This document shows positions 1-64,000 of a stretch of DNA of 64,000 nt, piece after piece. The translations under genes and the position numbers were made by a program. The stretch's first letter is position 1. Each line of letters begins with the position of its first letter. The notes beneath the pieces were generated by a model. The model searched no databases. It was not told where the DNA came from and was given only the letters and a program-made list of their open reading frames with translations. This DNA is from Caenimonas sedimenti (GTDB taxonomy: Bacteria > Pseudomonadota > Gammaproteobacteria > Burkholderiales > Burkholderiaceae_C), in NCBI RefSeq assembly GCF_007833165.1, contig NZ_VOBQ01000022.1, forward strand, positions 62,001 through 126,000, written 5' to 3'.

Positions 1-213
<213 letters not shown>

Positions 214-215
<2 letters not shown>

Positions 216-480
216 GGCCTGCTAATGCTATTTTTGGCGATGCGAACGTGTCTAAAACCGCGCCAGGCTAGGCGCACGACGACGCCAAGGCTTCTCGCCT
301 TGGCTAGGAGTGGAACGACGCATGGCGCGGTTTTAGGCACGTTCCCTCCGGGTTGCGGCCAAAAAGGCCATGCGCCGCGTTACGAGTCCTTGACGCAGGT
401 CACTGCGTCTGCGGACTCGCGCCTTGCGCATGACCTTTTTGGCGAGCAACGCATCGCTAAAAATAGCACTAGCAGGCCCT
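214..480. repeat. 267-bp nested inverted-repeat element (MITE-like)
   Basis: The murA-hisG spacer consists almost entirely of a symmetric structure. The outer arms, 214-244 and 450-480, are inverted copies matching at 29 of 31 positions. Inside lie two independent stem-loops. The first pairs 244-265 with 323-344 (one mismatch) and contains an inner perfect hairpin, 284-291 with 297-304. The second pairs 358-375 with 426-443 (one mismatch) and contains an inner imperfect stem, about 382-398 with 403-419. The whole would fold as a three-way junction or cruciform. There is no plausible coding capacity. It resembles a non-autonomous mobile repeat, but I cannot name the family. The left arm overlaps the murA stop and the right arm ends 3 bases before the hisG start. 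Confidence 0.85.
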
Positions 481-483
481 AAC

Positions 484-1128
484 TTGATCACCCTGGCCCT
501 CTCCAAGGGTCGCATCTTCGACGAAACCCTGCCGCTGCTGCAATCGGCGGGGATCGAGATGCTGGACGACCCCGAAAAATCCCGCAAGTTGATCCTGGCC
601 ACCAGCCAGCCGGACTTGCGGGTCGTCGTCGTGCGCGCGACCGACGTGCCCACCTATGTGCAATACGGCGGCGCCGATCTCGGCGTGACCGGCAAGGACA
701 CGCTGATCGAACACGGCGGCCAGGGCCTGTACCAGCCGCTGGACCTGCAGATCGCCAAGTGCCGCATCAGCGTGGCCGTGCGCGCCGATTTCGACTACGC
801 CAGCGCGGTCCGCCAGGGTTCACGCCTGCGCGTGGCCACCAAGTACGTGGGCATCGCACGCGAGTTCTTCGCCGCCAAGGGTGTGCACGTGGACCTGATC
901 AAACTGTACGGCAGCATGGAACTGGCGCCACTGACGGGCCTGGCCGACGCCATCGTCGACCTGGTCTCGACCGGCGGGACCCTGAAAGCCAACGACCTGG
1001 TCGAGGTCGAGCGCATCATGGACATCAGTTCGCGGCTGGTGGTGAACCAGGCGGCGTTGAAACTGAAGCAGGAGCCGATCCGCAAGCTGATCGACGTGTT
1101 CGCCAATACCGTTGCCGCGACGGCTTGA
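484..1128 (+). CDS. hisG: ATP phosphoribosyltransferase catalytic subunit (short form)
   Basis: HisG condenses ATP with PRPP in the first step of histidine biosynthesis and is normally feedback-inhibited by histidine. The product is 214 aa, the short HisG form that lacks the C-terminal ACT-like regulatory domain and needs HisZ as partner; no hisZ is in this window. The PRPP-binding loop [12 protein letters not shown] is at about residues 159-170. The family-typical N-terminus (I-T-L-A-L-S-K-G-R) begins at a TTG at 484. An upstream in-frame ATG at 424 lies inside the repeat element and would add non-homologous residues, so TTG is preferred. Shine-Dalgarno support is weak (an AGG inside the repeat arm). 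It is the first gene of the his operon. Confidence 0.95.
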
Positions 1129-1132
1129 GACG

Positions 1133-2452
1133 ATGACGTTCGCGGCCCGCCCACTGCGTCTTTCCACCGCCGATGCCGGCTTCGACGCCGCGCTGGCGCA
1201 GCGCCTGCATTGGTCGGCCGAGGTCAATGCGCAGGTGGAAGACACCGTCACGACCGTGTTGGCCGAAGTGCAGCGGCGCGGCGACGCGGCGGTGCTCGAA
1301 TTCACGGCCCGCTGGGACCACCTGGAAGCCACCTCCGTGGCCGGGCTGGAGCTCACGCAGGCCGAACTGAAGGCCGCGTTCGACGGATTGCCCGCGGCCC
1401 AGCGCGCCGCGCTCGAAGCTGCCGCCGCGCGCGTGCGGACCTACCACGAGGCGCAGAAGAAGGCGAGCGGCGAAAGCTGGAGCTACCGCGACGATGACGG
1501 CACGCTGCTCGGCCAGAAGGTGACGCCGCTGGACCGCGTCGGCATCTACGTGCCCGGCGGCAAGGCGGCCTACCCGTCGTCCGTGCTGATGAATGCATTG
1601 CCTGCCCACGTGGCCGGCGTCGGCGAGATCATCATGGTCGTGCCCACGCCGCGCGGCGAAAAGAATGCGCTCGTCCTGGCGGCGGCGCACCTGGCGGGCG
1701 TGACACGGGCTTTCACGGTGGGTGGCGCCCAGGCTGTTGCCGCCCTGGCCTACGGCACGCAGACCATCCCCGCCGTCGACAAGATCACCGGTCCGGGCCG
1801 GGATTACGTGGCCGCCGCCAAGCGCCGGGTCTTCGGCCTGGTCGGCATCGACATGATCGCGGGCCCCAGCGAGATCCTGGTGCTGGCCGACGGCAGCACG
1901 CCGCCCGACTGGGTGGCCATGGACCTGTTCTCCCAGGCCGAGCACGACGAACTGGCGCAAAGCATCCTGCTGTGTCCGGACGCCGGCTACATCGCCCAGG
2001 TGCAGGCCGCGATCGACCGCCTGCTGCCGGAGATGCCGCGCGCGGAGATCATCGCGGCCTCGCTGAACGGGCGCGGCGCACTGATCCAGACGCGCAGCAT
2101 GGAAGAAGCCTGCGAGATCAGCAACCGCATCGCGCCGGAGCACTTGGAAGTTGCGAGCGCGGACCCGCACCGCTGGGAACCGCTGCTCAAGCATGCGGGG
2201 GCGATCTTCCTGGGCGCCTTCACCAGCGAGTCGCTGGGCGACTACTGCGCCGGCCCCAACCACGTGCTGCCGACCAGCACCACGGCCCGCTTCTCCAGTC
2301 CGCTGGGCGTTTACGATTTTCAGAAGCGAAGCAGCATCATCGAAGTCAGCGAAGCGGGCGCTGACAAACTCGGTCGCATCGCGTTCGAGCTGGCCTGTGG
2401 CGAAGGTCTGCAGGCGCACGCCCGTGCCGCGGAAATGCGCCTGAAGCGCTGA
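1133..2452 (+). CDS. hisD: Histidinol dehydrogenase
   Basis: HisD is a zinc-dependent, NAD-linked enzyme that oxidises histidinol to histidine in two steps, the last reactions of the pathway. The product is 439 aa, normal length. The glycine-rich [12 protein letters not shown] region and the following I-A-G-P-S-E-I are present. The zinc ligand set can be read as Q268, H271, D370 and H429, with the same spacing as the E. coli set. The ATG at 1133 follows the hisG stop by 4 bases and matches the expected N-terminus; an upstream ATG at 1112 would lie inside hisG. Downstream, the operon is interrupted by a toxin-antitoxin pair before hisC. Confidence 0.97.
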
Positions 2453-2481
2453 CACGAATTTCGTGTTGCACGAAGTTCGTG
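2453..2481. promoter_or_regulatory. Tandem 13-bp palindromes, probable VapB operator
   Basis: Two near-identical 13-bp palindromes, CACGAATTTCGTG (2453-2465) and CACGAAGTTCGTG (2469-2481), lie 16 bp apart centre to centre, immediately after the hisD stop and 12 bases before the antitoxin ATG. Paired palindromes at this position are the classic operator layout for autoregulation by ribbon-helix-helix antitoxins and toxin-antitoxin complexes. The sites are seen directly; their binding by VapB/VapC is inference. Confidence 0.7.
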
Positions 2482-2493
2482 TAGCATGGCGGC

Positions 2494-2736
2494 ATGAAGA
2501 ACGTCACGATCACCGTGGAAGAACCCGTGCTGGAATGGGTGCGGGTCGAGGCTGCCAAGCGCAATTCGAGCGTCTCGCGTCTGGTGGGTGAGATGCTGGC
2601 GGAGAAGATGCGGCACGAGGACGCGTACGAGCGGGCGTACCAGGCCTGGCTGAACGACGACCGCACGTGGCGTTCCGACGGTACGCCATATCCCAAGCGC
2701 GACGAACTGTACGACCGCGCGTACGGCCGCAAATGA
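2494..2736 (+). CDS. Ribbon-helix-helix antitoxin (VapB/CopG-like)
   Basis: This small 80-aa protein has the outline of a CopG/Arc-type ribbon-helix-helix DNA-binding antitoxin. A short N-terminal beta strand (K-N-V-T-I-T-V) is followed by two helices with a S-S-V-S-R-L-V-G turn, then an acidic and aromatic C-terminal tail likely to wrap the toxin. Its stop overlaps the start of the PIN-domain gene by 4 bases (ATGA), the usual arrangement for translationally coupled antitoxin-toxin pairs. Tandem palindromes directly upstream are a probable autoregulatory operator. The exact VapB subfamily cannot be assigned by eye. Its place between hisD and hisC is not part of the standard operon and suggests insertion. 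Confidence 0.8.
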   Translation: MKNVTITVEEPVLEWVRVEAAKRNSSVSRLVGEMLAEKMRHEDAYERAYQAWLNDDRTWRSDGTPYPKRDELYDRAYGRK

Positions 2737-3179
2737 CCGGCACCGTATTCGTCGACTCCAATGTGCTGATCTACGGGGAAGATCCGGTCGACAAGGCGAA
2801 GCAGGACGCCGCGCTCGCCTGGCTGGATGTTCTGTGGCAGCGGCGCATCGGGCGGCTGAGCACCCAGGTGCTCAACGAGTTCTATGTCAACGTCACGCGG
2901 AAGATCTCCCCTCCCATGCCCCGAGGCGATGCCCGCGCCAAGGTGCGCCGCTATGTGGACTGGAATCCCTGGCCGGTGGATGCGGCCACGCTGGAGTCCG
3001 CCTGGGCGATCGAAGCGCGCTTTCAACTGCATTTCTGGGACAGCCTGGTCGTCGCCGCCGCGCAGCACATGGGTTGCAGCCTGTTGTTGAGCGAGGACCT
3101 GGGTCACGAGCAGCGCTATGGACACGTCCAGGTGATCAATCCTTTTCTCGTCTCGCCAACCTTGCTGGACCCCGCATGA
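2733..3179 (+). CDS. PIN-domain ribonuclease toxin (VapC-like)
   Basis: This 148-aa PIN-domain protein is the probable toxin of a VapBC-type module; VapC toxins are Mg-dependent RNases that cut tRNA or rRNA. The four acidic active-site residues are in place: D8 in V-F-V-D-S-N-V-L, E49 in L-N-E-F, D103 in F-W-D-S and D122 in S-E-D-L. The ATG at 2733 overlaps the antitoxin stop (ATGA), and the gene's own stop overlaps the hisC ATG in the same way. The pair is therefore spliced into the his operon without any gap. The intact catalytic set suggests a functional toxin. The substrate is unknown. Confidence 0.88.
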   Translation: MTGTVFVDSNVLIYGEDPVDKAKQDAALAWLDVLWQRRIGRLSTQVLNEFYVNVTRKISPPMPRGDARAKVRRYVDWNPWPVDAATLESAWAIEARFQLHFWDSLVVAAAQHMGCSLLLSEDLGHEQRYGHVQVINPFLVSPTLLDPA

Positions 3180-4243
3180 CCGACCTCATCGCCCGCCGCA
3201 TCCGCCAGGACGTGCAGTCCATGCACGCCTACGCCATCCAGGACAGCCGCGGGCTGATCAAGCTCGATGCGATGGAGAACCCGCACACGCTGCCGCCGGA
3301 ACTGAGGCGCCAACTCGGTGAACGGCTGGCAGAACTCGCACTGAACCGCTACCCGGGCGACCGTGTGAACGATTTGCGCCGCGCGCTGGCTGCCCACGCC
3401 GGCATGCCGGACGGCTTCGACATCATGCTGGGCAACGGCTCGGACGAGCTGATCTCGCTGCTGGCCATGGCCTGTGACGTGCCCGGCGCGTCCATCCTGG
3501 CGCCGCTGCCCGGCTTCGTGATGTACGGGATGAGCGCCCAGTTGCAGGGCCTGAAGTTCATCGGCGTGGACCTCACGCCCGACTTCGAGCTCGATGAGCG
3601 CGCCATGCTGGCCGCGATCGAGCAGCACCGGCCGTCCGTCGTCTACCTGGCCTACCCGAACAACCCCACGGCCAACCTGTGGGACGACGCGGTGATCGAG
3701 CGCATCGTCACCGCGGCACCCGGCCTGGTGGTGATCGACGAGGCCTACCAGCCGTTCGCCGGCCGCAGCTACATCGACCGAGTGGCGAAGCATCCGCATG
3801 TGCTCCTGATGCGCACCATGAGCAAATTCGGCCTGGCCGGCGTGCGCATCGGCTACATGATGGGTCCGCGCCAGCTGATCGCCGAGGTGGACAAGGTGCG
3901 GCCGCCGTACAACATCAGCGTCCTCAACTGCGAGGCGGCGCTGTTCGCCCTGGCGCACCAGGACGAATTCGCCCGGCAGGCCGAAGACATCCGGCGCCAG
4001 CGGCAGGTGATCCAGGCCGTGCTGGCGGCCATGCCCCAGGTGAAAGCCTGGCCCAGCGACGCCAACATGATCCTGGTGCGCGTGCCCGACGCCGCGAAGG
4101 CCTTCGATGGCATGAAGTCGCGCGGCGTGCTGGTCAAGAACGTTTCTAAAATGCATCCATTGCTGGCGAACTGCCTGCGCCTGACGGTCGGCACCGCCGG
4201 CGAGAACGAGCGCATGCTGGCCGCCCTGCAAGCCTCCCTATGA
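3176..4243 (+). CDS. hisC: Histidinol-phosphate aminotransferase
   Basis: HisC is a PLP-dependent class I/II aminotransferase that converts imidazole acetol phosphate and glutamate to histidinol phosphate. The product is 355 aa. The PLP-binding lysine is K217 in T-M-S-K-F-G-L-A-G, followed by the R-I-G-Y phosphate-binding arginine. An N-N-P-T motif and a V-I-D-E-A-Y motif lie upstream, as expected. The ATG at 3176 overlaps the vapC stop, so hisC translation is probably coupled to the toxin gene rather than to hisD. The stop overlaps the hisB start (ATGA). Confidence 0.96.
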
Positions 4244-4833
4244 CCGAACGCATCGCTACCGTCGCCCGCAACACCGCGGAAACCAAGATCACCGTCCGGG
4301 TCAACCTCGACGGCACGGGTGTGGCCAAGCTCGCCACCGGCATCGGTTTCTTCGACCACATGCTCGACCAGATCGCCCGCCACGGGCTGATCGACCTGGA
4401 CATCCACGCGGACGGGGACCTGCACATCGACGGCCATCACACGGTGGAGGACGTCGGCATCACCTTGGGCCAGGCCGTCCTGCAGGCCGTCGGCGACAAG
4501 AAGGGCATCCGCCGCTACGGCCACGCCTACGTGCCGCTGGACGAGGCGCTGTCGCGGGTGGTGATCGACTTTTCCGGCCGCCCGGGGCTCGTCATGAACG
4601 TGCCATTCAAGAGCGGGATGATCGGCACCTTCGACACCCAGCTGGCGCACGAATTCTTCCAGGGCTTCTGCAACCACGCTTTCGTGACCTTGCACATCGA
4701 CAACCTGAAGGGGGAGAACGCCCATCACCAGTGCGAAACGGTGTTCAAGGCCTTTGCCCGGGCGCTGCGTTCGGCGCTGGAATTCGACCCGCGCGCCGTG
4801 GGTGTCATTCCTTCGACGAAGGGCAGTCTTTGA
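4240..4833 (+). CDS. hisB: Imidazoleglycerol-phosphate dehydratase
   Basis: HisB (IGPD) dehydrates imidazole glycerol phosphate to imidazole acetol phosphate. At 197 aa it is the monofunctional form, without the histidinol-phosphatase domain found fused in enterobacteria. The two pseudo-symmetric metal-binding H-H repeats are visible: H-H-T-V-E-D-V-G and [16 protein letters not shown] motif is near the N-terminus. The ATG overlaps the hisC stop, and the stop overlaps the TTG start of hisH. Confidence 0.97.
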
Positions 4834-5477
4834 CCAGAACCGTCGCGGTCGTCGACTACGGCATGGGCAACCTGCGCTCGGTGTCGCAGGCCGTGCAGCA
4901 CGTGGCGCAGGGCAGCGGCCTGCAGGCCATCGTCACCTCGCGCCCCGAAGAAGTGCGTGCCGCCGAACGGGTGGTGCTGCCGGGGCAGGGCGCCATGCCG
5001 GACTGCATGCGGGAGCTGCGCGAGTCCGGCCTGCTCGAATCCGTGCTGGAAGCCGCCGCCGCCAAACCCCTCTTCGGCGTCTGCGTGGGCATGCAGATGC
5101 TGCTGGATCGCAGCGACGAGGGCCCGACGGACGGTCTGGGGCTGATCCATGGTGCCGTGCGCAAATTCGAGCTGGCGGGCCGCCTGCAGCCCGATGGCAG
5201 CCGGTTCAAGGTGCCGCAAATGGGCTGGAACCCGGTGCATCAGTCCGGGGCGCACGCCCTCTGGGCGGGCGTTCCGGACGCCAGCTACTTCTATTTCGTG
5301 CACAGCTTCTACGCGCGGCCGTCTGATGCGCGCCACAGCGTAGGGGAAGCCGAGTACGGGACGCGCTTTACCGCGGCGGTGGCACGCGATAATATTTTCG
5401 CGACGCAGTTCCATCCCGAAAAAAGCGCCGACCAGGGACTCACCCTCTACCGCAACTTCCTTCACTGGACCCCCTGA
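4830..5477 (+). CDS. hisH: Imidazole glycerol phosphate synthase, glutaminase subunit
   Basis: HisH is a class I glutamine amidotransferase that hydrolyses glutamine and channels ammonia to HisF. The product is 215 aa. The catalytic triad is readable as C85 (G-V-C-V-G-M), H195 and E197 (F-H-P-E). The family N-terminus ([10 protein letters not shown]) requires a start just upstream. The only suitable codon is a TTG at 4830, which overlaps the hisB stop as TTGA. This is the second TTG start in the operon after hisG. Confidence 0.95.
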
Positions 5478-5523
5478 CGCCCCTTCCCGGCGCGTCGCCC
5501 GGGCGGCGCCGGCTCTTCCCTCT

Positions 5524-6264
5524 ATGCTTCTGATTCCCGCGATTGACCTGAAAGACGGGCACTGCGTGCGCCTGAAACAGGGCGACATGGACCAGGCCAC
5601 CACCTTCAGCGAGGACCCGGCTTCCATGGCGCGCACCTGGCTGGAACGGGGGGCCCGCCGCCTGCACCTGGTCGACCTGAACGGCGCCTTCGCCGGCAAG
5701 CCGCAGAACATGACGGCCATCCGGCAGATCCTGAAGGCGGTGGGCGACGACATCCCGGTCCAGCTGGGCGGGGGCATCCGCGACCTGGACACCATCGAAA
5801 AATACATCGACGCCGGCCTGCGCTACGTGATCATCGGGACGGCGGCGGTCAAGAACCCCGGTTTCCTGAAGGATGCCTGCACGGCGTTCGGTGGCCACGT
5901 GATCGTCGGTCTCGACGCCAAGGATGGCAAGGTCGCCACCGATGGCTGGAGCAAGCTGACCGGCCACGAAGTGGTCGACCTGGCCCGCAAGTTCCAGGAC
6001 TGGGGCGTCGAATCCATCGTCTACACCGACATCGGCCGCGACGGCATGCTCACCGGCATCAACATCGAGGCCACGGTCAAGCTCGCGCAGTCGCTGACGA
6101 TCCCCGTCATCGCCTCCGGCGGGCTGTCCAACATGGCTGACATCGAGAAGCTGTGCGCCGTCGAGGGCGACGGCATCGAGGGCGTCATCTGCGGTCGCGC
6201 CGTCTACTCGGGCGACCTGGATTTTGCCCAGGCCCAGGCCCGCGCGGACGAATTGAACGGCTGA
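5524..6264 (+). CDS. hisA: Phosphoribosylformimino-5-aminoimidazole carboxamide ribotide isomerase
   Basis: HisA is the TIM-barrel isomerase (ProFAR to PRFAR) of histidine synthesis. The product is 246 aa. The catalytic aspartates appear as D8 (P-A-I-D-L-K-D-G) and D131 (V-G-L-D-A-K-D-G). Phosphate-binding loops G-G-G-I-R and A-S-G-G-L-S are present, as in its half-barrel relative HisF. It follows hisH after a 46-base GC-rich spacer and is followed by a non-histidine ATPase gene rather than directly by hisF. Confidence 0.97.
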
Positions 6265-6282
6265 CGGGCGGAGCGGCCGGGC

Positions 6283-7467
6283 GTGCTGCGGACCCTGGCC
6301 ATCGCCAACTACCGCTCGCTGCGGCAGCTGCTGGTGCCGCTCGGGCGGCTCACCCTGGTCACGGGGCCCAACGGCAGCGGAAAATCCAGCGTCTACCGGG
6401 CCTTGCGGCTGCTCGCGGAAACGGCACACGGCGGTGTCACGCGTTCCCTGGCGCGGGAAGGCGGGCTGGAATCGGTCCTGTGGGCCGGGCCGGAGCAGAT
6501 CTCCCCCGCCATGCGCCGCGGCGAAGTGGCGGTCGAGGGCGCACGGCGCCGCCATCCGATCCAGCTGCGAATGGGCTTCGCGGGCGAGGCGGCCGATGAC
6601 TATGGCTACGCCATCGACATCGGCCTGCCGGTGCCGATTCCCGGCGGCTCGTTGTTCGACCGCGACCCGGAAATCAAGACCGAAGCCGTGTGGAGCGGCC
6701 CCTTGCTGCGCCCCGCCACCAGCCTGGTCCGGCGGCACGGTGCCCTGATCGAGACGCGTGGTGACAAGGGTCGCTGGAATGGCGTGGAACGCCTCGTGCC
6801 ACCCTACGCGAGCATGCTGGCGGAGTTCGCCGACCCGCGCACCGCGCCCGAAATGCTCACCTTGCGCGAACAGATCCGCGGCTGGCGCTTCTACGACCAT
6901 TTCCGCTCCGATGCGCTGGCGCCCGCCCGTTGGCCGCAGGTCGGCACGCGCACGCCGGTGCTGGGGCACGAGGGGAGCGACCTGGCGGCAGCCTGGGCCA
7001 CCATCTGCGAGGTCGGCGACGACGACGCACTCGACGCCGCGGTGGACGACGCTTTCGCGGGGGCCCGCATCGAAGTTCGCGTGCTGGAAGGCCAGTTCGA
7101 ACTGCTGATGCACCAGCCGGGCCTGCTGCGCCCGCTGCGCGCCGCCGAGTTGTCCGACGGCACGCTGCGCTACCTGCTGTGGATCGCCGCCCTCCTGACG
7201 CCCCGCCCGCCGCCGCTGCTGGTGCTGAACGAACCCGAGTCCAGCCTGCATCCCGACCTGCTGCCGGCGCTGGCGCGGCTGGTCGCGCGCGCGGCGCGCG
7301 AGTCGCAGGTGGTCGTGGTTTCGCACGCGGCCCGCCTGATCGCATCGCTGGAAGACGCCGCGCCGGAAGACTGCCGCTCCATCGTGCTGGAGAAGGAGCT
7401 CGGCGAGACGCGGATCCTGAACCTGGAGGACGAGGACGTGCCCCGCTGGGAATGGCCGGCCCGCTAG
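6283..7467 (+). CDS. AAA family ATPase, RecF/SMC-like (function unknown)
   Basis: This 394-aa predicted ATPase belongs to the ABC-like/RecF-SMC group. It has a Walker A GPNGSGKS at residues 28-35, an L-S-D-G-T signature-like motif at about 289-293, a Walker B/D-loop region L-L-V-L-N-E-P-E-S-S-L-H-P at about 312-326, and a V-V-V-S-H-A switch-like histidine. The region between the Walker motifs is only about 280 residues, too short for an SMC arm. Stand-alone proteins of this type (COG4637-like) have poorly known functions. The GTG start at 6283 lies 18 bases after the hisA stop, inside the his operon. The substrate is unknown; a direct role in histidine synthesis is not expected. Confidence 0.8.
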   Translation: MLRTLAIANYRSLRQLLVPLGRLTLVTGPNGSGKSSVYRALRLLAETAHGGVTRSLAREGGLESVLWAGPEQISPAMRRGEVAVEGARRRHPIQLRMGFAGEAADDYGYAIDIGLPVPIPGGSLFDRDPEIKTEAVWSGPLLRPATSLVRRHGALIETRGDKGRWNGVERLVPPYASMLAEFADPRTAPEMLTLREQIRGWRFYDHFRSDALAPARWPQVGTRTPVLGHEGSDLAAAWATICEVGDDDALDAAVDDAFAGARIEVRVLEGQFELLMHQPGLLRPLRAAELSDGTLRYLLWIAALLTPRPPPLLVLNEPESSLHPDLLPALARLVARAARESQVVVVSHAARLIASLEDAAPEDCRSIVLEKELGETRILNLEDEDVPRWEWPAR

Positions 7468-7489
7468 AGGTGCCGCCTAGAATCCAGAC

Positions 7490-8269
<780 letters not shown>

Positions 8270-8280
8270 GACAATGGGCC

Positions 8281-8670
8281 ATGGAGTGGCTCGACGAGGT
8301 CAAGTGGGACAGCCAGGGGCTGGTGCCCGTCATCGCGCAGGAGGCGTCCTCGGGCGATGTGCTCATGTTCGCCTGGATGGACCGCGAGGCGCTGCGGCGC
8401 ACGGCCGAGACCGGCCAGGCCGTCTACTACAGCCGGTCGCGCGCCAAGCTGTGGTTCAAGGGCGAAGAGTCGGGCCACGTGCAGCAGGTCCATGAAGTCC
8501 GGCTGGACTGCGACAACGACGTCGTCCTGCTGAAGGTCACGCAGCATGGCCACGACCCGTCGATCGCCTGCCACACCGGCCGGCACAGCTGCTTCTTCCA
8601 GCTTTACCGGGATGGCGCCTGGCAATCCGTGGAGCCGGTCTTGAAAGACCCCGCGGCCATCTACAAGTGA
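8281..8670 (+). CDS. hisI: Phosphoribosyl-AMP cyclohydrolase
   Basis: HisI opens the adenine ring of PR-AMP (third step of histidine synthesis) and is a zinc/magnesium enzyme. The product is 129 aa, the stand-alone form, not fused to HisE. Metal and zinc motifs are visible as D-C-D-N-D and [18 protein letters not shown] motif is conserved. The ATG at 8281 follows hisF by 11 bases. The stop overlaps the GTG of hisE (GTGA). Confidence 0.96.
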
Positions 8671-9044
8671 AATCGATGAACGACGTGGATTCCCTGGCCC
8701 GCCTGGCCGACGTGATCGAGGCCCGCAAGCCGTCCAACGGGGGCGACCCGGAGGCCAGCTACGTCGCTCGCTTGCTCGCCAAGGGCCCGGATGCCTTCCT
8801 GAAGAAGATCGGGGAGGAAGCCACCGAGGTCGTGATGGCGGCCAAGGACGCCGACCATGGCGGCGACCGCGCCAAGCTGGTGGGCGAGGTGGCCGACCTG
8901 TGGTTCCATTGCATGATTGCGCTGGCGCACTACGGCTTGCGGCCCGCTGACGTGGTGGCCGAACTGCGCCGCCGCGAGGGGCTGGGCGGGCTGGAAGAAA
9001 AGGCGTTGCGCAAGGCGCGCGCGCGTGAAGGCAGCGGGGAATAA
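8667..9044 (+). CDS. hisE: Phosphoribosyl-ATP pyrophosphatase
   Basis: HisE hydrolyses PR-ATP to PR-AMP (second step) and belongs to the all-alpha NTP pyrophosphatase (MazG-like) fold. The product is 125 aa from the GTG that overlaps the hisI stop; an ATG at 8676 would give 122 aa. The E-E-A-T-E-V and E-V-A-D-L-W-F-H motifs carry the metal-binding acidic residues. It is the last gene of the histidine pathway in the operon. A membrane-protein gene follows after 22 bases. Confidence 0.95.
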
Positions 9045-9066
9045 CTCCCCCCAATGAGGAGCGGAC

Positions 9067-9423
9067 ATGTCGGAAACCGATTTCGCGGCGTTCACCACCA
9101 AGTCCCCCGAGGACCGCACGATCATGCACGTCCTGTACGGCCTGCACACGATCGCGTGGGTCAGCGGGGGCACCCTGGCGGTCATTGCCCTGATCGTCAA
9201 TTACATCAAGCGGTCCGACGAAACGGACGCCATCTACGCCAGCCACCACAACTACATGATCAGCACCTTCTGGTGGACCGTCTTGTGGCTGCTGGTGACG
9301 ATGCCGCTGTGGCTGCTGTTCGTCTTCCCGGGCTTCATCGCCTACGCCATCGTGGGGCTGTGGTATCTCTACCGCTGCATCCGGGGCTGGCTGCGTTTCA
9401 ATGACAACCGTCCCCCAAGATGA
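9067..9423 (+). CDS. DUF4870-type small membrane protein
   Basis: This 118-aa inner-membrane protein has about three hydrophobic segments (roughly residues 20-45, 66-84 and 85-105), with a charged cytoplasmic N-terminus and a basic C-terminal tail. It resembles DUF4870/YIP-like proteins often found next to the his operon and hinT in Burkholderiales. It is preceded by a GGAG-type ribosome site and its stop overlaps the hinT start (ATGA), so the two are co-translated. No catalytic residues are apparent and the function is unknown. Confidence 0.8.
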   Translation: MSETDFAAFTTKSPEDRTIMHVLYGLHTIAWVSGGTLAVIALIVNYIKRSDETDAIYASHHNYMISTFWWTVLWLLVTMPLWLLFVFPGFIAYAIVGLWYLYRCIRGWLRFNDNRPPR

Positions 9424-9779
9424 GCCACGATCCCGACTGCATTTTCTGCAAGATCGTCGAGGGCAAGATCCCTTCGCGCAAGGTCTACGAGGACGACGAC
9501 ATCTATGCGTTCCACGACATCCACCCCTGGGCGCCAGTCCATTTCCTGCTGATCCCCAAGCAGCATGTGGAGTCGATGACGCACGTGGATGGCTCCCACG
9601 CCGCCATGCTGGGGCGCATGATGAGCCTGGTGCCCCAGCTGGCCGCGCAAGAGGGCTGCCGGCCCTACCCGGAAGGCGGCTTCCGGCTGGTGTGCAACAC
9701 CGGTGACGACGGCGGCCAGGAGGTCAAGCACCTCCACTTCCATGTGATCGGCGGCCCGCGTCCCTGGCTCAAGGGCTGA
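9420..9779 (+). CDS. hinT: HIT family purine nucleoside phosphoramidase
   Basis: This 119-aa histidine-triad protein hydrolyses AMP-lysine and related phosphoramidates. The active-site triad H-L-H-F-H-V gives H104, H106 and H108. The N-terminal C-I-F-C-K-I-V-E-G and I-P-S-R-K motifs are typical of Hint proteins. It overlaps the preceding membrane-protein gene by 4 bases. It lies between the his operon and tatABC, a frequent neighbourhood in Burkholderiales. Confidence 0.93.
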   Translation: MSHDPDCIFCKIVEGKIPSRKVYEDDDIYAFHDIHPWAPVHFLLIPKQHVESMTHVDGSHAAMLGRMMSLVPQLAAQEGCRPYPEGGFRLVCNTGDDGGQEVKHLHFHVIGGPRPWLKG

Positions 9780-9847
9780 AGGCCCCTGGCCCCTGGGGCT
9801 GAACTTCCCCCGCCCGACTAGAATCAACCGGTTGTTAGGAGAGATCC

Positions 9848-10093
9848 ATGGGTTCATTTTCCATTTGGCACTGGCTGGTCGTGCTGTTGATCGTGGTGCT
9901 GGTTTTCGGCACCAAGAAGCTCAAGAACATCGGGACCGACCTCGGCGGGGCCGTGAAGGGCTTCAAGGACGGCGTGCGCGACGGCAACACCACGGCCGAT
10001 GCGGCGGTGCCGCCGTCGGGTCAGGTGACAGGCGCGCAGCCGCCGCAGGCCGACAAGACGACCATCGACGTCGAAGCCAGGAACAAGTCCTGA
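9848..10093 (+). CDS. tatA: Sec-independent protein translocase subunit TatA
   Basis: TatA forms the size-variable pore of the twin-arginine translocase in the inner membrane. The product is 81 aa. A single N-terminal transmembrane helix (about residues 5-21) is followed by the F-G-T-K-K-L hinge and an amphipathic helix ([15 protein letters not shown]), then a disordered polar tail. The start has a good GGAGAG ribosome site. A TAGAAT hexamer at 9819-9824 could be part of a promoter for tatABC. tatB and tatC follow on the same strand. Confidence 0.95.
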
Positions 10094-10103
10094 TCCGGTT
10101 TCC

Positions 10104-10559
10104 GTGATCGACCTCGGCCTCTCCAAGATGGCGCTGATCGGCGCCGTGGCCCTGATCGTCATCGGGCCGGAGAAACTGCCGCGCGTCGCCCGCACCGTGG
10201 GCACGCTGCTGGGCAAGGCGCAGCGCTACGTGGCCGACGTCAAGGCGGAGGTCAACCGCTCCATGGAGCTGGATGAGCTGAAGAAGATGAAGGAGACCGT
10301 GGAGAGCGCGGCACGCGACGTCGAATCTTCCGTCTCCACGGCCGCTTCCGACTTCGAGAAGGACTGGCAGGACGCGACGTCGACGGCCAGCACGGCGCTG
10401 GCGCCACCGCCTTCGTTTCCCGAGTACAAGCACCCGAAGAAGAAGTGGCGGTTGAAGCAGGGCGCCATGCCCAATTGGTACAAGGCCCGGGCCGGCGTCC
10501 GGACCAAGGCGCTTTCCGGCGCCGCTCGTGTGGCAAAGTACCGCCCGCATCAATTGTGA
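10104..10559 (+). CDS. tatB: Sec-independent protein translocase subunit TatB
   Basis: TatB partners TatC in the receptor complex that recognises twin-arginine signal peptides. The product is 151 aa from a GTG at 10104, 10 bases after tatA. The N-terminal helix contains the E-in-motif I-G-P-E-K-L-P, diagnostic of TatB rather than TatA. A long amphipathic helix and a charged, partly disordered tail end in a basic stretch. A palindromic repeat separates it from tatC. Confidence 0.94.
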
Positions 10560-10561
10560 AT

Positions 10562-10640
10562 CCCCCCCGAAGCGCCTGCGGCGCCTCCCCCCTCTGGGGG
10601 CGCCACCGGCGGCCCGGCAAAGCCGGTTCCGCGGTGGCCC
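10562..10640. repeat. Palindromic intergenic repeat, Comamonadaceae type
   Basis: The 95-base tatB-tatC spacer is filled with stacked palindromes. These are a GCGCC(TGCG)GCGC stem, a CCCCC(TCT)GGGGG stem, and a compound hairpin in which GCCACCG (10602-10608) pairs with CGGTGGC (10632-10638) around an inner CCGGC-AAA-GCCGG (10614-10626). The text is very like a spacer repeat I associate with Variovorax/Acidovorax-type genomes, where it occurs in many copies. Only one copy is in this window, so repetition is from memory, not seen. It leaves tatC without a good ribosome site and may stabilise or punctuate the tatAB message. Confidence 0.65.
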
Positions 10641-10654
10641 TCGAAATCTGAAAA

Positions 10655-11443
10655 ATGGCTACTGAACCCGAAGATGAGCTCGCGGGCACCGAACAGCCGT
10701 TCGTTGCCCACCTGGTCGAGCTGCGCGACCGGCTCATCAAGGCCGTCATCGCCATCGCCATCGTGGCTGTGGTCCTCGGCGTCTACCCCGGCCCGGGCGC
10801 GCTCTACGACATCCTGGCCGCTCCGCTGATCGCCCACCTGCCCAAGGGCGCGACCCTGATCGCCACCTCGGTGATCTCGCCGTTCATCGTGCCGCTGAAG
10901 ATCCTGCTGATGACGGCTTTCCTGATCGCCCTGCCGGTGGTGCTGTGGCAGGTGTGGGCCTTCGTCGCGCCAGGCCTCTACTCGCACGAGAAGAAGCTGG
11001 TGCTGCCGTTGGTGGTCTCCAGCACGCTGCTGTTCTTCATCGGCGTGGCGTTCTGCTACTTCTTCGTGTTCGGGCAGGTGTTCTCGTTCATCCAGAGCTT
11101 CGCGCCGAAGAGCATCACGGCGGCGCCCGACATCGAGGCCTACCTCACCTTCGTGCTGACGATGTTCATCGCGTTCGGCTGCGCCTTCGAGGTGCCCATC
11201 GTCGTGATCGTCCTGGCCCGCATGAACATCGTGCCGGTGGAGAAGCTGAAGGAATTCCGCGGTTACTTCGTCGTGCTCGCGTTCATCATCGCGGCGGTGA
11301 TCACGCCGCCGGACGTCGTGTCGCAGCTCGCGCTGGCGATCCCGATGTGCCTGCTCTACGAGGTGGGCATCTGGGCCGCGCAGATTTTCATCAAGCACAC
11401 CAAGGCGCCGGAAGACAAGGCCGCCGAAGAGGCGAAAACCTGA
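10655..11443 (+). CDS. tatC: Sec-independent protein translocase subunit TatC
   Basis: TatC is the six-helix inner-membrane receptor for twin-arginine signal peptides. The product is 262 aa. The signature N-terminal P-F-V-A-H-L-V-E-L-R-D-R and the F-V-A-P-G-L-Y-S-H-E-K-K loop are present. The conserved F-E-V-P segment and six hydrophobic stretches follow. The C-terminal tail is charged and alanine-rich. Plausible substrates in this window include the Rieske protein PetA and one binding protein with a twin-arginine leader. Confidence 0.96.
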   Translation: MATEPEDELAGTEQPFVAHLVELRDRLIKAVIAIAIVAVVLGVYPGPGALYDILAAPLIAHLPKGATLIATSVISPFIVPLKILLMTAFLIALPVVLWQVWAFVAPGLYSHEKKLVLPLVVSSTLLFFIGVAFCYFFVFGQVFSFIQSFAPKSITAAPDIEAYLTFVLTMFIAFGCAFEVPIVVIVLARMNIVPVEKLKEFRGYFVVLAFIIAAVITPPDVVSQLALAIPMCLLYEVGIWAAQIFIKHTKAPEDKAAEEAKT

Positions 11444-11468
11444 GCCTTCGCCGTGCCGCTGGACGCGG

Positions 11469-12632
<1,164 letters not shown>

Positions 12633-12688
12633 ACGCTCGATGTCCAGGGGAAACCCCAAGTGTAGACGGGCCTTGCCCGCCGCGGGCT

Positions 12689-13960
12689 TCAGCCGGCGGC
12701 GCGCCGCAAGGCGGCGTGCGGAATCTCCTTCGCCGGGCGGCCGCGCGGCCCCAGGTCGGCTTGCTCGACCGGGACGGCGTATCCCGTCGCCGGATTCAGG
12801 ATCGCGGCGCGCGAGCGCATGCCCCGCGCGGCTTCGGCCAGGTGTTCGGCATCGTGCAGCACATCCTCGGCTTCCGCCCGCCCCGGCGGCAGGTGCACCA
12901 CGCCGACGCCGATGTCCGGGCGGATTTCGACGCGTTCGCCGCCGAGCCCGGTCACTTCGATCGGCCGCCGCAGGCTGGAGGAAACGCGCAGCCCGAGGGT
13001 GCGCAGCCAGGCCGGCGAATCGATGGTCTCGACCAGGCAGATGAAGCAGCGGTCCCAGTAGCGCCCGACAGGGTTCACCACGCCCACCTGGCGCTGGATG
13101 CGGCCGGCGATGGCGATGTGCATCTCGTGCACGCCGCTCGCGCCCACCTGGGCGGCGATGCGGTCGACGTCGAACACCAGCACGGCGATGACCGCGCCGT
13201 CGCGCCGCGTGCGCTGACGGCGGCGCAAGGCTTCGATGAGCCGGTGCACGACGGCTCGCCCGCTCGCCACCCGTGTCACGGGATCCAGCGGCAGGAGGCT
13301 GCTGCCGGGCTCGCGGCTGGCCTTCCATTCGTGGCGGTCGCGCCGCCACAGCACGAAGCCGGTGAAGGCGTTGCTCAGGGCCGCGCAGAACGCGAACACC
13401 GCCTGGGCGGCGATTCCGACGTGAAGGTGCATGGCCTGCGCGTACAGGCCGGCGATCGCCGGCAGGGTGAGGAGGCAGCCGGCGGCCATCACCGGCGCCA
13501 GCCGGTCGCCCATCCCCCAGGCCCGGACGGCGAACCAGAGCATCATGCCGCTGCCCAGCAGGGACAGCCCCGCTGCCGCCGGCAACTGCTGGGCGCGGGG
13601 CAGGGTGAACGCGGCCACGGCCGCCAGCGGCAATGCCAACGCCGACAGGCGCAGGCCGACCGACATCAGCCGGTCGCGCTGGCGGGCGCCGAGCCAGCCG
13701 CGGATCCAGAAGGTGGAGAGGCCGACGCACAAGGGGCCGGCCAGCACCTGCAGCACGTGCAGGCGGTGCGGATCGGGCCGCAGTGTGGGCGCCAGGACGC
13801 CGCTCAGGATGAGCACGAACACGAAGACGATCACGTGGTAGGTGGCGCCCCGCAGCAGCGAAAGGCTGGGGCGGGCCGCGAGGTCCGCCAGCCGGGTCGC
13901 CGCCACGGCGGCGATGGCCCCCAGCGACATGCTCCAGATCATCAGTTCCATGGCGCGCAT
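12689..13960 (-). CDS. Multipass membrane protein with degenerate GGDEF-like domain
   Basis: This protein of about 423 aa has roughly seven hydrophobic helices in the first 220 residues, then a soluble domain with GGDEF topology. It has D-P-V-T-R-V-A-S-G-R-A (compare D-P-L-T-G-L-x-N-R), then V-F-D-V-D-R, then G-R-Y-W-D-R-C-F where an active cyclase has R-Y-G-G-D-E-F. The catalytic G-G-D/E-E-F is therefore lost. Cyclic-di-GMP synthesis is not expected, though a scaffold or GTP-sensing role is possible. The second of three clustered ATGs (13960) is chosen because an AGGAG lies 6 bases upstream. The first would give two more residues. It is divergent from the Nif3 gene. Confidence 0.72.
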   Translation of the reverse strand: MRAMELMIWSMSLGAIAAVAATRLADLAARPSLSLLRGATYHVIVFVFVLILSGVLAPTLRPDPHRLHVLQVLAGPLCVGLSTFWIRGWLGARQRDRLMSVGLRLSALALPLAAVAAFTLPRAQQLPAAAGLSLLGSGMMLWFAVRAWGMGDRLAPVMAAGCLLTLPAIAGLYAQAMHLHVGIAAQAVFAFCAALSNAFTGFVLWRRDRHEWKASREPGSSLLPLDPVTRVASGRAVVHRLIEALRRRQRTRRDGAVIAVLVFDVDRIAAQVGASGVHEMHIAIAGRIQRQVGVVNPVGRYWDRCFICLVETIDSPAWLRTLGLRVSSSLRRPIEVTGLGGERVEIRPDIGVGVVHLPPGRAEAEDVLHDAEHLAEAARGMRSRAAILNPATGYAVPVEQADLGPRGRPAKEIPHAALRRAAG

Positions 13961-14059
13961 CTGCATCTCCTCGTCTTGCGGACGATTGTTCGATGGCCAG
14001 GCGGTGCATTCCAGGGAAGTAGCCGTTGCAAAATGGGTGACTTCCGACCACTCCCCAAG

Positions 14060-14818
14060 ATGACGCAACGCCAAGCCCTGCTGCAAGCCTTCGACGCCCT
14101 GCTGGCGCCGGAACGGTTCAAGGACTACGGGCCGAACGGCCTGCAGGTGGAGGGCAAGGACGGCATCGAGCGCATCGTGTCCGGGGTCACGGCAAGCCGC
14201 GCCCTCATCGAGCAGGCGATTGCGCAGCGCGCCGACGCGGTGTTCGTGCACCACGGCCTCTTCTGGCGCGGCCACGACGGGCGCGTCACCGGCTGGCTGA
14301 AGCAGCGCCTCGCCTTGCTGCTGGCGCACGACATCAACCTGTTCGCCTACCACTTGCCGCTGGACGCCCACCCGGTGCTGGGCAACAACGCCCAGCTGGG
14401 CGAGCGCCTGGGCCTGCGTGCGGACGCGCGCTTCGGCGAGCAGGACCTCGGGTTCCTGGGTGGACGCGCCGATGGCGGCAGCTTCGGCGACGGCGCGGCG
14501 CTGGCGGCGCATGCCCAACACGTCCTCGGCCGCGCGGTGGTCCTGGTGGCTGGTACCGACCGGCCGATCCGCCGCGTCGCCTGGTGCACCGGCGGCGCGC
14601 AGTCCTATTTCGAAGATGCCATCGCGGCCGGCGCGGACGCCTTCCTGACCGGCGAGATCTCGGAGCCGCAGGCGCACTACGCGCGCGAGTGCGGAGTGAG
14701 CTTCCTGGCCTGCGGCCACCACGCCACCGAGCGCTATGGCGCACCGGCCGTCGCCGCGCACGTGGCTGCGCAGCTGGGCCTCGCGCACAGCTTCATCGAC
14801 ATCGACAACCCCGCATGA
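14060..14818 (+). CDS. Nif3-like dinuclear metal-centre hexameric protein
   Basis: This 252-aa member of the Nif3/YbgI (DUF34) family forms toroidal hexamers with a dinuclear metal site; some members are annotated as GTP cyclohydrolase I type 2-like. Metal-binding histidines are visible in V-H-H-G-L-F-W, Y-H-L-P-L-D-A-H and G-H-H-A-T-E, and N-G-L-Q-V-E-G is the usual N-terminal motif. The ATG at 14060 gives the canonical N-terminus; an in-frame ATG at 14033 would add nine residues. The stop overlaps the pdxA start (ATGA). The biochemical role is unsettled family-wide. Confidence 0.9.
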   Translation: MTQRQALLQAFDALLAPERFKDYGPNGLQVEGKDGIERIVSGVTASRALIEQAIAQRADAVFVHHGLFWRGHDGRVTGWLKQRLALLLAHDINLFAYHLPLDAHPVLGNNAQLGERLGLRADARFGEQDLGFLGGRADGGSFGDGAALAAHAQHVLGRAVVLVAGTDRPIRRVAWCTGGAQSYFEDAIAAGADAFLTGEISEPQAHYARECGVSFLACGHHATERYGAPAVAAHVAAQLGLAHSFIDIDNPA

Positions 14819-15840
14819 CTCGCCCGATCGCCATCACGATGGGCGATCCGGCGGGGATCGGGCCGGAGATCATTGCCAAGGCATTTGCCGAAGCGCCCGA
14901 GTTGCTGCAAGGCTGCTTCGTGGCCGGCGATGTCGAGTGCATGCGGCGCGGCGCCGCGCTGGCCGCGATGGGGCGGATCGCGCTGCCGGTCGCGGCAATC
15001 GCCGCCTCGGCGGAATGTCCGGCCGTGCCGCCGGGCTGCATCCCGGTCCTGCCGGTGGAGGCTGGCCGCCGGCCGCTGCCGCCGCTGGGCCGGGTCGACC
15101 CCGCAGCCGGGCGCGCCGCGGCGCAGGCCGTGCAATGGGCGGCGCGGGCCGCGCTGCGCGGTGAGATCGCGGCGCTGGTGACGGCTCCATTGAACAAGGA
15201 GGCCCTGGCGGCCGCGGGCCTGGCGTTCCCCGGCCATACCGAATTGCTCCAGGCGGAGGCCGCGGCGCACCGCGGCATGACGGCGGCGCAGATGCCGGTG
15301 CGCATGATGCTGGCCAACCGCGAGCTGCGCACGGTCCTCGTGAGCATCCACGTTTCGCTGCGGGAGGCGATCGAGGCGGTCACTTTCGACAACGTGCTGG
15401 TCACCTTGCGTATTGCCCATCAAGCCCTTTCCGCGGCTCTTGGCCGGTCCCCCAGGCTGGGGGTTGCCGGCCTCAATCCTCACGCGGGCGAGGGGGGCCT
15501 GTTCGGGCGCGAGGAGCTGGAGATCATTGCGCCCGCGATCGCTGCGGCACGGGGCGAAGGGATGGATGCCCACGGCCCGTTCGCGCCGGACACGGTGTTC
15601 ATGCGCGCCCGCACGGGCGAATTCGACGCGGTGATCGCGATGTACCACGACCAGGGCCTGATCCCGGTCAAATACCTGGGCGTGGAGCAGGGCGTGAACG
15701 TCACCCTGGGCCTGCCGCTGGTGCGGACCAGCCCCGACCACGGCACGGCCTTCGACATCGCCGGCACCGGCCGGGCCAGCGCGGCCAGCCTGATCGAGGC
15801 CATCCGCGTGGCCCGCCAGCTGTCCGGCTCGGCTTCCTAA
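14815..15840 (+). CDS. pdxA: 4-hydroxythreonine-4-phosphate dehydrogenase
   Basis: PdxA oxidises 4-phosphohydroxy-L-threonine with NAD(P) in DXP-dependent pyridoxal phosphate synthesis. The product is 341 aa. It has the expected [10 protein letters not shown] start, the metal-binding histidines in G-H-T-E-L-L, N-P-H-A-G-E and M-Y-H-D-Q-G, and the C-terminal T-A-F-D-I-A-G-T-G motif. It overlaps the Nif3 gene by 4 bases. Its TAA stop overlaps the convergent mscL stop, so the two genes share their last bases. Confidence 0.95.
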
Positions 15841-16274
15841 GGCTTGCGCAGGCTGTCGCGGATCTCACGCAGCAGCAGCACGTCCTCCGGCGGCGGCGCC
15901 GGTTCCGCCGCCTTTTCGGCATGCGCGTGTTCCCGGCGCAACCGGTTGATCTGCTGGACCATCAGGAAGATCACGAACGCCAGGATCATGAAGTTGACGA
16001 CAACGGTGATGAAGTTCCCCCACGCGAACACCGGCACACCCGCCTTCTTCAGCGCGTCCAGCGTCATCGCCGTGCCCGGCGGCACCGAGCCCAGCACGAA
16101 GAAGAAGTTGGAGAAATCCAGTTTGCCGACGACGGCGCCGATGCTGGGCATGACCAGATCGTTGACCAGCGAGTCGACGATCTTGCCGAATGCCGCCCCG
16201 ATGATGACGCCGACGGCAAGGTCGACCACGTTGCCCTTGACGGCAAATTCCCGGAATTCCTGCAGCATGCCCAT
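15837..16274 (-). CDS. mscL: Large-conductance mechanosensitive channel
   Basis: MscL is a pentameric inner-membrane tension valve that releases solutes on hypo-osmotic shock. The product is 145 aa. The N-terminal amphipathic helix and first membrane helix carry the conserved [20 protein letters not shown] segment. The second membrane helix (about 75-97) ends in a charged cytoplasmic helix with L-L-x-E-I-R. The ATG at 16274 has an AGGAGG 6 bases upstream. The gene is divergent from petA and overlaps the pdxA stop tail-to-tail. Confidence 0.96.
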
Positions 16275-16327
16275 GTAGCCCTCCTGGTTTGCAACCTGGC
16301 GCGCAGTATGGGGCAGGCGCGGGCGGG

Positions 16328-16357
16328 TGGAACCAGGCCGAAACGCTCCGCTACAAT
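16328..16357 (+). promoter_or_regulatory. Possible sigma-70 promoter for petABC
   Basis: A TACAAT hexamer at 16352-16357 matches the -10 consensus at 5 of 6 positions. A weak -35-like TGGAAC lies at 16328-16333, 18 bases upstream. It sits 41 bases before the petA ATG, between divergent mscL and petA. No other strong hexamer pair was seen in this spacer. The call rests only on sequence resemblance. Confidence 0.4.
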
Positions 16358-16398
16358 CGCGGGTTGACCCCAATTCAGCGAAGATCCTCGAGGACCCC

Positions 16399-16995
16399 AT
16401 GAGCAATTCCACGGTGGACGCCAGCAAACGGACGTGGCTGATCGCGTCCGGTTGCGCTGGCGCGATCGGCGGCGCTTTCACGGCCGTGCCGTTCGTCAGC
16501 AGCTTCCAGCCCTCCGAACGCGCCAAGGCTGCCGGCGCCCCGGTCGAAGTGGACATTTCCGCGCTCAAGCCCGGCGAAAAGATGACGGTCGAGTGGCGCG
16601 GCAAGCCGGTGTGGATCATGCGCCGCACGCCGGAGCAGGTGGCCGCCCTGCCGAAGCTCGATGGCCAGCTGGCCGACCCGAAGTCGGACCGGACCGCCTA
16701 CCCGACGCCCGAGTACGCCAAGAACGAAGCCCGTTCGATCAAGCCGGAAATCTTCGTTGCCGTGGGCATCTGTTCGCACCTGGGCTGCTCACCCACCGAC
16801 AAGCTGCAGGCCGGCCCCCAGCCCTCGCTGCCCGACGACTGGCAAGGTGGCTTCCTGTGCCCGTGCCACGGCTCGACCTTCGACCTGGCCGGCCGCGTCT
16901 ACAAGAACAAGCCCGCGCCCGACAACCTCGAGGTGCCGCCGCACATGTACCTGTCGGATACCCGCCTGCTGGTCGGCGAAGACAAGAAGGCCTGA
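16399..16995 (+). CDS. petA: Ubiquinol-cytochrome c reductase, Rieske iron-sulfur subunit
   Basis: This is the Rieske protein of the cytochrome bc1 complex, carrying electrons from ubiquinol to cytochrome c1. The product is 198 aa. The 2Fe-2S ligands are C125 and H127 (C-S-H-L-G-C) and C154 and H157 (C-P-C-H-G-S), with the disulfide pair C130/C156. An uncleaved N-terminal anchor follows S-K-R-T-W-L. This is a twin-arginine motif with Lys-Arg in place of Arg-Arg, and Rieske proteins are usual Tat substrates. It heads the petABC operon. Confidence 0.97.
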
Positions 16996-17000
16996 CCACC

Positions 17001-18413
17001 ATGGCTGAATTCAAGGAAATCTCCCCCAACGCCAGCGCGGTCGACAAGGTGGAGAACTGGTTCCACAACCGGTTCCCGTTCGCCTTCGACTTCTACCGCG
17101 ACCACATGTCGGCGTACTACGCGCCGAAGAACTTCAACTTCTGGTACTTCTTCGGCTCGCTGTCGCTGCTGGTGCTGGTGATCCAGATCGTCACCGGCAT
17201 CTTCCTGGTGATGCACTACAAGCCGGACGCCGGCATGGCCTTCGCCTCGGTCGAATACATCATGCGCGACGTGCCCTGGGGCTGGCTGGTGCGCTACATG
17301 CACTCCACCGGCGCCTCGGCCTTCTTCGTCGTCGTGTACCTGCACATGTACCGCGGCCTCATCTACGGCAGCTACCGCAAGCCGCGCGAGCTGGTGTGGG
17401 TGTTCGGCTGCGCGATCTTCCTGCTGCTGATGGGCGAGGCCTTCTTCGGCTACCTGCTGCCCTGGGGCCAGATGTCCTACTGGGGCGCGCAGGTGATCGT
17501 GAACCTGTTCGCCGCCATTCCTTTCATCGGTCCGGATCTGGCCCTGCTGATCCGCGGCGACTACGTGGTGAGCGACGCCACGCTGAACCGCTTCTTCAGC
17601 TTCCACGTGATCGCCATCCCGCTGGTGCTGCTCGGCCTGGTCGCCGCGCACATCCTGGCGCTGCATGACGTCGGCTCCAACAACCCCGACGGCGTCGAGA
17701 TCAAGGGCCCGAAGGCGCCCAAGGACGAGAACGGCAAGCCGCTGGACGGCATTCCCTTCCATCCGTACTACACGGTCCACGACATCTTCGGCGTGGCCGT
17801 GTTCCTGATGGTGTTCAGCGCCATCATCTTCTTCGCCCCGGAAATGGGCGGCTACTTCCTGGAGTTCAACAACTTCATCCCGGCCGACCCGCTGAAGACG
17901 CCGCCGCACATCGCGCCGGTCTGGTACTTCACGCCTTACTACTCCATGTTGCGCGCGACCACCGACGTGATGATCGACGTGCTGTGCGTCATCGCCGCGC
18001 TGGGCGCGCTGCTGGCGGTCTGGAAGGTGCGCATGCCGGGCATGGCGAAGGTCGCCGTCGTCGTGTTTGCGCTCGTCGCCATCGGCCTGCTGAAGGTGTT
18101 CGACGCCAAGTTCTGGGGCGTGGTCGTGATGGGCGCCTCCACCATGATCCTGTTCGCCCTGCCATGGCTCGACCGCAGCCCGGCCAAATCGATTCGCTAC
18201 CGCCCGACGTGGCACAAGTGGATGTACGGGGTCTTCGTGGTCAACTTCATCGTTCTCGGCTACCTCGGCATCCAGCCGCCGTCCGACCTCGGCACGATCG
18301 TGGCGCAGGCCGGCACCCTCTACTACTTCGGCTTCTTCCTGCTGATGCCGTGGTGGAGCCAGCTCGGCACCTTCAAGCCCGTGCCCGAGCGCATCACCTA
18401 TGCGGCGCATTGA
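17001..18413 (+). CDS. petB: Cytochrome b subunit of the bc1 complex
   Basis: This 470-aa polytopic membrane subunit holds hemes bL and bH and both quinone sites. The N-terminal W-F-H-N-R-F-P region, the G-S-L-S-L-L-V-L-V-I-Q helix, the W-G-W-L-V-R-Y-M-H-S-T-G-A-S heme-ligand segment and the G-E-A-F-F-G-Y-L-L-P-W-G-Q-M-S-Y-W-G Qo loop are clear. A P-E-W-Y-like element is replaced by A-P-V-W-Y-F-T-P-Y, as commonly seen in betaproteobacteria. The start lies 5 bases after petA. The length is the long form (b6 and subunit IV regions fused). Confidence 0.97.
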   Translation: MAEFKEISPNASAVDKVENWFHNRFPFAFDFYRDHMSAYYAPKNFNFWYFFGSLSLLVLVIQIVTGIFLVMHYKPDAGMAFASVEYIMRDVPWGWLVRYMHSTGASAFFVVVYLHMYRGLIYGSYRKPRELVWVFGCAIFLLLMGEAFFGYLLPWGQMSYWGAQVIVNLFAAIPFIGPDLALLIRGDYVVSDATLNRFFSFHVIAIPLVLLGLVAAHILALHDVGSNNPDGVEIKGPKAPKDENGKPLDGIPFHPYYTVHDIFGVAVFLMVFSAIIFFAPEMGGYFLEFNNFIPADPLKTPPHIAPVWYFTPYYSMLRATTDVMIDVLCVIAALGALLAVWKVRMPGMAKVAVVVFALVAIGLLKVFDAKFWGVVVMGASTMILFALPWLDRSPAKSIRYRPTWHKWMYGVFVVNFIVLGYLGIQPPSDLGTIVAQAGTLYYFGFFLLMPWWSQLGTFKPVPERITYAAH

Positions 18414-18429
18414 AGCGGGAGCGACCGGA

Positions 18430-19185
18430 ATGAAGCAACTGATCCTCTCCCTCATGCTCGCCTGCGGCCTGCTGGCCGGGGCGCACGCGGCCGGCGGCGA
18501 AGGCGTGGCCTGGGACAAGGCGCCCAGCCGCGTGAACGACCTGCCGGCGCTGCAGAACGGCGCCAAGCTGTTCGTCAACTACTGCCTGAACTGCCACTCG
18601 GCCGCCTACATGCGGTTCAACCGCCTGCAGGACATCGGCATTTCCGAGCAGCAGATCAAGGACAACCTGCTGCAGGGCACCGACAAGGTCGGCGACGTCA
18701 TGAAGGCGACGATCGACCCGAAGGACGCCAAGGACTGGTTCGGCGGGACCCCGCCCGACCTGACGCTGATCGCCCGCTCGCGCGCCGGCCACGGCGGCAC
18801 CGGCGCGGACTACCTGTACACCTACATGCGCACGTTCTACCGGGATCCGGAGAAGGCGACCGGCTGGAACAACCTGGCTTTCCCCAACGTCGCCATGCCG
18901 CACGCGCTGTGGGAACTGCAGGGCGAGCGCCAGCCGCAGTTCGACACCATGAAGAGCCATGGCCACGACGTGAAGGTGTTCAAGGGCTGGAAGCAGGTGA
19001 GCCCCGGCACCATGACGCCGTTGCAGTACGACGAAGCCGTGGGTGACCTCGTGGGCTACCTGCAGTGGATGGCCGAACCCAGCCAGAACACGCGTGTGCG
19101 CGTTGGCGTGTGGGTGCTGCTCTTCCTCGGGGTCTTCACCGTGATCGCCTGGCGCCTGAACGCGGCGTTCTGGAAAAATATATAG
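18430..19185 (+). CDS. petC: Cytochrome c1 subunit of the bc1 complex
   Basis: This 251-aa periplasmic heme protein is anchored by a C-terminal helix (about residues 226-245). A Sec signal peptide covers roughly residues 1-20, ending at A-H-A. The heme site C-L-N-C-H gives C52, C55 and H56, and the distal Met is likely in the P-N-V-A-M-P-H region. The ATG at 18430 follows petB by 16 bases; an upstream in-frame ATG at 18400 overlaps petB and would precede the signal peptide, so it is not chosen. It is the last bc1 gene and is followed by a terminator-like hairpin. Confidence 0.96.
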   Translation: MKQLILSLMLACGLLAGAHAAGGEGVAWDKAPSRVNDLPALQNGAKLFVNYCLNCHSAAYMRFNRLQDIGISEQQIKDNLLQGTDKVGDVMKATIDPKDAKDWFGGTPPDLTLIARSRAGHGGTGADYLYTYMRTFYRDPEKATGWNNLAFPNVAMPHALWELQGERQPQFDTMKSHGHDVKVFKGWKQVSPGTMTPLQYDEAVGDLVGYLQWMAEPSQNTRVRVGVWVLLFLGVFTVIAWRLNAAFWKNI

Positions 19186-19234
19186 GTAACGGACGAAAAC
19201 GCGGTCCGGCGTTGCCGGACACGCGGACTTGTCG

Positions 19235-19266
19235 GAGTGGGCTCCTTCTTTGGACCCACTCTTTTT
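19235..19266 (+). terminator. Rho-independent terminator or attenuator between petC and sspA
   Basis: A GAGTGGGctcc stem (from 19235) pairs with ggaCCCACTC (to 19261) around a TTCTTT loop, with one bulged base, followed by five T residues (19262-19266). It lies 50 bases after petC and ends only 20 bases before the sspA ATG, leaving no room for a separate sspA promoter downstream of it. It could end petABC transcription or act as an attenuator in an sspA leader. Confidence 0.8.
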
Positions 19267-19286
19267 AGCTTTAAAGGACACACAAA

Positions 19287-19898
19287 ATGATGGTGCTTTA
19301 CTCGGGAACCACCTGCCCCTTCTCCCACCGCTGCCGTTTCGTGCTGTTCGAAAAAGGCATGGATTTCGAGATCCGCGACGTCGACCTGTACAACAAGCCG
19401 GAAGACATCAACGTGATGAACCCGTACGGCCAGGTGCCGATCCTGGTCGAGCGCGACCTGATCCTGTACGAGTCGAACATCATCAACGAGTACATCGACG
19501 AGCGCTTCCCGCATCCGCAGCTGATGCCCGGCGACCCGGTCGATCGCGCCCGCGTGCGCCTGTTCCTGCTCAATTTCGAGAAGGAACTGTTCGTGCACGT
19601 GTCCACGCTCGAGTCGCGCGCGGCCAAGTCGAACGAGAAGGCGCTGGAGAAGGCCCGCTCGCACATCCGCGACCGCCTCACGCAGCTGGCGCCCGTGTTC
19701 CTGAAGAACAAGTACATGCTGGGCGAGAACTTCTCGATGCTCGACGTCGCCATCGCGCCCCTGCTGTGGCGCCTCGATTACTATGGCATCGAGTTGTCCA
19801 AGAACGCCGCGCCCCTGCTCAAGTACGCCGAGCGCATCTTCTCCCGGCCGGCCTACATCGAGGCCCTGACGCCGTCCGAGAAGGTGATGCGCAAGTAA
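19287..19898 (+). CDS. sspA: Stringent starvation protein A
   Basis: SspA is a glutathione-S-transferase-fold protein that binds RNA polymerase and sigma-70 rather than acting as a GST. The product is 203 aa. The thioredoxin-like N-terminal half holds C-P-F-S-H-R-C, N-P-Y-G-Q-V-P and the E-S-N-I-I-N-E-Y-I-D-E motif. The all-helical C-terminal half ends in K-V-M-R-K. An AAAGGA ribosome site precedes the ATG. It lies between petABC and sspB, the conserved beta/gammaproteobacterial order. Confidence 0.95.
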   Translation: MMVLYSGTTCPFSHRCRFVLFEKGMDFEIRDVDLYNKPEDINVMNPYGQVPILVERDLILYESNIINEYIDERFPHPQLMPGDPVDRARVRLFLLNFEKELFVHVSTLESRAAKSNEKALEKARSHIRDRLTQLAPVFLKNKYMLGENFSMLDVAIAPLLWRLDYYGIELSKNAAPLLKYAERIFSRPAYIEALTPSEKVMRK

Positions 19899-19924
19899 AC
19901 CTGGGCGTGCCGCGGCCACCGAGC

Positions 19925-20431
19925 ATGAACGCCCTGGAATCCACGTCGACCCGCCCGTACCTGATCCGCGCCCTGTACGACTGGTGCACGGACAACGGCT
20001 TCACGCCCTATGTCGCGGTGCTGGTCGACGACACCGTGCAGGTGCCGCGCGAGTACGTGAAGAACGGCGAGATCGTCCTGAACATCAGCTTCGACGCGAC
20101 CAGTTCGCTGAAGCTGGGCAACGACTTCATCGAGTTCAAGGCCCGGTTTGCCGGCTCCGCGCGCGAAATCATGGTGCCCGTCAACCGGGTGATCGCGATC
20201 TACGCGCGCGAGAACGGGCAGGGCATGGCCTTTCCGGTGCCCGTCCCGTCGGCCGGCGGCGAGGAACCCCCCAAGCAGCCCTCGCCGCTCACCAGCGTCC
20301 CGGCCGCGGGCACGGCGCAGGACGAGGGCAAGGTCGTCCAGCTCGTGACGCCGGAGGCCAGTGCGCCTCCTGATGACGAACCGCCGCGTCCCCCAACCGG
20401 ACCGCGCCCCGCTCTGAAGCGCGTGAAGTAG
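19925..20431 (+). CDS. sspB: ClpXP adaptor SspB
   Basis: SspB delivers ssrA-tagged proteins from stalled ribosomes to the ClpXP protease. The product is 168 aa. The folded N-terminal domain (about residues 1-110) contains the R-P-Y-L-I-R-A-L-Y-D-W-C, N-I-S and F-x-A-R-F-x-G segments. A disordered proline-rich linker follows, then a short C-terminal basic tail that would be the ClpX-docking peptide (about P-A-L-K-R-V-K). It follows sspA by 26 bases. Confidence 0.95.
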   Translation: MNALESTSTRPYLIRALYDWCTDNGFTPYVAVLVDDTVQVPREYVKNGEIVLNISFDATSSLKLGNDFIEFKARFAGSAREIMVPVNRVIAIYARENGQGMAFPVPVPSAGGEEPPKQPSPLTSVPAAGTAQDEGKVVQLVTPEASAPPDDEPPRPPTGPRPALKRVK

Positions 20432-20490
20432 GTTTTAAACCCCGCAGGGGCACCCGGACCGACCGTAGCATCGCGCAGGGCGGTCCCTCC

Positions 20491-20525
20491 ATGACGAAGG
20501 CCGGATTCACTCCGGCCTTCGTCAT
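20491..20525. terminator. Perfect 15-bp stem-loop after sspB
   Basis: ATGACGAAGGCCGGA (20491-20505) pairs perfectly with TCCGGCCTTCGTCAT (20511-20525) around a TTCAC loop, about 60 bases after the sspB stop. There is no clean T-run after it, only CTGATCTAATT. It may be an imperfect intrinsic terminator or a 3' end stabiliser. Confidence 0.65.
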
Positions 20526-20539
20526 CTGATCTAATTAGC

Positions 20540-20570
20540 CACTCTGAAAACGCGCAGCGTTTTCAGAGTG
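20540..20570. repeat. Perfect 14-bp inverted repeat upstream of tRNA-Thr
   Basis: CACTCTGAAAACGC (20540-20553) and GCGTTTTCAGAGTG (20557-20570) are exact inverted copies separated by GCA, ending 7 bases before the tRNA. The AT-rich middle is unlike the surrounding DNA. It could be a terminator working with the preceding stem-loop, a processing signal, or a protein site. The repeat itself is certain; the role is not. Confidence 0.7.
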
Positions 20571-20577
20571 AAGCGAA

Positions 20578-20653
20578 GCCGATTTAGCTCAGTTGGTAGA
20601 GCAACCGCCTTGTAAGCGGTAGGTCGTCCGTTCGATTCGGACAATCGGCACCA
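20578..20653 (+). tRNA. tRNA-Thr (anticodon TGT)
   Basis: This is a 76-base cloverleaf with encoded CCA. The acceptor GCCGATT pairs with AATCGGC, the D-stem GCTC with GAGC, the anticodon stem ACCGC with GCGGT, and the T-stem GTCCG with CGGAC around TTCGATT. The anticodon loop CTTGTAA gives TGT, reading ACA threonine codons. The discriminator base is A, as expected for tRNA-Thr. It stands alone, with no adjacent tRNA and no integrase gene nearby. Confidence 0.97.
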
Positions 20654-20713
20654 ATCTCCCTGCCTCCCAGGACCCGAACTGCGCCGTTGGTCGCACGCCA
20701 CCGAAGCTCTTGC

Positions 20714-21022
20714 TTACTTTCGGGGGCTTTCCAGTTTCAGGCGAATTGAGGTAACCTCCCATCCCCGGCTGTTGAGCTGGCTTTGCAGGATCGGCAGGAT
20801 CTGGCGGAGCTTGGCGGCCGCGGCGCTGCCTTCGACCAGCAGGCACCAGGAGGTCCCCTCGATGGGCCCCGGCCGGATGCTGGCACGCAGCGAAGCAGGG
20901 ATGGATGGTTCGATCGCCTTGAATCGCTCGCCGGATTCGCGCGCCAGCTGCGTGAGCCGGGCCAGCGTTGGCGATGCCTCGGCCGCCTCGTGCACGGGCA
21001 CGGCTGGAAGGCGTCGGTTCAT
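20714..21022 (-). CDS. DUF721 / DciA-like protein
   Basis: This 102-aa protein is of the DUF721 family, whose best-studied member DciA loads the replicative helicase DnaB. It shows the small alpha/beta core, with L-A-R-L-T-Q-L at the N-terminus and a C-terminal segment with W-C-L-L-V then L-R-Q-I-L-P-I-L-Q-S-Q-L. DUF721 genes are frequently found just before the M23 peptidase and secA in Burkholderiales, which supports the call. It is divergent from the M23 gene, with starts 32 bases apart. The helicase role is inference from the family. Confidence 0.75.
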   Translation of the reverse strand: MNRRLPAVPVHEAAEASPTLARLTQLARESGERFKAIEPSIPASLRASIRPGPIEGTSWCLLVEGSAAAAKLRQILPILQSQLNSRGWEVTSIRLKLESPRK

Positions 21023-21054
21023 GGGCAGTGTCGCAAAAAGATGAGGGGACTTCG

Positions 21055-22035
21055 GTGCATTTCATTATCACGGATGCGTGGCTCGCCAAAAGCCGCGCGG
21101 TCCACCTGAGCGGAACGAAACTCGTCCTCGCGCTTTTCACCCTGTCGCTGGCCCTCATGATGTTGGCCGCGGGTCTCTACCACTGGGTGTTCCTGAAGGG
21201 CGCGCGGGAAGGCTGGCCGGTCATCGGCACGCTGGTGAAACTGGTCGTCAAGGACGAATTCGAGCAGCGCGACCGCTTCATGCGCGAGAACCTCGACGCC
21301 ATGGCGCGCAAGCTGGGCGAGATGCAGGCCAAGATGGCCCAGCTCGAGGCGCTCGGCGTCCGGGTGTCCGGCCTGGCGGGCGTGAACCCCGAGGAGATCA
21401 AGAGCGCTCCGGGCCGTGGCGGCGTGCTGGTCGAAGGCCGGTCGCTCACGATGGAGGAGCTGCAGGCCACCCTGTCCGACCTGGACCAGCTCTCCAACCA
21501 GCGCAACGACCTGTTCACGGTCATGGAATCGCGCCTGTTCGACCAGCGCATCAAGAAGATGATGATCCCGACCCAGCAGCCGGTCCAGGCCGGCAATCTG
21601 GGTTCGGCGTTCGGCTGGCGCATCGATCCTTTCACGGGGCGTTCGGCGCTCCACACCGGGCTCGACTTCCAGGCTGACCCCGGCACCCCGATCCTGGCCG
21701 CGGCCGGCGGCGTGGTGGTCACGGCCGAGGTGCACCCCGCCTACGGCAACATGGTCGAGGTGGACCATGGCAACGACCTGATCACGCGCTATGCGCATGC
21801 GTCCCGCCTGCACGTGAAGAAGGGCGATCTCGTCAAACGGGGCCAGAAGATCGCCGAAGTCGGCTCTTCGGGCCGCTCGACCGGCCCCCACCTGCACTTC
21901 GAAGTGATGGTGCAGGGCGTCTACCAGGACCCGAACAAGTTCCTGACCGCCGGGCGGGCCCTGCCTGCCTTGGCGGCGGTGGCCCCGGCCGCGGTCGCAC
22001 CGGCGCCGGCCCTCCAGATGCCCTCCCGCAGGTAA
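21055..22035 (+). CDS. M23 family (LytM-type) metallopeptidase, membrane-anchored
   Basis: This 326-aa protein has one N-terminal membrane helix (about residues 20-45), a periplasmic coiled coil (about 65-160) and a C-terminal LytM/peptidase M23 domain. Zinc residues H200 and D204 (H-T-G-L-D) and H279/H281 (H-L-H-F-E) are intact, so it should cleave peptidoglycan cross-links rather than be an EnvC/NlpD-type degenerate activator. The GTG at 21055 is chosen because a GAGGGGA site precedes it and the upstream frame is antisense to the DUF721 gene. The C-terminal tail is alanine/proline-rich. It lies directly before secA. Confidence 0.92.
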   Translation: MHFIITDAWLAKSRAVHLSGTKLVLALFTLSLALMMLAAGLYHWVFLKGAREGWPVIGTLVKLVVKDEFEQRDRFMRENLDAMARKLGEMQAKMAQLEALGVRVSGLAGVNPEEIKSAPGRGGVLVEGRSLTMEELQATLSDLDQLSNQRNDLFTVMESRLFDQRIKKMMIPTQQPVQAGNLGSAFGWRIDPFTGRSALHTGLDFQADPGTPILAAAGGVVVTAEVHPAYGNMVEVDHGNDLITRYAHASRLHVKKGDLVKRGQKIAEVGSSGRSTGPHLHFEVMVQGVYQDPNKFLTAGRALPALAAVAPAAVAPAPALQMPSRR

Positions 22036-22160
22036 AATCCCTGGCTTTGCCGCCACAGCCCAGCCTTGCAAAGGCGCTGCGGCGGCTCCATTTCACCTGC
22101 ACCGACAACTAGAGGATGGCGCCGTCCGCCGGGCTTGAGCCCGCCGGATCGGCCGCGTTC

Positions 22161-24914
22161 ATGGCCAACAACTTCCTGACCAAAATCTTCGGCTCCCGCA
22201 ACGACCGGCTGCTCAAGCAGTTCCGCAAGTCGGTGACGGCCATCAATGCGCTGGAGCCCCAGTTCGAGCAGCTGAGCGACGAGCAGCTGCGCGCCAAGAC
22301 CCAGGAGTTCCGCGATCGCGTCGCCGGCGGCGAGGCGCTCGACGCGATCCTGCCCGAAGCTTTCGCCGTCGTCCGCGAAGGGTCGAAGCGGGTCATGAAG
22401 ATGCGCCACTTCGACGTCCAGCTGATGGGCGGGGTGGCGCTGCACCAGGGCAAGATCGCCGAGATGCGGACCGGCGAGGGCAAGACCCTCACCGCGACCC
22501 TGCCGGTGTACCTGAACGCGCTCACCGGCAAGGGCGTGCACGTGGTCACGGTGAACGACTACCTGGCCAATCGCGACGCCCAGTGGATGGGCAAGCTGTA
22601 CAACTTCCTGGGGCTCACCGTGGGCGTGAACCTGCCGCAGATGCCGCGCGAGCAGAAGCAGGCGGCCTACCGCTGCGACATCACCTACGGCACCAACAAC
22701 GAGTACGGCTTCGACTACCTGCGCGACAACATGGTCTACGAGTCCAACGACCGCGTGCAGCGGGCGCTGAACTACGCGATCGTCGACGAGGTGGACTCGA
22801 TCCTGATCGACGAGGCGCGCACGCCCCTGATCATCAGCGGCCAGGCCGAGGACCACACGGACCTCTATGTCGCCATCAACAAGGTGGTGCCGCTGCTCAC
22901 GAAGCAGGAAGGCGAGGCCGACCCGCGCACCGGCGAGGGCGTCACCAAGCCCGGCGATTTCACGGTGGACGAGAAGACCCACCAGGTGTTCCTGACCGAG
23001 GCCGGCCACGAGAACGCCGAACGCATCCTGTTCAACCTGGGCCTCATTCCCGAGGGCGCGACGCTGTACGACCCGGCGAACATCTCGCTGATGCACCACC
23101 TGAACGCGGCGCTGCGGGCCAACAAGCTCTACCACCGCGACCAGCACTACGTCGTGCAGGAAGGCGAGGTCGTCATCGTCGACGAGTTCACCGGCCGGCT
23201 GATGAGCGGGCGCCGCTGGAGCGACGGCCTGCATCAGGCCGTGGAAGCCAAGGAGGGCGTGCAGATCCAGCCCGAGAACCAGACGCTCGCTTCGATCACG
23301 TTCCAGAACTACTTCCGCCTCTACGGCAAGCTCGCCGGCATGACGGGCACGGCCGACACCGAAGCCTACGAATTCCAGGAGATCTACGGCCTGGAAACCG
23401 TCGTGATCCCGCCGAACAAGCCGAGCCGCCGCGACGACCAGCTCGATCGCGTGTACAAGACCGCGCGCGAGAAGTACGAAGCCGCCATCATCGACATCCG
23501 CGAGTGCCACGAGCGCGGCCAGCCGGTGCTGGTGGGCACCACGTCGATCGAGAACTCGGAAATCATCGCCCAGCTGCTCGAGAAGGCGAAGCTGCCGCAC
23601 CAGGTGCTCAACGCCAAGCAGCACGCGCGCGAAGCCGACATCGTGGCGCAGGCCGGCCGCCCGAAGATGATCACCATCGCCACCAACATGGCGGGCCGCG
23701 GCACCGACATCGTGCTGGGCGGCAACGTCGAGAAGGCGATCGAGGCACTGGAGGCCGACGAGACGGTGGAAGCCGCCGGCAAGCAGGAACGCATCGCGCA
23801 GATGCGCGCCGAGTGGCAGAAGGAACACGAATTCGTGGTGGCCCAGGGCGGGCTGCGCATCATCGCGACCGAGCGGCATGAAAGCCGCCGCATCGACAAC
23901 CAGCTGCGCGGCCGGTCCGGGCGCCAGGGCGACCCGGGCTCGTCGCGGTTCTACCTGAGCCTGGACGATCCGCTGATGCGCATCTTCGCGGGCGACCGCG
24001 TGCGCGCCATCATGGAACGCCTGAAGATGCCCGATGGCGAAGCCATCGAAGCCGGCATCGTCACGCGCAGCATCGAGAGCGCGCAGCGCAAGGTCGAAGG
24101 CCGCAACTTCGACATCCGCAAGCAATTGCTGGAGTACGACGACGTCTCCAACGACCAGCGCAAGGTCATCTACCAGCAGCGCAACGACATCCTCGACGCC
24201 AAGGAGCTCGGCGACCAGATCGCGGGGCTGCGCGAAGGCTGCTTCACCGACCTGGCCCACCAGTACGTGCCACCGGAATCGGTCGAGGAACAGTGGGACC
24301 TGCCGGGCCTGGAAAAAGTGCTGGCCGAGGAATGGGAGATCCAGCTGGCGCTCCGGCAGGAAGTCGAGGCCTCCAGCACGATCACCGACGACGAGATCGC
24401 CGAAAAAGTGGTGGCCGCGGCCAATGCCGCCTTCGACGCCAAGGTGGCGCAGATCGGCGCCGAGAACTTCACCCAGTTCGAGCGCATGGTGCTGCTGCAA
24501 AGCATCGATACCCATTGGCGTGAGCACCTGTCCGCCCTCGACTACCTGCGCCAGGGCATCCACCTGCGCGGCTACGCCCAGAAGCAGCCGAAGCAGGAAT
24601 ACAAGCGCGAGGCGTTCGAGCTGTTCGGCCAGATGCTGGACGCGGTGAAGAACGAGGTGACCAAGATCCTGATGACGGTCAAGGTGCAGTCCGGCGAACA
24701 GCTGGAGCAGGCGGCTGATGAGCTGGAGAACCGCGCCGAGCGCATCGCGAACGTGACCTACACCGCGCCGACCGAGACGGGCGAGGTCGAAAGCATCGTC
24801 GACGAAGGGACTGCTCGTGCGCCGGCCTCGGCCATGGCGCGCGTCGGCCGCAACGACCCCTGCCCGTGCGGCAGCGGCAAGAAGTACAAGCACTGCCACG
24901 GGCAATTGACCTGA
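22161..24914 (+). CDS. secA: Preprotein translocase ATPase SecA
   Basis: SecA drives post-translational export through SecYEG. The product is 917 aa. Walker A is G-E-G-K-T at about residues 105-109. The [15 protein letters not shown] segment is the DEAD-like Walker B, and [10 protein letters not shown] is the helicase motif. The C-terminal zinc and SecB-binding tail [14 protein letters not shown] is complete. The ATG at 22161 gives the standard [16 protein letters not shown] start; an upstream ATG at 22116 is not family-like. Confidence 0.98.
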
Positions 24915-24983
24915 TACAGATGCTTGCAGGTCTTGGTTGCCGGCGGGGTGCGCGGGGCGTGAAAACGTTTATATAGTCGAGCC

Positions 24984-25916
24984 ATGACGGACGACCCCGA
25001 CCAGACGGCATCGCTCATGACGCCTGCGCGCCTCGCGCAGCTGCGCATGAAGCCCGCCAAGCCGGCCGGCACGCCCACCGCGTACCTGGACCAGCTCGCG
25101 GCGGACGCGGGCAGCGGCCACGTGCGCCGCCTGGTCGATCTGCGCAAGCAACTCGAGGTGCAGGCGCGCGAGCGCAACTACAACGGCGTGGCGACGGCGC
25201 TGGAGTCACTATCGGCCGAACTCCCCAAGCTGGACTTCGAACTGCTGCAGCCCAAGGGCTGGCTGGCGCGCGCCACCGGCAAGGGCAAGGAAGAGGGCGC
25301 GGGCTTCGTGGCGCAGTACGAGCGCATCGGCCGCGCCATCGAGGACCTGGCCGACGAAGTCAAGGAGGCGCACAAGAAGCACCAGGCGCTGACACCGGTG
25401 ACGGAGCGTTCGCTCGTCGAATTCGAGGTGGAGGAGCGCGCGATCGACAAGATCGTCGGCCAGGGCAGCCGCTGGCTGCAGGACATGCGCGCCCAGTTGA
25501 AGACCCGCCAGTTCAGCGGGCCCGACGTCGAAGCGCAGAAGCTGATCGACGAAGACACCAAGCGCTGTGAACTGCTGGTGGGCCGGCTCAAGCACCTCGG
25601 CTTCGCGCGGTCGGCGGCGCAACACACCAAGGAGCGCGTGAACACCACGGCCGGCAAGCGCGAGGGCGCCCTGGGCGCGTTGCAGTCCATGCTCGATGGC
25701 GAGGTGAAAGCCTGGCGCTCCCGCTTGCGGCTGGTCGCCGAGGCTGTCGCCGAAGGCGGCCCCGGCGTCGACCTCGAGCCGGCGCGGACGGCGCACGACG
25801 AGCTCATGAAGGCGCTCAAGCGGGCCAGCCGCGACTGCAACCAGCTGCAGTTCTACGAGAAGGATCTCGTCGACGAGCTGGCCGCGCTCGAAAAGCCGCT
25901 GCAGGAAGCCGTCTAG
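24984..25916 (+). CDS. Coiled-coil protein with weak TelA-like resemblance
   Basis: This 310-aa soluble protein is strongly charged and predicted almost wholly helical. The segment L-Q-P-K-G-W-L-A-R-A-T-G-K-G-K followed by Y-E-R-I-G-R-A-I-E-D-L recalls the core of TelA/toxic-anion-resistance proteins (a K-P-x-G-F-L-x-R-L-F-G motif then F-x-K-Y-Q). The resemblance is by eye and short, so the family call is tentative. No enzymatic motif, signal peptide or membrane segment is visible. An AT-rich TTTATATAG just before the ATG may hold a -10 box. It lies between secA and coaX. The function is unknown. Confidence 0.5.
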   Translation: MTDDPDQTASLMTPARLAQLRMKPAKPAGTPTAYLDQLAADAGSGHVRRLVDLRKQLEVQARERNYNGVATALESLSAELPKLDFELLQPKGWLARATGKGKEEGAGFVAQYERIGRAIEDLADEVKEAHKKHQALTPVTERSLVEFEVEERAIDKIVGQGSRWLQDMRAQLKTRQFSGPDVEAQKLIDEDTKRCELLVGRLKHLGFARSAAQHTKERVNTTAGKREGALGALQSMLDGEVKAWRSRLRLVAEAVAEGGPGVDLEPARTAHDELMKALKRASRDCNQLQFYEKDLVDELAALEKPLQEAV

Positions 25917-25934
25917 GACGGGCTCGCCCCTGAC

Positions 25935-26708
25935 ATGCCACTGCTGGCGATCGACATTGGCAACACGCGCCTGAAGTGGGCGCTCTACGCCACGACGGAG
26001 CCAGGTGCCGCGCCGCTGGCGCAGGGCGCGGAATTCCTCGAAAACATCGACAAGCTCGCCGACGGCGCCTGGGCGCAACTGGCCCCGCCCGACCGCATGC
26101 TGGGATGCTGCGTCGCCGCCGACGCCGTCAAGCGCCGGGTCGAAGAGCAGATGGAAGAACTATGGGACATCCCCGCCCACTGGGTGGTGTCCAGCGGTGC
26201 CGAGGCCGGGGTCTCGAATGGTTACGACCATCCGACACGCCTGGGCGCCGACCGCTGGGTGGCGATGATCGGCGCGCGCCAGCGCGTGCTGGTGGCGGGT
26301 GCCGCCCGGCCCGCGGTCGTGGTGATGGTGGGCACGGCCGTGACGGTCGAGGCCCTCGATGCCGACGGCCACTTCCTCGGCGGCCTCATCCTGCCCGGCC
26401 ACGGCATCATGCTGCGCGCGCTGGAGAGCGGCACCGCGGGCCTGCACGTGCCGACTGGCGAGGTGCGCGAATTCCCGACCAACACCAGTGATGCGCTCAC
26501 CAGCGGCGGCACGTTTGCCATCGCCGGCGCGATCGAACGCATGGTGCAGCACCTGCGCCGGCGGTCCGGCACCGACCCGGTCTGCATCATGACCGGCGGC
26601 GCGGGCTGGAAGATGGCGCCCCACTTGCTGGAGGGCTTCGAACTGGTGGAGAGCCTGATCTTCGACGGGCTGCTGGTCATCGCCCGCAGCCGCGCCGCCG
26701 CGCAATGA
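25935..26708 (+). CDS. coaX: Type III pantothenate kinase
   Basis: CoaX phosphorylates pantothenate in the first step of coenzyme A synthesis and belongs to the ASKHA fold; it needs a monovalent cation and is insensitive to CoA feedback. The product is 257 aa. The phosphate-1 motif D-I-G-N-T-R-L-K, the G-A-D-R-W-V-A pantothenate loop and the phosphate-2 motif G-T-A-V-T-V-E are present. Supply of CoA fits the many CoA-linked genes further downstream but is not specific to them. A binding-protein gene follows after 22 bases. Confidence 0.94.
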
Positions 26709-26730
26709 ATCGACCTGGAAGGAACCTGTC

Positions 26731-27747
26731 GTGACCCAATCCATCCCTCGCCGAGCCCTCCTGCTGCTGGCCCTGGCCGCCGCCGGGGTGCAGGCCCAGG
26801 CGCCCACGCCTTCGCGCCCCGCGCGCCCTGCGGCCGCCACGCCCGGCAAGCCCTGGCCCACCCAGCCCGTCAAGATCATGGTGGGCTTCCCGGGCGGCTC
26901 CACCCCCGATCTCGTCGCCCGCACGATCGCCGAGCCGCTTTCGCGCGCGCTGGGCCAGCCCGTGGTCGTGGAAAACCGGCCCGGTGCCGGCGGGAACATC
27001 GCCGCCGACATCGTGGCGAAGGCCACCGACGAGCACACCATCGGCGTGATGATCAACGGCAACCTGACCATCGCCAGGATGCTCAACCCGGCGACGCCGT
27101 ACGACCCGGCGCGGGACCTGGCGCCCATCAGCCTGATCGGCACGGCGCCGCTGCTGCTCACCGCGCCGGCGAGCCTGCCGTTCACCAACGCCCAGGAGTT
27201 CTTCCTGGCCGCGCGCAACGGTGGCGACAAGTGGAGCTACGGCACGCCCGGCGTCGGCACCGTCGGCCACATCGGCATGGAGTTGCTCAAGACGAAGACC
27301 AACATTTCTCCGGTGCACGTTCCCTACCCCGGCAACCCGCAGGTCATCAACGCGATGATCGGCGGGCAGATCCAGCTCTCGCTGCTGCCCCCGGGGCTGG
27401 CGGCCGCGCAGATCCGCGCGGGCAAGCTCAAGGCCGTGGGTGTCACCTCGGTCAACCGCAGCCCGCTGGTCCCTGAATACCCAAGCCTCGACGAAGGCGG
27501 TATCCGCGGCTTCCAGCTCGAGATCTGGACGGCGGCCGCTGCGCCGGCCTCCATGCCGAAGCCGGTCGTGGCCAGGCTGTCGGCGCTGATCAGCGAGATC
27601 GCCCGCTCGCCGGACGTGCGGCAGAAGCTGTTTCAGCAGGGCTGGCAGGTGGCCGGTACTTCGGCGGAGGGCCTGGCCAACCGCATGAAGTCCGACACCA
27701 ACCTGCTGGGTGGCGTCATCGCCATGCGGAACATCAAAGTCGAGTGA
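26731..27747 (+). CDS. Tripartite tricarboxylate transporter (Bug/TctC-type) substrate-binding protein
   Basis: This 338-aa periplasmic solute receptor is of the Bug family, which is greatly expanded in Burkholderiales. A signal peptide (about 1-22, ending at V-Q-A-Q) is followed by an alanine/proline linker, then the family start W-P-T-Q-P-V-K-I-M-V-G-F-P-G-G and the V-E-N-R-P-G-A-G-G-N-I motif. No TctA/TctB membrane genes are adjacent, which is common for orphan Bug proteins. The GTG at 26731 has a GGAAGGA ribosome site. The ligand cannot be predicted. It ends 4 bases from the convergent DUF2817 gene. Confidence 0.9.
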   Translation: MTQSIPRRALLLLALAAAGVQAQAPTPSRPARPAAATPGKPWPTQPVKIMVGFPGGSTPDLVARTIAEPLSRALGQPVVVENRPGAGGNIAADIVAKATDEHTIGVMINGNLTIARMLNPATPYDPARDLAPISLIGTAPLLLTAPASLPFTNAQEFFLAARNGGDKWSYGTPGVGTVGHIGMELLKTKTNISPVHVPYPGNPQVINAMIGGQIQLSLLPPGLAAAQIRAGKLKAVGVTSVNRSPLVPEYPSLDEGGIRGFQLEIWTAAAAPASMPKPVVARLSALISEIARSPDVRQKLFQQGWQVAGTSAEGLANRMKSDTNLLGGVIAMRNIKVE

Positions 27748-27751
27748 CGGG

Positions 27752-28846
27752 CTAGGCCGAGAGGCCTGCGATCGCCTGCTCCAGCGATTCGCGGGCCTGC
27801 GCCACGATCTGCTCCCGCCACTCGTCGGTGTCGGTGTAGAACGCATCCAGCATCTTCTGCTTGATCGCCTTGGCGAGCTCGGGCGGGGCTTCAGGGTGCT
27901 GCTCCAGCCAGTGCTCGCCGCGCAGGGCCTGCAAGGTTTCCAGCACCGGGACGGTGCCGTACTCCATCGCGATGCCGGTGTATTCCGCCTGCGGGCATTC
28001 CTCGTACACCGCGCCCCACATCAGGCCCGTGAGGAAGGCTGACGTCGAGGAGCCGTCGTAGATGGACGTCACCGGCGTGCGGCCGCCGCCGCTCCACCAC
28101 GCCCGCGCGCGTGCGACGGAAGCAGCGTCGTCGCGGCCGGCGTAGATGCGCTCGCCCTTGCCGCTCGGGCCCAGGCCGGTGTGGATGTCGATCCAGCCGA
28201 TGCGCGCCGCGCGCCGCCCGTGCGCACGAAGCACCTCGCGCAGCGCCAGGTTGCTCCACGTCGGCGCCTGGCCGCCGAAGAACAGGCCCTCCGGGTGCGC
28301 GTGCTGGCCGCCGCTCACGGCGGCCTGGAAGGCGGCCTCGCCGCGTGTCGCGAGGTATTGCCCGGTGGCTTGCAGGTTCGCGGCGTCCGGCGGCCACACG
28401 TCGGGCAGCAGCAATGGATGGATCTCGCTGTACGCCGGGTTCACGGGCAGGGGCTTCTCGAAATCGTGGAAGTTGCGGTTCAGGTCGACGTTCTCGTGCG
28501 TCGTGCGGCGGATGTGCGAGAAGCCGTACGGGTTGAGCGCGTGGATGTAGAGCACCGCCACGCCCTTGTCCGCCGCGGCTTGGCGCCAGGCCTGGTTGCG
28601 AAGTGCATCGACTTGCACGCCGCTGCCGCAATAGCCCTCCACGCCGTGGCAGGCGCTGGTCAGGATCAGCAGCTTGGCTGCATCGGGCGAACCATCTCGC
28701 GCGACGTCCATGGCAAGTTGCTCGCCATCGCGGCCGGGCAGGGGATGCGGCTTCGATTCGACGCTCAGGCCCGCGTCGGCGGCGGCCTGCAGGAACTTCT
28801 GGCGGGCTTCGGCGTAGCTGGTCGAGAACGCGTCACTCGCCGTCAT
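27752..28846 (-). CDS. DUF2817 / M14-like carboxypeptidase-related protein
   Basis: This 364-aa protein is of the DUF2817 family, related to zinc carboxypeptidases (M14). Possible zinc ligands are in T-S-A-C-H-G-V-E-G (H and E) and W-I-D-I-H-T-G-L-G (H). A N-P-Y-G-F-S-H-I-R-R-T-x-x-x-N-V-D-L-N-R-N-F segment matches the substrate-carboxylate arginine/asparagine region of M14 enzymes. No signal peptide is seen, so it is cytoplasmic. Its start overlaps the stop of the upstream M20 amidohydrolase (ATGA), so the two form one operon, probably acting on peptides or acylated amino acids. Confidence 0.82.
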   Translation of the reverse strand: MTASDAFSTSYAEARQKFLQAAADAGLSVESKPHPLPGRDGEQLAMDVARDGSPDAAKLLILTSACHGVEGYCGSGVQVDALRNQAWRQAAADKGVAVLYIHALNPYGFSHIRRTTHENVDLNRNFHDFEKPLPVNPAYSEIHPLLLPDVWPPDAANLQATGQYLATRGEAAFQAAVSGGQHAHPEGLFFGGQAPTWSNLALREVLRAHGRRAARIGWIDIHTGLGPSGKGERIYAGRDDAASVARARAWWSGGGRTPVTSIYDGSSTSAFLTGLMWGAVYEECPQAEYTGIAMEYGTVPVLETLQALRGEHWLEQHPEAPPELAKAIKQKMLDAFYTDTDEWREQIVAQARESLEQAIAGLSA

Positions 28847-30039
28847 GCACGGTCCTTCGCCAGCCAGGCCTCGGCCAGCCGCACCCAGTAGGTGGCGCCC
28901 AGCGGGATCAGGTCGTCGTTGAAGTCGTAGCTCGGGTTGTGCAGCATGCAGGGCCCGCCGCCGTGTCCCATCTCGCGGTGGCTGCCGTCGCCATTGGCGA
29001 TGAAGCAGTAGGCGCCCGGCTTGGCCTGCAGCATGTAGGCGAAGTCTTCCGCCCCCATGGTGGGCTCCTGCAGTTCGACGTTGTCCGGGCCGACGATGGA
29101 CGCCATCACGCCGCGCGCGAACTCGGCTTCGGCCGCCGAATTGATCGTCGGCGGATAGTTGCGAACGAACTCGAATTCGCATTGCGCGTCGTGCGCCGCG
29201 CACACGTGCTCGGCGATCTGCTGCATGCGCTTCTCGATCAGGTCCAGCACCTCCAGCGTGAAGGTGCGCACCGTGCCCTGCAGCTCGCAGCTGTCGGGCA
29301 CGACGTTGGTGGCTTCGCCCGCATGGATCATCGTCACCGAGATCACGCCGGCGTCGATGGGCTTCTTGTTGCGGCTGATGATGGTCTGGAAGGCCTGCAC
29401 CATCTGGCAGGCGACCGGCACCGGGTCGATGCCGTTGTGCGGCAGCGCGGCGTGGCTGCCCTTGCCGCGGATCACGATCTTGAACTCGTTGGAGGACGCC
29501 ATCACCGGCCCGGCGCTGACCGCGAACTTGCCCACCTGGTTGCCTGGCCAGTTGTGCATGCCGAACACGGCTTCCATCGGGAACTTCTCGAACAGGCCGT
29601 CCTTGATCATCTCGCGCGCGCCGCCGCCGCCTTCTTCGGCCGGCTGGAAGATCAGGTACACGGTGCCGTCGAAGTTGCGGTTCTTCGCGAAGTGCTTGCC
29701 CGCGGCCAGCAGCATGGCGGTGTGGCCGTCATGGCCGCACGCGTGCATCTTGCCGGCGTGCTTGCTGGCGTGCGCGAAGGTGTTGAATTCCTGCATGGGC
29801 AATGCGTCCATGTCGGCGCGCAGGCCGACGGCGCGCGTGGACGTGCCGTTCTTCAGGATGCCGACGACCCCGGTGGTGCCGAGTCCGCGCACGATCGGGA
29901 TGCCCCATTCGGTGAGCTTGGCCGCCACCAGGTCGGAGGTGCGCGCCTCTTCGAAACACAGTTCGGGGTGCGCGTGGATGTCACGGCGCACGGCGGCGAT
30001 GGACGCGGCCTCGGTGACGATGGAATCCAGTAACTTCAT
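28843..30039 (-). CDS. M20 family amidohydrolase (hippurate hydrolase type)
   Basis: This 398-aa dinuclear-zinc amidohydrolase is of the M20D group (hippuricase, N-acyl-amino-acid hydrolase, IAA-amino-acid hydrolase). It has R-R-D-I-H-A-H-P-E-L at the start, then A-D-M-D-A-L-P-M, A-C-G-H-D-G-H-T, the catalytic E-E-G-G-G-G and the late M-G-A-E-D-F-A-Y motif. The length is normal. The ATG at 30039 follows a leader divergent from argE. The natural acyl-amino acid substrate is unknown. It is translationally coupled to the DUF2817 gene. Confidence 0.92.
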   Translation of the reverse strand: MKLLDSIVTEAASIAAVRRDIHAHPELCFEEARTSDLVAAKLTEWGIPIVRGLGTTGVVGILKNGTSTRAVGLRADMDALPMQEFNTFAHASKHAGKMHACGHDGHTAMLLAAGKHFAKNRNFDGTVYLIFQPAEEGGGGAREMIKDGLFEKFPMEAVFGMHNWPGNQVGKFAVSAGPVMASSNEFKIVIRGKGSHAALPHNGIDPVPVACQMVQAFQTIISRNKKPIDAGVISVTMIHAGEATNVVPDSCELQGTVRTFTLEVLDLIEKRMQQIAEHVCAAHDAQCEFEFVRNYPPTINSAAEAEFARGVMASIVGPDNVELQEPTMGAEDFAYMLQAKPGAYCFIANGDGSHREMGHGGGPCMLHNPSYDFNDDLIPLGATYWVRLAEAWLAKDRA

Positions 30040-30126
30040 GGGATGAATCGTTTTCTCAGGGCAAGACCGCCAGTCTAAGCCGCCCCGTCCCGTGGCGCAT
30101 CGGGGATATTCCGCGACAATGGCCGC

Positions 30127-31296
30127 ATGGCACCTTCCCTGGCCCCGCGCGCCCTCGCACTCGCGCAACAGCTGGTGCGGTTCAACACCGTCAGCGCCAA
30201 CTCCAACCTCGACCTGATCCACTGCATCCGCGACGAGCTGAAGCGCCTCGGGGTGGCCAGCCGGCTGACGTACAACGCGGAAAAGACGAAAGCCAATCTT
30301 TTCGCCACGCTGGGCGAGGGCAAGCCCGCGGGCTTGATACTTTCCGGTCACACTGACACCGTGCCCTGGGACGGCCAGGCCTGGAGCATGGACCCCTTGT
30401 CCGCCGAAGTGCGTGACGGCCGCCTCTACGGCCGCGGCTCGGCCGACATGAAGAGCTTCATCGCGATCGCGCTGGCGCACGCGGAAACCTTCCTGAACAG
30501 CCGGGCGCCGTTCGCGCTGCACTTCGCCTTCAGCTACGACGAGGAGGTCGGCTGCTTCGGCGTGAAGGAGCTCATCGCGGACATGCGCGACGCGGGCGTC
30601 GCGCCGCTGGCCTGCATCGTCGGCGAGCCGACCAGCATGGTCCCCGCCATCGCGCACAAGGGGGTCTACCGCTACAAATGCTGCGTGCGCGGGAAAGAAG
30701 CGCACTCCTCGCTGACGCCGCATTCGGTGAACGCCATCGAAATGGCCGCGAAACTGGTCGGCCAGGTGCGCGGCATGGCCGAAGGCTTCGAACGCGACGA
30801 GCCGCGCTACGAGGGCTTCGACGTGCCGTTCTCCACGGCCAGCGTGGGCCAGTTCCACGGCGGCATCGCCGACAACGTGGTGCCGCGCGACGCCGAGTTC
30901 CGCTACGAATTCCGCGACCTGCCGACGGCCTATGCGCGCGCCATGCAGGCGCAGGTGGTGGCCTATGCGCGCTCGCTCGAGCCCGCGATGCAGGCCGTCG
31001 CGCCCGACACCGGGTTCAGTTTCGAAACCATCTGCGAGATCCCCAGCTTCCTGGGTGCGGAGGGCGATGCGGTCACGCAGCTGGCCCTGCGCCTGGCCGG
31101 CGAGCAGCGCGTGACGCAAGTGGCCTTCGGCACCGAAGCCGGCATCTTCAAGAATGCCGGCATCCCGACGGTGGTCTGCGGCCCGGGCAGCATCCAGCAG
31201 GCGCACCAGCCCGACGAGTATGTGGGCCTGGACCAGCTGGCGCGCTGCCAGGCGTTCATGGAAGGCCTGGCGCGGGTGGAAACGCTCGAGCCTTAA
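30127..31296 (+). CDS. argE: Acetylornithine deacetylase
   Basis: This 389-aa M20A metallopeptidase-family enzyme removes the acetyl group from N-acetylornithine in arginine synthesis. The motifs S-G-H-T-D-T-V-P-W-D-G, G-R-G-S-A-D-M-K, the catalytic D-E-E-V-G-C and a final Q-A-H-Q-P-D-E-Y match ArgE better than other M20 enzymes. Burkholderiales also have ArgJ, so ArgE may be accessory here. The start lies 87 bases from the divergent M20D gene. The stop overlaps the convergent binding-protein stop by 4 bases. Confidence 0.9.
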   Translation: MAPSLAPRALALAQQLVRFNTVSANSNLDLIHCIRDELKRLGVASRLTYNAEKTKANLFATLGEGKPAGLILSGHTDTVPWDGQAWSMDPLSAEVRDGRLYGRGSADMKSFIAIALAHAETFLNSRAPFALHFAFSYDEEVGCFGVKELIADMRDAGVAPLACIVGEPTSMVPAIAHKGVYRYKCCVRGKEAHSSLTPHSVNAIEMAAKLVGQVRGMAEGFERDEPRYEGFDVPFSTASVGQFHGGIADNVVPRDAEFRYEFRDLPTAYARAMQAQVVAYARSLEPAMQAVAPDTGFSFETICEIPSFLGAEGDAVTQLALRLAGEQRVTQVAFGTEAGIFKNAGIPTVVCGPGSIQQAHQPDEYVGLDQLARCQAFMEGLARVETLEP

Positions 31297-32420
31297 GTCC
31301 GGACGCGGCCGTCGCCGGTGAGCATTGACAGCTCGACGAAGCTCGACGCCACGTGGTCGGTCGGCGAGAAGCTCACCGTGAAACCGCCCAGGCTCTGGCT
31401 GCCGGTGGATTCCAGCGCGGTGATCAGGCCTTCGCGCGTGACTTTCGCGGGGCCGCGGCGCAGGGCGTCGGTGATGACCTTGGCGGCCAGGTAGCCTTCC
31501 ATGCTGGAGAAGTTGGCCGTGTGTTCGCCGCCGACCTTCTTGACCGCGTCGACGAATTCGCGCGCGATGGGCCGCGCGGCGTTGTACGGCGAGGGCATCA
31601 CCTGCGACACCACGATGCCGGCGCCGTCCTTGCCGAGCTCGTCGGCCAGGGCCTGGGTGCCCACGAATGACACGTTGTAGAAAGTGCCACCGTAGCCGGC
31701 CGCCTTGGCAGCGCGGATGAACGCCGCGCAGGCCTTGTAGGCGCCGATCTGCACGATGGCGTCGGGCCCGGCGGCGACCAGGGTCTTGACCGCCGCGGCG
31801 ACGTCCACCGAGTTGCGCTCCACCGTGGCCTTGGCCACCGGCTTCATGTTCTGGGCGCCGAGCGCGAGCTCCACGCCGTCGAGGCCGGCCTTGCCGTAGG
31901 CATCGTTCTGGTGGAAAACCGCGATCTTCTTCAGGCCCAGCCCGGTGAGCTGGCGCACGATCACGCCGGTCTCGTCGTTGTACGACGCCCGCAAGTGGAA
32001 GGCATACCGGTTGAACGGCTGGCGCAGGGCCATCGCGCCGGTGAAGGGCGCGAAGAACGGTGCCTTCGCAGACGTCGCCAGGGGCAGGGCGGCGACGCTG
32101 GTCGGCGTGCCGATGTAGCCGAACAGCGAAACGGGGTCGTCCGCCAGGAGCTTGCGCGTGTTCTCCGCGCAGCGGTCCGGCTCGTAGCCGTCGTCGAGAT
32201 GCACCAGTTCGACCGGGCGCTTGTGGATGCCGCCCTGGGCATTGACCTGGTCGAAATAGAGCTTCGCGCCCAGGCGGAACTGGATGCCCAGCTGCGCGGC
32301 GGGGCCGGTGAAGGGGGCGGATTGGCCGAGGAGGATGCGGTCGCCCTGGGCGCGGATCGCGGGAGCCCCGAGAAAGGCCAGGGCGCCGGCGGCGCGGGTG
32401 AAGGTTCGACGAGTTAGCAT
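31293..32420 (-). CDS. ABC transporter substrate-binding protein (branched-chain amino acid type), Tat leader
   Basis: This 375-aa periplasmic receptor is of the LivJ/LivK type I fold. The N-terminus L-T-R-R-T-F-T-R-A has a twin-arginine motif followed by a hydrophobic stretch and A-I-R-A-Q cleavage, so export may be through Tat. The family pattern G-Q-S-A-P-F-T-G-P, then L-D-D-G-Y-E-P and F-G-Y-I-G-T-P, is present. No liv permease or ATPase genes are adjacent. It is the second gene of a minus-strand pair with a paralogue upstream. The ligand is unknown. Confidence 0.9.
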   Translation of the reverse strand: MLTRRTFTRAAGALAFLGAPAIRAQGDRILLGQSAPFTGPAAQLGIQFRLGAKLYFDQVNAQGGIHKRPVELVHLDDGYEPDRCAENTRKLLADDPVSLFGYIGTPTSVAALPLATSAKAPFFAPFTGAMALRQPFNRYAFHLRASYNDETGVIVRQLTGLGLKKIAVFHQNDAYGKAGLDGVELALGAQNMKPVAKATVERNSVDVAAAVKTLVAAGPDAIVQIGAYKACAAFIRAAKAAGYGGTFYNVSFVGTQALADELGKDGAGIVVSQVMPSPYNAARPIAREFVDAVKKVGGEHTANFSSMEGYLAAKVITDALRRGPAKVTREGLITALESTGSQSLGGFTVSFSPTDHVASSFVELSMLTGDGRVRT

Positions 32421-32479
32421 GCCACAATTTTCGCAGATCGGGGCTTGCGGAAGGCTGTCGTGGAACGCGCGCTTGTGGA

Positions 32480-33613
32480 TTACTCCCGCACCCGCCCCTG
32501 CGAGTCGATCAGGCTCAGCTGCACCATTTTCGAGGCCACGCGCTCTTCCGCGAAGTGGATCCGGAAGCCGCCGACGCTGACATCGTCCAGGCCCTCCATG
32601 GCCTTCCTGAACTTCAGCCGGGTGACGTCCCCCTTGGGGATGCGGCGCAGGGCCTCGGCGTACACCCAGGCGGCGATGTAGCCCTCCAGCATGTACACGT
32701 TGGTCTTGCCGGCCTTGGCCGCCAGGGCGTCCGCCATCAGTTCGCGCACCACCGGCACCTTGGCCGTGTCGCTCTTGGGAACGACCCGCACCACCACCAC
32801 GCCGGCACCGTCCTTGCCCAGTTCCTCGGCCAGCAGGCTTTCGCCGGTGTTCGAGAAGCCGTAGACCGGCCCCCGGAAGCCCTTGGCCCGCAGGTCGCGC
32901 ACCGCATTGGCGGCGGTGTTCGAATCGCTGATCACCAGCACGGAATCGGGCTTGGCCGCCATGGTCTTGTCGACGCTGTTGGCGACGCTGCCGCTGGCCA
33001 GCGACGCGTTCACCACCACGTTGCCGCCCATGCTGGGGATGGTGCGGGTGGCGGAGTCGAGCGCCGCCATGGATTCGCCGTCCGCGGCATGCAGGATGCC
33101 CATCTTGCGGGCACCCATGGTTTCCGCGTGGCGGGCGATCGCGGCAGCTTCCTCGGCATAGCCGGGCCGGATCGAATAGACATTCGCATAGAGGGCGCCC
33201 CGGAACTCATCTGCCGCCGCCATCGGTGCGAACAGCATCACGTCGCCCTCCTTGATGAGCGGGTACGAGGCCGTGACCTGGGGGGAACCGTAGTAGCCGA
33301 AGAGGGAGAACACCCCCTGCTCCAGCAGCTTCTTGGTGTTCTCGGCGCTGGTTTTCGGGTTGCCGCGGTCGTCGATGGTGACCAGGTCGATCTTGCGGCC
33401 GCCAATGCCCCCGGCGGCGTTGAGCCGGTCAAAGTAGAGCTTGGCGCCGGTGTGGAAGGCCGATGCGAGCGTGGAACCGGGGCCGGTGAGGGCGATGGAC
33501 TGCCCCAGCACGATGCTGGTCTTGGTCACGCCCTCCTGGGCATGGGCGGCCCACCCGGCCAGGGCCAGGGCGGCTACCATCGTGAACCGGGCCAGCTTGG
33601 GGACGAAGCTCAT
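32480..33613 (-). CDS. ABC transporter substrate-binding protein (branched-chain amino acid type), Sec leader
   Basis: This 377-aa protein is a paralogue of the next gene on the strand, sharing G-Q-S-I-A-L-T-G-P, F-G-Y-Y-G-S-P and the G-K-D-G-A-G-V-V-V core. It has an ordinary Sec signal peptide (about 1-23, A-A-H-A-Q) instead of a twin-arginine leader. Two adjacent paralogues exported by different routes is unusual. The start has a GGAGAG ribosome site. No transporter membrane genes are nearby. It is divergent from the molybdopterin oxidoreductase gene. Confidence 0.9.
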   Translation of the reverse strand: MSFVPKLARFTMVAALALAGWAAHAQEGVTKTSIVLGQSIALTGPGSTLASAFHTGAKLYFDRLNAAGGIGGRKIDLVTIDDRGNPKTSAENTKKLLEQGVFSLFGYYGSPQVTASYPLIKEGDVMLFAPMAAADEFRGALYANVYSIRPGYAEEAAAIARHAETMGARKMGILHAADGESMAALDSATRTIPSMGGNVVVNASLASGSVANSVDKTMAAKPDSVLVISDSNTAANAVRDLRAKGFRGPVYGFSNTGESLLAEELGKDGAGVVVVRVVPKSDTAKVPVVRELMADALAAKAGKTNVYMLEGYIAAWVYAEALRRIPKGDVTRLKFRKAMEGLDDVSVGGFRIHFAEERVASKMVQLSLIDSQGRVRE

Positions 33614-33669
33614 TTGATCTCTCCAAAAGGCCCTTCGCTTGTGGCGACGGCCAAACGACGACTTTCCTG

Positions 33670-35754
33670 ATGGACGACATGGGTGACACATCTGCCATTG
33701 CTGCGGGCCGCACCCCGGCACCCGGGCTTTCCCAGGTGCGAGGGGCCTGCCCGCACGACTGCCCGGACACCTGCGCCCTGCTCACGACAGTACAGGACGG
33801 AGTAGCGCTTAAGGTTCAGGGGAATCCCGCGCATGCGCCGACGGACGGTGTCCTGTGCACCAAGGTTTCGCACTACACCGAGCGCACCTACCACCCCGAC
33901 CGCCTCCTGCGGCCACTGAGGCGCAGCGGCCCCAAGGGCTCGGGGCAGTTCGAGCCGGTCGGCTGGGACGAGGCTCTCACCGACATTGCAAGCCGACTGT
34001 CAGCAATCGCGGCGCGCGCGCCACAGGCGGTCGTGCCGTACAGCTACGCCGGCACCATGGGCCTGGTGCAGGGCGAGAGCATCGCGGCGCGCTTCTTCCA
34101 CCGGCTGGGCGCCTCCTTGCTGGACCGCACGATCTGCGCATCCGCGGGCGGCGAAGCGCTGATGTACACGCTCGGCGGCAAGGTCGGCATGAAGGTGGAG
34201 TTCTTCGCCGAGGCCAAGCTGATCCTGATCTGGGGCAGCAACTCCATCGCGAGCAACCTGCACTTCTGGCGGCTCGCGCAGCAGGCCAAGCGCAACGGTG
34301 CACGCCTGGTCTGCATCGACCCGCGCCGCACCGAAACCGCCGAGAAGTGCCACGAGCACGTGCAGTTGCTGCCCGGTACCGATGCGGCGCTGGCCTTCGC
34401 GCTCATGCATGAATTGATCGTGAATGAGTGGCTGGACCACGACTACATCGCGCGCCACACCCTGGGCTGGGAAGGCCTGCGCGAACGCGCGCTGCAATGG
34501 ACGCCCGAACGGGCCGCCGAGGTCTGCGGCGTGCCTGCCGCGCAAATCCGCGCGCTGGCTCGCGACTACGCGACGACCCGGCCGGCAGCCATCCGCCTGA
34601 ACTACGGCATGCAACGCGTGCGCGGCGGCGGCAATGCCGTCCGCGCGATCGCCTGCCTGCCCGCCCTCACCGGCGCCTGGCGCGAGCGGGCCGGCGGCCT
34701 GCTGCTTTCCAGTTCGGGGATGTTCCCGGTCGACAAGGCGGCGCTGCAGCGGCCGGACCTCCTGGCCGGCCGCATGCCGCGGACCATCAACATGAGCACC
34801 ATCGGCGACGACTTGCTGCGGCCCTCGTCGCCGGACTTCGGCCCGGCCATCGAAGCCCTCGTTGTCTACAACAGCAACCCGGTGGCGGTCGCGCCGGAGT
34901 CCGGCAAGGTGGTGCAGGGCTTCGCGCGCGAGGATCTCTTCACCGTGGTGCTGGAGCACTTCCAGACCGACACGGCGGACTACGCCGATTACGTGCTGCC
35001 GGCGACGACGCAGCTGGAGCACTGGGACATCCACCTGGCCTACGGCCACACGGACATCATGCTGAACCGCCCGGCCATCGCGCCGGTGGGCGGGGCCCGG
35101 ACCAACACGGACATCTTCCGCGCGCTGGCCTCACGCATGGGCCTGGACGAGCCCTGCCTGCAGGAGGACGACTTCAGCCTGTGCCGGACCGCCTTCGGCG
35201 ACCGGGTCGATTTCTCGCTGCTGATGGACCAGGGCTTCGCGCCGCTGGCGGTGCCGGACGCGCCGTTCGCCGAAGGTGGCTTCCCGACGCCGTCCGGCCG
35301 CTGCGAATTCTTCAGTGAACGGCTGCAACGCCTGGGGCAGGACGGCTTGCCGGACCACGTTCCGAACTACGAGGTGCCTGGTTCGTCGACGCGTTATCCG
35401 CTGGCGATGATCTCCCCGCCGGCCCGCAACTTCCTGAACTCCACCTTCGTGAACGTGCACAGCCTGCGCGACGCCGAGGGCGAGCCGCTGCTGGAAATCC
35501 ACGCGGGCGATGCGGCGGCGCGCGGCATCGCCGACGGCGCCGTGGTGCGCGTGTTCAACGACCGCGGCGAATACGTGGTGCGTGCCAAGGTCTCGCCGCG
35601 CGCGCGGCCGGGCGTGGTTCATGGCCTGGGCATCTGGTGGCGCAAGCTGGGGCTGGCCGGCACCAACGTCAACCAGCTGACCAGCCAGCGGCTGACGGAC
35701 ATCGGGCGGGCGCCGGTCTTCTACGACTGCCTGGTCGACGTCCTGCCCGCGTGA
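33670..35754 (+). CDS. Molybdopterin oxidoreductase, DMSO reductase family, cytoplasmic
   Basis: This 694-aa protein has an N-terminal 4Fe-4S motif (C27, C31, C35 and C63 in C-P-H-D-C-P-D-T-C and L-C-T-K), the molybdopterin-binding domains and a C-terminal dinucleotide-binding barrel (N-V-H-S-L-R-D, then a beta-barrel ending near the C-terminus). No twin-arginine leader is present, so it should stay in the cytoplasm, like assimilatory nitrate reductase or formate dehydrogenase relatives. No partner electron-transfer subunit is adjacent. The substrate is unknown. Its stop overlaps the GTG of the next gene (GTGA). Confidence 0.9.
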   Translation: MDDMGDTSAIAAGRTPAPGLSQVRGACPHDCPDTCALLTTVQDGVALKVQGNPAHAPTDGVLCTKVSHYTERTYHPDRLLRPLRRSGPKGSGQFEPVGWDEALTDIASRLSAIAARAPQAVVPYSYAGTMGLVQGESIAARFFHRLGASLLDRTICASAGGEALMYTLGGKVGMKVEFFAEAKLILIWGSNSIASNLHFWRLAQQAKRNGARLVCIDPRRTETAEKCHEHVQLLPGTDAALAFALMHELIVNEWLDHDYIARHTLGWEGLRERALQWTPERAAEVCGVPAAQIRALARDYATTRPAAIRLNYGMQRVRGGGNAVRAIACLPALTGAWRERAGGLLLSSSGMFPVDKAALQRPDLLAGRMPRTINMSTIGDDLLRPSSPDFGPAIEALVVYNSNPVAVAPESGKVVQGFAREDLFTVVLEHFQTDTADYADYVLPATTQLEHWDIHLAYGHTDIMLNRPAIAPVGGARTNTDIFRALASRMGLDEPCLQEDDFSLCRTAFGDRVDFSLLMDQGFAPLAVPDAPFAEGGFPTPSGRCEFFSERLQRLGQDGLPDHVPNYEVPGSSTRYPLAMISPPARNFLNSTFVNVHSLRDAEGEPLLEIHAGDAAARGIADGAVVRVFNDRGEYVVRAKVSPRARPGVVHGLGIWWRKLGLAGTNVNQLTSQRLTDIGRAPVFYDCLVDVLPA

Positions 35755-36848
35755 AGAAGGGCCGGCTGCTCATGGGATTGGCATCGGTGGCGGCATTGGC
35801 GGTGGCGGCGACGGTCTGCCTCTCGGGCTGCGCCAACCTGGGCTACTACTGGCAGTCGGTCACGGGCCACCTGAAGGTGATGAACGCGGCCAAGCCGGTC
35901 GGCGATTGGCTGGCGGACGAGGGCACACCCGAGCGCATCCGGCAGAAGCTGGCCCTGTCGCAGCGCATCCGCGACTACGCGGTGCGCGAACTGCACCTGC
36001 CCGACAACCCGAGCTACCGCCGCTACGCCGACCTGCATCGCACTGCCGCGGTCTGGAACGTGGTGGCGGCGCCCATCTACTCGCTGGAGCTGAAGACCTG
36101 GTGCTTCCCCGTGACGGGCTGCGTCGGCTATCGCGGCTACTACGATGAAGCCGCGGCCCGCGCCGAAGCCGAAATCCAGCGGCGGCTGGGCTACGAGGCC
36201 AACGTGTACCCGGTACCCGCCTATTCCACCTTGGGCCTGATGAATTGGGCCGGTGGCGACCCGCTGCTCAACACCTTCATCCACTACCCCGAAGGCGAGC
36301 TCGCGCGCCTGCTGTTCCACGAACTGGCGCACCAGGTGGTCTACGCGAAGAACGACACCATGTTCAACGAGTCGTTCGCCACCGCCGTCGAACGCCTGGG
36401 CGGCGCGCGCTGGCTGGCGACGGAGGCCAGCGAGCAGGCGCGCGCGGACTACGCGGCTTTCGACGACCGCCGCCGTGCGTTTCGCGCGCTTTCGCGGGCG
36501 ACCCGCGACCGCCTGAAGCTTGTCTACGAGACCCCCGGCACCAGTGACGAGCAGAAGGAAGCCGGCAAGCGCGCCGCCATGGAACAATTCCGCGCCGACT
36601 ATGCGAAGCTCCGGTCCGGCTGGACGGGCGACCCAGCGTTGTGGCGCGGTTACGACCGCTGGGTCGAGCGAGCCAACAATGCCTTCTTCGGCACGCAGGC
36701 CGCGTACGACGAACTCGTCCCCGGATTCGAGGCGCTGTTCCACGAGGCCGGCGGGGACTGGAAGCGGTTTTACGATGCGGCGCGCGCGCTCGCGGCGCTG
36801 CCCAAGCCAGAGCGGCACAAGAAATTGAAGGAGACCCCAGGTGCCTGA
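35751..36848 (+). CDS. Predicted aminopeptidase, lipoprotein (COG4324-like)
   Basis: This 365-aa putative zinc aminopeptidase (Aminopep/COG4324 family) has the H-E-L-A-H motif at H190, E191 and H194, followed by N-E-S-F-A-T with a third likely ligand. The N-terminal K-K-G-R, hydrophobic core and lipobox L-S-G-C at about residue 26 predict an outer- or inner-membrane lipoprotein. The GTG at 35751 overlaps the upstream stop and supplies the basic n-region; an ATG at 35772 would remove it. The final bases overlap the next gene by 8. Confidence 0.85.
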   Translation: MKKGRLLMGLASVAALAVAATVCLSGCANLGYYWQSVTGHLKVMNAAKPVGDWLADEGTPERIRQKLALSQRIRDYAVRELHLPDNPSYRRYADLHRTAAVWNVVAAPIYSLELKTWCFPVTGCVGYRGYYDEAAARAEAEIQRRLGYEANVYPVPAYSTLGLMNWAGGDPLLNTFIHYPEGELARLLFHELAHQVVYAKNDTMFNESFATAVERLGGARWLATEASEQARADYAAFDDRRRAFRALSRATRDRLKLVYETPGTSDEQKEAGKRAAMEQFRADYAKLRSGWTGDPALWRGYDRWVERANNAFFGTQAAYDELVPGFEALFHEAGGDWKRFYDAARALAALPKPERHKKLKETPGA

Positions 36849-37260
36849 CATCCACATCACGCGGGAACATTCCCTGGGCCTGGCGCAGGCGCGCGAGCTC
36901 GCCTTCCGCTGGGCCGAGACGGCCGAGGCCAAGCTCGACATGGAGTGCACTTACGAGGAGGGCAAGACCTCCGACCTGGTGAGCTTCAAGCGCCCCGGGG
37001 CGAGCGGTGAGCTCAAGGTGACCAAGGACAGCTTCGTGCTGGACGCCCGGCTGGGCCTGCTGCTCGGCATCTTCAAGGACAAGATCGAATCCGCCATCGT
37101 CGAGAACCTGGACGCCTTGCTGCAGGAGAAGGAGCCGCTGAAGGCGTTCGACAAGGGGCTCGCCAAGCACGAGGCGAAGCACGACAAGCCCGCCAGGAAG
37201 GCGGCGGCGAAGCCCGTGGCGAAATCGCCGGCCAAGGCGCCGGCAGCGAAGAAGAAATAG
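36841..37260 (+). CDS. Polyhydroxyalkanoic acid system family protein
   Basis: This 139-aa protein is of the PHA granule region family (PHA_gran_rgn). The folded N-terminal 100 residues (I-H-I-T-R-E-H-S-L-G start, then a beta-rich middle with G-E-L-K-V-T) are followed by a lysine/alanine/proline tail resembling histone H1 and PhaF C-termini, which could bind nucleic acid or granules. The GTG at 36841 has a GGAG site and overlaps the aminopeptidase stop by 8 bases. It marks the start of the storage-lipid part of the window. Confidence 0.82.
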   Translation: MPDIHITREHSLGLAQARELAFRWAETAEAKLDMECTYEEGKTSDLVSFKRPGASGELKVTKDSFVLDARLGLLLGIFKDKIESAIVENLDALLQEKEPLKAFDKGLAKHEAKHDKPARKAAAKPVAKSPAKAPAAKKK

Positions 37261-37269
37261 CGGGGCCTC

Positions 37270-38475
37270 ATGGAAATGACAGCCGCCGCCGGGCCCCTGG
37301 CGGGCCTGAAGGTGCTGGAACTCGGCCAACTGATCGCCGGGCCCTTCGCGGCCAAGACCCTGGCGGATTTCGGGGCCGACGTCGTCAAGATCGAACCGCC
37401 GCTCCAGGGCGATCCGCTGCGCAACTGGCGGCTGATGAAGGACGGTACATCGGTCTGGTGGCAGGTGCAGTCGCGCAACAAGCGCAGCGTCGCCCTCGAC
37501 CTCAAAGTCGCGGAGGCGCAGGACATCGTGCGGCGGCTGGCCGGGGAGGCCGACGTGCTGATCGAGAATTTCCGTCCTGGCGCCATGGAAGGCTGGGGCC
37601 TGGGCCCCGACACCCTGCTGGCCCGGAACCCGCGCCTGATCATGCTGCGCGTGAGCGGCTATGGGCAGACCGGTCCTTACCGCGACCGCGCCGGCTTCGG
37701 CGTGGTGGGCGAGGCGATGGGCGGGCTGCGCCACCTCACGGCGGAGCCGGGGCGCGTGCCTGTGCGCGTGGGCGTGAGCATCGGCGACACGCTCGCTTCG
37801 CTGCACGGCGTCATCGGCATCCTGCTGGCGCTGCAGCACCGGCATTCGTCCGGCGTAGGCCAGGTGGTGGACGTGGCCCTCTACGAAGCGGTGTTCAACT
37901 GCATGGAAAGCCTCCTGCCCGAATACAGCGCCTTCGGCGCCGTGCGCGGCCCCGGGGGCAGCGCGCTGCCGGGCATCGCGCCCAGCAACGCCTACCTGTG
38001 CCGCGAAGGCGCGTACGCGCTCGTCGCGGGCAACGGCGACAGCATCTTCAAGCGCCTGATGGGCGTCATCGGCCGCCCCGACCTGGCGGCGGACCCCGCC
38101 CTCGCCGACAACGCGGGCCGCGTGAAGCGGGTCGGGGAGATCGACGCAGCCATCGGCGCGTGGACCAGCTCGCGCAGCGTGGACGACGTGCTGGCGGCGC
38201 TCGACGCGGCGGGCGTGCCGGCGGGCCGCATCTATACGGTGGCCGACATCGCCGCCGACCCGCACTACCAGGCACGGGGCATGCTGCAGCAGGTGCGCAT
38301 GAGCGATGGCAGCACGCTCACCGTTCCAGGCATCGTGCCCAAACTGTCGCTCACGCCGGGAGGCCAGCACCGGAACGCTCCCGAGCTCGGGCAGGACACC
38401 GACGCGGTGTTGCGCGAGATCGGCCTGGACGAGGAGCAGGTCGCCGCCTTGCGGGCGCGTGGCATCGTCAGATGA
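37270..38475 (+). CDS. Class III CoA-transferase (CaiB/BaiF family)
   Basis: This 401-aa family III CoA-transferase moves CoA between carboxylic acids through an Asp-anhydride/thioester intermediate. The catalytic Asp is likely in V-S-I-G-D-T-L-A. The N-terminal G-P-L-A-G-L-K-V-L-E-L-G, F-G-A-D-V-V-K-I-E-P and R-N-K-R-S-V-A-L-D motifs are typical. The substrate is unknown. Its stop overlaps the ACP start by 4 bases, so it is probably the first gene of the acyl-activation cassette that runs to the LuxC-like gene. Confidence 0.9.
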   Translation: MEMTAAAGPLAGLKVLELGQLIAGPFAAKTLADFGADVVKIEPPLQGDPLRNWRLMKDGTSVWWQVQSRNKRSVALDLKVAEAQDIVRRLAGEADVLIENFRPGAMEGWGLGPDTLLARNPRLIMLRVSGYGQTGPYRDRAGFGVVGEAMGGLRHLTAEPGRVPVRVGVSIGDTLASLHGVIGILLALQHRHSSGVGQVVDVALYEAVFNCMESLLPEYSAFGAVRGPGGSALPGIAPSNAYLCREGAYALVAGNGDSIFKRLMGVIGRPDLAADPALADNAGRVKRVGEIDAAIGAWTSSRSVDDVLAALDAAGVPAGRIYTVADIAADPHYQARGMLQQVRMSDGSTLTVPGIVPKLSLTPGGQHRNAPELGQDTDAVLREIGLDEEQVAALRARGIVR

Positions 38476-38720
38476 GCCCCACCTATACTTTGCCGATGAA
38501 TGAGAAGTTGCGGCAAGTCTTCGCCACCGCGCTCGCGCTGGAGCCCGCGCAGGTCGGCGATTCGCTGAAGTACGCCGAGTCGCCCGCCTGGGACTCGGTG
38601 GCCCACATGGCGTTGGTGGCGGCGATCGAGGAAGCGTTCGGCATCATGATCGACGCCGAGGACGTGATCGACATGAGCAGCTTCGCCGAAGCGAAGCGGA
38701 TCGTCGCGAAGTACCTCTGA
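38472..38720 (+). CDS. Acyl carrier protein
   Basis: This small acidic four-helix protein is of the ACP/PCP type. The phosphopantetheine serine is in A-W-D-S-V-A-H-M, residue 42 from the ATG at 38472 (or 34 from the ATG at 38496). The upstream ATG overlaps the CoA-transferase stop (ATGA) and is taken here. It is distinct from the housekeeping AcpP (no D-S-L-D-T-V) and is probably dedicated to this cassette. Its partners are likely the adjacent AMP-ligase, reductase and LuxE/LuxC-like proteins. Confidence 0.88.
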   Translation: MSPTYTLPMNEKLRQVFATALALEPAQVGDSLKYAESPAWDSVAHMALVAAIEEAFGIMIDAEDVIDMSSFAEAKRIVAKYL

Positions 38721-38726
38721 GCATCG

Positions 38727-39464
38727 ATGGCCGCGCGCGTCGTCTTCGTCACCGGCGCCTCGCGCGGCATCGGCCGGGCCTGCGCGCTGGCATTCGCCGG
38801 CGCCGGCGAGCAACTGGTGCTGCATGCGCGCAGCGACGCGAACCTCCAGCCCGTGCTGGATGAACTGCAAACGCTGGGCGCCCCTACGCCGCTACTTTGC
38901 GCCTACCCGCTGGAGCAACCGGAGCCGGCTCGCGAGGCCTTCCAGCGCATCTTCAAGCAGTTCGGGCGGCTCGATGTCCTGGTGAACAACGCCGGCGTCA
39001 TGGAGGCGGCTGCCCTCGGGACGCTGACGCATGCGGCGCTCACGCGAACACTGGAGATCAACCTGACCGCGGCCGTGCTGCACCTGCAGGCCGCCGGGCG
39101 GCTGATGGCGCGCAACGGGAGCGGCGCCATCGTGAACATCAGTTCCATCGTCGGCCGCTACGGCTTCGAAGGGCAGGTCGCCTATGCCTCGGCGAAGGCC
39201 GGGTTGATCGGGGCGACGCTGGCGGCGGCGAAGGAGCTGGCGAAGTCCCAGGTCCGCGTGAACGCCGTGGCGCCGGGCTACATCGAATCCGACCTGCATG
39301 CCGGCGAGAGCGAGTCGACGCGCTTGGACGCGCTGGGCCGCATCCGCATGGGCCGGCCGGGGCGGCCCGAGGAGGTGGCGGCACTGGTGCAGTTCCTCGC
39401 GAGCGATGCCGCGGCCTATGTGACCGGGCAGGTGGTCGGGATCGACGGAGGCATGAGCTTGTGA
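38727..39464 (+). CDS. SDR family oxidoreductase, FabG-like
   Basis: This 245-aa short-chain dehydrogenase/reductase has V-T-G-A-S-R-G-I-G-R-A at the cofactor site, N-N-A-G-V, the catalytic S and Y-x-x-x-K (A-Y-A-S-A-K) and a G-Q-V-V-G-I-D-G-G-M C-terminus as in 3-oxoacyl-ACP reductases. It follows the ACP gene by 6 bases and overlaps the AMP-ligase start (GTGA). The likely reaction is reduction of a 3-oxoacyl-ACP. The exact substrate is inference. Confidence 0.9.
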   Translation: MAARVVFVTGASRGIGRACALAFAGAGEQLVLHARSDANLQPVLDELQTLGAPTPLLCAYPLEQPEPAREAFQRIFKQFGRLDVLVNNAGVMEAAALGTLTHAALTRTLEINLTAAVLHLQAAGRLMARNGSGAIVNISSIVGRYGFEGQVAYASAKAGLIGATLAAAKELAKSQVRVNAVAPGYIESDLHAGESESTRLDALGRIRMGRPGRPEEVAALVQFLASDAAAYVTGQVVGIDGGMSL

Positions 39465-40795
39465 GCTTCTGGCAGCTCGCGCATGACGCCCGCACGGTGG
39501 CGGCCATCGACGAGCGCGGAACGGCGGTCAGCTACGGCGAACTGGCGCAACGCGCCGGCGACGTCGCGACGGCGTTGCGGCCGGCCGGCGGGCGGCGGCT
39601 GGGCTTCATCGCGATGCGCAACACGCTGCCGGCGCTTGCCCACTACCTGGGTTGCCTGCGCGCGGGACACGTGCCGCTGCTGCTGGCGCCAGAGCTCCCC
39701 GCGCCGCTGTTGCAGGCGCTGGTCGAACGTTACGACCCCGCGTGGATCTTCGATGCGTCCGGTGGCCTGCGGTGGCGTGACACGGACGGGCCGCCGCTGC
39801 ATGCCGATCTGGCGTTGCTGCTCACGACGTCGGGCACCACCGGCAGCCCGCGCCTCGTGCGGCTCTCGCACAGCGCCCTGCACGCCAACGCGGAATCGAT
39901 CGCGCGTTTCCTGGGGATCGGCGCTGGGGAGCGCGCGGTCACGACACTGCCGCTGCACTACTCCTACGGCCTGTCGGTGCTGCACAGCCACCTGCACGCG
40001 GGCGCGTCCGTGGTGCTCACGGACGCGAGCATCATCCAACGCCCGTTCTGGGAGACGGTGGACGCGCACGGCGTCACGTCCTTGTCGGGCGTGCCCTACC
40101 TCTACCAGTTGCTGCAGCGCACCGGCTTCGAGCAGCGGGCCTTGCCATCGCTGAGGACGCTCACGCAGGCCGGCGGGCCGCTGGGCGAATCGCTGACTCG
40201 CCATTTCCAGTCCTTGGCCGCGGCGCGGAGCTGGCGCTTCTTCGTCATGTATGGCCAGACGGAAGCCACGGCGCGCATCAGCTACGTTCCGCCTGAGCAC
40301 CTGGCGCGCAAGGTGGGCGCCATCGGCATCCCCGTCCCCGGTGGTGCTCTGGCGCTCGACGGGGGTGAGTTGGTCTATCGGGGCCCGAACGTGATGATGG
40401 GCTACGCCGAAACCGCCGCCGACCTGGCCATGGGGGATGTGCTGCGTGGTGTCCTGCGCACCGGCGACCGCGGCCGGATGGATGAAGACGGGTTCTTCTA
40501 CGTCACGGGGCGCTTGGGCCGCTTCGTGAAGCTGGCTGGGCACCGCGTCGGGCTGGACGAGGTCGAAGCCATCCTGGCGCGAGCGCTGGGGGTGGCGGTG
40601 GCGGTGACCGGGCGCGACGACCGGTTGCTGGCCGCGATCGAAGCACCGGACGCCTCCGCCGCGAAGGACGTGCTGGTGCAGCAGCTGCGCCTGCATCCCT
40701 CGATGTTCCAGGTGACCGCGCTGCAGGCCCTGCCGCGCCTGCCCAATGGCAAGCCCGACTACGCGGCGCTGCAGCAGCAAGCGGGGGCCGCATGA
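39461..40795 (+). CDS. AMP-dependent acyl ligase (ANL superfamily)
   Basis: This 444-aa acyl-adenylate-forming enzyme has the P-loop-like L-T-T-S-G-T-T-G-S-P-R motif, the Y-G-Q-T-E-A aromatic/acid motif, R-T-G-D-R-G and a conserved late lysine in L-P-N-G-K. It is shorter than typical acyl-CoA synthetases (500-560 aa). It probably activates a fatty or hydroxy acid and loads it on the neighbouring ACP. The GTG start overlaps the SDR stop, and its stop overlaps the LuxE-like ATG. Confidence 0.9.
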   Translation: MSFWQLAHDARTVAAIDERGTAVSYGELAQRAGDVATALRPAGGRRLGFIAMRNTLPALAHYLGCLRAGHVPLLLAPELPAPLLQALVERYDPAWIFDASGGLRWRDTDGPPLHADLALLLTTSGTTGSPRLVRLSHSALHANAESIARFLGIGAGERAVTTLPLHYSYGLSVLHSHLHAGASVVLTDASIIQRPFWETVDAHGVTSLSGVPYLYQLLQRTGFEQRALPSLRTLTQAGGPLGESLTRHFQSLAAARSWRFFVMYGQTEATARISYVPPEHLARKVGAIGIPVPGGALALDGGELVYRGPNVMMGYAETAADLAMGDVLRGVLRTGDRGRMDEDGFFYVTGRLGRFVKLAGHRVGLDEVEAILARALGVAVAVTGRDDRLLAAIEAPDASAAKDVLVQQLRLHPSMFQVTALQALPRLPNGKPDYAALQQQAGAA

Positions 40796-41871
40796 GTGTG
40801 CCCCTGCCATTCGACCTGGCGCGCATGTACGACGTGCCCGCGGCGGTCAAGCGCGCCGGGATGCTCGCCACGCTGAACGCGCTGGGTGACTGGCATGCGC
40901 AACGCTGCGCGCCTTACCGTGCCGCGCGCGAGACGTTGTTCCCGGCAGGGCCGGCCGGCACGATCGAGGCGTTGCCGTACCTGCCGGTGCGGCTGTTCAA
41001 GTCGCTCGACCTCCTCAGCGTGCCGCGCGAAGCCATCGTCAAGACGCTGGTGTCGAGCGGCACGACCGGTCACACGCCTTCGCGCATCCACCTGGACCGC
41101 GAAACGTCGGTGCGGCAAGGCCGGGTGCTGACGGCCATCATGACCGCGTTCCTCGGGCGCCAGCGCCTGCCGATGGTGGTGGCCGACAGCGCCGCGCTGC
41201 TGCGGGACCGCACCCGCTTCAATGCGCGAGCCGCGGCGCTCCTCGGCTTTTCGGTGCTGGGCCGCGACCACTTCCATGCGCTCGACGAGCTGCTGCTGCT
41301 GGACACCGAGGGCCTGGATGCCTGGCTCGCCGCCCATGCGGACCAGCCCGTGCTGCTCTTCGGCTTCACGGCGCTGGTGTGGCAGCACCTCGTGCAGGCA
41401 TTGCGCCGGCAGGGCCGTGCGTTGCGTTTCCCTGAGGGCAGCTGGCTGCTGCATGGCGGCGGCTGGAAACGCCTGGCCGACCAGCAGGTCAGCCATCAGG
41501 AATTCAAGGCCGCGGTGCGCGAGACGCTGGGCATCACGCGCGTCGCCAACTACTACGGCATGGTCGAACAGACCGGCACCATCTTCATGGAATGCGAGCA
41601 GGGCCACCTGCACAGCCCCGTGTTCGCGGATGTCGTGGTGCGCGATGCCCGCACTTTGCAGCCGCTCGGGGCCGGGCAACCCGGCGTGCTGCAGGTGCTC
41701 AGTGCCCTCCCTCTCAGTTACCCGGGCCATTCGCTGCTGACGGAAGACCTGGGCGTGCTGCACGGCGAGGACGATTGCGCCTGCGGCCGCCTGGGCCGCT
41801 ACTTCTCGGTGCTGGGCCGGATGCCGGAAGCGGAATTGCGCGGCTGCAGCGACACGCGGGTGCTGCCGTGA
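40792..41871 (+). CDS. LuxE-like acyl-protein synthetase
   Basis: This 359-aa LuxE/PaaK-type ANL relative, in luminous bacteria, activates a fatty acid as acyl-AMP and passes it to LuxC. The motifs L-P-V-R-L-F-K near the N-terminus, S-S-G-T-T-G-H-T-P (adenylate loop), and Y-Y-G-M-V-E-Q-T-G are characteristic. Cysteines at 329, 331 and 354 are candidates for acyl transfer, in the same C-terminal zone as the LuxE acyl-cysteine. It overlaps both neighbours by 4 bases. No luxA, luxB or luxD is present. Confidence 0.88.
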   Translation: MSVPLPFDLARMYDVPAAVKRAGMLATLNALGDWHAQRCAPYRAARETLFPAGPAGTIEALPYLPVRLFKSLDLLSVPREAIVKTLVSSGTTGHTPSRIHLDRETSVRQGRVLTAIMTAFLGRQRLPMVVADSAALLRDRTRFNARAAALLGFSVLGRDHFHALDELLLLDTEGLDAWLAAHADQPVLLFGFTALVWQHLVQALRRQGRALRFPEGSWLLHGGGWKRLADQQVSHQEFKAAVRETLGITRVANYYGMVEQTGTIFMECEQGHLHSPVFADVVVRDARTLQPLGAGQPGVLQVLSALPLSYPGHSLLTEDLGVLHGEDDCACGRLGRYFSVLGRMPEAELRGCSDTRVLP

Positions 41872-43115
41872 CCGCGCAGGCCACGCTGCTGCTGGGCGCG
41901 TTGCCAGGCGAGACGCTGGACGCGGCCGTCGGCCGGATGGCGGCGCTGCCGGCCTGGCGGCCCTTCGACGATCGGGCCATGTGCTTCGTCGCTGCGTTTT
42001 CGCGGCGCCTCGCAATGGACACGGCCGCCCGCCCCTACCCCGAATTGCTGGCGCTGGCCCATTGGTTCCGTGGCGCCCGGTTGCGCGAGCTCGCGGCGCG
42101 CCAGCAGGCCGGTGACGCTGCCAGTTTCGCCGTGGGACGCGGCCTGGCGTTCCATCTCGCGCCGGCGAACGTCGACTCGATCTTCATGTACTCCTGGCTG
42201 CTCTCGGCGCTGGCCGGCAACGCCAACATCGTGCGGGTCTCGCAGAAGCCGAGTCCGCAGGTCGACCGGTTCGTCGCCGCGCTGCACGCCACGCTCGCGG
42301 ACCCGGCTGTGGGCCATGCGATGACCGGGCGCCTCCTCCTGCTGACGTATCCCCATGAGGCGGAGGTCACCCGGGCGATCTCGCAGGCCGCGCAGTTGCG
42401 CGTGGTCTGGGGCGGCGATGCCACGGTGGCCGCCATCCGCGCGATCCCCTTGCGTCCCACGGCGGCAGAGCTGGTGTTCCCGGATCGTTTTTCCGCGGCG
42501 GCCTTCGACGCGGCTGCGGTGCTGGCAGCGGACGATGCGGGCCTGGTGAAGCTGGCCGGCGCCTTCTACAACGATGCCTTCTGGTTCGCCCAGCAGGCGT
42601 GCTCGTCGCCGCGCGTGCTGCACTGGGTCGGCAGCGCGGCGGACATCGACGCCGCCAAAGCGCGCTTCTGGTCCGCGCTCGGCGCCGAGCTGACGCGCCG
42701 CGCACCCGACAACACCGCTGCGATGACCATGGCGCGCGTGGTCGCGGCTTTCGACTATGCGGCCCGCGGCGCTGTCACGGTGAATGAGGCCCCCACGGGC
42801 TTTCCGCTGCGGCTGCACTTGCAGCGGCCGCCGGACCGGGAACTGCGGGACCTGCACTGCGGCAACGGGTTGTTCCTGGAGCAATCGCTCGCCTCATTGG
42901 CCACGCTGGCGCCGCAACTGGACGACCGCGACCAGACTCTGGCGGTGTTCGGGTTCGGTCCGGCGGAACTGCAGGCATTCGCCGCGGCGTTGCCGCCGCG
43001 CGCGCTGGACCGCATCGTGCCGGTGGGAAAGGCGCTGGAATTCGACGCCGTGTGGGACGGCGTCGACCTGCTGGCGGCTTTCAGCCGCCGCGTGCGAATC
43101 AGCTCAGCGACTTGA
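41868..43115 (+). CDS. LuxC-like acyl-CoA / acyl-ACP reductase
   Basis: This 415-aa LuxC-family aldehyde-forming reductase belongs to the aldehyde dehydrogenase superfamily. The nucleophilic cysteine is C245 in F-A-Q-Q-A-C-S-S-P-R. Upstream, the A-P-A-N-V-D-S-I-F-M-Y-S-W segment and G-G-D-A-T match LuxC. It is expected to reduce a fatty acyl group handed over by the LuxE-like protein to a fatty aldehyde with NADPH. The GTG start overlaps the LuxE-like stop. The 3' end overlaps the convergent ACBP gene by 17 bases. Confidence 0.88.
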   Translation: MTAQATLLLGALPGETLDAAVGRMAALPAWRPFDDRAMCFVAAFSRRLAMDTAARPYPELLALAHWFRGARLRELAARQQAGDAASFAVGRGLAFHLAPANVDSIFMYSWLLSALAGNANIVRVSQKPSPQVDRFVAALHATLADPAVGHAMTGRLLLLTYPHEAEVTRAISQAAQLRVVWGGDATVAAIRAIPLRPTAAELVFPDRFSAAAFDAAAVLAADDAGLVKLAGAFYNDAFWFAQQACSSPRVLHWVGSAADIDAAKARFWSALGAELTRRAPDNTAAMTMARVVAAFDYAARGAVTVNEAPTGFPLRLHLQRPPDRELRDLHCGNGLFLEQSLASLATLAPQLDDRDQTLAVFGFGPAELQAFAAALPPRALDRIVPVGKALEFDAVWDGVDLLAAFSRRVRISSAT

Positions 43116-43353
43116 TCAGGTCGACGTACTGCTGCATGGCGTCGTTGTTCGACGTCCCCTTCATGCCGTTCCAGGCGTCCCACTTGGCGCGGCCGACCAT
43201 GTCGCCGAAGCCCGGCTTCTTCTCGGTGTTGTCACCCGCGGTGGCCTGCTTGTACAGCGCGTAGATCTTCAGCAGCGTGGCGTTGTCCGGGCGCTCGGTG
43301 AGGCTCTTGGAGCCGGCGACGGCGGCTTCGAATTCGGCTTTGAGGTCGGCCAT
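43099..43353 (-). CDS. Acyl-CoA-binding protein
   Basis: This 84-aa four-helix ACBP binds medium- and long-chain acyl-CoA. The family motif Y-A-L-Y-K-Q-A-T-x-G-D and the K-W-D-A-W signature are both present, along with K-P-G-F. ACBP is sporadic in bacteria, found mainly in some Proteobacteria. Placed between an acyl-CoA reductase and a wax ester synthase, it probably buffers acyl-CoA for them. The gene is convergent with the luxC-like gene, whose stop it overlaps, and divergent from the wax ester synthase. Confidence 0.93.
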   Translation of the reverse strand: MADLKAEFEAAVAGSKSLTERPDNATLLKIYALYKQATAGDNTEKKPGFGDMVGRAKWDAWNGMKGTSNNDAMQQYVDLIKSLS

Positions 43354-43507
43354 GGGAAGGAGGTCTCCTGCGGTTCGTTGGGATGGAACTCTACCCGGCC
43401 AGCTCGACTGCGGGTAACTTCGCGCTATCTTAAGGTCCGGCGCCCCACCAGAATAGGGGCCACCTCCCAAACCCACCAAATCAGACAACACAACGGATGG
43501 AGCAAGC

Positions 43508-45034
43508 ATGGTGACCCGCATCGTCGCGCAGGAAGTGGCCAGCCAGGCCACGCAATCGGCCCGCCGGGCGGCCAAGGCGGTGCGCAAGAACGCCAGCCGC
43601 GCCGCCAGCGGCATGCTGGGGCTCACCGGCGAGCGCATGACCAAGGTGGACACCGCCTGGCTGCGCATGGATTCGCCCAGCAACCTGATGATGATCGTCG
43701 GCGTGTGGACGCTCACGCCGGGCATCAAGTACGCCGACCTGTGCCAGCGGGTCGAGGACCGCCTGCTGAAGTACGGCCGCTTCCGCCAGCGGGTGGTGGA
43801 AGACGCGGCCGGGGCCACCTGGGTCGAGCACAAGGTGAACGTCGCGGAACACATCATCCGCGAGAAGCTGCCGAAGACGAAACCGGGCATGGCGCAGGCG
43901 GCGCTGCAGAAGCGCGTGGGCGAACTCGCCATGGAGCCGCTCGACCACAAGCGCCCCCTGTGGCAGTTTCACCTGGTCGAGGACTACGAAGGCGGCAGCG
44001 CGCTCCTCGTGCGCATCCACCACTGCATCGCCGACGGCATCGCGCTCATCTCCGTCACCATGTCGCTGGTCGATGGCGGCCTGCCGCCGCCGGAGCGCAA
44101 GCGCAAGCAGGCGCCGGCCGGCGCCGAGGATTGGATCGCCGACACGCTGATCAAGCCGCTCACCGATCTCACCGTGCGCGCGCTGGGCGCGGCGGGCGAC
44201 GGCGCCGTCAAGGGGCTGGGCATGCTGCGCGACCCACAGAAAGGCATGTCCGGCTCGCTGGACATGGCACGGCTGGCCTACCAGGTGGTGAGCGACGCGG
44301 CGGCACTGGCGCTGATGCCGGACGACTCCAAGACCAGGCTGAAGGGCAAGCCGGGCGCCGCCAAGCGCGTCGCGTGGTGCGAGCCGCTGCCGCTCGATGA
44401 AGTGAAGGCGGTGGGCAAGGCGCTCAACTGCTCCGTGAACGACGTCCTGCTGTCCTGCGTGGCGGGTGCCATCGGTGAGTACCTGAAGAACAAGGGCGAC
44501 GACGTCGAGGGCCAGGAGATCCGCGCGATGATCCCGGTGAACCTGCGTCCGCTGGACCAGGCCTACAAGCTGGGCAACCGTTTCGGCCTGGTGCCGCTGG
44601 TGCTGCCGATCGGCATGGCGAACCCGATCGAGCGGGTCTACGAAGTGCGGCGGCGCATGAACGCGCTGAAGGGCAGCACGCAGCCGTTGCTGGCCTTCGG
44701 GCTGCTGGCGGTGGCCGGCTTGTTGATCAAGCCCGCGCAGGACGCCATGCTGAACCTGTTCGGCCGCAAGACCACGGCGGTGATGACCAACGTGCCGGGC
44801 CCGCGCGAGAAGCTCAAGCTGCTGGGCTCCACGCTGCAGCAAAGCATGTTTTGGGTCCCACAGTCGGGCGACATCGGCCTGGGCGTGTCGATCCTCAGCT
44901 ACGGGGGCGGCGTGCAGTTCGGCGTGATCACCGACACGCTGCTGTGCCCCGAGCCGCAGGAGATCATCGACGAGTTCGAGCCTGAGTTCGCGAAGCTCTC
45001 GCTCGTCACGCTGATGCTCCCCTGGGGGGAGTAG
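43508..45034 (+). CDS. Wax ester synthase / diacylglycerol acyltransferase (WS/DGAT)
   Basis: This 508-aa bifunctional acyltransferase esterifies fatty alcohols or diacylglycerol with acyl-CoA at the membrane or lipid-body surface. The active-site H-H-x-x-x-D-G is H171-H172-C-I-A-D176-G177. The N-terminal M-T-K-V-D-T-A-W-L motif and the late N-V-P-G-P motif are also typical of the family. A basic N-terminal extension of about 40 residues precedes the domain. It is divergent from ACBP by 154 bases. It forms a pathway with the FAR at 49.2 kb. Confidence 0.95.
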   Translation: MVTRIVAQEVASQATQSARRAAKAVRKNASRAASGMLGLTGERMTKVDTAWLRMDSPSNLMMIVGVWTLTPGIKYADLCQRVEDRLLKYGRFRQRVVEDAAGATWVEHKVNVAEHIIREKLPKTKPGMAQAALQKRVGELAMEPLDHKRPLWQFHLVEDYEGGSALLVRIHHCIADGIALISVTMSLVDGGLPPPERKRKQAPAGAEDWIADTLIKPLTDLTVRALGAAGDGAVKGLGMLRDPQKGMSGSLDMARLAYQVVSDAAALALMPDDSKTRLKGKPGAAKRVAWCEPLPLDEVKAVGKALNCSVNDVLLSCVAGAIGEYLKNKGDDVEGQEIRAMIPVNLRPLDQAYKLGNRFGLVPLVLPIGMANPIERVYEVRRRMNALKGSTQPLLAFGLLAVAGLLIKPAQDAMLNLFGRKTTAVMTNVPGPREKLKLLGSTLQQSMFWVPQSGDIGLGVSILSYGGGVQFGVITDTLLCPEPQEIIDEFEPEFAKLSLVTLMLPWGE

Positions 45035-45113
45035 GCTGGGGTGAGCGGCGCAGCCCGAACCCCAGCGCTCGCGCCTGAATCGCTGGGGTTCGCTTCGCTC
45101 ACCGTCAGCCTAC
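45031..45113. repeat. Nested inverted repeat between convergent genes
   Basis: Three nested pairings are readable: GTAGGCTG (45031-45038) with CAGCCTAC (45106-45113), GTGAGCG (45041-45047) with CGCTCAC (45096-45102), and GAACCCCAGCG (45057-45067) with CGCTGGGGTTC (45081-45091). It begins at the wax ester synthase stop and ends 18 bases before the convergent hemerythrin stop. There is no T-run, so it may be a bidirectional Rho-type or mRNA 3'-end structure rather than a classic intrinsic terminator. Confidence 0.75.
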
Positions 45114-45131
45114 GCTTGGGGAAATAGCGCC

Positions 45132-45599
45132 TCAGGACTCCGCGGAACTCACCGGCGTCTTCAGCAGCCGGAACTTCGCGTATTCCTCTTCGTAGGCTTT
45201 CGCCAGCGAAATCTTCTGCGCCTCGTTCAGCACCTTGCCGGCCAGCTGGAAGATCGCGCTTTCCTCGTCGTCGAGGTGGTGGAACACCTTGTGGTGCAGT
45301 TTCTTGAAATGCGCCAGCCAGCCGGACGAGGCGAAGTCCATCTTGTTCAACTCGTCGACGAGTTCGTCCATCTCATGGTGTTCGGCCATGCCGTGGCGCG
45401 ACTGGCCCATGCTGGAGTCGTGCTCGATCAGGGGCAGGTAGAAGCAGCGCTCCTCCGCCGCGGCATGCGCGGCAAGTTCGTGCTTCAGCTCGGTGTAGAG
45501 GTGATTGCGTTCGGGGCTGTCGCCCTGGGTCTCCAGGATCTGGGCCGCGAGGGCGCGCTGGATTTCGTGGCTGAGGCGCAGGGCTTCGAAGATGTTCAT
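45132..45599 (-). CDS. Hemerythrin-domain protein
   Basis: This 155-aa helical protein of the HHE/hemerythrin-like type binds a non-heme di-iron centre, or is a diverged member. Likely ligands are H11 (S-H-E), H39/H44 region (L-K-H-E-L-A-A-H-A-A-A-E-E-R), H73-E-x-D and the late H-H-K-V-F-H-H-L-D-D-E-E. No signal peptide is seen. It is the last gene of the minus-strand group patatin-TetR-TPR-hemerythrin. An oxygen, NO or iron-sensing role is a family-based guess. Confidence 0.85.
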   Translation of the reverse strand: MNIFEALRLSHEIQRALAAQILETQGDSPERNHLYTELKHELAAHAAAEERCFYLPLIEHDSSMGQSRHGMAEHHEMDELVDELNKMDFASSGWLAHFKKLHHKVFHHLDDEESAIFQLAGKVLNEAQKISLAKAYEEEYAKFRLLKTPVSSAES

Positions 45600-45669
45600 G
45601 GAGCGCGATTCTGGGCGCCGCGCCGCCGGCGGGCTGTAGGCCCCCGGCTCATCCGTGCGTAGTGCCCGG

Positions 45670-46443
45670 TCAGTCCTGCAACTCGACCTTGGCGAGCTCG
45701 ACGTCGAGGCGTTCCATGGCATCGAAGGGCTTGGTGGCGGCGGCCTGCTCGTAAAGCTTCGTCGCCTCCTTCATGCGCTTGTCACCTTCGAGCATCACCA
45801 GGCCGTTGGCGTATTCGATCATGGCGATCGCCGAGCCCGGATGGATCTTGATCGCCTCCTGGAACAGCTTCAGCCCGGTGTCTTTCTTCGCGCCATAGGT
45901 CATGCCCCCGATCAGCGAGCCGACCTTGTCGATGACCTCGGCATGGAAGGCGCCCAGCGCGATGTGGGCGTCGGCATGCCGCGGCTCCAGCTTGATGGCC
46001 TTTTCAAGTGCATCCTTCACCTTGCTGCCCAGCCCCTGCGCCAGCGCCTTGGCGACGCTGATGCCCTGGCTGTAGCGGCCCAGCGCATAGGCCTGCCAGT
46101 ACCAGGCGGAGGCGTTCTTCGGGTCGGCGGCGGCAGCGGCCTCGGCGCGCTGGGCCGCTTCCATGAAGAGGTCGAGCTTGGTCTTCTCTTTTTTCTCGAG
46201 ATAGTTGGCGTAGATGCAGGTGGCCTTGTTGGCCACGGACAAGCCGGCACCGCCCGCCTTCAGGCCGGCTTCGGCCGCCTTCTGGAATTCGCCGTTGTGG
46301 AACAGGGCCCAGGCCTCCAGCACCGCCGTGTCGGCGGGCAGGGGTTCGGCATCGCCGGTGTGCAGGCGGGCCCAGTGCTTCTTCACGCTCTTCGCGTCGA
46401 AGGTGTACTCACCCAGGTGCGGGAAGGCAGTCCACTTGGCCAT
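45670..46443 (-). CDS. Tetratricopeptide-repeat-like protein
   Basis: This 257-aa helical-repeat protein has several TPR-like segments, for example A-L-E-K-A-I-K-L-E-P-R-H-A-D-A-H and A-I-K-I-H-P-G-S-A. No signal peptide or membrane segment is present, so it is probably a cytoplasmic scaffold. It lies 40 bases after the TetR gene and 70 bases before the hemerythrin gene on the same strand. Partners are unknown; the operon context suggests a link to lipid turnover or stress. The repeat fold is clear, but the function is not. Confidence 0.75.
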   Translation of the reverse strand: MAKWTAFPHLGEYTFDAKSVKKHWARLHTGDAEPLPADTAVLEAWALFHNGEFQKAAEAGLKAGGAGLSVANKATCIYANYLEKKEKTKLDLFMEAAQRAEAAAAADPKNASAWYWQAYALGRYSQGISVAKALAQGLGSKVKDALEKAIKLEPRHADAHIALGAFHAEVIDKVGSLIGGMTYGAKKDTGLKLFQEAIKIHPGSAIAMIEYANGLVMLEGDKRMKEATKLYEQAAATKPFDAMERLDVELAKVELQD

Positions 46444-46483
46444 CGGTTTGTCTCCTACCTGTTTCTCGCGCGGTCTTCAGCCG

Positions 46484-47155
46484 CTATTCACCGGGATTGC
46501 CGTGGCCTCCATAGGCCCCCGCCAGCTGCAGCAGGTGCATGCGCTGGCCGGTTTCCAGATAGGGTACCAGCAGATTGAGCACGTGGTGGGCGCCGCGCAG
46601 CAAGGCGAACTGCGCACTCTCGGGTTCCAGGGCCCGGCGCGGGTCCCGCACGTATTCGTAGCTCAACCAGTAAGTCAGCACCACGACCATGCTGGTGGCC
46701 GTGGCTTCGACCTCGCGCGAATCGATGCGGACGGCGCCGGCGCGGCTCATGCCGTCCAGCAGCGCCTTGATCGAGCGCGTCTTGTTCTTCAGCACCCACT
46801 GGAAGTGCGTCTCCAGCCGGCGGTTCTTCGACAGCAGGTCGTTCAGGTCGCGGTACAGGAAGCGGTATTGCCAGATCAGCTCGAACAGCGTGTGCATGAA
46901 GAACCAGGCGTCCTCGACGTCGCGCACACCGTCGCTGGCATTCAGCAGTTCGGACAGCGCACGTTCATAGCGGTCGAACAGCGAGTTGATCAGCTCGTCC
47001 TTGGCCGGGTAGTGGTAATACAGGTTGCCCGGGCTGATGCCCAGCTCGGCCGAGATCAGCGTCGTGGAGACGTTGGGCTCACCGAAGCGGTTGAACAGGT
47101 CCAGCGTCACCTCCAGGATGCGTTCTGCGGTCCGGCGGGGCGCTTTCTTGGCCAT
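46484..47155 (-). CDS. TetR/AcrR family transcriptional regulator
   Basis: This 223-aa TetR-type repressor has an N-terminal helix-turn-helix (about residues 10-55) with the F-N-R-F-G-E, I-S-A-E-L-G-I-S-P-G-N-L-Y-Y-H-Y-P-A-K-D-E-L pattern, and a variable ligand-binding domain. The ATG at 47155 lies 5 bases after the patatin stop, so both are in one operon. It may control the patatin operon and perhaps the divergent phasin/FAR spacer. Acyl-CoA as ligand is a guess from neighbours. No clear operator was picked out by eye. Confidence 0.92.
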   Translation of the reverse strand: MAKKAPRRTAERILEVTLDLFNRFGEPNVSTTLISAELGISPGNLYYHYPAKDELINSLFDRYERALSELLNASDGVRDVEDAWFFMHTLFELIWQYRFLYRDLNDLLSKNRRLETHFQWVLKNKTRSIKALLDGMSRAGAVRIDSREVEATATSMVVVLTYWLSYEYVRDPRRALEPESAQFALLRGAHHVLNLLVPYLETGQRMHLLQLAGAYGGHGNPGE

Positions 47156-47160
47156 CGGGC

Positions 47161-48396
47161 TCAGGCCGCCTCGCGAGTGGTGTGCAGCGCGTGGCCGAGG
47201 TCGTCCACGACTTCCTGCAGCGTGGCCACTGCCTGCCCGATGCGGGTGCGTGGCAACGGCGGCGCGACCAGGTGGCGCCGCGGGTCGTCCAGCACCGCGC
47301 CGTCGAGGACGATGCCGTGCCGGGCCAGCTTGGGCGCGAGTGTCGTCCGGCGCGAACGCAGCATGCTGCGCGTCTGCTGGTAGGCGTGCTCGGCCAGCTG
47401 GCGCCGCTGGCCATAGCTGAAGGTGTTGGCCAGGTACAGCTCGGGGTCGCGCTGGTCGGGCTCGATCAGCACGATGTCGGTGTCGGGGTAGGCGCGCTCG
47501 TACTGCTTCATGCCGAGTTCCATGCGCGAATGGATCATCGAGCGGAAGGTCTGGCTCAGCACCGCAGGCAGGCCGCCGTCGACGATACGCGGGATGCGGC
47601 GCTTCTCGGCCGGCAGGTTGCGCTGCATCACGGCGTCGCGCGGCTCGACCGAATTGAATGGCACCAGCGGGTTGAGGCACAGCATCAGGTCGATGCCGTC
47701 TTCCAGCGCCACCGAAGCATGCATTGTCTTTTTCAGCGCGCCGTCCACGAAGTAGTGCGCGTCGATCTCCACCGGCGGGAACAGCCCGGGCAGTGCCGAA
47801 CTCGCCTGGACAGCCTTGGAGATGGGCACGTGGTCCCAGCCAGGGCGGCCGAAGGGCGCGGCGTCGCCGCTGTCGAGATTGGTCGCCACCAGGGTGAGGC
47901 GGCTGCGCAGTTCGCGGAAGTCGTTGGTGCGGCCGTCGCGCGTGAACAGACTGGCCAGGCGCGTGTGCACCTCCTCGTTGGAGAAGATGCCGGTCGGCAG
48001 GGCGGGGCCCAGACGTTCCAGGGCGTGCGTCACGGACTTGCGGCCCCAGGTGGCACGCCAGAGGGCGGAGGCGAGCAGGCCCGGGAACATGATCCCGCGC
48101 CGGGCGAATTCGCCGTAGGCGGGCACCATCAGCCAGGCCGGATCAAACACCTCGGAGGCCCCATCGTTGTCGATGAACGACGCGCAGAGTTCGCGCGGCG
48201 CCATGCCGTTCGCGAGGCCCGCGGCGATGAAGCCGCCGGCGGAGACCCCCACATAGTGGTCCAGTTTCGTGAAATCCAGTCCCTGCAGCGCTTCGTCGAG
48301 CGCGCAGAGCGCCCCGATCTCGTAGATGGCGCCCAGCGGGCCTCCACCGGCGAGGGCCAGCGCGATGCGCGGCGGCTTTCCATTTCTGCTTTTCAT
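47161..48396 (-). CDS. Patatin-like phospholipase
   Basis: This 411-aa patatin-domain acyl hydrolase has the oxyanion loop G-G-G-P-L-G (about residues 17-22), nucleophile S52 in G-V-S-A-G, and D218 in F-V-D-G-A as the second dyad residue. It could release fatty acids from phospholipids or stored lipids. The ATG at 48396 begins M-K-S-R-N-G-K; an upstream frame extends through GC-rich sequence without family similarity. It heads the patatin-TetR-TPR-hemerythrin group on the minus strand. Confidence 0.92.
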   Translation of the reverse strand: MKSRNGKPPRIALALAGGGPLGAIYEIGALCALDEALQGLDFTKLDHYVGVSAGGFIAAGLANGMAPRELCASFIDNDGASEVFDPAWLMVPAYGEFARRGIMFPGLLASALWRATWGRKSVTHALERLGPALPTGIFSNEEVHTRLASLFTRDGRTNDFRELRSRLTLVATNLDSGDAAPFGRPGWDHVPISKAVQASSALPGLFPPVEIDAHYFVDGALKKTMHASVALEDGIDLMLCLNPLVPFNSVEPRDAVMQRNLPAEKRRIPRIVDGGLPAVLSQTFRSMIHSRMELGMKQYERAYPDTDIVLIEPDQRDPELYLANTFSYGQRRQLAEHAYQQTRSMLRSRRTTLAPKLARHGIVLDGAVLDDPRRHLVAPPLPRTRIGQAVATLQEVVDDLGHALHTTREAA

Positions 48397-48455
48397 GAAG
48401 GGGCAGTGTAGGTGGACGGTTGCGCACGGCTTGCTGCGTTGCAGCATCGCGCCAC

Positions 48456-48482
48456 GAAAAAGGGGCGCCGCGGCGCCCCTTG
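48456..48482 (-). terminator. Rho-independent terminator for the phasin gene
   Basis: On the minus strand, GGGGCGCC-GC-GGCGCCCC (the palindrome at 48462-48479) is followed by TTTTT (48461-48457). It lies 20 bases after the phasin stop and upstream of the patatin start. The stem is perfect and GC-rich with a T-run on the minus strand, so it is a good intrinsic terminator for phasin. Confidence 0.85.
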
Positions 48483-48499
48483 TTTCCGCGACCCGAAGG

Positions 48500-49012
48500 T
48501 CACTCGGCGGCCTTGCGCGCGCTGGTGCGCTTGCGGGCCGGCTTGGCGGCGCTGCTCCCCGCGGCGCTCTTGCCGCTGGTGGCGGAGCCACCGCCCTTGG
48601 CGCTCAGCTTCGCCACGTTGCGATTCAGTTCGTCGATGCGCGCGATCAGCACATCGATGTCCTTGGCCGACGGCACGCCCAGCTTGTTGAGGGCGCGCGA
48701 GACACGCTCCTCGAAGATGCCTTCGAGCTTGTCCCACTGGCCGGAGGCCTTGGACGAGATGTCGGTCGCCATCGACGCCATGCGGCTCGTGGCTTCGGAG
48801 ATCTTCTCTTCGGCCGCGGCCTGCGTCTTGCGCTGGATCGACATGCCTTCCTTCACCAGCGCTTCGAAGACCTTGCCGCCTTCTTCCTGCGCCTTGGAGA
48901 AGGCACCCAGGCCCGCCAGCCAGATCTGCTGCGCCGAATCCTTGACGGTGCCGGACAGGGGGGCGCCGGACTTCGCCGCGTCATCGCTCGTTTTCTGCAA
49001 TTTCTTGACCAT
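48500..49012 (-). CDS. Phasin (PhaF/PhaI-type granule-associated protein)
   Basis: This 170-aa poly(hydroxyalkanoate) granule-associated protein is of the PhaF/PhaI family. The N-terminal amphipathic half has I-W-L-A-G-L-G-A-F-S-K-A-Q-E-E-G-G-K-V-F and V-K-E-G. A middle coiled coil and a lysine/alanine/arginine-rich tail (K-P-A-R-K-R-T-S-A-R-K) resemble histone H1. It may coat PHA or neutral lipid granules and tether them to DNA. It is divergent from the FAR gene across a 218-base spacer and has its own terminator. Confidence 0.9.
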   Translation of the reverse strand: MVKKLQKTSDDAAKSGAPLSGTVKDSAQQIWLAGLGAFSKAQEEGGKVFEALVKEGMSIQRKTQAAAEEKISEATSRMASMATDISSKASGQWDKLEGIFEERVSRALNKLGVPSAKDIDVLIARIDELNRNVAKLSAKGGGSATSGKSAAGSSAAKPARKRTSARKAAE

Positions 49013-49230
49013 GGCTTCTCGCTCCTTCAGTGGGGTCGCACCGCAGCTCCCAAATGCGCGGTGCCTGCAACCGACTCTAAGCGCACAACGGTGGCTCCGT
49101 TTAGGTGCGCGTTCCTAATTGCCTAGGCGGTGAACCCTATGTGCGCGCGGGTTTGTGCTGAATGATCGCCTCCGCGCTTTGGGCAAGAATGCCCGCAAGC
49201 CAAATACCAATAACCCCCGGAGGCTCCCCC
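49013..49230. other. Divergent spacer between phasin and fatty acyl-CoA reductase genes
   Basis: This 218-base non-coding spacer probably holds promoters for both genes. It contains a 7-bp inverted repeat, GCACCGC (49038-49044) with GCGGTGC (49058-49064), in the phasin leader, and a GCGCAC/GTGCGC pair around 49080-49110. A strong GGAGG ribosome site precedes the FAR ATG. No confident -10/-35 pair or TetR operator was identified. Confidence 0.4.
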
Positions 49231-51216
49231 ATGCAATATTTCGTCACCGGCGCGACCGGTTTCATCGGCAAGCGCCTGGTCAAGAAGCTGCTGCAGCGCA
49301 AAGGCGCCGTCGTCTACTTCCTGCTGCGTGCCGAGAGCGAGTCCAAGGTGGCGGCCTTGCGTGAATACTGGGGGGCCAACGGTTCCAAGGCCTACCCGGT
49401 CTTCGGTGACCTCACGTCCAAGAAGCTGGGCGTGGCCGCCGAGGAGATCAAGAAGCTCAAGGGCCAGGTCGATCACTTCTACCACCTCGCAGCGGTTTAC
49501 GACCTGAGCGCGGACGAGGAAAGCCAGGTCGCCGTCAACATCGACGGCACCCGCAACACGGTGGATTTCGCCAAGGCGATCGACGCGGGCCATTTCCACC
49601 ACGTCTCTTCCATCGCCGCCGCCGGCCTGTATGAAGGCGTTTTCCGCGAGGACATGTTCGAGGAGGCCGAGAACTACGAGCACCCGTATTTCCTGACCAA
49701 GCACGAGAGCGAGAAGATCGTCCGCAAGGAAAGCAAGGTGCCCTGGACGGTGTACCGCCCCGCCATGGTGGTCGGCGACAGCCAGACCGGCGAGATGGAC
49801 AAGATCGACGGCCCCTACTACTTCTTCAAGCTGATCCAGCGCATGCGCCAGCTGCTGCCGCCCTGGCTGCCGGGCGTGGGCCTCGAGGGTGGCCGCGTCA
49901 ACATCGTGCCGGTCGACTACGTCGTGGACGCGCTCGAGTACATCAGCCACAAGGACGGCATCACCAAGAAGGCCTACCACCTGGTCGACCCGCAGGGCTA
50001 CCGCGTGGGCGACGTGCTGGACATCTTCAGCCGCGCCGCGCATGCGCCGCGCATGAACCTGTTCATCAACGCCGCGCTGCTGGGCTTCATCCCCAAGAGC
50101 GTGAAGAAGGGCCTGATGGCGGTGGCGCCGATCCGCCGCATCCGCGCCGCGGTGATGAAGGACCTGGGACTGCCCGAGGACATCCTGACCTTCGTCAACT
50201 TCCCGACGCGCTACGACAGCCGCGAATCGCAGGCCATCCTCAAGGGCTCCGGCATCGAGGTGCCGAACCTGAAGGACTACGCCTGGCGCCTGTGGGACTA
50301 CTGGGAACGCCACCTCGACCCCGACCTGCATATTGACCGCTCCCTGCGCGGTACCGTGGGCGGCAAGGTGGTGCTGGTCACCGGCGGTTCCTCGGGCATC
50401 GGCCTGGCGGCGGCGCACAAGTTCGCCGAGGCGGGCGCCATCACCATCATCTGCGGCCGCGACCAGGACAAGCTCGACGAAGCCTGCAAGGAAGCCAAGG
50501 CCAAGGGCTACGAATTCATCGCCTACCCGGCCGACATCGCCGACATGGCCGATGCCGACCGTTTCGTGCAGGTGCTGATGGAAAACCATGGCGGCGTCGA
50601 TTTCCTGATCAACAACGCGGGCCGTTCGATCCGCCGTGCGATCGAGTCCAGCTACGACCGCTTCCACGACTTCGAGCGCACCATGCAGCTGAACTACTTC
50701 GGCTGCCTGCGCGTCACCATGGGCCTGCTGCCCGCGATGGTGGAAAAGCGCAAGGGCCACGTCGTCAACATCAGCTCGATCGGCGTGCTGACCAACGCGC
50801 CGCGCTTCTCGGCCTACGTCGCCTCCAAGGCGGCACTCGACGCATGGACGCGCTGCGCCTCCAGCGAGTTCCAGGACCGCGGCATCTCGTTCACCACCAT
50901 CAACATGCCGCTGGTGCGCACCCCCATGATCGCGCCCACCGGCATCTACAACAACGTGCCCACGCTGGCGCCGGAAGAGGCGGCCGACATGATCGCCGAC
51001 GCCTGCATCTCCAAGCCGGTGCGGATCGCCACGCGCCTGGGCATCGCCGGCCAGCTGCTGCACGCGCTGGTGCCGCGCATCGCCCAGATCGCAATGAACA
51101 CGAGCTTCCGGATGTTCCCGGATTCGTCGGCGGCGAAGGGGGACAAGAGCGCCAAAGCGCAGCTGTCTCCGGAAGCCATCGCCATGCAACAGATGATGAG
51201 GGGCATCCACTTCTAG
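49231..51216 (+). CDS. Fatty acyl-CoA reductase, alcohol-forming, two-domain (Marinobacter type)
   Basis: This 661-aa fusion of two Rossmann reductases has the length and domain order of the Marinobacter fatty acyl-CoA reductase that makes fatty alcohol from acyl-CoA in two NADPH steps. The N-terminal domain has T-G-A-T-G-F-I-G (G7, G10, G13), H-H-V-S-S-I-A-A-A-G and Y153-x-x-x-K157. The C-terminal SDR domain (from about residue 375) has V-T-G-G-S-S-G-I-G-L-A, N-N-A-G and Y529-x-x-x-K533. The stretch I-S-S-I-G-V-L-T-N-A-P-R-F-S-A-Y is highly conserved in these enzymes. It probably feeds the WS/DGAT at 43.5 kb. rmlD starts 36 bases after its stop. Confidence 0.93.
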   Translation: MQYFVTGATGFIGKRLVKKLLQRKGAVVYFLLRAESESKVAALREYWGANGSKAYPVFGDLTSKKLGVAAEEIKKLKGQVDHFYHLAAVYDLSADEESQVAVNIDGTRNTVDFAKAIDAGHFHHVSSIAAAGLYEGVFREDMFEEAENYEHPYFLTKHESEKIVRKESKVPWTVYRPAMVVGDSQTGEMDKIDGPYYFFKLIQRMRQLLPPWLPGVGLEGGRVNIVPVDYVVDALEYISHKDGITKKAYHLVDPQGYRVGDVLDIFSRAAHAPRMNLFINAALLGFIPKSVKKGLMAVAPIRRIRAAVMKDLGLPEDILTFVNFPTRYDSRESQAILKGSGIEVPNLKDYAWRLWDYWERHLDPDLHIDRSLRGTVGGKVVLVTGGSSGIGLAAAHKFAEAGAITIICGRDQDKLDEACKEAKAKGYEFIAYPADIADMADADRFVQVLMENHGGVDFLINNAGRSIRRAIESSYDRFHDFERTMQLNYFGCLRVTMGLLPAMVEKRKGHVVNISSIGVLTNAPRFSAYVASKAALDAWTRCASSEFQDRGISFTTINMPLVRTPMIAPTGIYNNVPTLAPEEAADMIADACISKPVRIATRLGIAGQLLHALVPRIAQIAMNTSFRMFPDSSAAKGDKSAKAQLSPEAIAMQQMMRGIHF

Positions 51217-51252
51217 GGGCTCGCGGGGCCGCCGGTGCGACAATCGCCGGCG

Positions 51253-52164
51253 ATGAAGATCCTCTTGTTCGGCAGGAACGGCCAGGTGGGCTGGGAGCTG
51301 CAGCGCAGCCTGGCGCCGCTGGGCGAACTGGTGGCCGTGGACCGGCGTTCCGAGCTCTGCGGCGAGCTGGAGCAGCTCGATGGGATCGCCGCCACCGTAC
51401 GCGCCGTGCGGCCGGACGTCGTCGTCAATGCGGCGGCCTACACGGCCGTCGACAAGGCGGAATCCGATCGCGATGCCGCCCATCGCATCAATGCCGAGGC
51501 ACCGGGCGTGCTGGCCGCCGAGGCGCAGAAGCTCGGCGCCTGGTTCGTCCACTACTCGACCGACTATGTTTTCGACGGCGAAGGAACGGCGCCCTGGCGC
51601 GAAGACGCCGCCATCGCACCGGCCAGCGTGTATGGCGCGACCAAGGCGGAAGGCGAGCAGCTGGTCGCCCAGTCGGGCGCGCGCCACCTGATCTTCCGCA
51701 CCAGCTGGGTTTACGCCGCCCGCGGCGGCAACTTCCTGCACACGATGCTGCGCCTCGCGCAGGAGCGCGAAAAACTCGCTGTGGTCGATGACCAGTTCGG
51801 GGCGCCCACCGGCGCGGAGCTGATCGCCGACGTGACGTCCCACGCGCTGCGCCAGGCCGTGGCGGGGTCTGCGGACGGCGGCACCTATCACCTGGCCGCC
51901 GCCGGCGTGACGAACTGGCACGGGTATGCCAGCCATGTGATCGAGGCGGCACGCCGGTCCGTCCAGGGCGAAAAGATCCGCGCGGGCACCATCGACGCGG
52001 TCCCGTCCAGCGTTTACAAGACCGCCGCACGCCGCCCGCATAATTCCAGGCTGGACCTTCGGAAACTGCAACGCACCTTCGGCCTGACGCTGCCGCCCTG
52101 GCAACATGGCGTCGACCGTGTCCTCAACGAGATCGGCTGGGCCCCCGCGGCCAACACCCCATGA
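51253..52164 (+). CDS. rfbD: dTDP-4-dehydrorhamnose reductase
   Basis: RmlD reduces dTDP-4-keto-L-rhamnose to dTDP-L-rhamnose. The product is a 303-aa SDR-extended enzyme with [11 protein letters not shown] at the cofactor site, [12 protein letters not shown], the S-T-D-Y-V-F-D motif and Y-G-A-T-K (catalytic Y and K). An upstream in-frame ATG at 51235 is not preferred. It lies at the head of the sugar cluster, where rmlB would normally be found first. The stop overlaps rmlA (ATGA). Confidence 0.95.
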
Positions 52165-53033
52165 CAAACCGCAAGGGCATCGTCCTCGCCGGCGGCTCCG
52201 GCACCCGCCTGCACCCGGCCACCCTGGCCATCAGCAAGCAACTGCTGCCGGTGTACGACAAGCCGATGATCTATTACCCGCTCAGCACGCTGATGCTGGC
52301 CGGCATCCGCGACGTGCTGGTCATCAGCACGCCGCAGGACACGCCGCGGTTCACGCAACTGCTGGGTGACGGCGCGCAGTGGGGCATGAACATCCAGTAC
52401 GCCGTGCAGCCCAGCCCCGATGGCCTGGCGCAGGCGTTCATCATCGGCGCGGACTTCGTGGGCACCTCGCCCAGCGCCCTGGTGCTGGGTGACAACATCT
52501 ACTACGGGCATGACTTCTTCCATCTGCTTGAAGGCGCGGACCGCCAGGACGACGGTGCGACCGTCTTCGCCTACCACGTGGCGGACCCGGAGCGTTACGG
52601 CGTGGTGGAGTTCGATGCGCGCGGCAAGGCGGTGAGCATCGAGGAAAAGCCGAAGGCACCGCGCAGCAACTTCGCCGTCACCGGCCTCTACTTCTACGAC
52701 CGGCAAGTGGTCGACATCGCGCGCGCCGTGAAGCCGAGCGCCCGTGGCGAACTCGAGATCACTTCGGTCAACCAGGCGTATCTGGAGCAAGGCAAGCTGT
52801 CGGTGCAGATCATGCAACGTGGCTACGCCTGGCTCGACACCGGCACGCACGAGAGCCTGCTCGAGGCCAGCCAGTTCATCGCCACGCTGGAGCACCGCCA
52901 GGGCCTGAAGATCGGCTGCCCCGAAGAGATCGCCTGGCGCGCCGGCTTCATCGACTCGGAGCAGTTGCAGAAGCTGGCGCAGCCCATGGCCAAGACCGGC
53001 TACGGGCAATACCTGCTGCGGCTGTTGAAGTAA
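52161..53033 (+). CDS. rfbA: Glucose-1-phosphate thymidylyltransferase
   Basis: RmlA makes dTDP-glucose from glucose-1-phosphate and dTTP, the entry step for dTDP-rhamnose and dTDP-amino sugars. The product is 290 aa, the short RmlA form. The nucleotide loop L-A-G-G-S-G-T-R-L, the [10 protein letters not shown] motif and the L-G-D-N-I-Y-Y-G metal region are intact. The start overlaps rmlD and rmlC follows after 8 bases. Confidence 0.97.
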
Positions 53034-53041
53034 GGTTCGCG

Positions 53042-53590
53042 ATGAAGGTCACGCCCACCGAACTGCCGGAAGTCCTGCTGATCGAGCCGCGCGTCTTCGG
53101 CGACGAACGCGGCTTCTTCCTGGAGAGTTTCAATCGCGCCCGCTTCGCCGAAGCCACCGGGGTCGACGCGGATTTCGTGCAGGACAACCACAGCCGCAGC
53201 GCGCGCGGGGTGCTGCGTGGCCTGCACTACCAGATCCAGCAGCCGCAGGGCAAGCTGGTGCGAGTCACCGCGGGTGCCGTGTTCGACGTGGCGGTCGACC
53301 TGCGGCGCAGCTCGCCGCGCTTCGGGCAGTGGGTGGGCGTGGAACTGAGCGCGGACAACTTCCGCCAGCTCTGGGTGCCGCCGGGCTTCGGCCACGGCTT
53401 CCTGGTGCTCAGCGCTTCGGCGGACTTCATGTACAAGACCACCGACTATTACGCCCCCGCCCACGAACGTTGCGTGCGCTGGGACGATCCGGCGGTCGGC
53501 ATCGCCTGGCCGGACGCCGGCACCGCCCCGGTTCTCTCGGCCAAGGACCGCGACGGCCCGCTGTTGCGCGACGCCGAAGTCTTCCCGTGA
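53042..53590 (+). CDS. rfbC: dTDP-4-dehydrorhamnose 3,5-epimerase
   Basis: RmlC is a cupin epimerase that inverts C3 and C5 of dTDP-4-keto-6-deoxyglucose. The product is 182 aa. The R-G-F-F-L-E-S-F-N motif, Q-D-N-H-S-R-S-A-R-G-V-L-R-G-L-H-Y-Q and the catalytic H/D pair region D-V-A-V-D-L-R-R-S-S-P are conserved. Its stop overlaps the GTG of the aminotransferase gene. Confidence 0.96.
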   Translation: MKVTPTELPEVLLIEPRVFGDERGFFLESFNRARFAEATGVDADFVQDNHSRSARGVLRGLHYQIQQPQGKLVRVTAGAVFDVAVDLRRSSPRFGQWVGVELSADNFRQLWVPPGFGHGFLVLSASADFMYKTTDYYAPAHERCVRWDDPAVGIAWPDAGTAPVLSAKDRDGPLLRDAEVFP

Positions 53591-54714
53591 TCCCCCTGTA
53601 TTCCGCGGCGGCGGCCCATGCGGGCATGGCACTGGATGCCACGCTCCAGCGGGTGCTGCAGCGCAACTGGTTCGTGCTGGGCGAGGAGGTGCGGGAGTTC
53701 GAGCGCGAATTCGCGGCCTGGTGCGGCGTGGCGCATTGCGTGACCGTGGCGAACGGCACCGACGCCCTGGAACTCGCCCTGCGGGCGCTCGACGTGCAGC
53801 CTGGTGGCGAAGTGCTGTGCGCGGCGAACGCGGGGTTCTACGCCAGCGCCGCGGCCTTGGCCATGGGTGCGGTTCCGGGCTACGTCGATGTCGATGATGG
53901 CACCCTGACCTTGTCGCCGGCCGCCTTGCGCCAAGCGCTGGCTGCGCGCCCGAGCAAGCCGGCCGCCGTGGTGGCCACGCATCTCTATGGGCAGCTGGCC
54001 GATGTCGAGGGCATCGCCGCGGTCTGCGCGGAGGCTGGCGTTCCCTGGATCGAGGACTGCGCGCAGGCGCACGGCGCCGAGCGTGGCGGGCGCAAGGCCG
54101 GCAGCTTCGCGCCGCTGGCCTGCTTCAGTTTCTATCCCACCAAGAACCTCGGCGCGCTGGGCGACGGCGGCGCCGTCACCAGCCCGGATGCGCGTCTCGC
54201 GGACCGCGTGCGCGCCTTGCGCCAGTACGGCTGGTCGGCCAAGTACCACGTGAGCGAGCGGGGCGGGCGCAACAGCCGGCTGGACGAATTGCAGGCGGCG
54301 GTGCTGCGCCTGAAGCTGGGCCACCTGGAACGGCAGAACGCCGAACGGAGAGCCATCGCGCGGCGCTACTCCGAAGCCTTCGAAGGCCTGGCATTGCGGC
54401 TGCCCGTCTCGTGCGGCGCGGACAACGCCGTGCACCTCTACGTGGTGCGCACGGCCCAGCGCGAGACATTGCGCGCGCACCTGCTGGCACGCGGTGTGGC
54501 CAGCGACGTCCACTACCCCGTGCCGGACCACCAGCAAGCCGTGCTGGCGGCCAGCCGTGCCGGCGTCCGCCTGCCCGTGACCGAGGCTGCTTGCGCCTCG
54601 GTGTTGTCGCTGCCGTGTTTTCCCGGCATGCGCGAGGAGGAAGTGGACACGGTCATCGCCGCCGTGCGCGCCTTCCGCGGCCAGGAGCACGGCCAGGAGG
54701 CGCGCGCTTGCTGA
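53587..54714 (+). CDS. DegT/DnrJ/EryC1 sugar aminotransferase (FdtB-like)
   Basis: This 375-aa PLP-dependent nucleotide-sugar aminotransferase has internal-aldimine lysine K186 in Y-P-T-K-N-L-G-A-L-G-D-G-G. The G-T-D-A-L PLP pocket and E-D-C-A-Q-A-H-G motifs are typical. With the FdtA-like ketoisomerase and GNAT gene nearby, a 3-amino-3,6-dideoxyhexose (dTDP-Fuc3N or Qui3N) is the likely product. The GTG start overlaps rmlC. The exact sugar stereochemistry cannot be read from sequence. Confidence 0.9.
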   Translation: MIPLYSAAAAHAGMALDATLQRVLQRNWFVLGEEVREFEREFAAWCGVAHCVTVANGTDALELALRALDVQPGGEVLCAANAGFYASAAALAMGAVPGYVDVDDGTLTLSPAALRQALAARPSKPAAVVATHLYGQLADVEGIAAVCAEAGVPWIEDCAQAHGAERGGRKAGSFAPLACFSFYPTKNLGALGDGGAVTSPDARLADRVRALRQYGWSAKYHVSERGGRNSRLDELQAAVLRLKLGHLERQNAERRAIARRYSEAFEGLALRLPVSCGADNAVHLYVVRTAQRETLRAHLLARGVASDVHYPVPDHQQAVLAASRAGVRLPVTEAACASVLSLPCFPGMREEEVDTVIAAVRAFRGQEHGQEARAC

Positions 54715-55637
54715 CGCTCGTCATCCCCGTCTACCGCAACGAGGCATCGCTGCCCGACCTGCTGGATGCGGTCGCCGGGCTCGCCGCGCGCATCGAGGGC
54801 GGCATGGAGACCGTGTTCGTGGTGGACGGCAGCCCGGACCGCAGTTACGAAATCCTGCGCGCCGAATTGCCGCGCCGTGCCTTGCGGTCGCAGCTGATCC
54901 TCTTGTCCCGCAATTTCGGCTCCTTCGCCGCCATCCGCGCGGGCCTCGCGCGCGGCACGGGCGAACGGTTTGCCGTCATGGCGGCGGATCTGCAGGAGCC
55001 GCCCGAGCTCGTGGAGCGCATGGACGCCGTGCTGCGCCAGGGCGACATCGACGTCGCGGTCGGGGTGCGAGAAAGCCGCGATGACCCCTGGTCCAGCCGG
55101 CTGCCCGCGCAGATCTTCTGGGGCCTGTATCGCCGCTACGTGGTGCCGGAGATGCCGCCCGGCGGCGTCGACGTGTTCGCCTGCACGCGCGAGTTCCGCG
55201 ACACGCTGCTGCGCATGCAGGAAAGCCACAGCTCGCTGATCGCGCAGGTGTTCTGGCTGGGCTACCGGCGCGCGACCTTGCCCTACGTCCGTTCTGCGCG
55301 CGAATACGGCAAGTCGGCCTGGACGCTGCGCAAGAAGATCAACTACCTGATGGACAGCGTGTTCGCGTTCACCGACCTGCCGATCCGGCTCCTGATCCGC
55401 GGGGGGTTCCTGGGCGCGGCGTTCGCCGGCCTGTTCGGCCTCGCGACCGTGATCGGCAAACTGGCCGGCTGGATTCCCGTGCCCGGCTACGCGATGACGG
55501 CCATCCTCATCATGTTCTTCGGCGCCCTCAACCTGCTGGGCCTGGGCATCGTCGGCTCATATGCCTGGCGGGCTTACGAGAACTCCAAGGCGCGCCCGCT
55601 GGCGGTGGAACTGCGGGTGGAGGCGTTCGGTGGCTGA
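54708..55637 (+). CDS. Family 2 glycosyltransferase, GtrB/ArnC-like, membrane-bound
   Basis: This 309-aa GT2 enzyme has the N-terminal L-V-I-P-V-Y-R-N-E motif, a D-G-S-P-D-R-S-Y-E region, an A-A-D-L-Q-E-P-P acidic motif and two C-terminal transmembrane helices, as in polyprenyl-phosphate glucosyl- or arabinosyl-transferases. It probably charges undecaprenyl phosphate with a sugar. The start is a TTG at 54708 with an AGGAGG 7 bases upstream; there is no better codon. It overlaps both neighbours. The gtrA-like gene at 56.6 kb is the natural flippase partner. Confidence 0.9.
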   Translation: MLTLVIPVYRNEASLPDLLDAVAGLAARIEGGMETVFVVDGSPDRSYEILRAELPRRALRSQLILLSRNFGSFAAIRAGLARGTGERFAVMAADLQEPPELVERMDAVLRQGDIDVAVGVRESRDDPWSSRLPAQIFWGLYRRYVVPEMPPGGVDVFACTREFRDTLLRMQESHSSLIAQVFWLGYRRATLPYVRSAREYGKSAWTLRKKINYLMDSVFAFTDLPIRLLIRGGFLGAAFAGLFGLATVIGKLAGWIPVPGYAMTAILIMFFGALNLLGLGIVGSYAWRAYENSKARPLAVELRVEAFGG

Positions 55638-56091
55638 GTCGCGATTGCGCGAAGCCAGCCGGGCCGCCACGAACGTGCGCGGCGTGACCTTGCATGAAAT
55701 GCGTTCCGTCCAGGACCCGCGGGGCGACCTGTCGGCGGGGGAAGTCGGCCGCGACGTGCCGTTCGAAGTGAAGCGGTATTTCCTCGTCTATGGCGTCCCG
55801 CGGCTGGAGCAGCGCGGCGAGCACGCGCACCGGCGCTGCCACCAGTTCCTGGTCGCCGTGGCCGGCAGCCTCCACGTGATCGCCGACGACGGCGTCCAGC
55901 AGCAGGAGTTCGTGCTCGACCGCCCGAGCCGGGGCTTGTACCTGCCGCCCATGGTGTGGGGCGTGCAGCATCGGCACAGCGCCGACGGCGTGCTGCTCGT
56001 GCTGGCTTCGGATGCCTACGATCCGGCGGACTACATCCGCGACTACCGGGAGTTCCTCGCGCTCGCGGGCCGCCCGCCGTCCGGCGCCTGA
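55630..56091 (+). CDS. WxcM/FdtA-like dTDP-4-oxo-sugar ketoisomerase
   Basis: This 153-aa cupin is of the sugar 3,4-ketoisomerase family (FdtA, QdtA, TylM-like). The motifs D-P-R-G-D-L, F-E-V-K-R-Y-F-L-V-Y-G-V-P, R-G-E-H-A-H-R-R-C-H-Q-F-L and Y-I-R-D-Y are diagnostic. It converts dTDP-4-keto-6-deoxyglucose to the 3-keto isomer for 3-amination. The GTG at 55630 has a GGAGG site about 7 bases upstream and overlaps the glycosyltransferase stop by 8 bases. Confidence 0.88.
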   Translation: MAESRLREASRAATNVRGVTLHEMRSVQDPRGDLSAGEVGRDVPFEVKRYFLVYGVPRLEQRGEHAHRRCHQFLVAVAGSLHVIADDGVQQQEFVLDRPSRGLYLPPMVWGVQHRHSADGVLLVLASDAYDPADYIRDYREFLALAGRPPSGA

Positions 56092-56095
56092 GCCC

Positions 56096-56650
56096 ATGGA
56101 CGGCGCGCCGCAGATCCGCAGGACGCCCGCGATCCAGGGGTGGTCGGTGGTGCTGCGCGACGTCGAGGAATCCGACGCGGCGTTCATCCTCTCGTTGCGG
56201 CTCGATCCGGCCCGCAACCAGTTCCTCTCGCCGGTGCCGGATGACGTGGAACGCCAACGGGCCTGGATCCGCGGCTACCAAGCGTCCACCGGACAGGCCT
56301 ACTTCATCATCTGCGACCGGCAGTTGCGGCCGCTGGGCACCGTGCGCGTCTACGACGCGATCGGCGACAGTTTTTCGTGGGGCAGCTGGATCCTGAAGCA
56401 AGGCGTGCCGCCGACGGCCGCCATCGAATCGGCGCTGCTGGTGTACCGGCTCGGCCTGGCCTGGGGCTTCGACGCTTCGCATTTCAAGGTGCATCGGGCC
56501 AATGCTTCGGTCGTGCAGTTCCACGAGAGCTTCGGGGCGCAGCGGACGGCGGAGACGGAGGAGGAAATCTTCTTCCGCCTGGACCGGGCCGCCATCGAGC
56601 GCGCACTGAAGCGCTACGCGCGTTTCCTGCCGGCGGCTGGCGACGCATGA
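56096..56650 (+). CDS. GNAT family N-acetyltransferase
   Basis: This 184-aa GNAT-fold protein has R-D-V-E-E-S-D-A-A-F-I-L at the start (the family beta1-alpha1) and a region R-L-G-L-A-W-G-F-D then N-A-S-V-V-Q-F-H-E-S-F-G-A near the acetyl-CoA site. In this cluster it most likely acetylates the amino sugar made by the aminotransferase. It follows the FdtA-like gene by 4 bases and overlaps gtrA. Confidence 0.85.
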   Translation: MDGAPQIRRTPAIQGWSVVLRDVEESDAAFILSLRLDPARNQFLSPVPDDVERQRAWIRGYQASTGQAYFIICDRQLRPLGTVRVYDAIGDSFSWGSWILKQGVPPTAAIESALLVYRLGLAWGFDASHFKVHRANASVVQFHESFGAQRTAETEEEIFFRLDRAAIERALKRYARFLPAAGDA

Positions 56651-57045
56651 GCATGGTCACCGGCAGCAGCTTCATCCGGTTCGTGGCCTCCGGCGTGTTC
56701 AACACGGCGTTCACCTATCTCGTGTACCTCGGCCTGTTGCGCGTGCTGCCCTATCACTGGAGCTACACGCTGTCGTACGCATCCGGCATCGTGCTGGCCT
56801 ACGCGCTGTACCGCTTCTTCGTCTTCCGGCGCAGCGGCGGCCGCACGGCGCCGTTGTGGGTGGTGGCCATCCATGGGGCGCAGTACCTGCTGGGGCTCGC
56901 GCTCGTGAGCCTGTGGTGCCAGGTGCTGGAGCTGCCGGCCGAATGGGCGCCGGCCTTCGCGCTCGCGATCCAGGTGCCGCTGACGTTCCTTGCTTCGCGC
57001 TGGGTGTTTCGCGACCGCGCGCCGGCGGGGAGTGGCGGGTCATGA
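56647..57045 (+). CDS. GtrA-family membrane protein
   Basis: This 132-aa protein has four predicted transmembrane helices and the GtrA family start F-I-R-F-V-A-S-G-V-F-N-T. GtrA proteins are thought to flip polyprenyl-phosphate-linked sugars for the partner GtrB/GtrC enzymes. The GtrB-like GT2 is upstream, and a large membrane protein that could be the GtrC-type transferase follows, overlapping by 4 bases. The flippase role is family-based inference. Confidence 0.88.
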   Translation: MSMVTGSSFIRFVASGVFNTAFTYLVYLGLLRVLPYHWSYTLSYASGIVLAYALYRFFVFRRSGGRTAPLWVVAIHGAQYLLGLALVSLWCQVLELPAEWAPAFALAIQVPLTFLASRWVFRDRAPAGSGGS

Positions 57046-58874
57046 CGCGTTGGCTGCCGCGCCTTTGCATCGCGCTGCCGGCCGCCAGCCTGGCGCTGGC
57101 CTTGCTGGCGTGGCTGCGCTTCGGCATCGACATGCCCTGGTACGACGACTGGCGCACCTATGACGGCGGCTGGGCCGGTTCATTGGCGCCGCGCCATCTG
57201 TTCCAGGCGATCAACTACACCCTGTCGCCGATCGGCATCGGGCTGGACGCGCTGGCGCAGCGCCTGCTGGACGGGAATGCCATCGCCTACCAGTTCCTGT
57301 CCATGCTGGCCGTGCTGGGCGGCTTGCTGCTGCTGCAGTGGAACCTGCTGCTGGCCGCGCTGGGCGATCGCTCCAAGGCGGCGCTGTGCTTCGTCTTCAC
57401 GTTGCCCATGCTGCAGCCCGGCTCGTACTGGGGCCAGGAGAACCTGGCCTATCACCAGGCTTTGCCGCTGCTGTTCACCGGCGCCGCGCTCTGGCTGGTC
57501 CTGCGCGGCGACCTGCTGGCGCGCTGGCGCGGGCCCTTGCTCGCCGCGCTGGCGCTGCTGGCGGGACTCAGCTACATCTCCGGCGCTTTCGGGTCGCTCG
57601 CAGCCGGCGCCGCCTTGCTGGCGCTGGCCGCGATCCAGCCGGCCGGGCAACGGCGCGGCCTTGCGCGCGATGCGGCCTGGTTCACGGCCGGCGCACTGCT
57701 GGCCACGCTGGCGCAGTTCCAGTTCGCCTTCCTTTCGCACCAGGGCACCACTGCTGCCGTGCCCCTGGCCATGCCGTGGCACGGCGCCTTCTGGTGGTAC
57801 GCGCTCGGCAAGGTGGCGCGCGCGCTGATGCTGCCGCCGGACCATGCCGGGCTGGCGCTTGGGGTGACGCTGGCCATGCTCGCAGTCGCCGTGGCCGCGG
57901 CCGCATGGCTCGTGCAGGGCGCGCGATCCGGCGGGCACGCGCCGCGGCAACGCGTCGCCACCGTGTTCCTCGCGCTGGCCGCGATGCTGGCGGTGTATCT
58001 CGGTCTTGTCGCGGCCGGCCGCGCGCATCTGCGGCCCGGCGACGTCCAGGCGCCACTCGAGGTGTTCCGCCATGCCTTTCCGCGCTTCCACTTCTTCTGG
58101 CTCACGCTGCTGTGGCCCTGGCTGGCGGCGGCGGTCCTGTCGTGGCCCCGCCTGCCGCAGCGCGGACGCGCCGTGGCGGCCCTGGTGTTCATGGGCTTGG
58201 CCGTGACACTTGGCGCATTCGCGCACATGCCGGCGCAGCGCGAGCGGGCCGAGGAGCGCGCGGCCGCACTGCAATGCCTGCGGCAGGAACTGCAGAAAGC
58301 CGTGCCGGTGCGCTGCCCCGGCCTGCTGCCGCCCAACCGCACGGAAGCCGCGCCGGATGCCTTGCCGGCGTACACCTACGCCACGCGCATCGGCTCCTCG
58401 TTCGTCCGGACTTTGGCCGTGGAGCCCGCCAGCGAGCGCGCTGCGCTGGCGCCGGCGCTGTTCGACCTGCAGGCCGGCGTCGGCACGCTCGAACTGCACC
58501 AACTGCGCCGGTCCGGCACCGCGTTCGAGGCGTTGGGCGACGACCCGCAACTGTTCCTCAACCTCGTGCCGCGCGAGGCGGCCGCACGTTGCACGGCGAT
58601 GGAGGTGGTGATGCAGGTGCAGGCCCTGGCCCCGGGAACCGCCCGGCTCTTCTGGGGCGATCCGGCCTTCATCGGGCCGTTCCACGAGAACGCTTCACAA
58701 ACCCGAACCGTGCGCGGCGGCGCGCCCGAAATGGTCGCCTTCCGGATCGCGAGCCCGCGAGGCTTCTTTCACTCGTTCCGCCTCGACCCGGTGGAAGGGC
58801 GCCAGCCCCTGAGGATCGAACGGCTGCGCGCCGTGTGCGTCAGCGCGCGGGAGCCGGCACCAGCGGGGCGGTGA
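57042..58874 (+). CDS. Large polytopic membrane protein, possible GT-C glycosyltransferase
   Basis: This 610-aa protein has about ten hydrophobic segments in residues 1-390 and a soluble, beta-rich C-terminal part of about 190 residues. An acidic D-D-W-R-T-Y motif (about residues 30-35) after the first helix resembles the periplasmic Asp loop of GT-C enzymes. Its place after gtrB- and gtrA-like genes suggests the GtrC-type glycosyltransferase that modifies O-antigen or another polymer. It overlaps GtrA by 4 bases and the convergent gene by 35. The family cannot be named by eye. Confidence 0.75.
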   Translation: MTRWLPRLCIALPAASLALALLAWLRFGIDMPWYDDWRTYDGGWAGSLAPRHLFQAINYTLSPIGIGLDALAQRLLDGNAIAYQFLSMLAVLGGLLLLQWNLLLAALGDRSKAALCFVFTLPMLQPGSYWGQENLAYHQALPLLFTGAALWLVLRGDLLARWRGPLLAALALLAGLSYISGAFGSLAAGAALLALAAIQPAGQRRGLARDAAWFTAGALLATLAQFQFAFLSHQGTTAAVPLAMPWHGAFWWYALGKVARALMLPPDHAGLALGVTLAMLAVAVAAAAWLVQGARSGGHAPRQRVATVFLALAAMLAVYLGLVAAGRAHLRPGDVQAPLEVFRHAFPRFHFFWLTLLWPWLAAAVLSWPRLPQRGRAVAALVFMGLAVTLGAFAHMPAQRERAEERAAALQCLRQELQKAVPVRCPGLLPPNRTEAAPDALPAYTYATRIGSSFVRTLAVEPASERAALAPALFDLQAGVGTLELHQLRRSGTAFEALGDDPQLFLNLVPREAAARCTAMEVVMQVQALAPGTARLFWGDPAFIGPFHENASQTRTVRGGAPEMVAFRIASPRGFFHSFRLDPVEGRQPLRIERLRAVCVSAREPAPAGR

Positions 58875-60810
58875 CGGCCGGCGCCACCGGCCGCCTGACG
58901 GCCGCCGGCGCGGGCGCGGGGGCAGGCAGCAACGGCAGGCCTGCGGCCGCCTTCGGGTCGGCGAGCACGGCGCGCACGCCTTCGTAAAGCTTGTCCGACC
59001 CATAGGCCTTGTTCTCCGGGTCCAGCGAGAACAGGTTGATGTGCCTGGACGTGCGATGCCCGTTCCAGCGCGGCTCCATGAAGAACGACAGGAACTGCGC
59101 GCCCTGCCTGGCATGGGTGCGGAACACCTTGCCCAGCTCCGCCGGCGCGAGCGTCTTCAACGGATGGAATTCGGTGATGCCGTAAGGCCCGGGGCGGTTG
59201 CGCCGCAGCCAGTCGGAGAACGAGGTCCCGTAGGTCGGTTCGCCGTAGAGGCTCACGCCCATCCCGACACCGGGCAGCTTCTTCAGCGAAGCCTCGATGG
59301 CGAACTTGGTGTGGTCCCAGCCCGGGTTGGTGAACGGGATGATCTGGTGGGTGAAGCGCGGGACCGTCGCGTCCAGGCAGGACTTCAGCGCGCCGTTGAA
59401 CTTCAGCAGGTAGTCCACCACCTGCTGGCCGCGGAACTCGTGCCATAGCGGCACCAGCGGGTTGTAGAAGTACGAAGACAGGTCCGCAGGCACGTCCACG
59501 TGGGCGCGCGTCCCGGCATCCAGGGGACGGGTGGCCGGGCCCTGCGCCTGGGGCTGCGGCTTCGGCGTGGATTGCTGGCGATCCATGATCGCCACCTGGC
59601 GCGACGCGAGCAGGATGGGCTTGTTCGCACCGTCTTCCAGCAGCACCTCGATGCGGTGCAGGCCGTACGGCAGCTTGCGGAAGTCGAGGTCGTAGCGCCA
59701 GCCCACGTTGGCCGACCCCAGCTGCGGCAACGCGGCCAGCACATCCTGCCGGCTCTGGTCGATCGCGATGCGGGCGACCCGTTGCCCGTTGAGAAGGATG
59801 CGCACATGGCCAGGCCGCGCCGTGGTGGCCTTCGGGTCGAAGGCCCAGCCGGTGATCGGAATGAAGCCGTGCGCGAAGGAGTCGATGTGCTCCGTGTAGC
59901 CCTTCAGCGGCTCGCTGCGGATGTTCTTCGAAGGCGGCTCGACGGCGTCGAATGATTTCCAGCCGGCGCCCACCGCCTGGTTGAGCTTCTCGATGGTGCC
60001 GAAGCGCTGGCGCAGGAAAGCGCGGAAGTTCTGCTTCGACGTCGCGCTGTAGTCCGTCACGAGGTAAGGGCGGTCGAAGCCCATGCCGGCCTCGAAATCG
60101 GGGAACAGGTGGTGCAGCTCGCCCAGCAGGGTGACGCCACGGATGCGCTCCCGTGCCGCCGGCTCCAGCCGGCACAGCGCGTCGAGCACGGCCTGGGCCG
60201 CCTCGACCCGGCGCCGGGTGATGCCGTTGTCGGTGTCCGCGAAAGTCCAGTTGTAGATCGGGGCGCTGTAGTAGACGCCTTCGCCCAGCGGCCCTTTCGG
60301 GGTCCATCCGAGATTGGCCGGGTCGGCGGCCAGCGCTTTCTCGATGGGCGCGCTCTGGCTGAAATGGGTGGAGAACAGGTAGACGATCACCGGCCGCTTC
60401 GTGTCGCGCACGGTGCGGGCGATGTGTTCGATGAAGACGGGATTGAGCTTCCATTGCTCGCCCTGCTTTGTGAAGAGCGTGAGCAGGGGAACATTCAGCG
60501 TGTAGCCGAGCTCAAAGCTGCGTGACCGCCCGTTGGCCGGCAGCAGGCCGGCCAGGGTCTGCTCCACCAGGGGGCCTGCGGAACCCTCGCTGGGGTTGCA
60601 GGATCGGATCATCGCGGCCGTATCCGCCTGTTGCGCGGCCGCCCCGGTGACCGGCACCCAGCAGGGGTCCAGGCCCATCATCGGCGCCACCAGCATGGCG
60701 GGCGGGGCTTTCTGGCCCAGGGCTGCCAGGGGCAGCGCGGCCGCCGCGGCCAGGGCCGCGATCAACAGGGAATGTGGGAGCTTCGGAGACAAGGATGGAC
60801 GAACAGCCAT
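58840..60810 (-). CDS. Secreted protein with glycoside-hydrolase-like barrel (unassigned)
   Basis: This 656-aa protein has a signal peptide (about residues 10-32). The mature part alternates barrel-like segments with acidic motifs, such as L-L-G-E-L-H-H-L-F-P-D-F-E and S-L-Y-G-E-P-T-Y-G, which recall catalytic glutamates of TIM-barrel glycosidases. An immunoglobulin-like beta domain is inserted in the middle (about residues 310-400: G-W-A-F-D-P-K, then V-R-I-L-L-N-G-Q and L-P-Y-G-L-H-R-I-E-V-L-L). The C-terminus is a proline/alanine tail. No family is certain. It overlaps the convergent membrane gene by 35 bases and is divergent from gspE. Confidence 0.65.
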   Translation of the reverse strand: MAVRPSLSPKLPHSLLIAALAAAAALPLAALGQKAPPAMLVAPMMGLDPCWVPVTGAAAQQADTAAMIRSCNPSEGSAGPLVEQTLAGLLPANGRSRSFELGYTLNVPLLTLFTKQGEQWKLNPVFIEHIARTVRDTKRPVIVYLFSTHFSQSAPIEKALAADPANLGWTPKGPLGEGVYYSAPIYNWTFADTDNGITRRRVEAAQAVLDALCRLEPAARERIRGVTLLGELHHLFPDFEAGMGFDRPYLVTDYSATSKQNFRAFLRQRFGTIEKLNQAVGAGWKSFDAVEPPSKNIRSEPLKGYTEHIDSFAHGFIPITGWAFDPKATTARPGHVRILLNGQRVARIAIDQSRQDVLAALPQLGSANVGWRYDLDFRKLPYGLHRIEVLLEDGANKPILLASRQVAIMDRQQSTPKPQPQAQGPATRPLDAGTRAHVDVPADLSSYFYNPLVPLWHEFRGQQVVDYLLKFNGALKSCLDATVPRFTHQIIPFTNPGWDHTKFAIEASLKKLPGVGMGVSLYGEPTYGTSFSDWLRRNRPGPYGITEFHPLKTLAPAELGKVFRTHARQGAQFLSFFMEPRWNGHRTSRHINLFSLDPENKAYGSDKLYEGVRAVLADPKAAAGLPLLPAPAPAPAAVRRPVAPAVTAPLVPAPAR

Positions 60811-60922
60811 GAGTGACGGGTAATGTACAAGCAGCGGCGATAATTCCGCCCACCCCGCGCCATGGCGGCACCTCGTCTTTTCCGGCTCTTTTCCATCCCG
60901 TTTCCCTTCCTTCACGTCCTGC

Positions 60923-62620
60923 ATGGAACCCGTCCTTCAATCCGATCCCGCCCAGGTCTTTGGCGAACTGCTGGTCCGCTCCGGCAAGCTGAGCGCGCGC
61001 GACCTCGAGCGCGCGCTCGCCGCCCGCCAGGAGATGGGCGGCTCGCTCGGTGGCGTGCTGACGCAGCTGGGCCTGGTCTCCGAGATCGACGTGGCGCAGG
61101 CGCGCTCGCAGGCGCTCTCGCTGCCGGTGGCGGCGCCCGAAGATTTCCCGTCGGCGCTGCCCGAGGTGCCCGGGCTGCAGCCGGAGTTCCTGCACACCCA
61201 CCAGATCTGCCCGCTGCGCATCGAGGACGGCCGGCTCGACGTCGCCATGGTGGCGCCAGAGGATGCCTTCCTGGTCAAGGCGCTGCGGCTCGCCACCGGG
61301 CTGCAGGTCCGGCCCTTCATCGGGATGTCGAGCGACATCGCGAAGGCGCTGGCGCAGCCCGAGACGGAAGCGGGCGACGAAGAGGGCGACGGTTTCGGCG
61401 ACCACGACTCCAGCGACTTCGTCGAACACCTGCGCGACCTCGCGAGCGAGGCGCCGGTGATCCGGCTGGTCAACCTGATCATCGGCAAGGTGATCGAGCT
61501 GCGTGCGTCGGACATCCACCTGGAGCCCTTCGACGACGGCCTGCACGTGCGCTACCGCGTCGACGGCGTGATCATCTCGTCGGAGCTGGTGGCGCCGCGC
61601 CACAGCGCCGCCGTCACGTCGCGCGTGAAGCTGCTCGCGCACCTGGACATCGCCGAGCGGCGACTGCCGCAGGACGGGCGCATCAAAACCCGCGTGAAGG
61701 GCCGGGAGCTCGACCTGCGGGTCTCGACCGTGCCCACCGTGCACGGCGAAAGCGTGGTCCTGCGCGTGCTGGACCGCGCGAGCGTTCGTTTCAGCCTGGA
61801 GCAGATGGGTTTCGAGCCCGACACGCTCAAGCGCTTCAATGAGCTGCTGGCACGCCCGCACGGCATCCTGCTGGTGACGGGCCCCACGGGCTCCGGCAAG
61901 ACGACGACGCTCTATGCCGCGCTGTCGAAACTGGACTCGTCGACGCAGAAGATCATCAACGTCGAGGACCCGGTCGAATACCAGCTGGAGGGCATCAACC
62001 AGATCCAGGTGCACACCCAGATCGGCCTGACCTTCGCCAACGCGCTGCGCTCCATCCTGCGGCAGGACCCGGACATCATCATGATCGGCGAGATGCGTGA
62101 CGGCGAAACCGCGCAGATCGCGGTGCAGTCGGCGCTCACCGGCCACCTGGTGCTGTCGACCCTGCACACCAACACCGCCGCCGGTGCCGTGATCCGCATG
62201 AAGGACATGGGCGTCGAAAGCTACCTCATCACCTCGTCCGTCAACGGCGTGCTGTCGCAACGGCTGGTGCGCACGCTGTGCAAGCACTGCAAGCAGCCGG
62301 AGGTGCCGCCGCCCGACCTGCTGCAAAGCTCCGGCCTGTTCCGCTACCTGCCCGCCGGCCAGCCGATGTACACGGCGCGCGGCTGCAACCAGTGCCGCGA
62401 TTCCGGCTACCAGGGCCGCACGGGCATCCACGAACTGCTGCTGCTCGACGACGTCGTGCGCCGGGCCATCCTGGACGGCAAGGACGCTTCGGAGCTGCAC
62501 GCGCTGGGGATCAAAGGCGGCATGCTGACGCTGTATGAAGATGGCCTGCGCAAGGTGGCGCACGGCGTCACCAGCCTGGAAGAACTGCTGCGCGTGACGC
62601 AGGACAACGGCGATGCCTGA
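60923..62620 (+). CDS. gspE: Type II secretion system ATPase GspE
   Basis: This 565-aa secretion ATPase of the GspE/PilB family drives pseudopilus assembly. An N-terminal N1/N2 domain (about 1-150) is followed by the ATPase core: Walker A G-P-T-G-S-G-K-T with K326, the Asp-box and Walker B (D-P-D-I-I-M-I-G-E-M-R-D) and the H-box L-S-T-L-H-T-N-T. A zinc-type tetracysteine (C453, C456, C488, C491) is intact. It begins a gsp cluster that continues past the window. Confidence 0.94.
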   Translation: MEPVLQSDPAQVFGELLVRSGKLSARDLERALAARQEMGGSLGGVLTQLGLVSEIDVAQARSQALSLPVAAPEDFPSALPEVPGLQPEFLHTHQICPLRIEDGRLDVAMVAPEDAFLVKALRLATGLQVRPFIGMSSDIAKALAQPETEAGDEEGDGFGDHDSSDFVEHLRDLASEAPVIRLVNLIIGKVIELRASDIHLEPFDDGLHVRYRVDGVIISSELVAPRHSAAVTSRVKLLAHLDIAERRLPQDGRIKTRVKGRELDLRVSTVPTVHGESVVLRVLDRASVRFSLEQMGFEPDTLKRFNELLARPHGILLVTGPTGSGKTTTLYAALSKLDSSTQKIINVEDPVEYQLEGINQIQVHTQIGLTFANALRSILRQDPDIIMIGEMRDGETAQIAVQSALTGHLVLSTLHTNTAAGAVIRMKDMGVESYLITSSVNGVLSQRLVRTLCKHCKQPEVPPPDLLQSSGLFRYLPAGQPMYTARGCNQCRDSGYQGRTGIHELLLLDDVVRRAILDGKDASELHALGIKGGMLTLYEDGLRKVAHGVTSLEELLRVTQDNGDA

Positions 62621-63848
62621 TTTCGCCTGGCGCGCTTCCGACGCGGCCGGCCGCATGTCGCAAGGCACGCTGGAGGCCGCCACCGCCGTGCTCGCTGCCC
62701 GCCAGCTGCGCGAGCGCGGCCTGGTGCCTGTCAGCATCGAAGCGGGCGTCGCCGCGCCGGCCGCCAACCAGGCGGCCACGCTGGCGCAGTCGAGCGGCCG
62801 CCAGGCCAAGGGGCCGGTCACGCAGGCCGACGTGCTGGCGCTCACGAGCGAACTGGCGATCATGCTGCGCGCCGGCCTGGCGCTGGCCAACGCGCTGCGC
62901 GTGCTGATCGACATGAGCCACAAGCCCTCGGTTGCGCAGCTGCTGCAGGCGGTGCTGGACGACGTGAAGGGCGGTGCGCCGCTCTCCCAGGCGCTGGCGC
63001 GCGAACGTGCGCTGTTCGGCGATTTCTACCTGAACATGGTGCGCTCCGGCGAGGCCAGCGGCCAGCTGTCGGCCGTGCTCACGCGGCTGGTCGAGCACAT
63101 GGAACGGCTGCGCGCGCTGCGCGAAAGCGTGATCTCCGCGACGATCTATCCCGCCATCCTGCTGGGCGTCGCCATCGTCTCGGTGATCGCCATGCTGGGC
63201 TTCGTGGTGCCGCAGTTCGAGAAACTGTTCAACGACATGGGCGACGCGCTGCCGCTCGCGACGCGCATCGTGATGATCGCGGGCCAGTTGTTTCGCGACT
63301 GGGGCCTGGTGATCGGCATCGTGATGGCCGCCGTCGCGTGGCTGGCCATGCGCTGGGCGCGCACGCCCGCCGGCCAGGCGAAATGGGAATCCGCCGTCCT
63401 GCGCATCCCTTTGTTCGGCCGGCTGCTGCTGAAGTTCCAGCTGAATCTTTTTTCACGCTCGCTCGGAACCTTGCTCGGAAACGGCGTTCCCATGCTGACG
63501 GCCTTGCACATCGCGACCCAGACCGTGGGCAACCAGGTGTTGCGCTCGGCGCTGGTCCCGATCGCACCGGCCGTGAAGGAAGGCGGGCGCCTGGTGGATG
63601 CCCTGAGGGCGACCGGCGTGTTCGAGCCGATCGCCATCAACCTGGTCCGCGTGGGTGAGGAGACGGGCCGCGTCGGCCCGATGATGCTGGAGCTGGCGAA
63701 CATCCTCGATCGCGACGTCGAGACCGGCATCCGCCGCACCCTGACGCTCATCGAGCCGGCGCTGATCATCGTGCTGGGCCTGATGATCGCCGGGATCATC
63801 GTCTCGATCATGCTGGGCATCCTGTCGATCAACGACCTCGCGGCGTAA
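62613..63848 (+). CDS. gspF: Type II secretion system inner-membrane protein GspF
   Basis: This 411-aa platform protein has two cytoplasmic GspF repeats and three transmembrane helices (about 170-190, 225-245 and 380-400). The F-x-W-R-A-S-D-A-A-G-R start, and the G-x-P-L-S-Q-A-L and G-N-G-V-P-M-L-T-A-L repeat motifs, are typical. It overlaps gspE by 8 bases, so the two are co-translated. Part of the gspEFG operon. Confidence 0.94.
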   Translation: MPDFAWRASDAAGRMSQGTLEAATAVLAARQLRERGLVPVSIEAGVAAPAANQAATLAQSSGRQAKGPVTQADVLALTSELAIMLRAGLALANALRVLIDMSHKPSVAQLLQAVLDDVKGGAPLSQALARERALFGDFYLNMVRSGEASGQLSAVLTRLVEHMERLRALRESVISATIYPAILLGVAIVSVIAMLGFVVPQFEKLFNDMGDALPLATRIVMIAGQLFRDWGLVIGIVMAAVAWLAMRWARTPAGQAKWESAVLRIPLFGRLLLKFQLNLFSRSLGTLLGNGVPMLTALHIATQTVGNQVLRSALVPIAPAVKEGGRLVDALRATGVFEPIAINLVRVGEETGRVGPMMLELANILDRDVETGIRRTLTLIEPALIIVLGLMIAGIIVSIMLGILSINDLAA

Positions 63849-63861
63849 CCATTGAAAACAA

Positions 63862-64000
63862 ATGAGATTTGAGATGAAGATTCGGACTTCGACGCGGCCC
63901 GCCCTGCGGGGCTTCACCCTGGTGGAACTGCTGGTGGTGCTGGCCATCCTGACCTTGCTGGCCGGCCTCGTGGGCCCCAAGGTGCTCGGCCAGCTGGGCG
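63862..64000 (+). CDS. gspG: Type II secretion major pseudopilin GspG, N-terminal fragment
   Basis: The frame runs from an ATG at 63862 (a second in-frame ATG is at 63874) to the window end and is truncated. The prepilin leader ends at R-G-F-T-L-V-E-L-L, the G/F cleavage site of prepilin peptidase, followed by the conserved hydrophobic helix with Glu at +5. Following gspF by 13 bases, this is the usual position of the major pseudopilin gspG. Only about 46 residues are visible, so a minor pseudopilin is formally possible. Confidence 0.82.
   Translation, partial: MRFEMKIRTSTRPALRGFTLVELLVVLAILTLLAGLVGPKVLGQLG

Follow-up and report, generated by a model that had tools for sequence, protein, structure and literature searches.

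A five-gene LuxE/LuxC block of Caenimonas sedimenti as a putative short-chain hydroxyacyl module for amino-sugar decoration

Introduction

In luminous bacteria, LuxC and LuxE act on long-chain acids, and the hand-over of the acyl group from LuxE to LuxC is known from these enzymes. The closest functional relative of the locus described here appears, by analogy, to be the tetronate gene set of Vibrio cholerae O1, which makes a 2,4-dihydroxybutyryl amide; for this set we take RfbK to be VC0248 and adopt RfbM and RfbO as presumed names. The tetronate genes are VC0248–VC0252 (PMC3441752). RfbL (VC0249) is described as the ligase for 2,4-dihydroxybutanoate, with RfbK as carrier (PMC12208996), VC0250 as an iron-containing alcohol dehydrogenase, VC0251 as the acyl-protein synthase/acyl-CoA reductase RfbN, and VC0252 as an acetyltransferase (PMC9201469).

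A second group of relatives lies in flagellin glycosylation islands. The Group II islands of Aeromonas carry a five-gene block annotated as orf1-orf3-luxE-luxC (PMC7874193), the enterobacterial islands an Acp/FabG/CaiC/LuxE/LuxC set of the same families (PMC4875605), and these families are also in print for Dickeya (PMC7575072). Therefore, the statement of the initial annotation that no characterised pathway has exactly this set does not hold in the sense that the set is unrecorded. The Aeromonas and enterobacterial genes were read as possible 'liposugar' genes (PMC7874193, PMC4875605), and the published descriptions, Dickeya included, leave the chemistry of the block putative. Aeromonas AH-3, whose island has the block, carries a 376.14-Da pseudaminic acid (Pse) derivative and a further 102-Da unit, which its authors regarded as an unknown carbohydrate, with a liposugar suggested; a deletion mutant of the glycosyltransferase gene fgi-1, in which the block is intact, retains the 376-Da unit (PMC7874193).

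Results

The window analysed here is a stretch of 64,000 nucleotides of C. sedimenti (contig NZ_VOBQ01000022.1). As the initial annotation had described, six open reading frames run head to tail on its + strand (Table 1), and all six were assigned to Pfam families above cut-off; the cassette itself is made of five of them, from the acyl carrier protein (ACP) to LuxC (38496–43115). The stop/start overlaps that had been described for most junctions are of 4 bases at three of the five (SDR–ligase, ligase–LuxE and LuxE–LuxC), while gaps of 6 and 20 bases separate ACP from SDR and CaiB from ACP, respectively. A Pfam scan of 25 window proteins, a subset of the window genes, detected no luciferase or LuxD family, and the earlier picture of an acyl line with a private ACP and an acyl reductase, lacking luxAB and luxD, is supported. 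No ketosynthase was detected by Pfam in the five-gene block, nor were elongation genes found there. The listed NCBIfam matches of the ligase lie below cut-off; among them, TIGR03098 is the best and AmcH the best named ACP ligase.

Table 1. Position and assignment of the genes of the block, its neighbours and the sugar cluster in the window.
Feature	Position	Strand	Remarks
CaiB/BaiF type III CoA-transferase	37270..38475	+	Pfam CoA_transf_3; neighbour, outside cassette
ACP, dedicated	38496..38720	+	74 aa; Pfam PP-binding; phosphopantetheine serine S34 (WDSVAHM)
FabG-like SDR	38727..39464	+	Pfam adh_short; proposed semialdehyde (carbonyl) reductase
Short AMP-forming ligase	39461..40795	+	444 aa; Pfam AMP-binding; proposed ACP loader
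LuxE-like acyl-protein synthetase	40792..41871	+	Pfam LuxE, E 8.8e-44; proposed acyl-transfer cysteine C352
LuxC-like acyl-thioester reductase	41868..43115	+	Pfam LuxC, E 3.5e-25; proposed catalytic cysteine C245
ACBP	43099..43353	-	Pfam ACBP; bounds the block on the right; 17-base overlap of its 3' end with LuxC
WS/DGAT	43508..45034	+	Passes TIGR02946; 392 bases downstream of block
RmlD, RmlA, RmlC	51253..53590	+	dTDP-sugar supply
DegT sugar aminotransferase	53587..54714	+	Pfam DegT; FdtB-like by context; proposed 3-amino sugar maker
GtrB/ArnC-like glycosyltransferase	54708..55637	+	Glycos_transf_2
FdtA-type dTDP-4-oxo-6-deoxyglucose 3,4-ketoisomerase	55645..56091	+	Pfam FdtA, E 3.4e-52
GNAT N-acyltransferase	56096..56650	+	Pfam Acetyltransf_3; proposed ACP to amino sugar transfer
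GtrA	56647..57045		Pfam GtrA
610-aa protein	57042..58874		No Pfam match

The residues expected to carry the acyl group are conserved. All 52 aligned ACP rows retain S34, all 56 LuxE rows C352, and all 55 LuxC rows that cover the position C245; loss of the LuxC cysteine or of the ACP serine in homologues, named in the initial annotation as evidence that would speak against it, was thus seen in no covering row. Lysine 431 of the ligase, presumably the catalytic one, is invariant (11/11). LuxE matches the LuxE chain of PDB 7xc6 (E 1.7e-12), and its residues 348–359 have pLDDT values below 50 in the predicted model, by which we propose that C352 sits in a flexible C-terminal tail. The predicted LuxC model (pLDDT 90.4) has 7xc6_A, also a LuxC, as its best structural match (Z 28.7, rmsd 3.7 over 387 aligned residues; Z 25.9 for the next row).

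The initial annotation counted the CoA-transferase as a cassette member. A CaiB match (E <= 1e-100) is present in all 36 other same-genus genomes examined, and in six of ten chosen same-genus relatives the gene ends beside the ACBP gene with no intervening gene; a search of the 54 other block loci found no CaiB. Block-type LuxE, for its part, occurs in one of 60 genus genomes, that of the window, plus a variant in G931. The six genes therefore do not form a unit: CaiB is a resident gene of the genus, and the five-gene block is inserted beside it. On the other side, an ACBP homologue of 84 aa (83 in L127), matched by eye, occupies the same place in all ten chosen relatives.

The ACBP and WS/DGAT genes lying directly 3' of the block had been overlooked in the initial annotation, which had named fatty alcohol or wax among the possible uses. 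A supply of wax ester or fatty alcohol for this WS/DGAT, which is accompanied by ACBP, phasin, patatin and a 661-aa PF07993 reductase-like protein, is nevertheless very improbable: WS/DGAT is found in 23 of the 36 other same-genus genomes and in none of the 54 other block loci, the ten chosen relatives have it next to CaiB but no block, with WS/DGAT, ACBP and the 661-aa gene in an identical order and no block-type LuxE found, and the locus already holds a reductase candidate in the PF07993-type protein. We regard CaiB and the wax-ester neighbours as bystanders in the window.

Block loci were picked by LuxE (n = 55, 54 distinct), and 53 distinct loci besides that of the window contain the LuxE–LuxC pair. 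LuxC is present in all 55, the ligase in 53, the ACP in 52 and the SDR in 47, with all five families together in 45; LuxE and LuxC are adjacent on one strand in 54. In ten loci no SDR lies within 4 kb on the LuxE strand, and in eight none was found in the locus at all, so that some loci may rely on another reductase; in L098 and L190 an iron alcohol dehydrogenase takes its place. These data bear on an alternative in which the ligase would load a 3-oxo acid such as acetoacetate and the SDR would convert it to (R)-3-hydroxybutyryl-ACP for N-acylation, leaving LuxE and LuxC only to recycle or salvage acyl groups. Indeed, 3-hydroxybutyryl amides are described on bacterial amino sugars, for instance on the viosamine of Pseudomonas syringae flagellin (PMC3958885), and the best NCBIfam models for the SDR, all below cut-off, are 3-oxoacyl-ACP reductases. 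We consider this route unlikely, because no other pair is as constant as LuxE and LuxC and the SDR is the member most often missing or swapped, in the latter case for an alcohol dehydrogenase, which would suit aldehyde reduction better than 3-oxoacyl-ACP reduction.

In a LuxE tree, 23 block proteins together with those of L098 and L190 split from three true lux and seven other LuxE proteins with a support of 0.984. With a model built from the block itself, true lux LuxE proteins scored 89–109 bits compared to 585 for the window LuxE; the chain length of the lux substrates cannot simply be assumed for the block.

At least one of DegT, PseH, PseI and RmlA accompanies the block in 49 of the 55 loci, compared to 0 of 20 control stretches, and in 32 a PseH-type GNAT is found no more than 300 bases from the ACP or SDR. 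This enrichment does not come from an even sample: the marker profiles were seeded from the same block loci, L015, L030, L031 and the order-of-G545 set account for all 32 PseH cases, and the order-of-G545 set alone supplied the controls. The 49 loci have an amino-sugar or N-acyltransferase context. None of the four markers was found in six loci (L014, L017, L023, L024, L065 and L083), and a transketolase-type gene is present in eight, by which the products probably differ between loci.

The window block sits in a lipid/PHA region, 8 kb from an rml-FdtA-Gtr cluster. RmlC matches TIGR01221, RmlA (Pfam NTP_transferase) and RmlD were named by eye, the latter being similar to proteins of L010/L011, and a strict RmlB lies on another contig, over cut-off at G000:C24:558886. 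The window FdtA, the sole FdtA match in the genome, shows 57% and 45% identity to proteins of L008 and L084, both at block loci; DegT is 46% identical to the DegT protein encoded directly before the ACP in L008, and the GNAT 48% identical to that encoded two genes before it. In the window, GNAT and DegT are 10–13 kb from the block (GNAT 13 kb from LuxC), while both are adjacent to it in L008. Besides this distance, it weighs against the proposed role of the GNAT that its relatives also occur without the block: nine of 345 genomes have this GNAT, three of them with the block (about 0.9 expected) and only one in the same locus. The PseI model scored below cut-off in the window's genome. The GtrB/ArnC-like enzyme and GtrA, possibly with the 610-aa protein, for which we infer the role, could form a periplasmic sugar-transfer set.

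Two layouts bring the block close to the tetronate set. In G687 (L098), a look-alike of that set, the order is ACP-ligase-FeADH-LuxE/LuxC fusion, whereas the same-genus G931 (L190) has ligase-ACP-FeADH-LuxE-LuxC-GNAT-DegT, an intermediate between the window block and the tetronate set, although its LuxC reaches no more than 44 bits against the model of the block.

Discussion

All together, these data point to a patchily distributed biosynthetic module whose five genes would make a short omega-hydroxyacyl group on their own ACP, with which an N-acyltransferase would decorate an amino-deoxy sugar; we give this reading a probability of about 0.6. LuxE would adenylate a C4 dicarboxylic acid, most likely malate or succinate, at one of its carboxyls and pass the acyl group as a thioester to the LuxC cysteine; LuxC, with NAD(P)H, would reduce it to the semialdehyde, and the SDR would yield the omega-alcohol (2,4- or 3,4-dihydroxybutyrate, or 4-hydroxybutyrate). 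The ligase would then adenylate the remaining carboxyl and load the ACP. RmlA/B, FdtA and the DegT aminotransferase would supply a dTDP-3-amino-3,6-dideoxyhexose, whose 3-amino group would be acylated from the ACP by the window GNAT, and the Gtr-type genes would place the decorated sugar on a surface glycan. In this scheme we infer the substrate, its chain length, the order of the two activations and the window GNAT as the accepting enzyme. Acyl decoration of a surface sugar, one of the uses proposed initially, is the one that gained support.

The Aeromonas masses fit this scheme. By our own assignment, the 102-Da and 376-Da units are consistent with a C4H6O3 group (computed masses, 102.032 for C4H6O3 and 376.148 for Pse plus acetyl plus C4H6O3), although, as mass sums, 376.148 also fits Pse with two hydroxypropionyl groups or with propionyl and glyceryl. 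With units of these masses in AH-3, Pse could not also bear a long acyl chain, which argues against the published liposugar reading, according to which the block would make a medium- or long-chain fatty acyl group or aldehyde for a surface or flagellar sugar. In favour of that reading are the long-chain substrates of the luminous enzymes, the FabG-like SDR with its dedicated ACP, FabZ-like genes in L014 and L024 (annotated FabZ in L024) and ketosynthase-like genes, named by eye, in L066; given the masses, the low lux LuxE scores and a window block free of elongation genes, we hold it to be improbable.

More tentatively, and at slightly less than even odds, the block could be a portable cross-phylum module converting central C4 dicarboxylates to (di)hydroxybutyryl-ACP for amino-sugar N-acylation, many non-light LuxC/LuxE pairs could be short-chain enzymes, and a split-transketolase subgroup could use ketol transfer to extend the aldehyde formed by LuxC; we know no description of such a route to glycan acyl groups. 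If true, a portable C4 module would explain the two Aeromonas flagellin units and overturn the liposugar reading. Many bacteria carry the same families in flagellin-glycan, O-antigen-like and exopolysaccharide loci, where the annotation is that of fatty-acid genes. Once tied to a defined short-chain product, these genes would serve as a signature of hydroxybutyryl-type sugar amides, make the two glycan masses directly testable, and give Lux-type reductases a second, wider purpose.

Among known systems, the Aeromonas Group II block has the five families in the order of the window (ACP, 3-oxoacyl-ACP-reductase-type SDR, AMP synthetase, luxE, luxC), and the enterobacterial set comprises the same five; in Aeromonas the block lies between pse genes with fgi-1 after luxC, whereas the window luxC is followed by ACBP and WS/DGAT. 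The bioluminescence pair of Photobacterium phosphoreum (7xc6) is related in sequence and shares both cysteines and, as predicted, the LuxC fold; unlike the lux operon, the window block shows no luxA, luxB or luxD and has its own ACP and an extra ligase, its LuxE clade is distant from true lux, and its LuxC is about 60 residues shorter. AmcH (2-oxoglutaryl-ACP ligase, NF058661) is a dicarboxylate ACP ligase among the models matched by the window ligase, which is not a member of that family (111.9 bits, cut-off 370).

Linkage to a characterised product, which the initial annotation had said would alter its claim, was found by analogy only, with the tetronate set. Like the window, this set has a carrier, an AMP-ligase, an alcohol/carbonyl reductase, LuxE and LuxC functions, and an acyltransferase (in the window a candidate) beside amino-sugar genes, and tetronate-type LuxE, placed through the look-alike L098 and not through V. 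cholerae itself, falls in the window's clade (support 0.984). The two differ in the reductase, an SDR in the window and an iron alcohol dehydrogenase (VC0250) in V. cholerae; in LuxE and LuxC, two overlapping genes in the window, while RfbN and L098 are fused; in the candidate acyltransferase, which in the window is not adjacent to the block; and in the acceptor, perosamine for tetronate and, putatively, a dTDP-3-amino-3,6-dideoxyhexose in the window.

The block as a five-gene accessory unit

The six open reading frames described in the initial annotation were all recovered on the plus strand, with Pfam families as named there (CaiB-type CoA-transferase, ACP, SDR, short AMP-ligase, LuxE-like and LuxC-like). 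Of the overlaps proposed between them, three are confirmed, each of 4 bases (SDR–ligase, ligase–LuxE and LuxE–LuxC), but ACP and SDR are separated by a 6-base gap and CaiB and ACP by one of 20 bases. As had been stated, luciferase genes were not seen among the 25 window proteins scanned with Pfam. GC3 ranges from 0.88 to 0.92 in all six genes, compared to 0.88–0.95 in the other window genes measured, and neither GC nor GC3 marks the five genes from ACP to LuxC (the block) as foreign.

Features of the window considered in this analysis
Feature	Position	Strand	Description
CaiB	37270-38475	+	CoA-transferase
Block	38496-43115	+	ACP, SDR, short AMP-ligase, LuxE-like and LuxC-like genes
ACBP (acyl-CoA-binding protein)	43099-43353	-	directly after LuxC, 17-base overlap; Pfam ACBP
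WS/DGAT	43508-45034		next after ACBP
Lipid-storage genes common to ten chosen relatives	43099-51216		ACBP, WS/DGAT, TetR, patatin, phasin, 661-aa protein
Sugar cluster	51253-58874		RmlD (by eye), RmlA, RmlC, DegT aminotransferase, GtrB/ArnC-like transferase, FdtA, GNAT, GtrA, 610-aa protein
Insert in histidine operon	2494-3179		two small overlapping genes between hisD-like and hisC-like; ribbon-helix-helix/PIN toxin–antitoxin-like (by eye)
AAA-ATPase-like gene	6283-7467		flanked by hisA-like (5524) and hisF-like (7490) genes (by eye)

The 61 genomes examined include 36 others of the same genus, all 36 with a CaiB match at E <= 1e-100 and 23 with a WS/DGAT match. Ten relatives were picked for carrying CaiB and WS/DGAT no more than about 3.2 kb apart on a single contig, so that 10/10 does not represent a genus rate; in other genomes the two genes lie further apart or on separate contigs. 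The gene order common to the ten is aminopeptidase-family, PHA_gran_rgn, CaiB, ACBP, WS/DGAT, hemerythrin, TPR, TetR, patatin, phasin and a 661-aa reductase-like gene, except that patatin was not called in L125, two extra genes follow WS/DGAT in L132, and in L129–L132 CaiB comes after a LysR-like gene and is followed by two to four further genes. The CaiB–ACBP interval measures -4 to 126 bases in six of the ten and holds lyase-like, Bug-receptor-like, VOC- or hydrolase-like genes (by eye) in the other four. In L129–L132 the stretch from PHA_gran_rgn to ACBP carries other cargo at the same spot around CaiB (LysR-like, lyase-like, VOC or hydrolase and Bug-type receptor genes, by eye), suggesting that this site could be a minor hot spot of gene acquisition.

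No block-type LuxE was found in the ten relatives, one weak match elsewhere in the genome of G916 apart. Of 60 genus genomes it is present in one, that of the window; G931 holds a diverged variant (2.4e-76), and the count disregards another 18 matches that are weak (8e-11 to 1.5e-17). At the family level, LuxC at E <= 1e-10 was detected in 4/200 genomes (the window's own, two strong and one weak). In addition, neither CaiB nor WS/DGAT was found in the 54 other block loci analysed. All together, the CaiB matches in all 36 genus relatives, the relatives' sites lacking the block and the absence of both neighbours from the other loci indicate that the block is an accessory insertion next to a resident CaiB. 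In view of the relatives' empty sites, the six-gene unit including CaiB that had been proposed was rejected, and the same six-gene order was not found in the 54 other loci.

The same data led us to reject a wax-ester link of the block, and with it the fatty alcohol or wax use initially suggested: WS/DGAT is resident beside CaiB, in conserved order, in ten relatives without block-type LuxE, and occurs in none of the 54 other loci. The lipid-storage genes downstream of the block look like a wax-ester/PHA locus with no need for LuxC. The 661-aa protein joins an N-terminal PF07993 half (acyl-reductase-like) to a C-terminal SDR half.

Distribution and conservation of the block

A LuxE scan of species genomes yielded 11 loci, and a plasmid search 46 records, of which seven were opened and four (Ponticoccus, Deinococcus, Rhizobium and Nonomuraea) carry the block. 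The class search was positive in 4/369 genomes, own included, and the order of genome G545 in 45/345. Specifically, 36 of the latter are strong (E < 1e-80, one being the fused form of G687) and nine weak; among the seven weak genomes inspected (all but G731 and G874), three show luxAB-like neighbours (by eye) and four other settings. The set retained comprises 55 loci including the window, 54 of them distinct, as L010 and L029 appear to be one contig. The three remaining plasmid records opened (Streptomyces L027, Priestia L026 and Pantoea L028), with LuxE in other settings, were kept out. So were L033, on the contig of L009, the weak L006/L034 of G196, which lie in another setting, L002, an aldehyde dehydrogenase, and the variant L190 (G931). 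L007, L008, L012–L014 and L016 derive from metagenome-assembled genomes, and their host names, Lachnospiraceae and Coriobacteriales among them, are less sure.

As the loci were picked by LuxE, its counts are true by construction; LuxC is present in 55, ligase in 53, ACP in 52, SDR in 47 and all five families in 45. LuxE and LuxC are adjacent on one strand in 54/55 loci, ligase and LuxE in 47/55. The usual order is ACP–SDR–ligase–LuxE–LuxC, often straight after a PseH-type GNAT, which lies no more than 300 bases from ACP or SDR in 32/55 loci, all of them in L015, L030, L031 and the order-of-G545 set.

Alignment to the corresponding chains of the LuxC–LuxE structure 7xc6 located LuxE C352 (conserved in 56/56 rows) and LuxC C245 (55/55 covering rows, one truncated row set aside), which we take to be the nucleophiles. 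ACP S34 is kept in 52/52. Loss of the LuxC cysteine or the ACP serine, which the initial annotation had named as evidence against its claim, was thus seen in no row covering them. For the LuxC model (pLDDT 90.4), the top structural match is 7xc6 LuxC, at Z 28.7 and rmsd 3.7 with 387 aligned, followed by one at 25.9; the aldehyde dehydrogenases listed after it score roughly 3–4 Z units lower. Such matches report fold only, and the substrate is therefore unreadable from them. In the LuxE model, C352 falls in a low-confidence C-terminal tail.

Association with sugar genes

At least one of DegT, PseH, PseI and RmlA was found in 49/55 loci, compared to 0/20 control stretches, each some 20 kb long and taken from a separate genome of the order-of-G545 set, with marker profiles seeded from the same 55 loci. 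The loci without these markers are L014 and L024, which have NeuD-like acyltransferases, L083, with a WecD-like protein, L023, in a glycosyltransferase cluster on a plasmid, where an acetyltransferase follows LuxC, L017, a different setting with LuxE–LuxC ahead of a larger ligase, and L065. FliD-, FliS- or flagellin-like proteins appear in 13/54 loci, and the acceptor therefore probably differs between loci, being a flagellin glycan or other surface glycans. Transketolase-type genes, a split pair in 7/8 cases, occur in L012, L014, L024, L031, L064, L065, L066 and L083, some also with a GMC oxidoreductase, FabZ-like, KAS III-like or TPP enzyme; these loci possibly hold a chain-lengthening version of the pathway.

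The window's sugar cluster contains the only FdtA of the genome and a 610-aa protein with no Pfam hit. A strict RmlB is encoded in the same genome outside the cluster, and no PseI was found above cut-off in the genome. In Rubrivivax L008, homologues of FdtA (57%), GNAT (48%) and DegT (46%) directly precede ACP–SDR–ligase–LuxE, with LuxC present too, and in L084 the three families lie within the block's locus. By analogy with these two loci, the sugar cluster may be tied to the block despite the 8 kb between them. The GNAT family occurs without the block in six of the nine genomes having it (345 examined), a co-occurrence test too weak to count.

Proposed chemistry and comparison with known systems

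The block encodes two acid-activating enzymes (ligase and LuxE), a thioester reductase (LuxC), a carbonyl reductase (SDR) and a carrier (ACP), and no ketosynthase was found in the window's block. Conversion of a dicarboxylate to an omega-hydroxyacyl carrier thioester would take two activation steps plus a single reduction to the alcohol, all of which the block could supply. To our knowledge, the V. cholerae O1 tetronate pathway is the sole sugar-acyl pathway with such logic. We favour, at a probability of roughly 0.6, a module of the tetronate kind that makes a short hydroxyacyl group for the decoration of an amino sugar; of the uses first suggested, acyl decoration of a sugar is the best reading.

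The initial annotation knew of no characterised pathway with exactly this gene set, but the block is already in print: Aeromonas Group II flagellin glycosylation islands carry it (98 strains), although its chemistry is not established there, and the authors proposed a liposugar (PMC7874193). A. piscicola AH-3, a Group II strain, carries a 376.14-Da pseudaminic acid derivative and a terminal unknown 102-Da unit, and a mutant lacking only fgi-1 retains the 376 Da (PMC7874193). A. caviae Sch3N carries plain Pse5Ac7Ac (PMC3958885). The computed sum of mono-acetyl Pse (274.116) and C4H6O3 (102.032) is 376.148, and dihydroxybutyryl fits both unknown AH-3 masses; the same sum arises from a pair of C3H4O2 groups or from propionyl and glyceryl together, and 102 Da at low resolution could also be C5H10O2. 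No prior short-chain reading of the block was suggested in the open-access literature searched. The block itself is already known; the proposed short-chain chemistry is what would be new.

Shewanella oneidensis sfmABCDE, considered as the same block, was rejected as a different set (NeuB-like, TPP enzyme, SDR, methyltransferase and ATP-grasp; PMC3765264). In V. cholerae O1, tetronate is assigned to VC0248–VC0252, and O1 antigen is lost with the tetronate ligase (PMC3441752). RfbL activates 2,4-dihydroxybutanoate for CoA or the carrier RfbK (PMC12208996), and VC0250, VC0251 and VC0252 are annotated as iron-containing alcohol dehydrogenase, acyl-protein synthase/acyl-CoA reductase RfbN and acetyltransferase (PMC9201469). 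G687 (locus L098) has this layout, with a 77-aa ACP, ligase, Fe-ADH and an 825-aa LuxE–LuxC fusion. G931 (L190), of the window's genus, shows ligase–ACP–FeADH–LuxE–LuxC–GNAT–DegT, its Fe-ADH match barely above cut-off (32.8 vs 31.3 bits) and its LuxC diverged (44 bits against the block's model); this layout may stand between the RfbKLMN and SDR forms. In a tree of 35 LuxE proteins (23 picked from block loci, L098, L190, three from lux operons recognised by eye and seven others), the block proteins, L098 and L190 split from the remainder with a support of 0.984. From these two layouts and the tree, the Fe-ADH and the block's SDR look interchangeable as carbonyl reductases.
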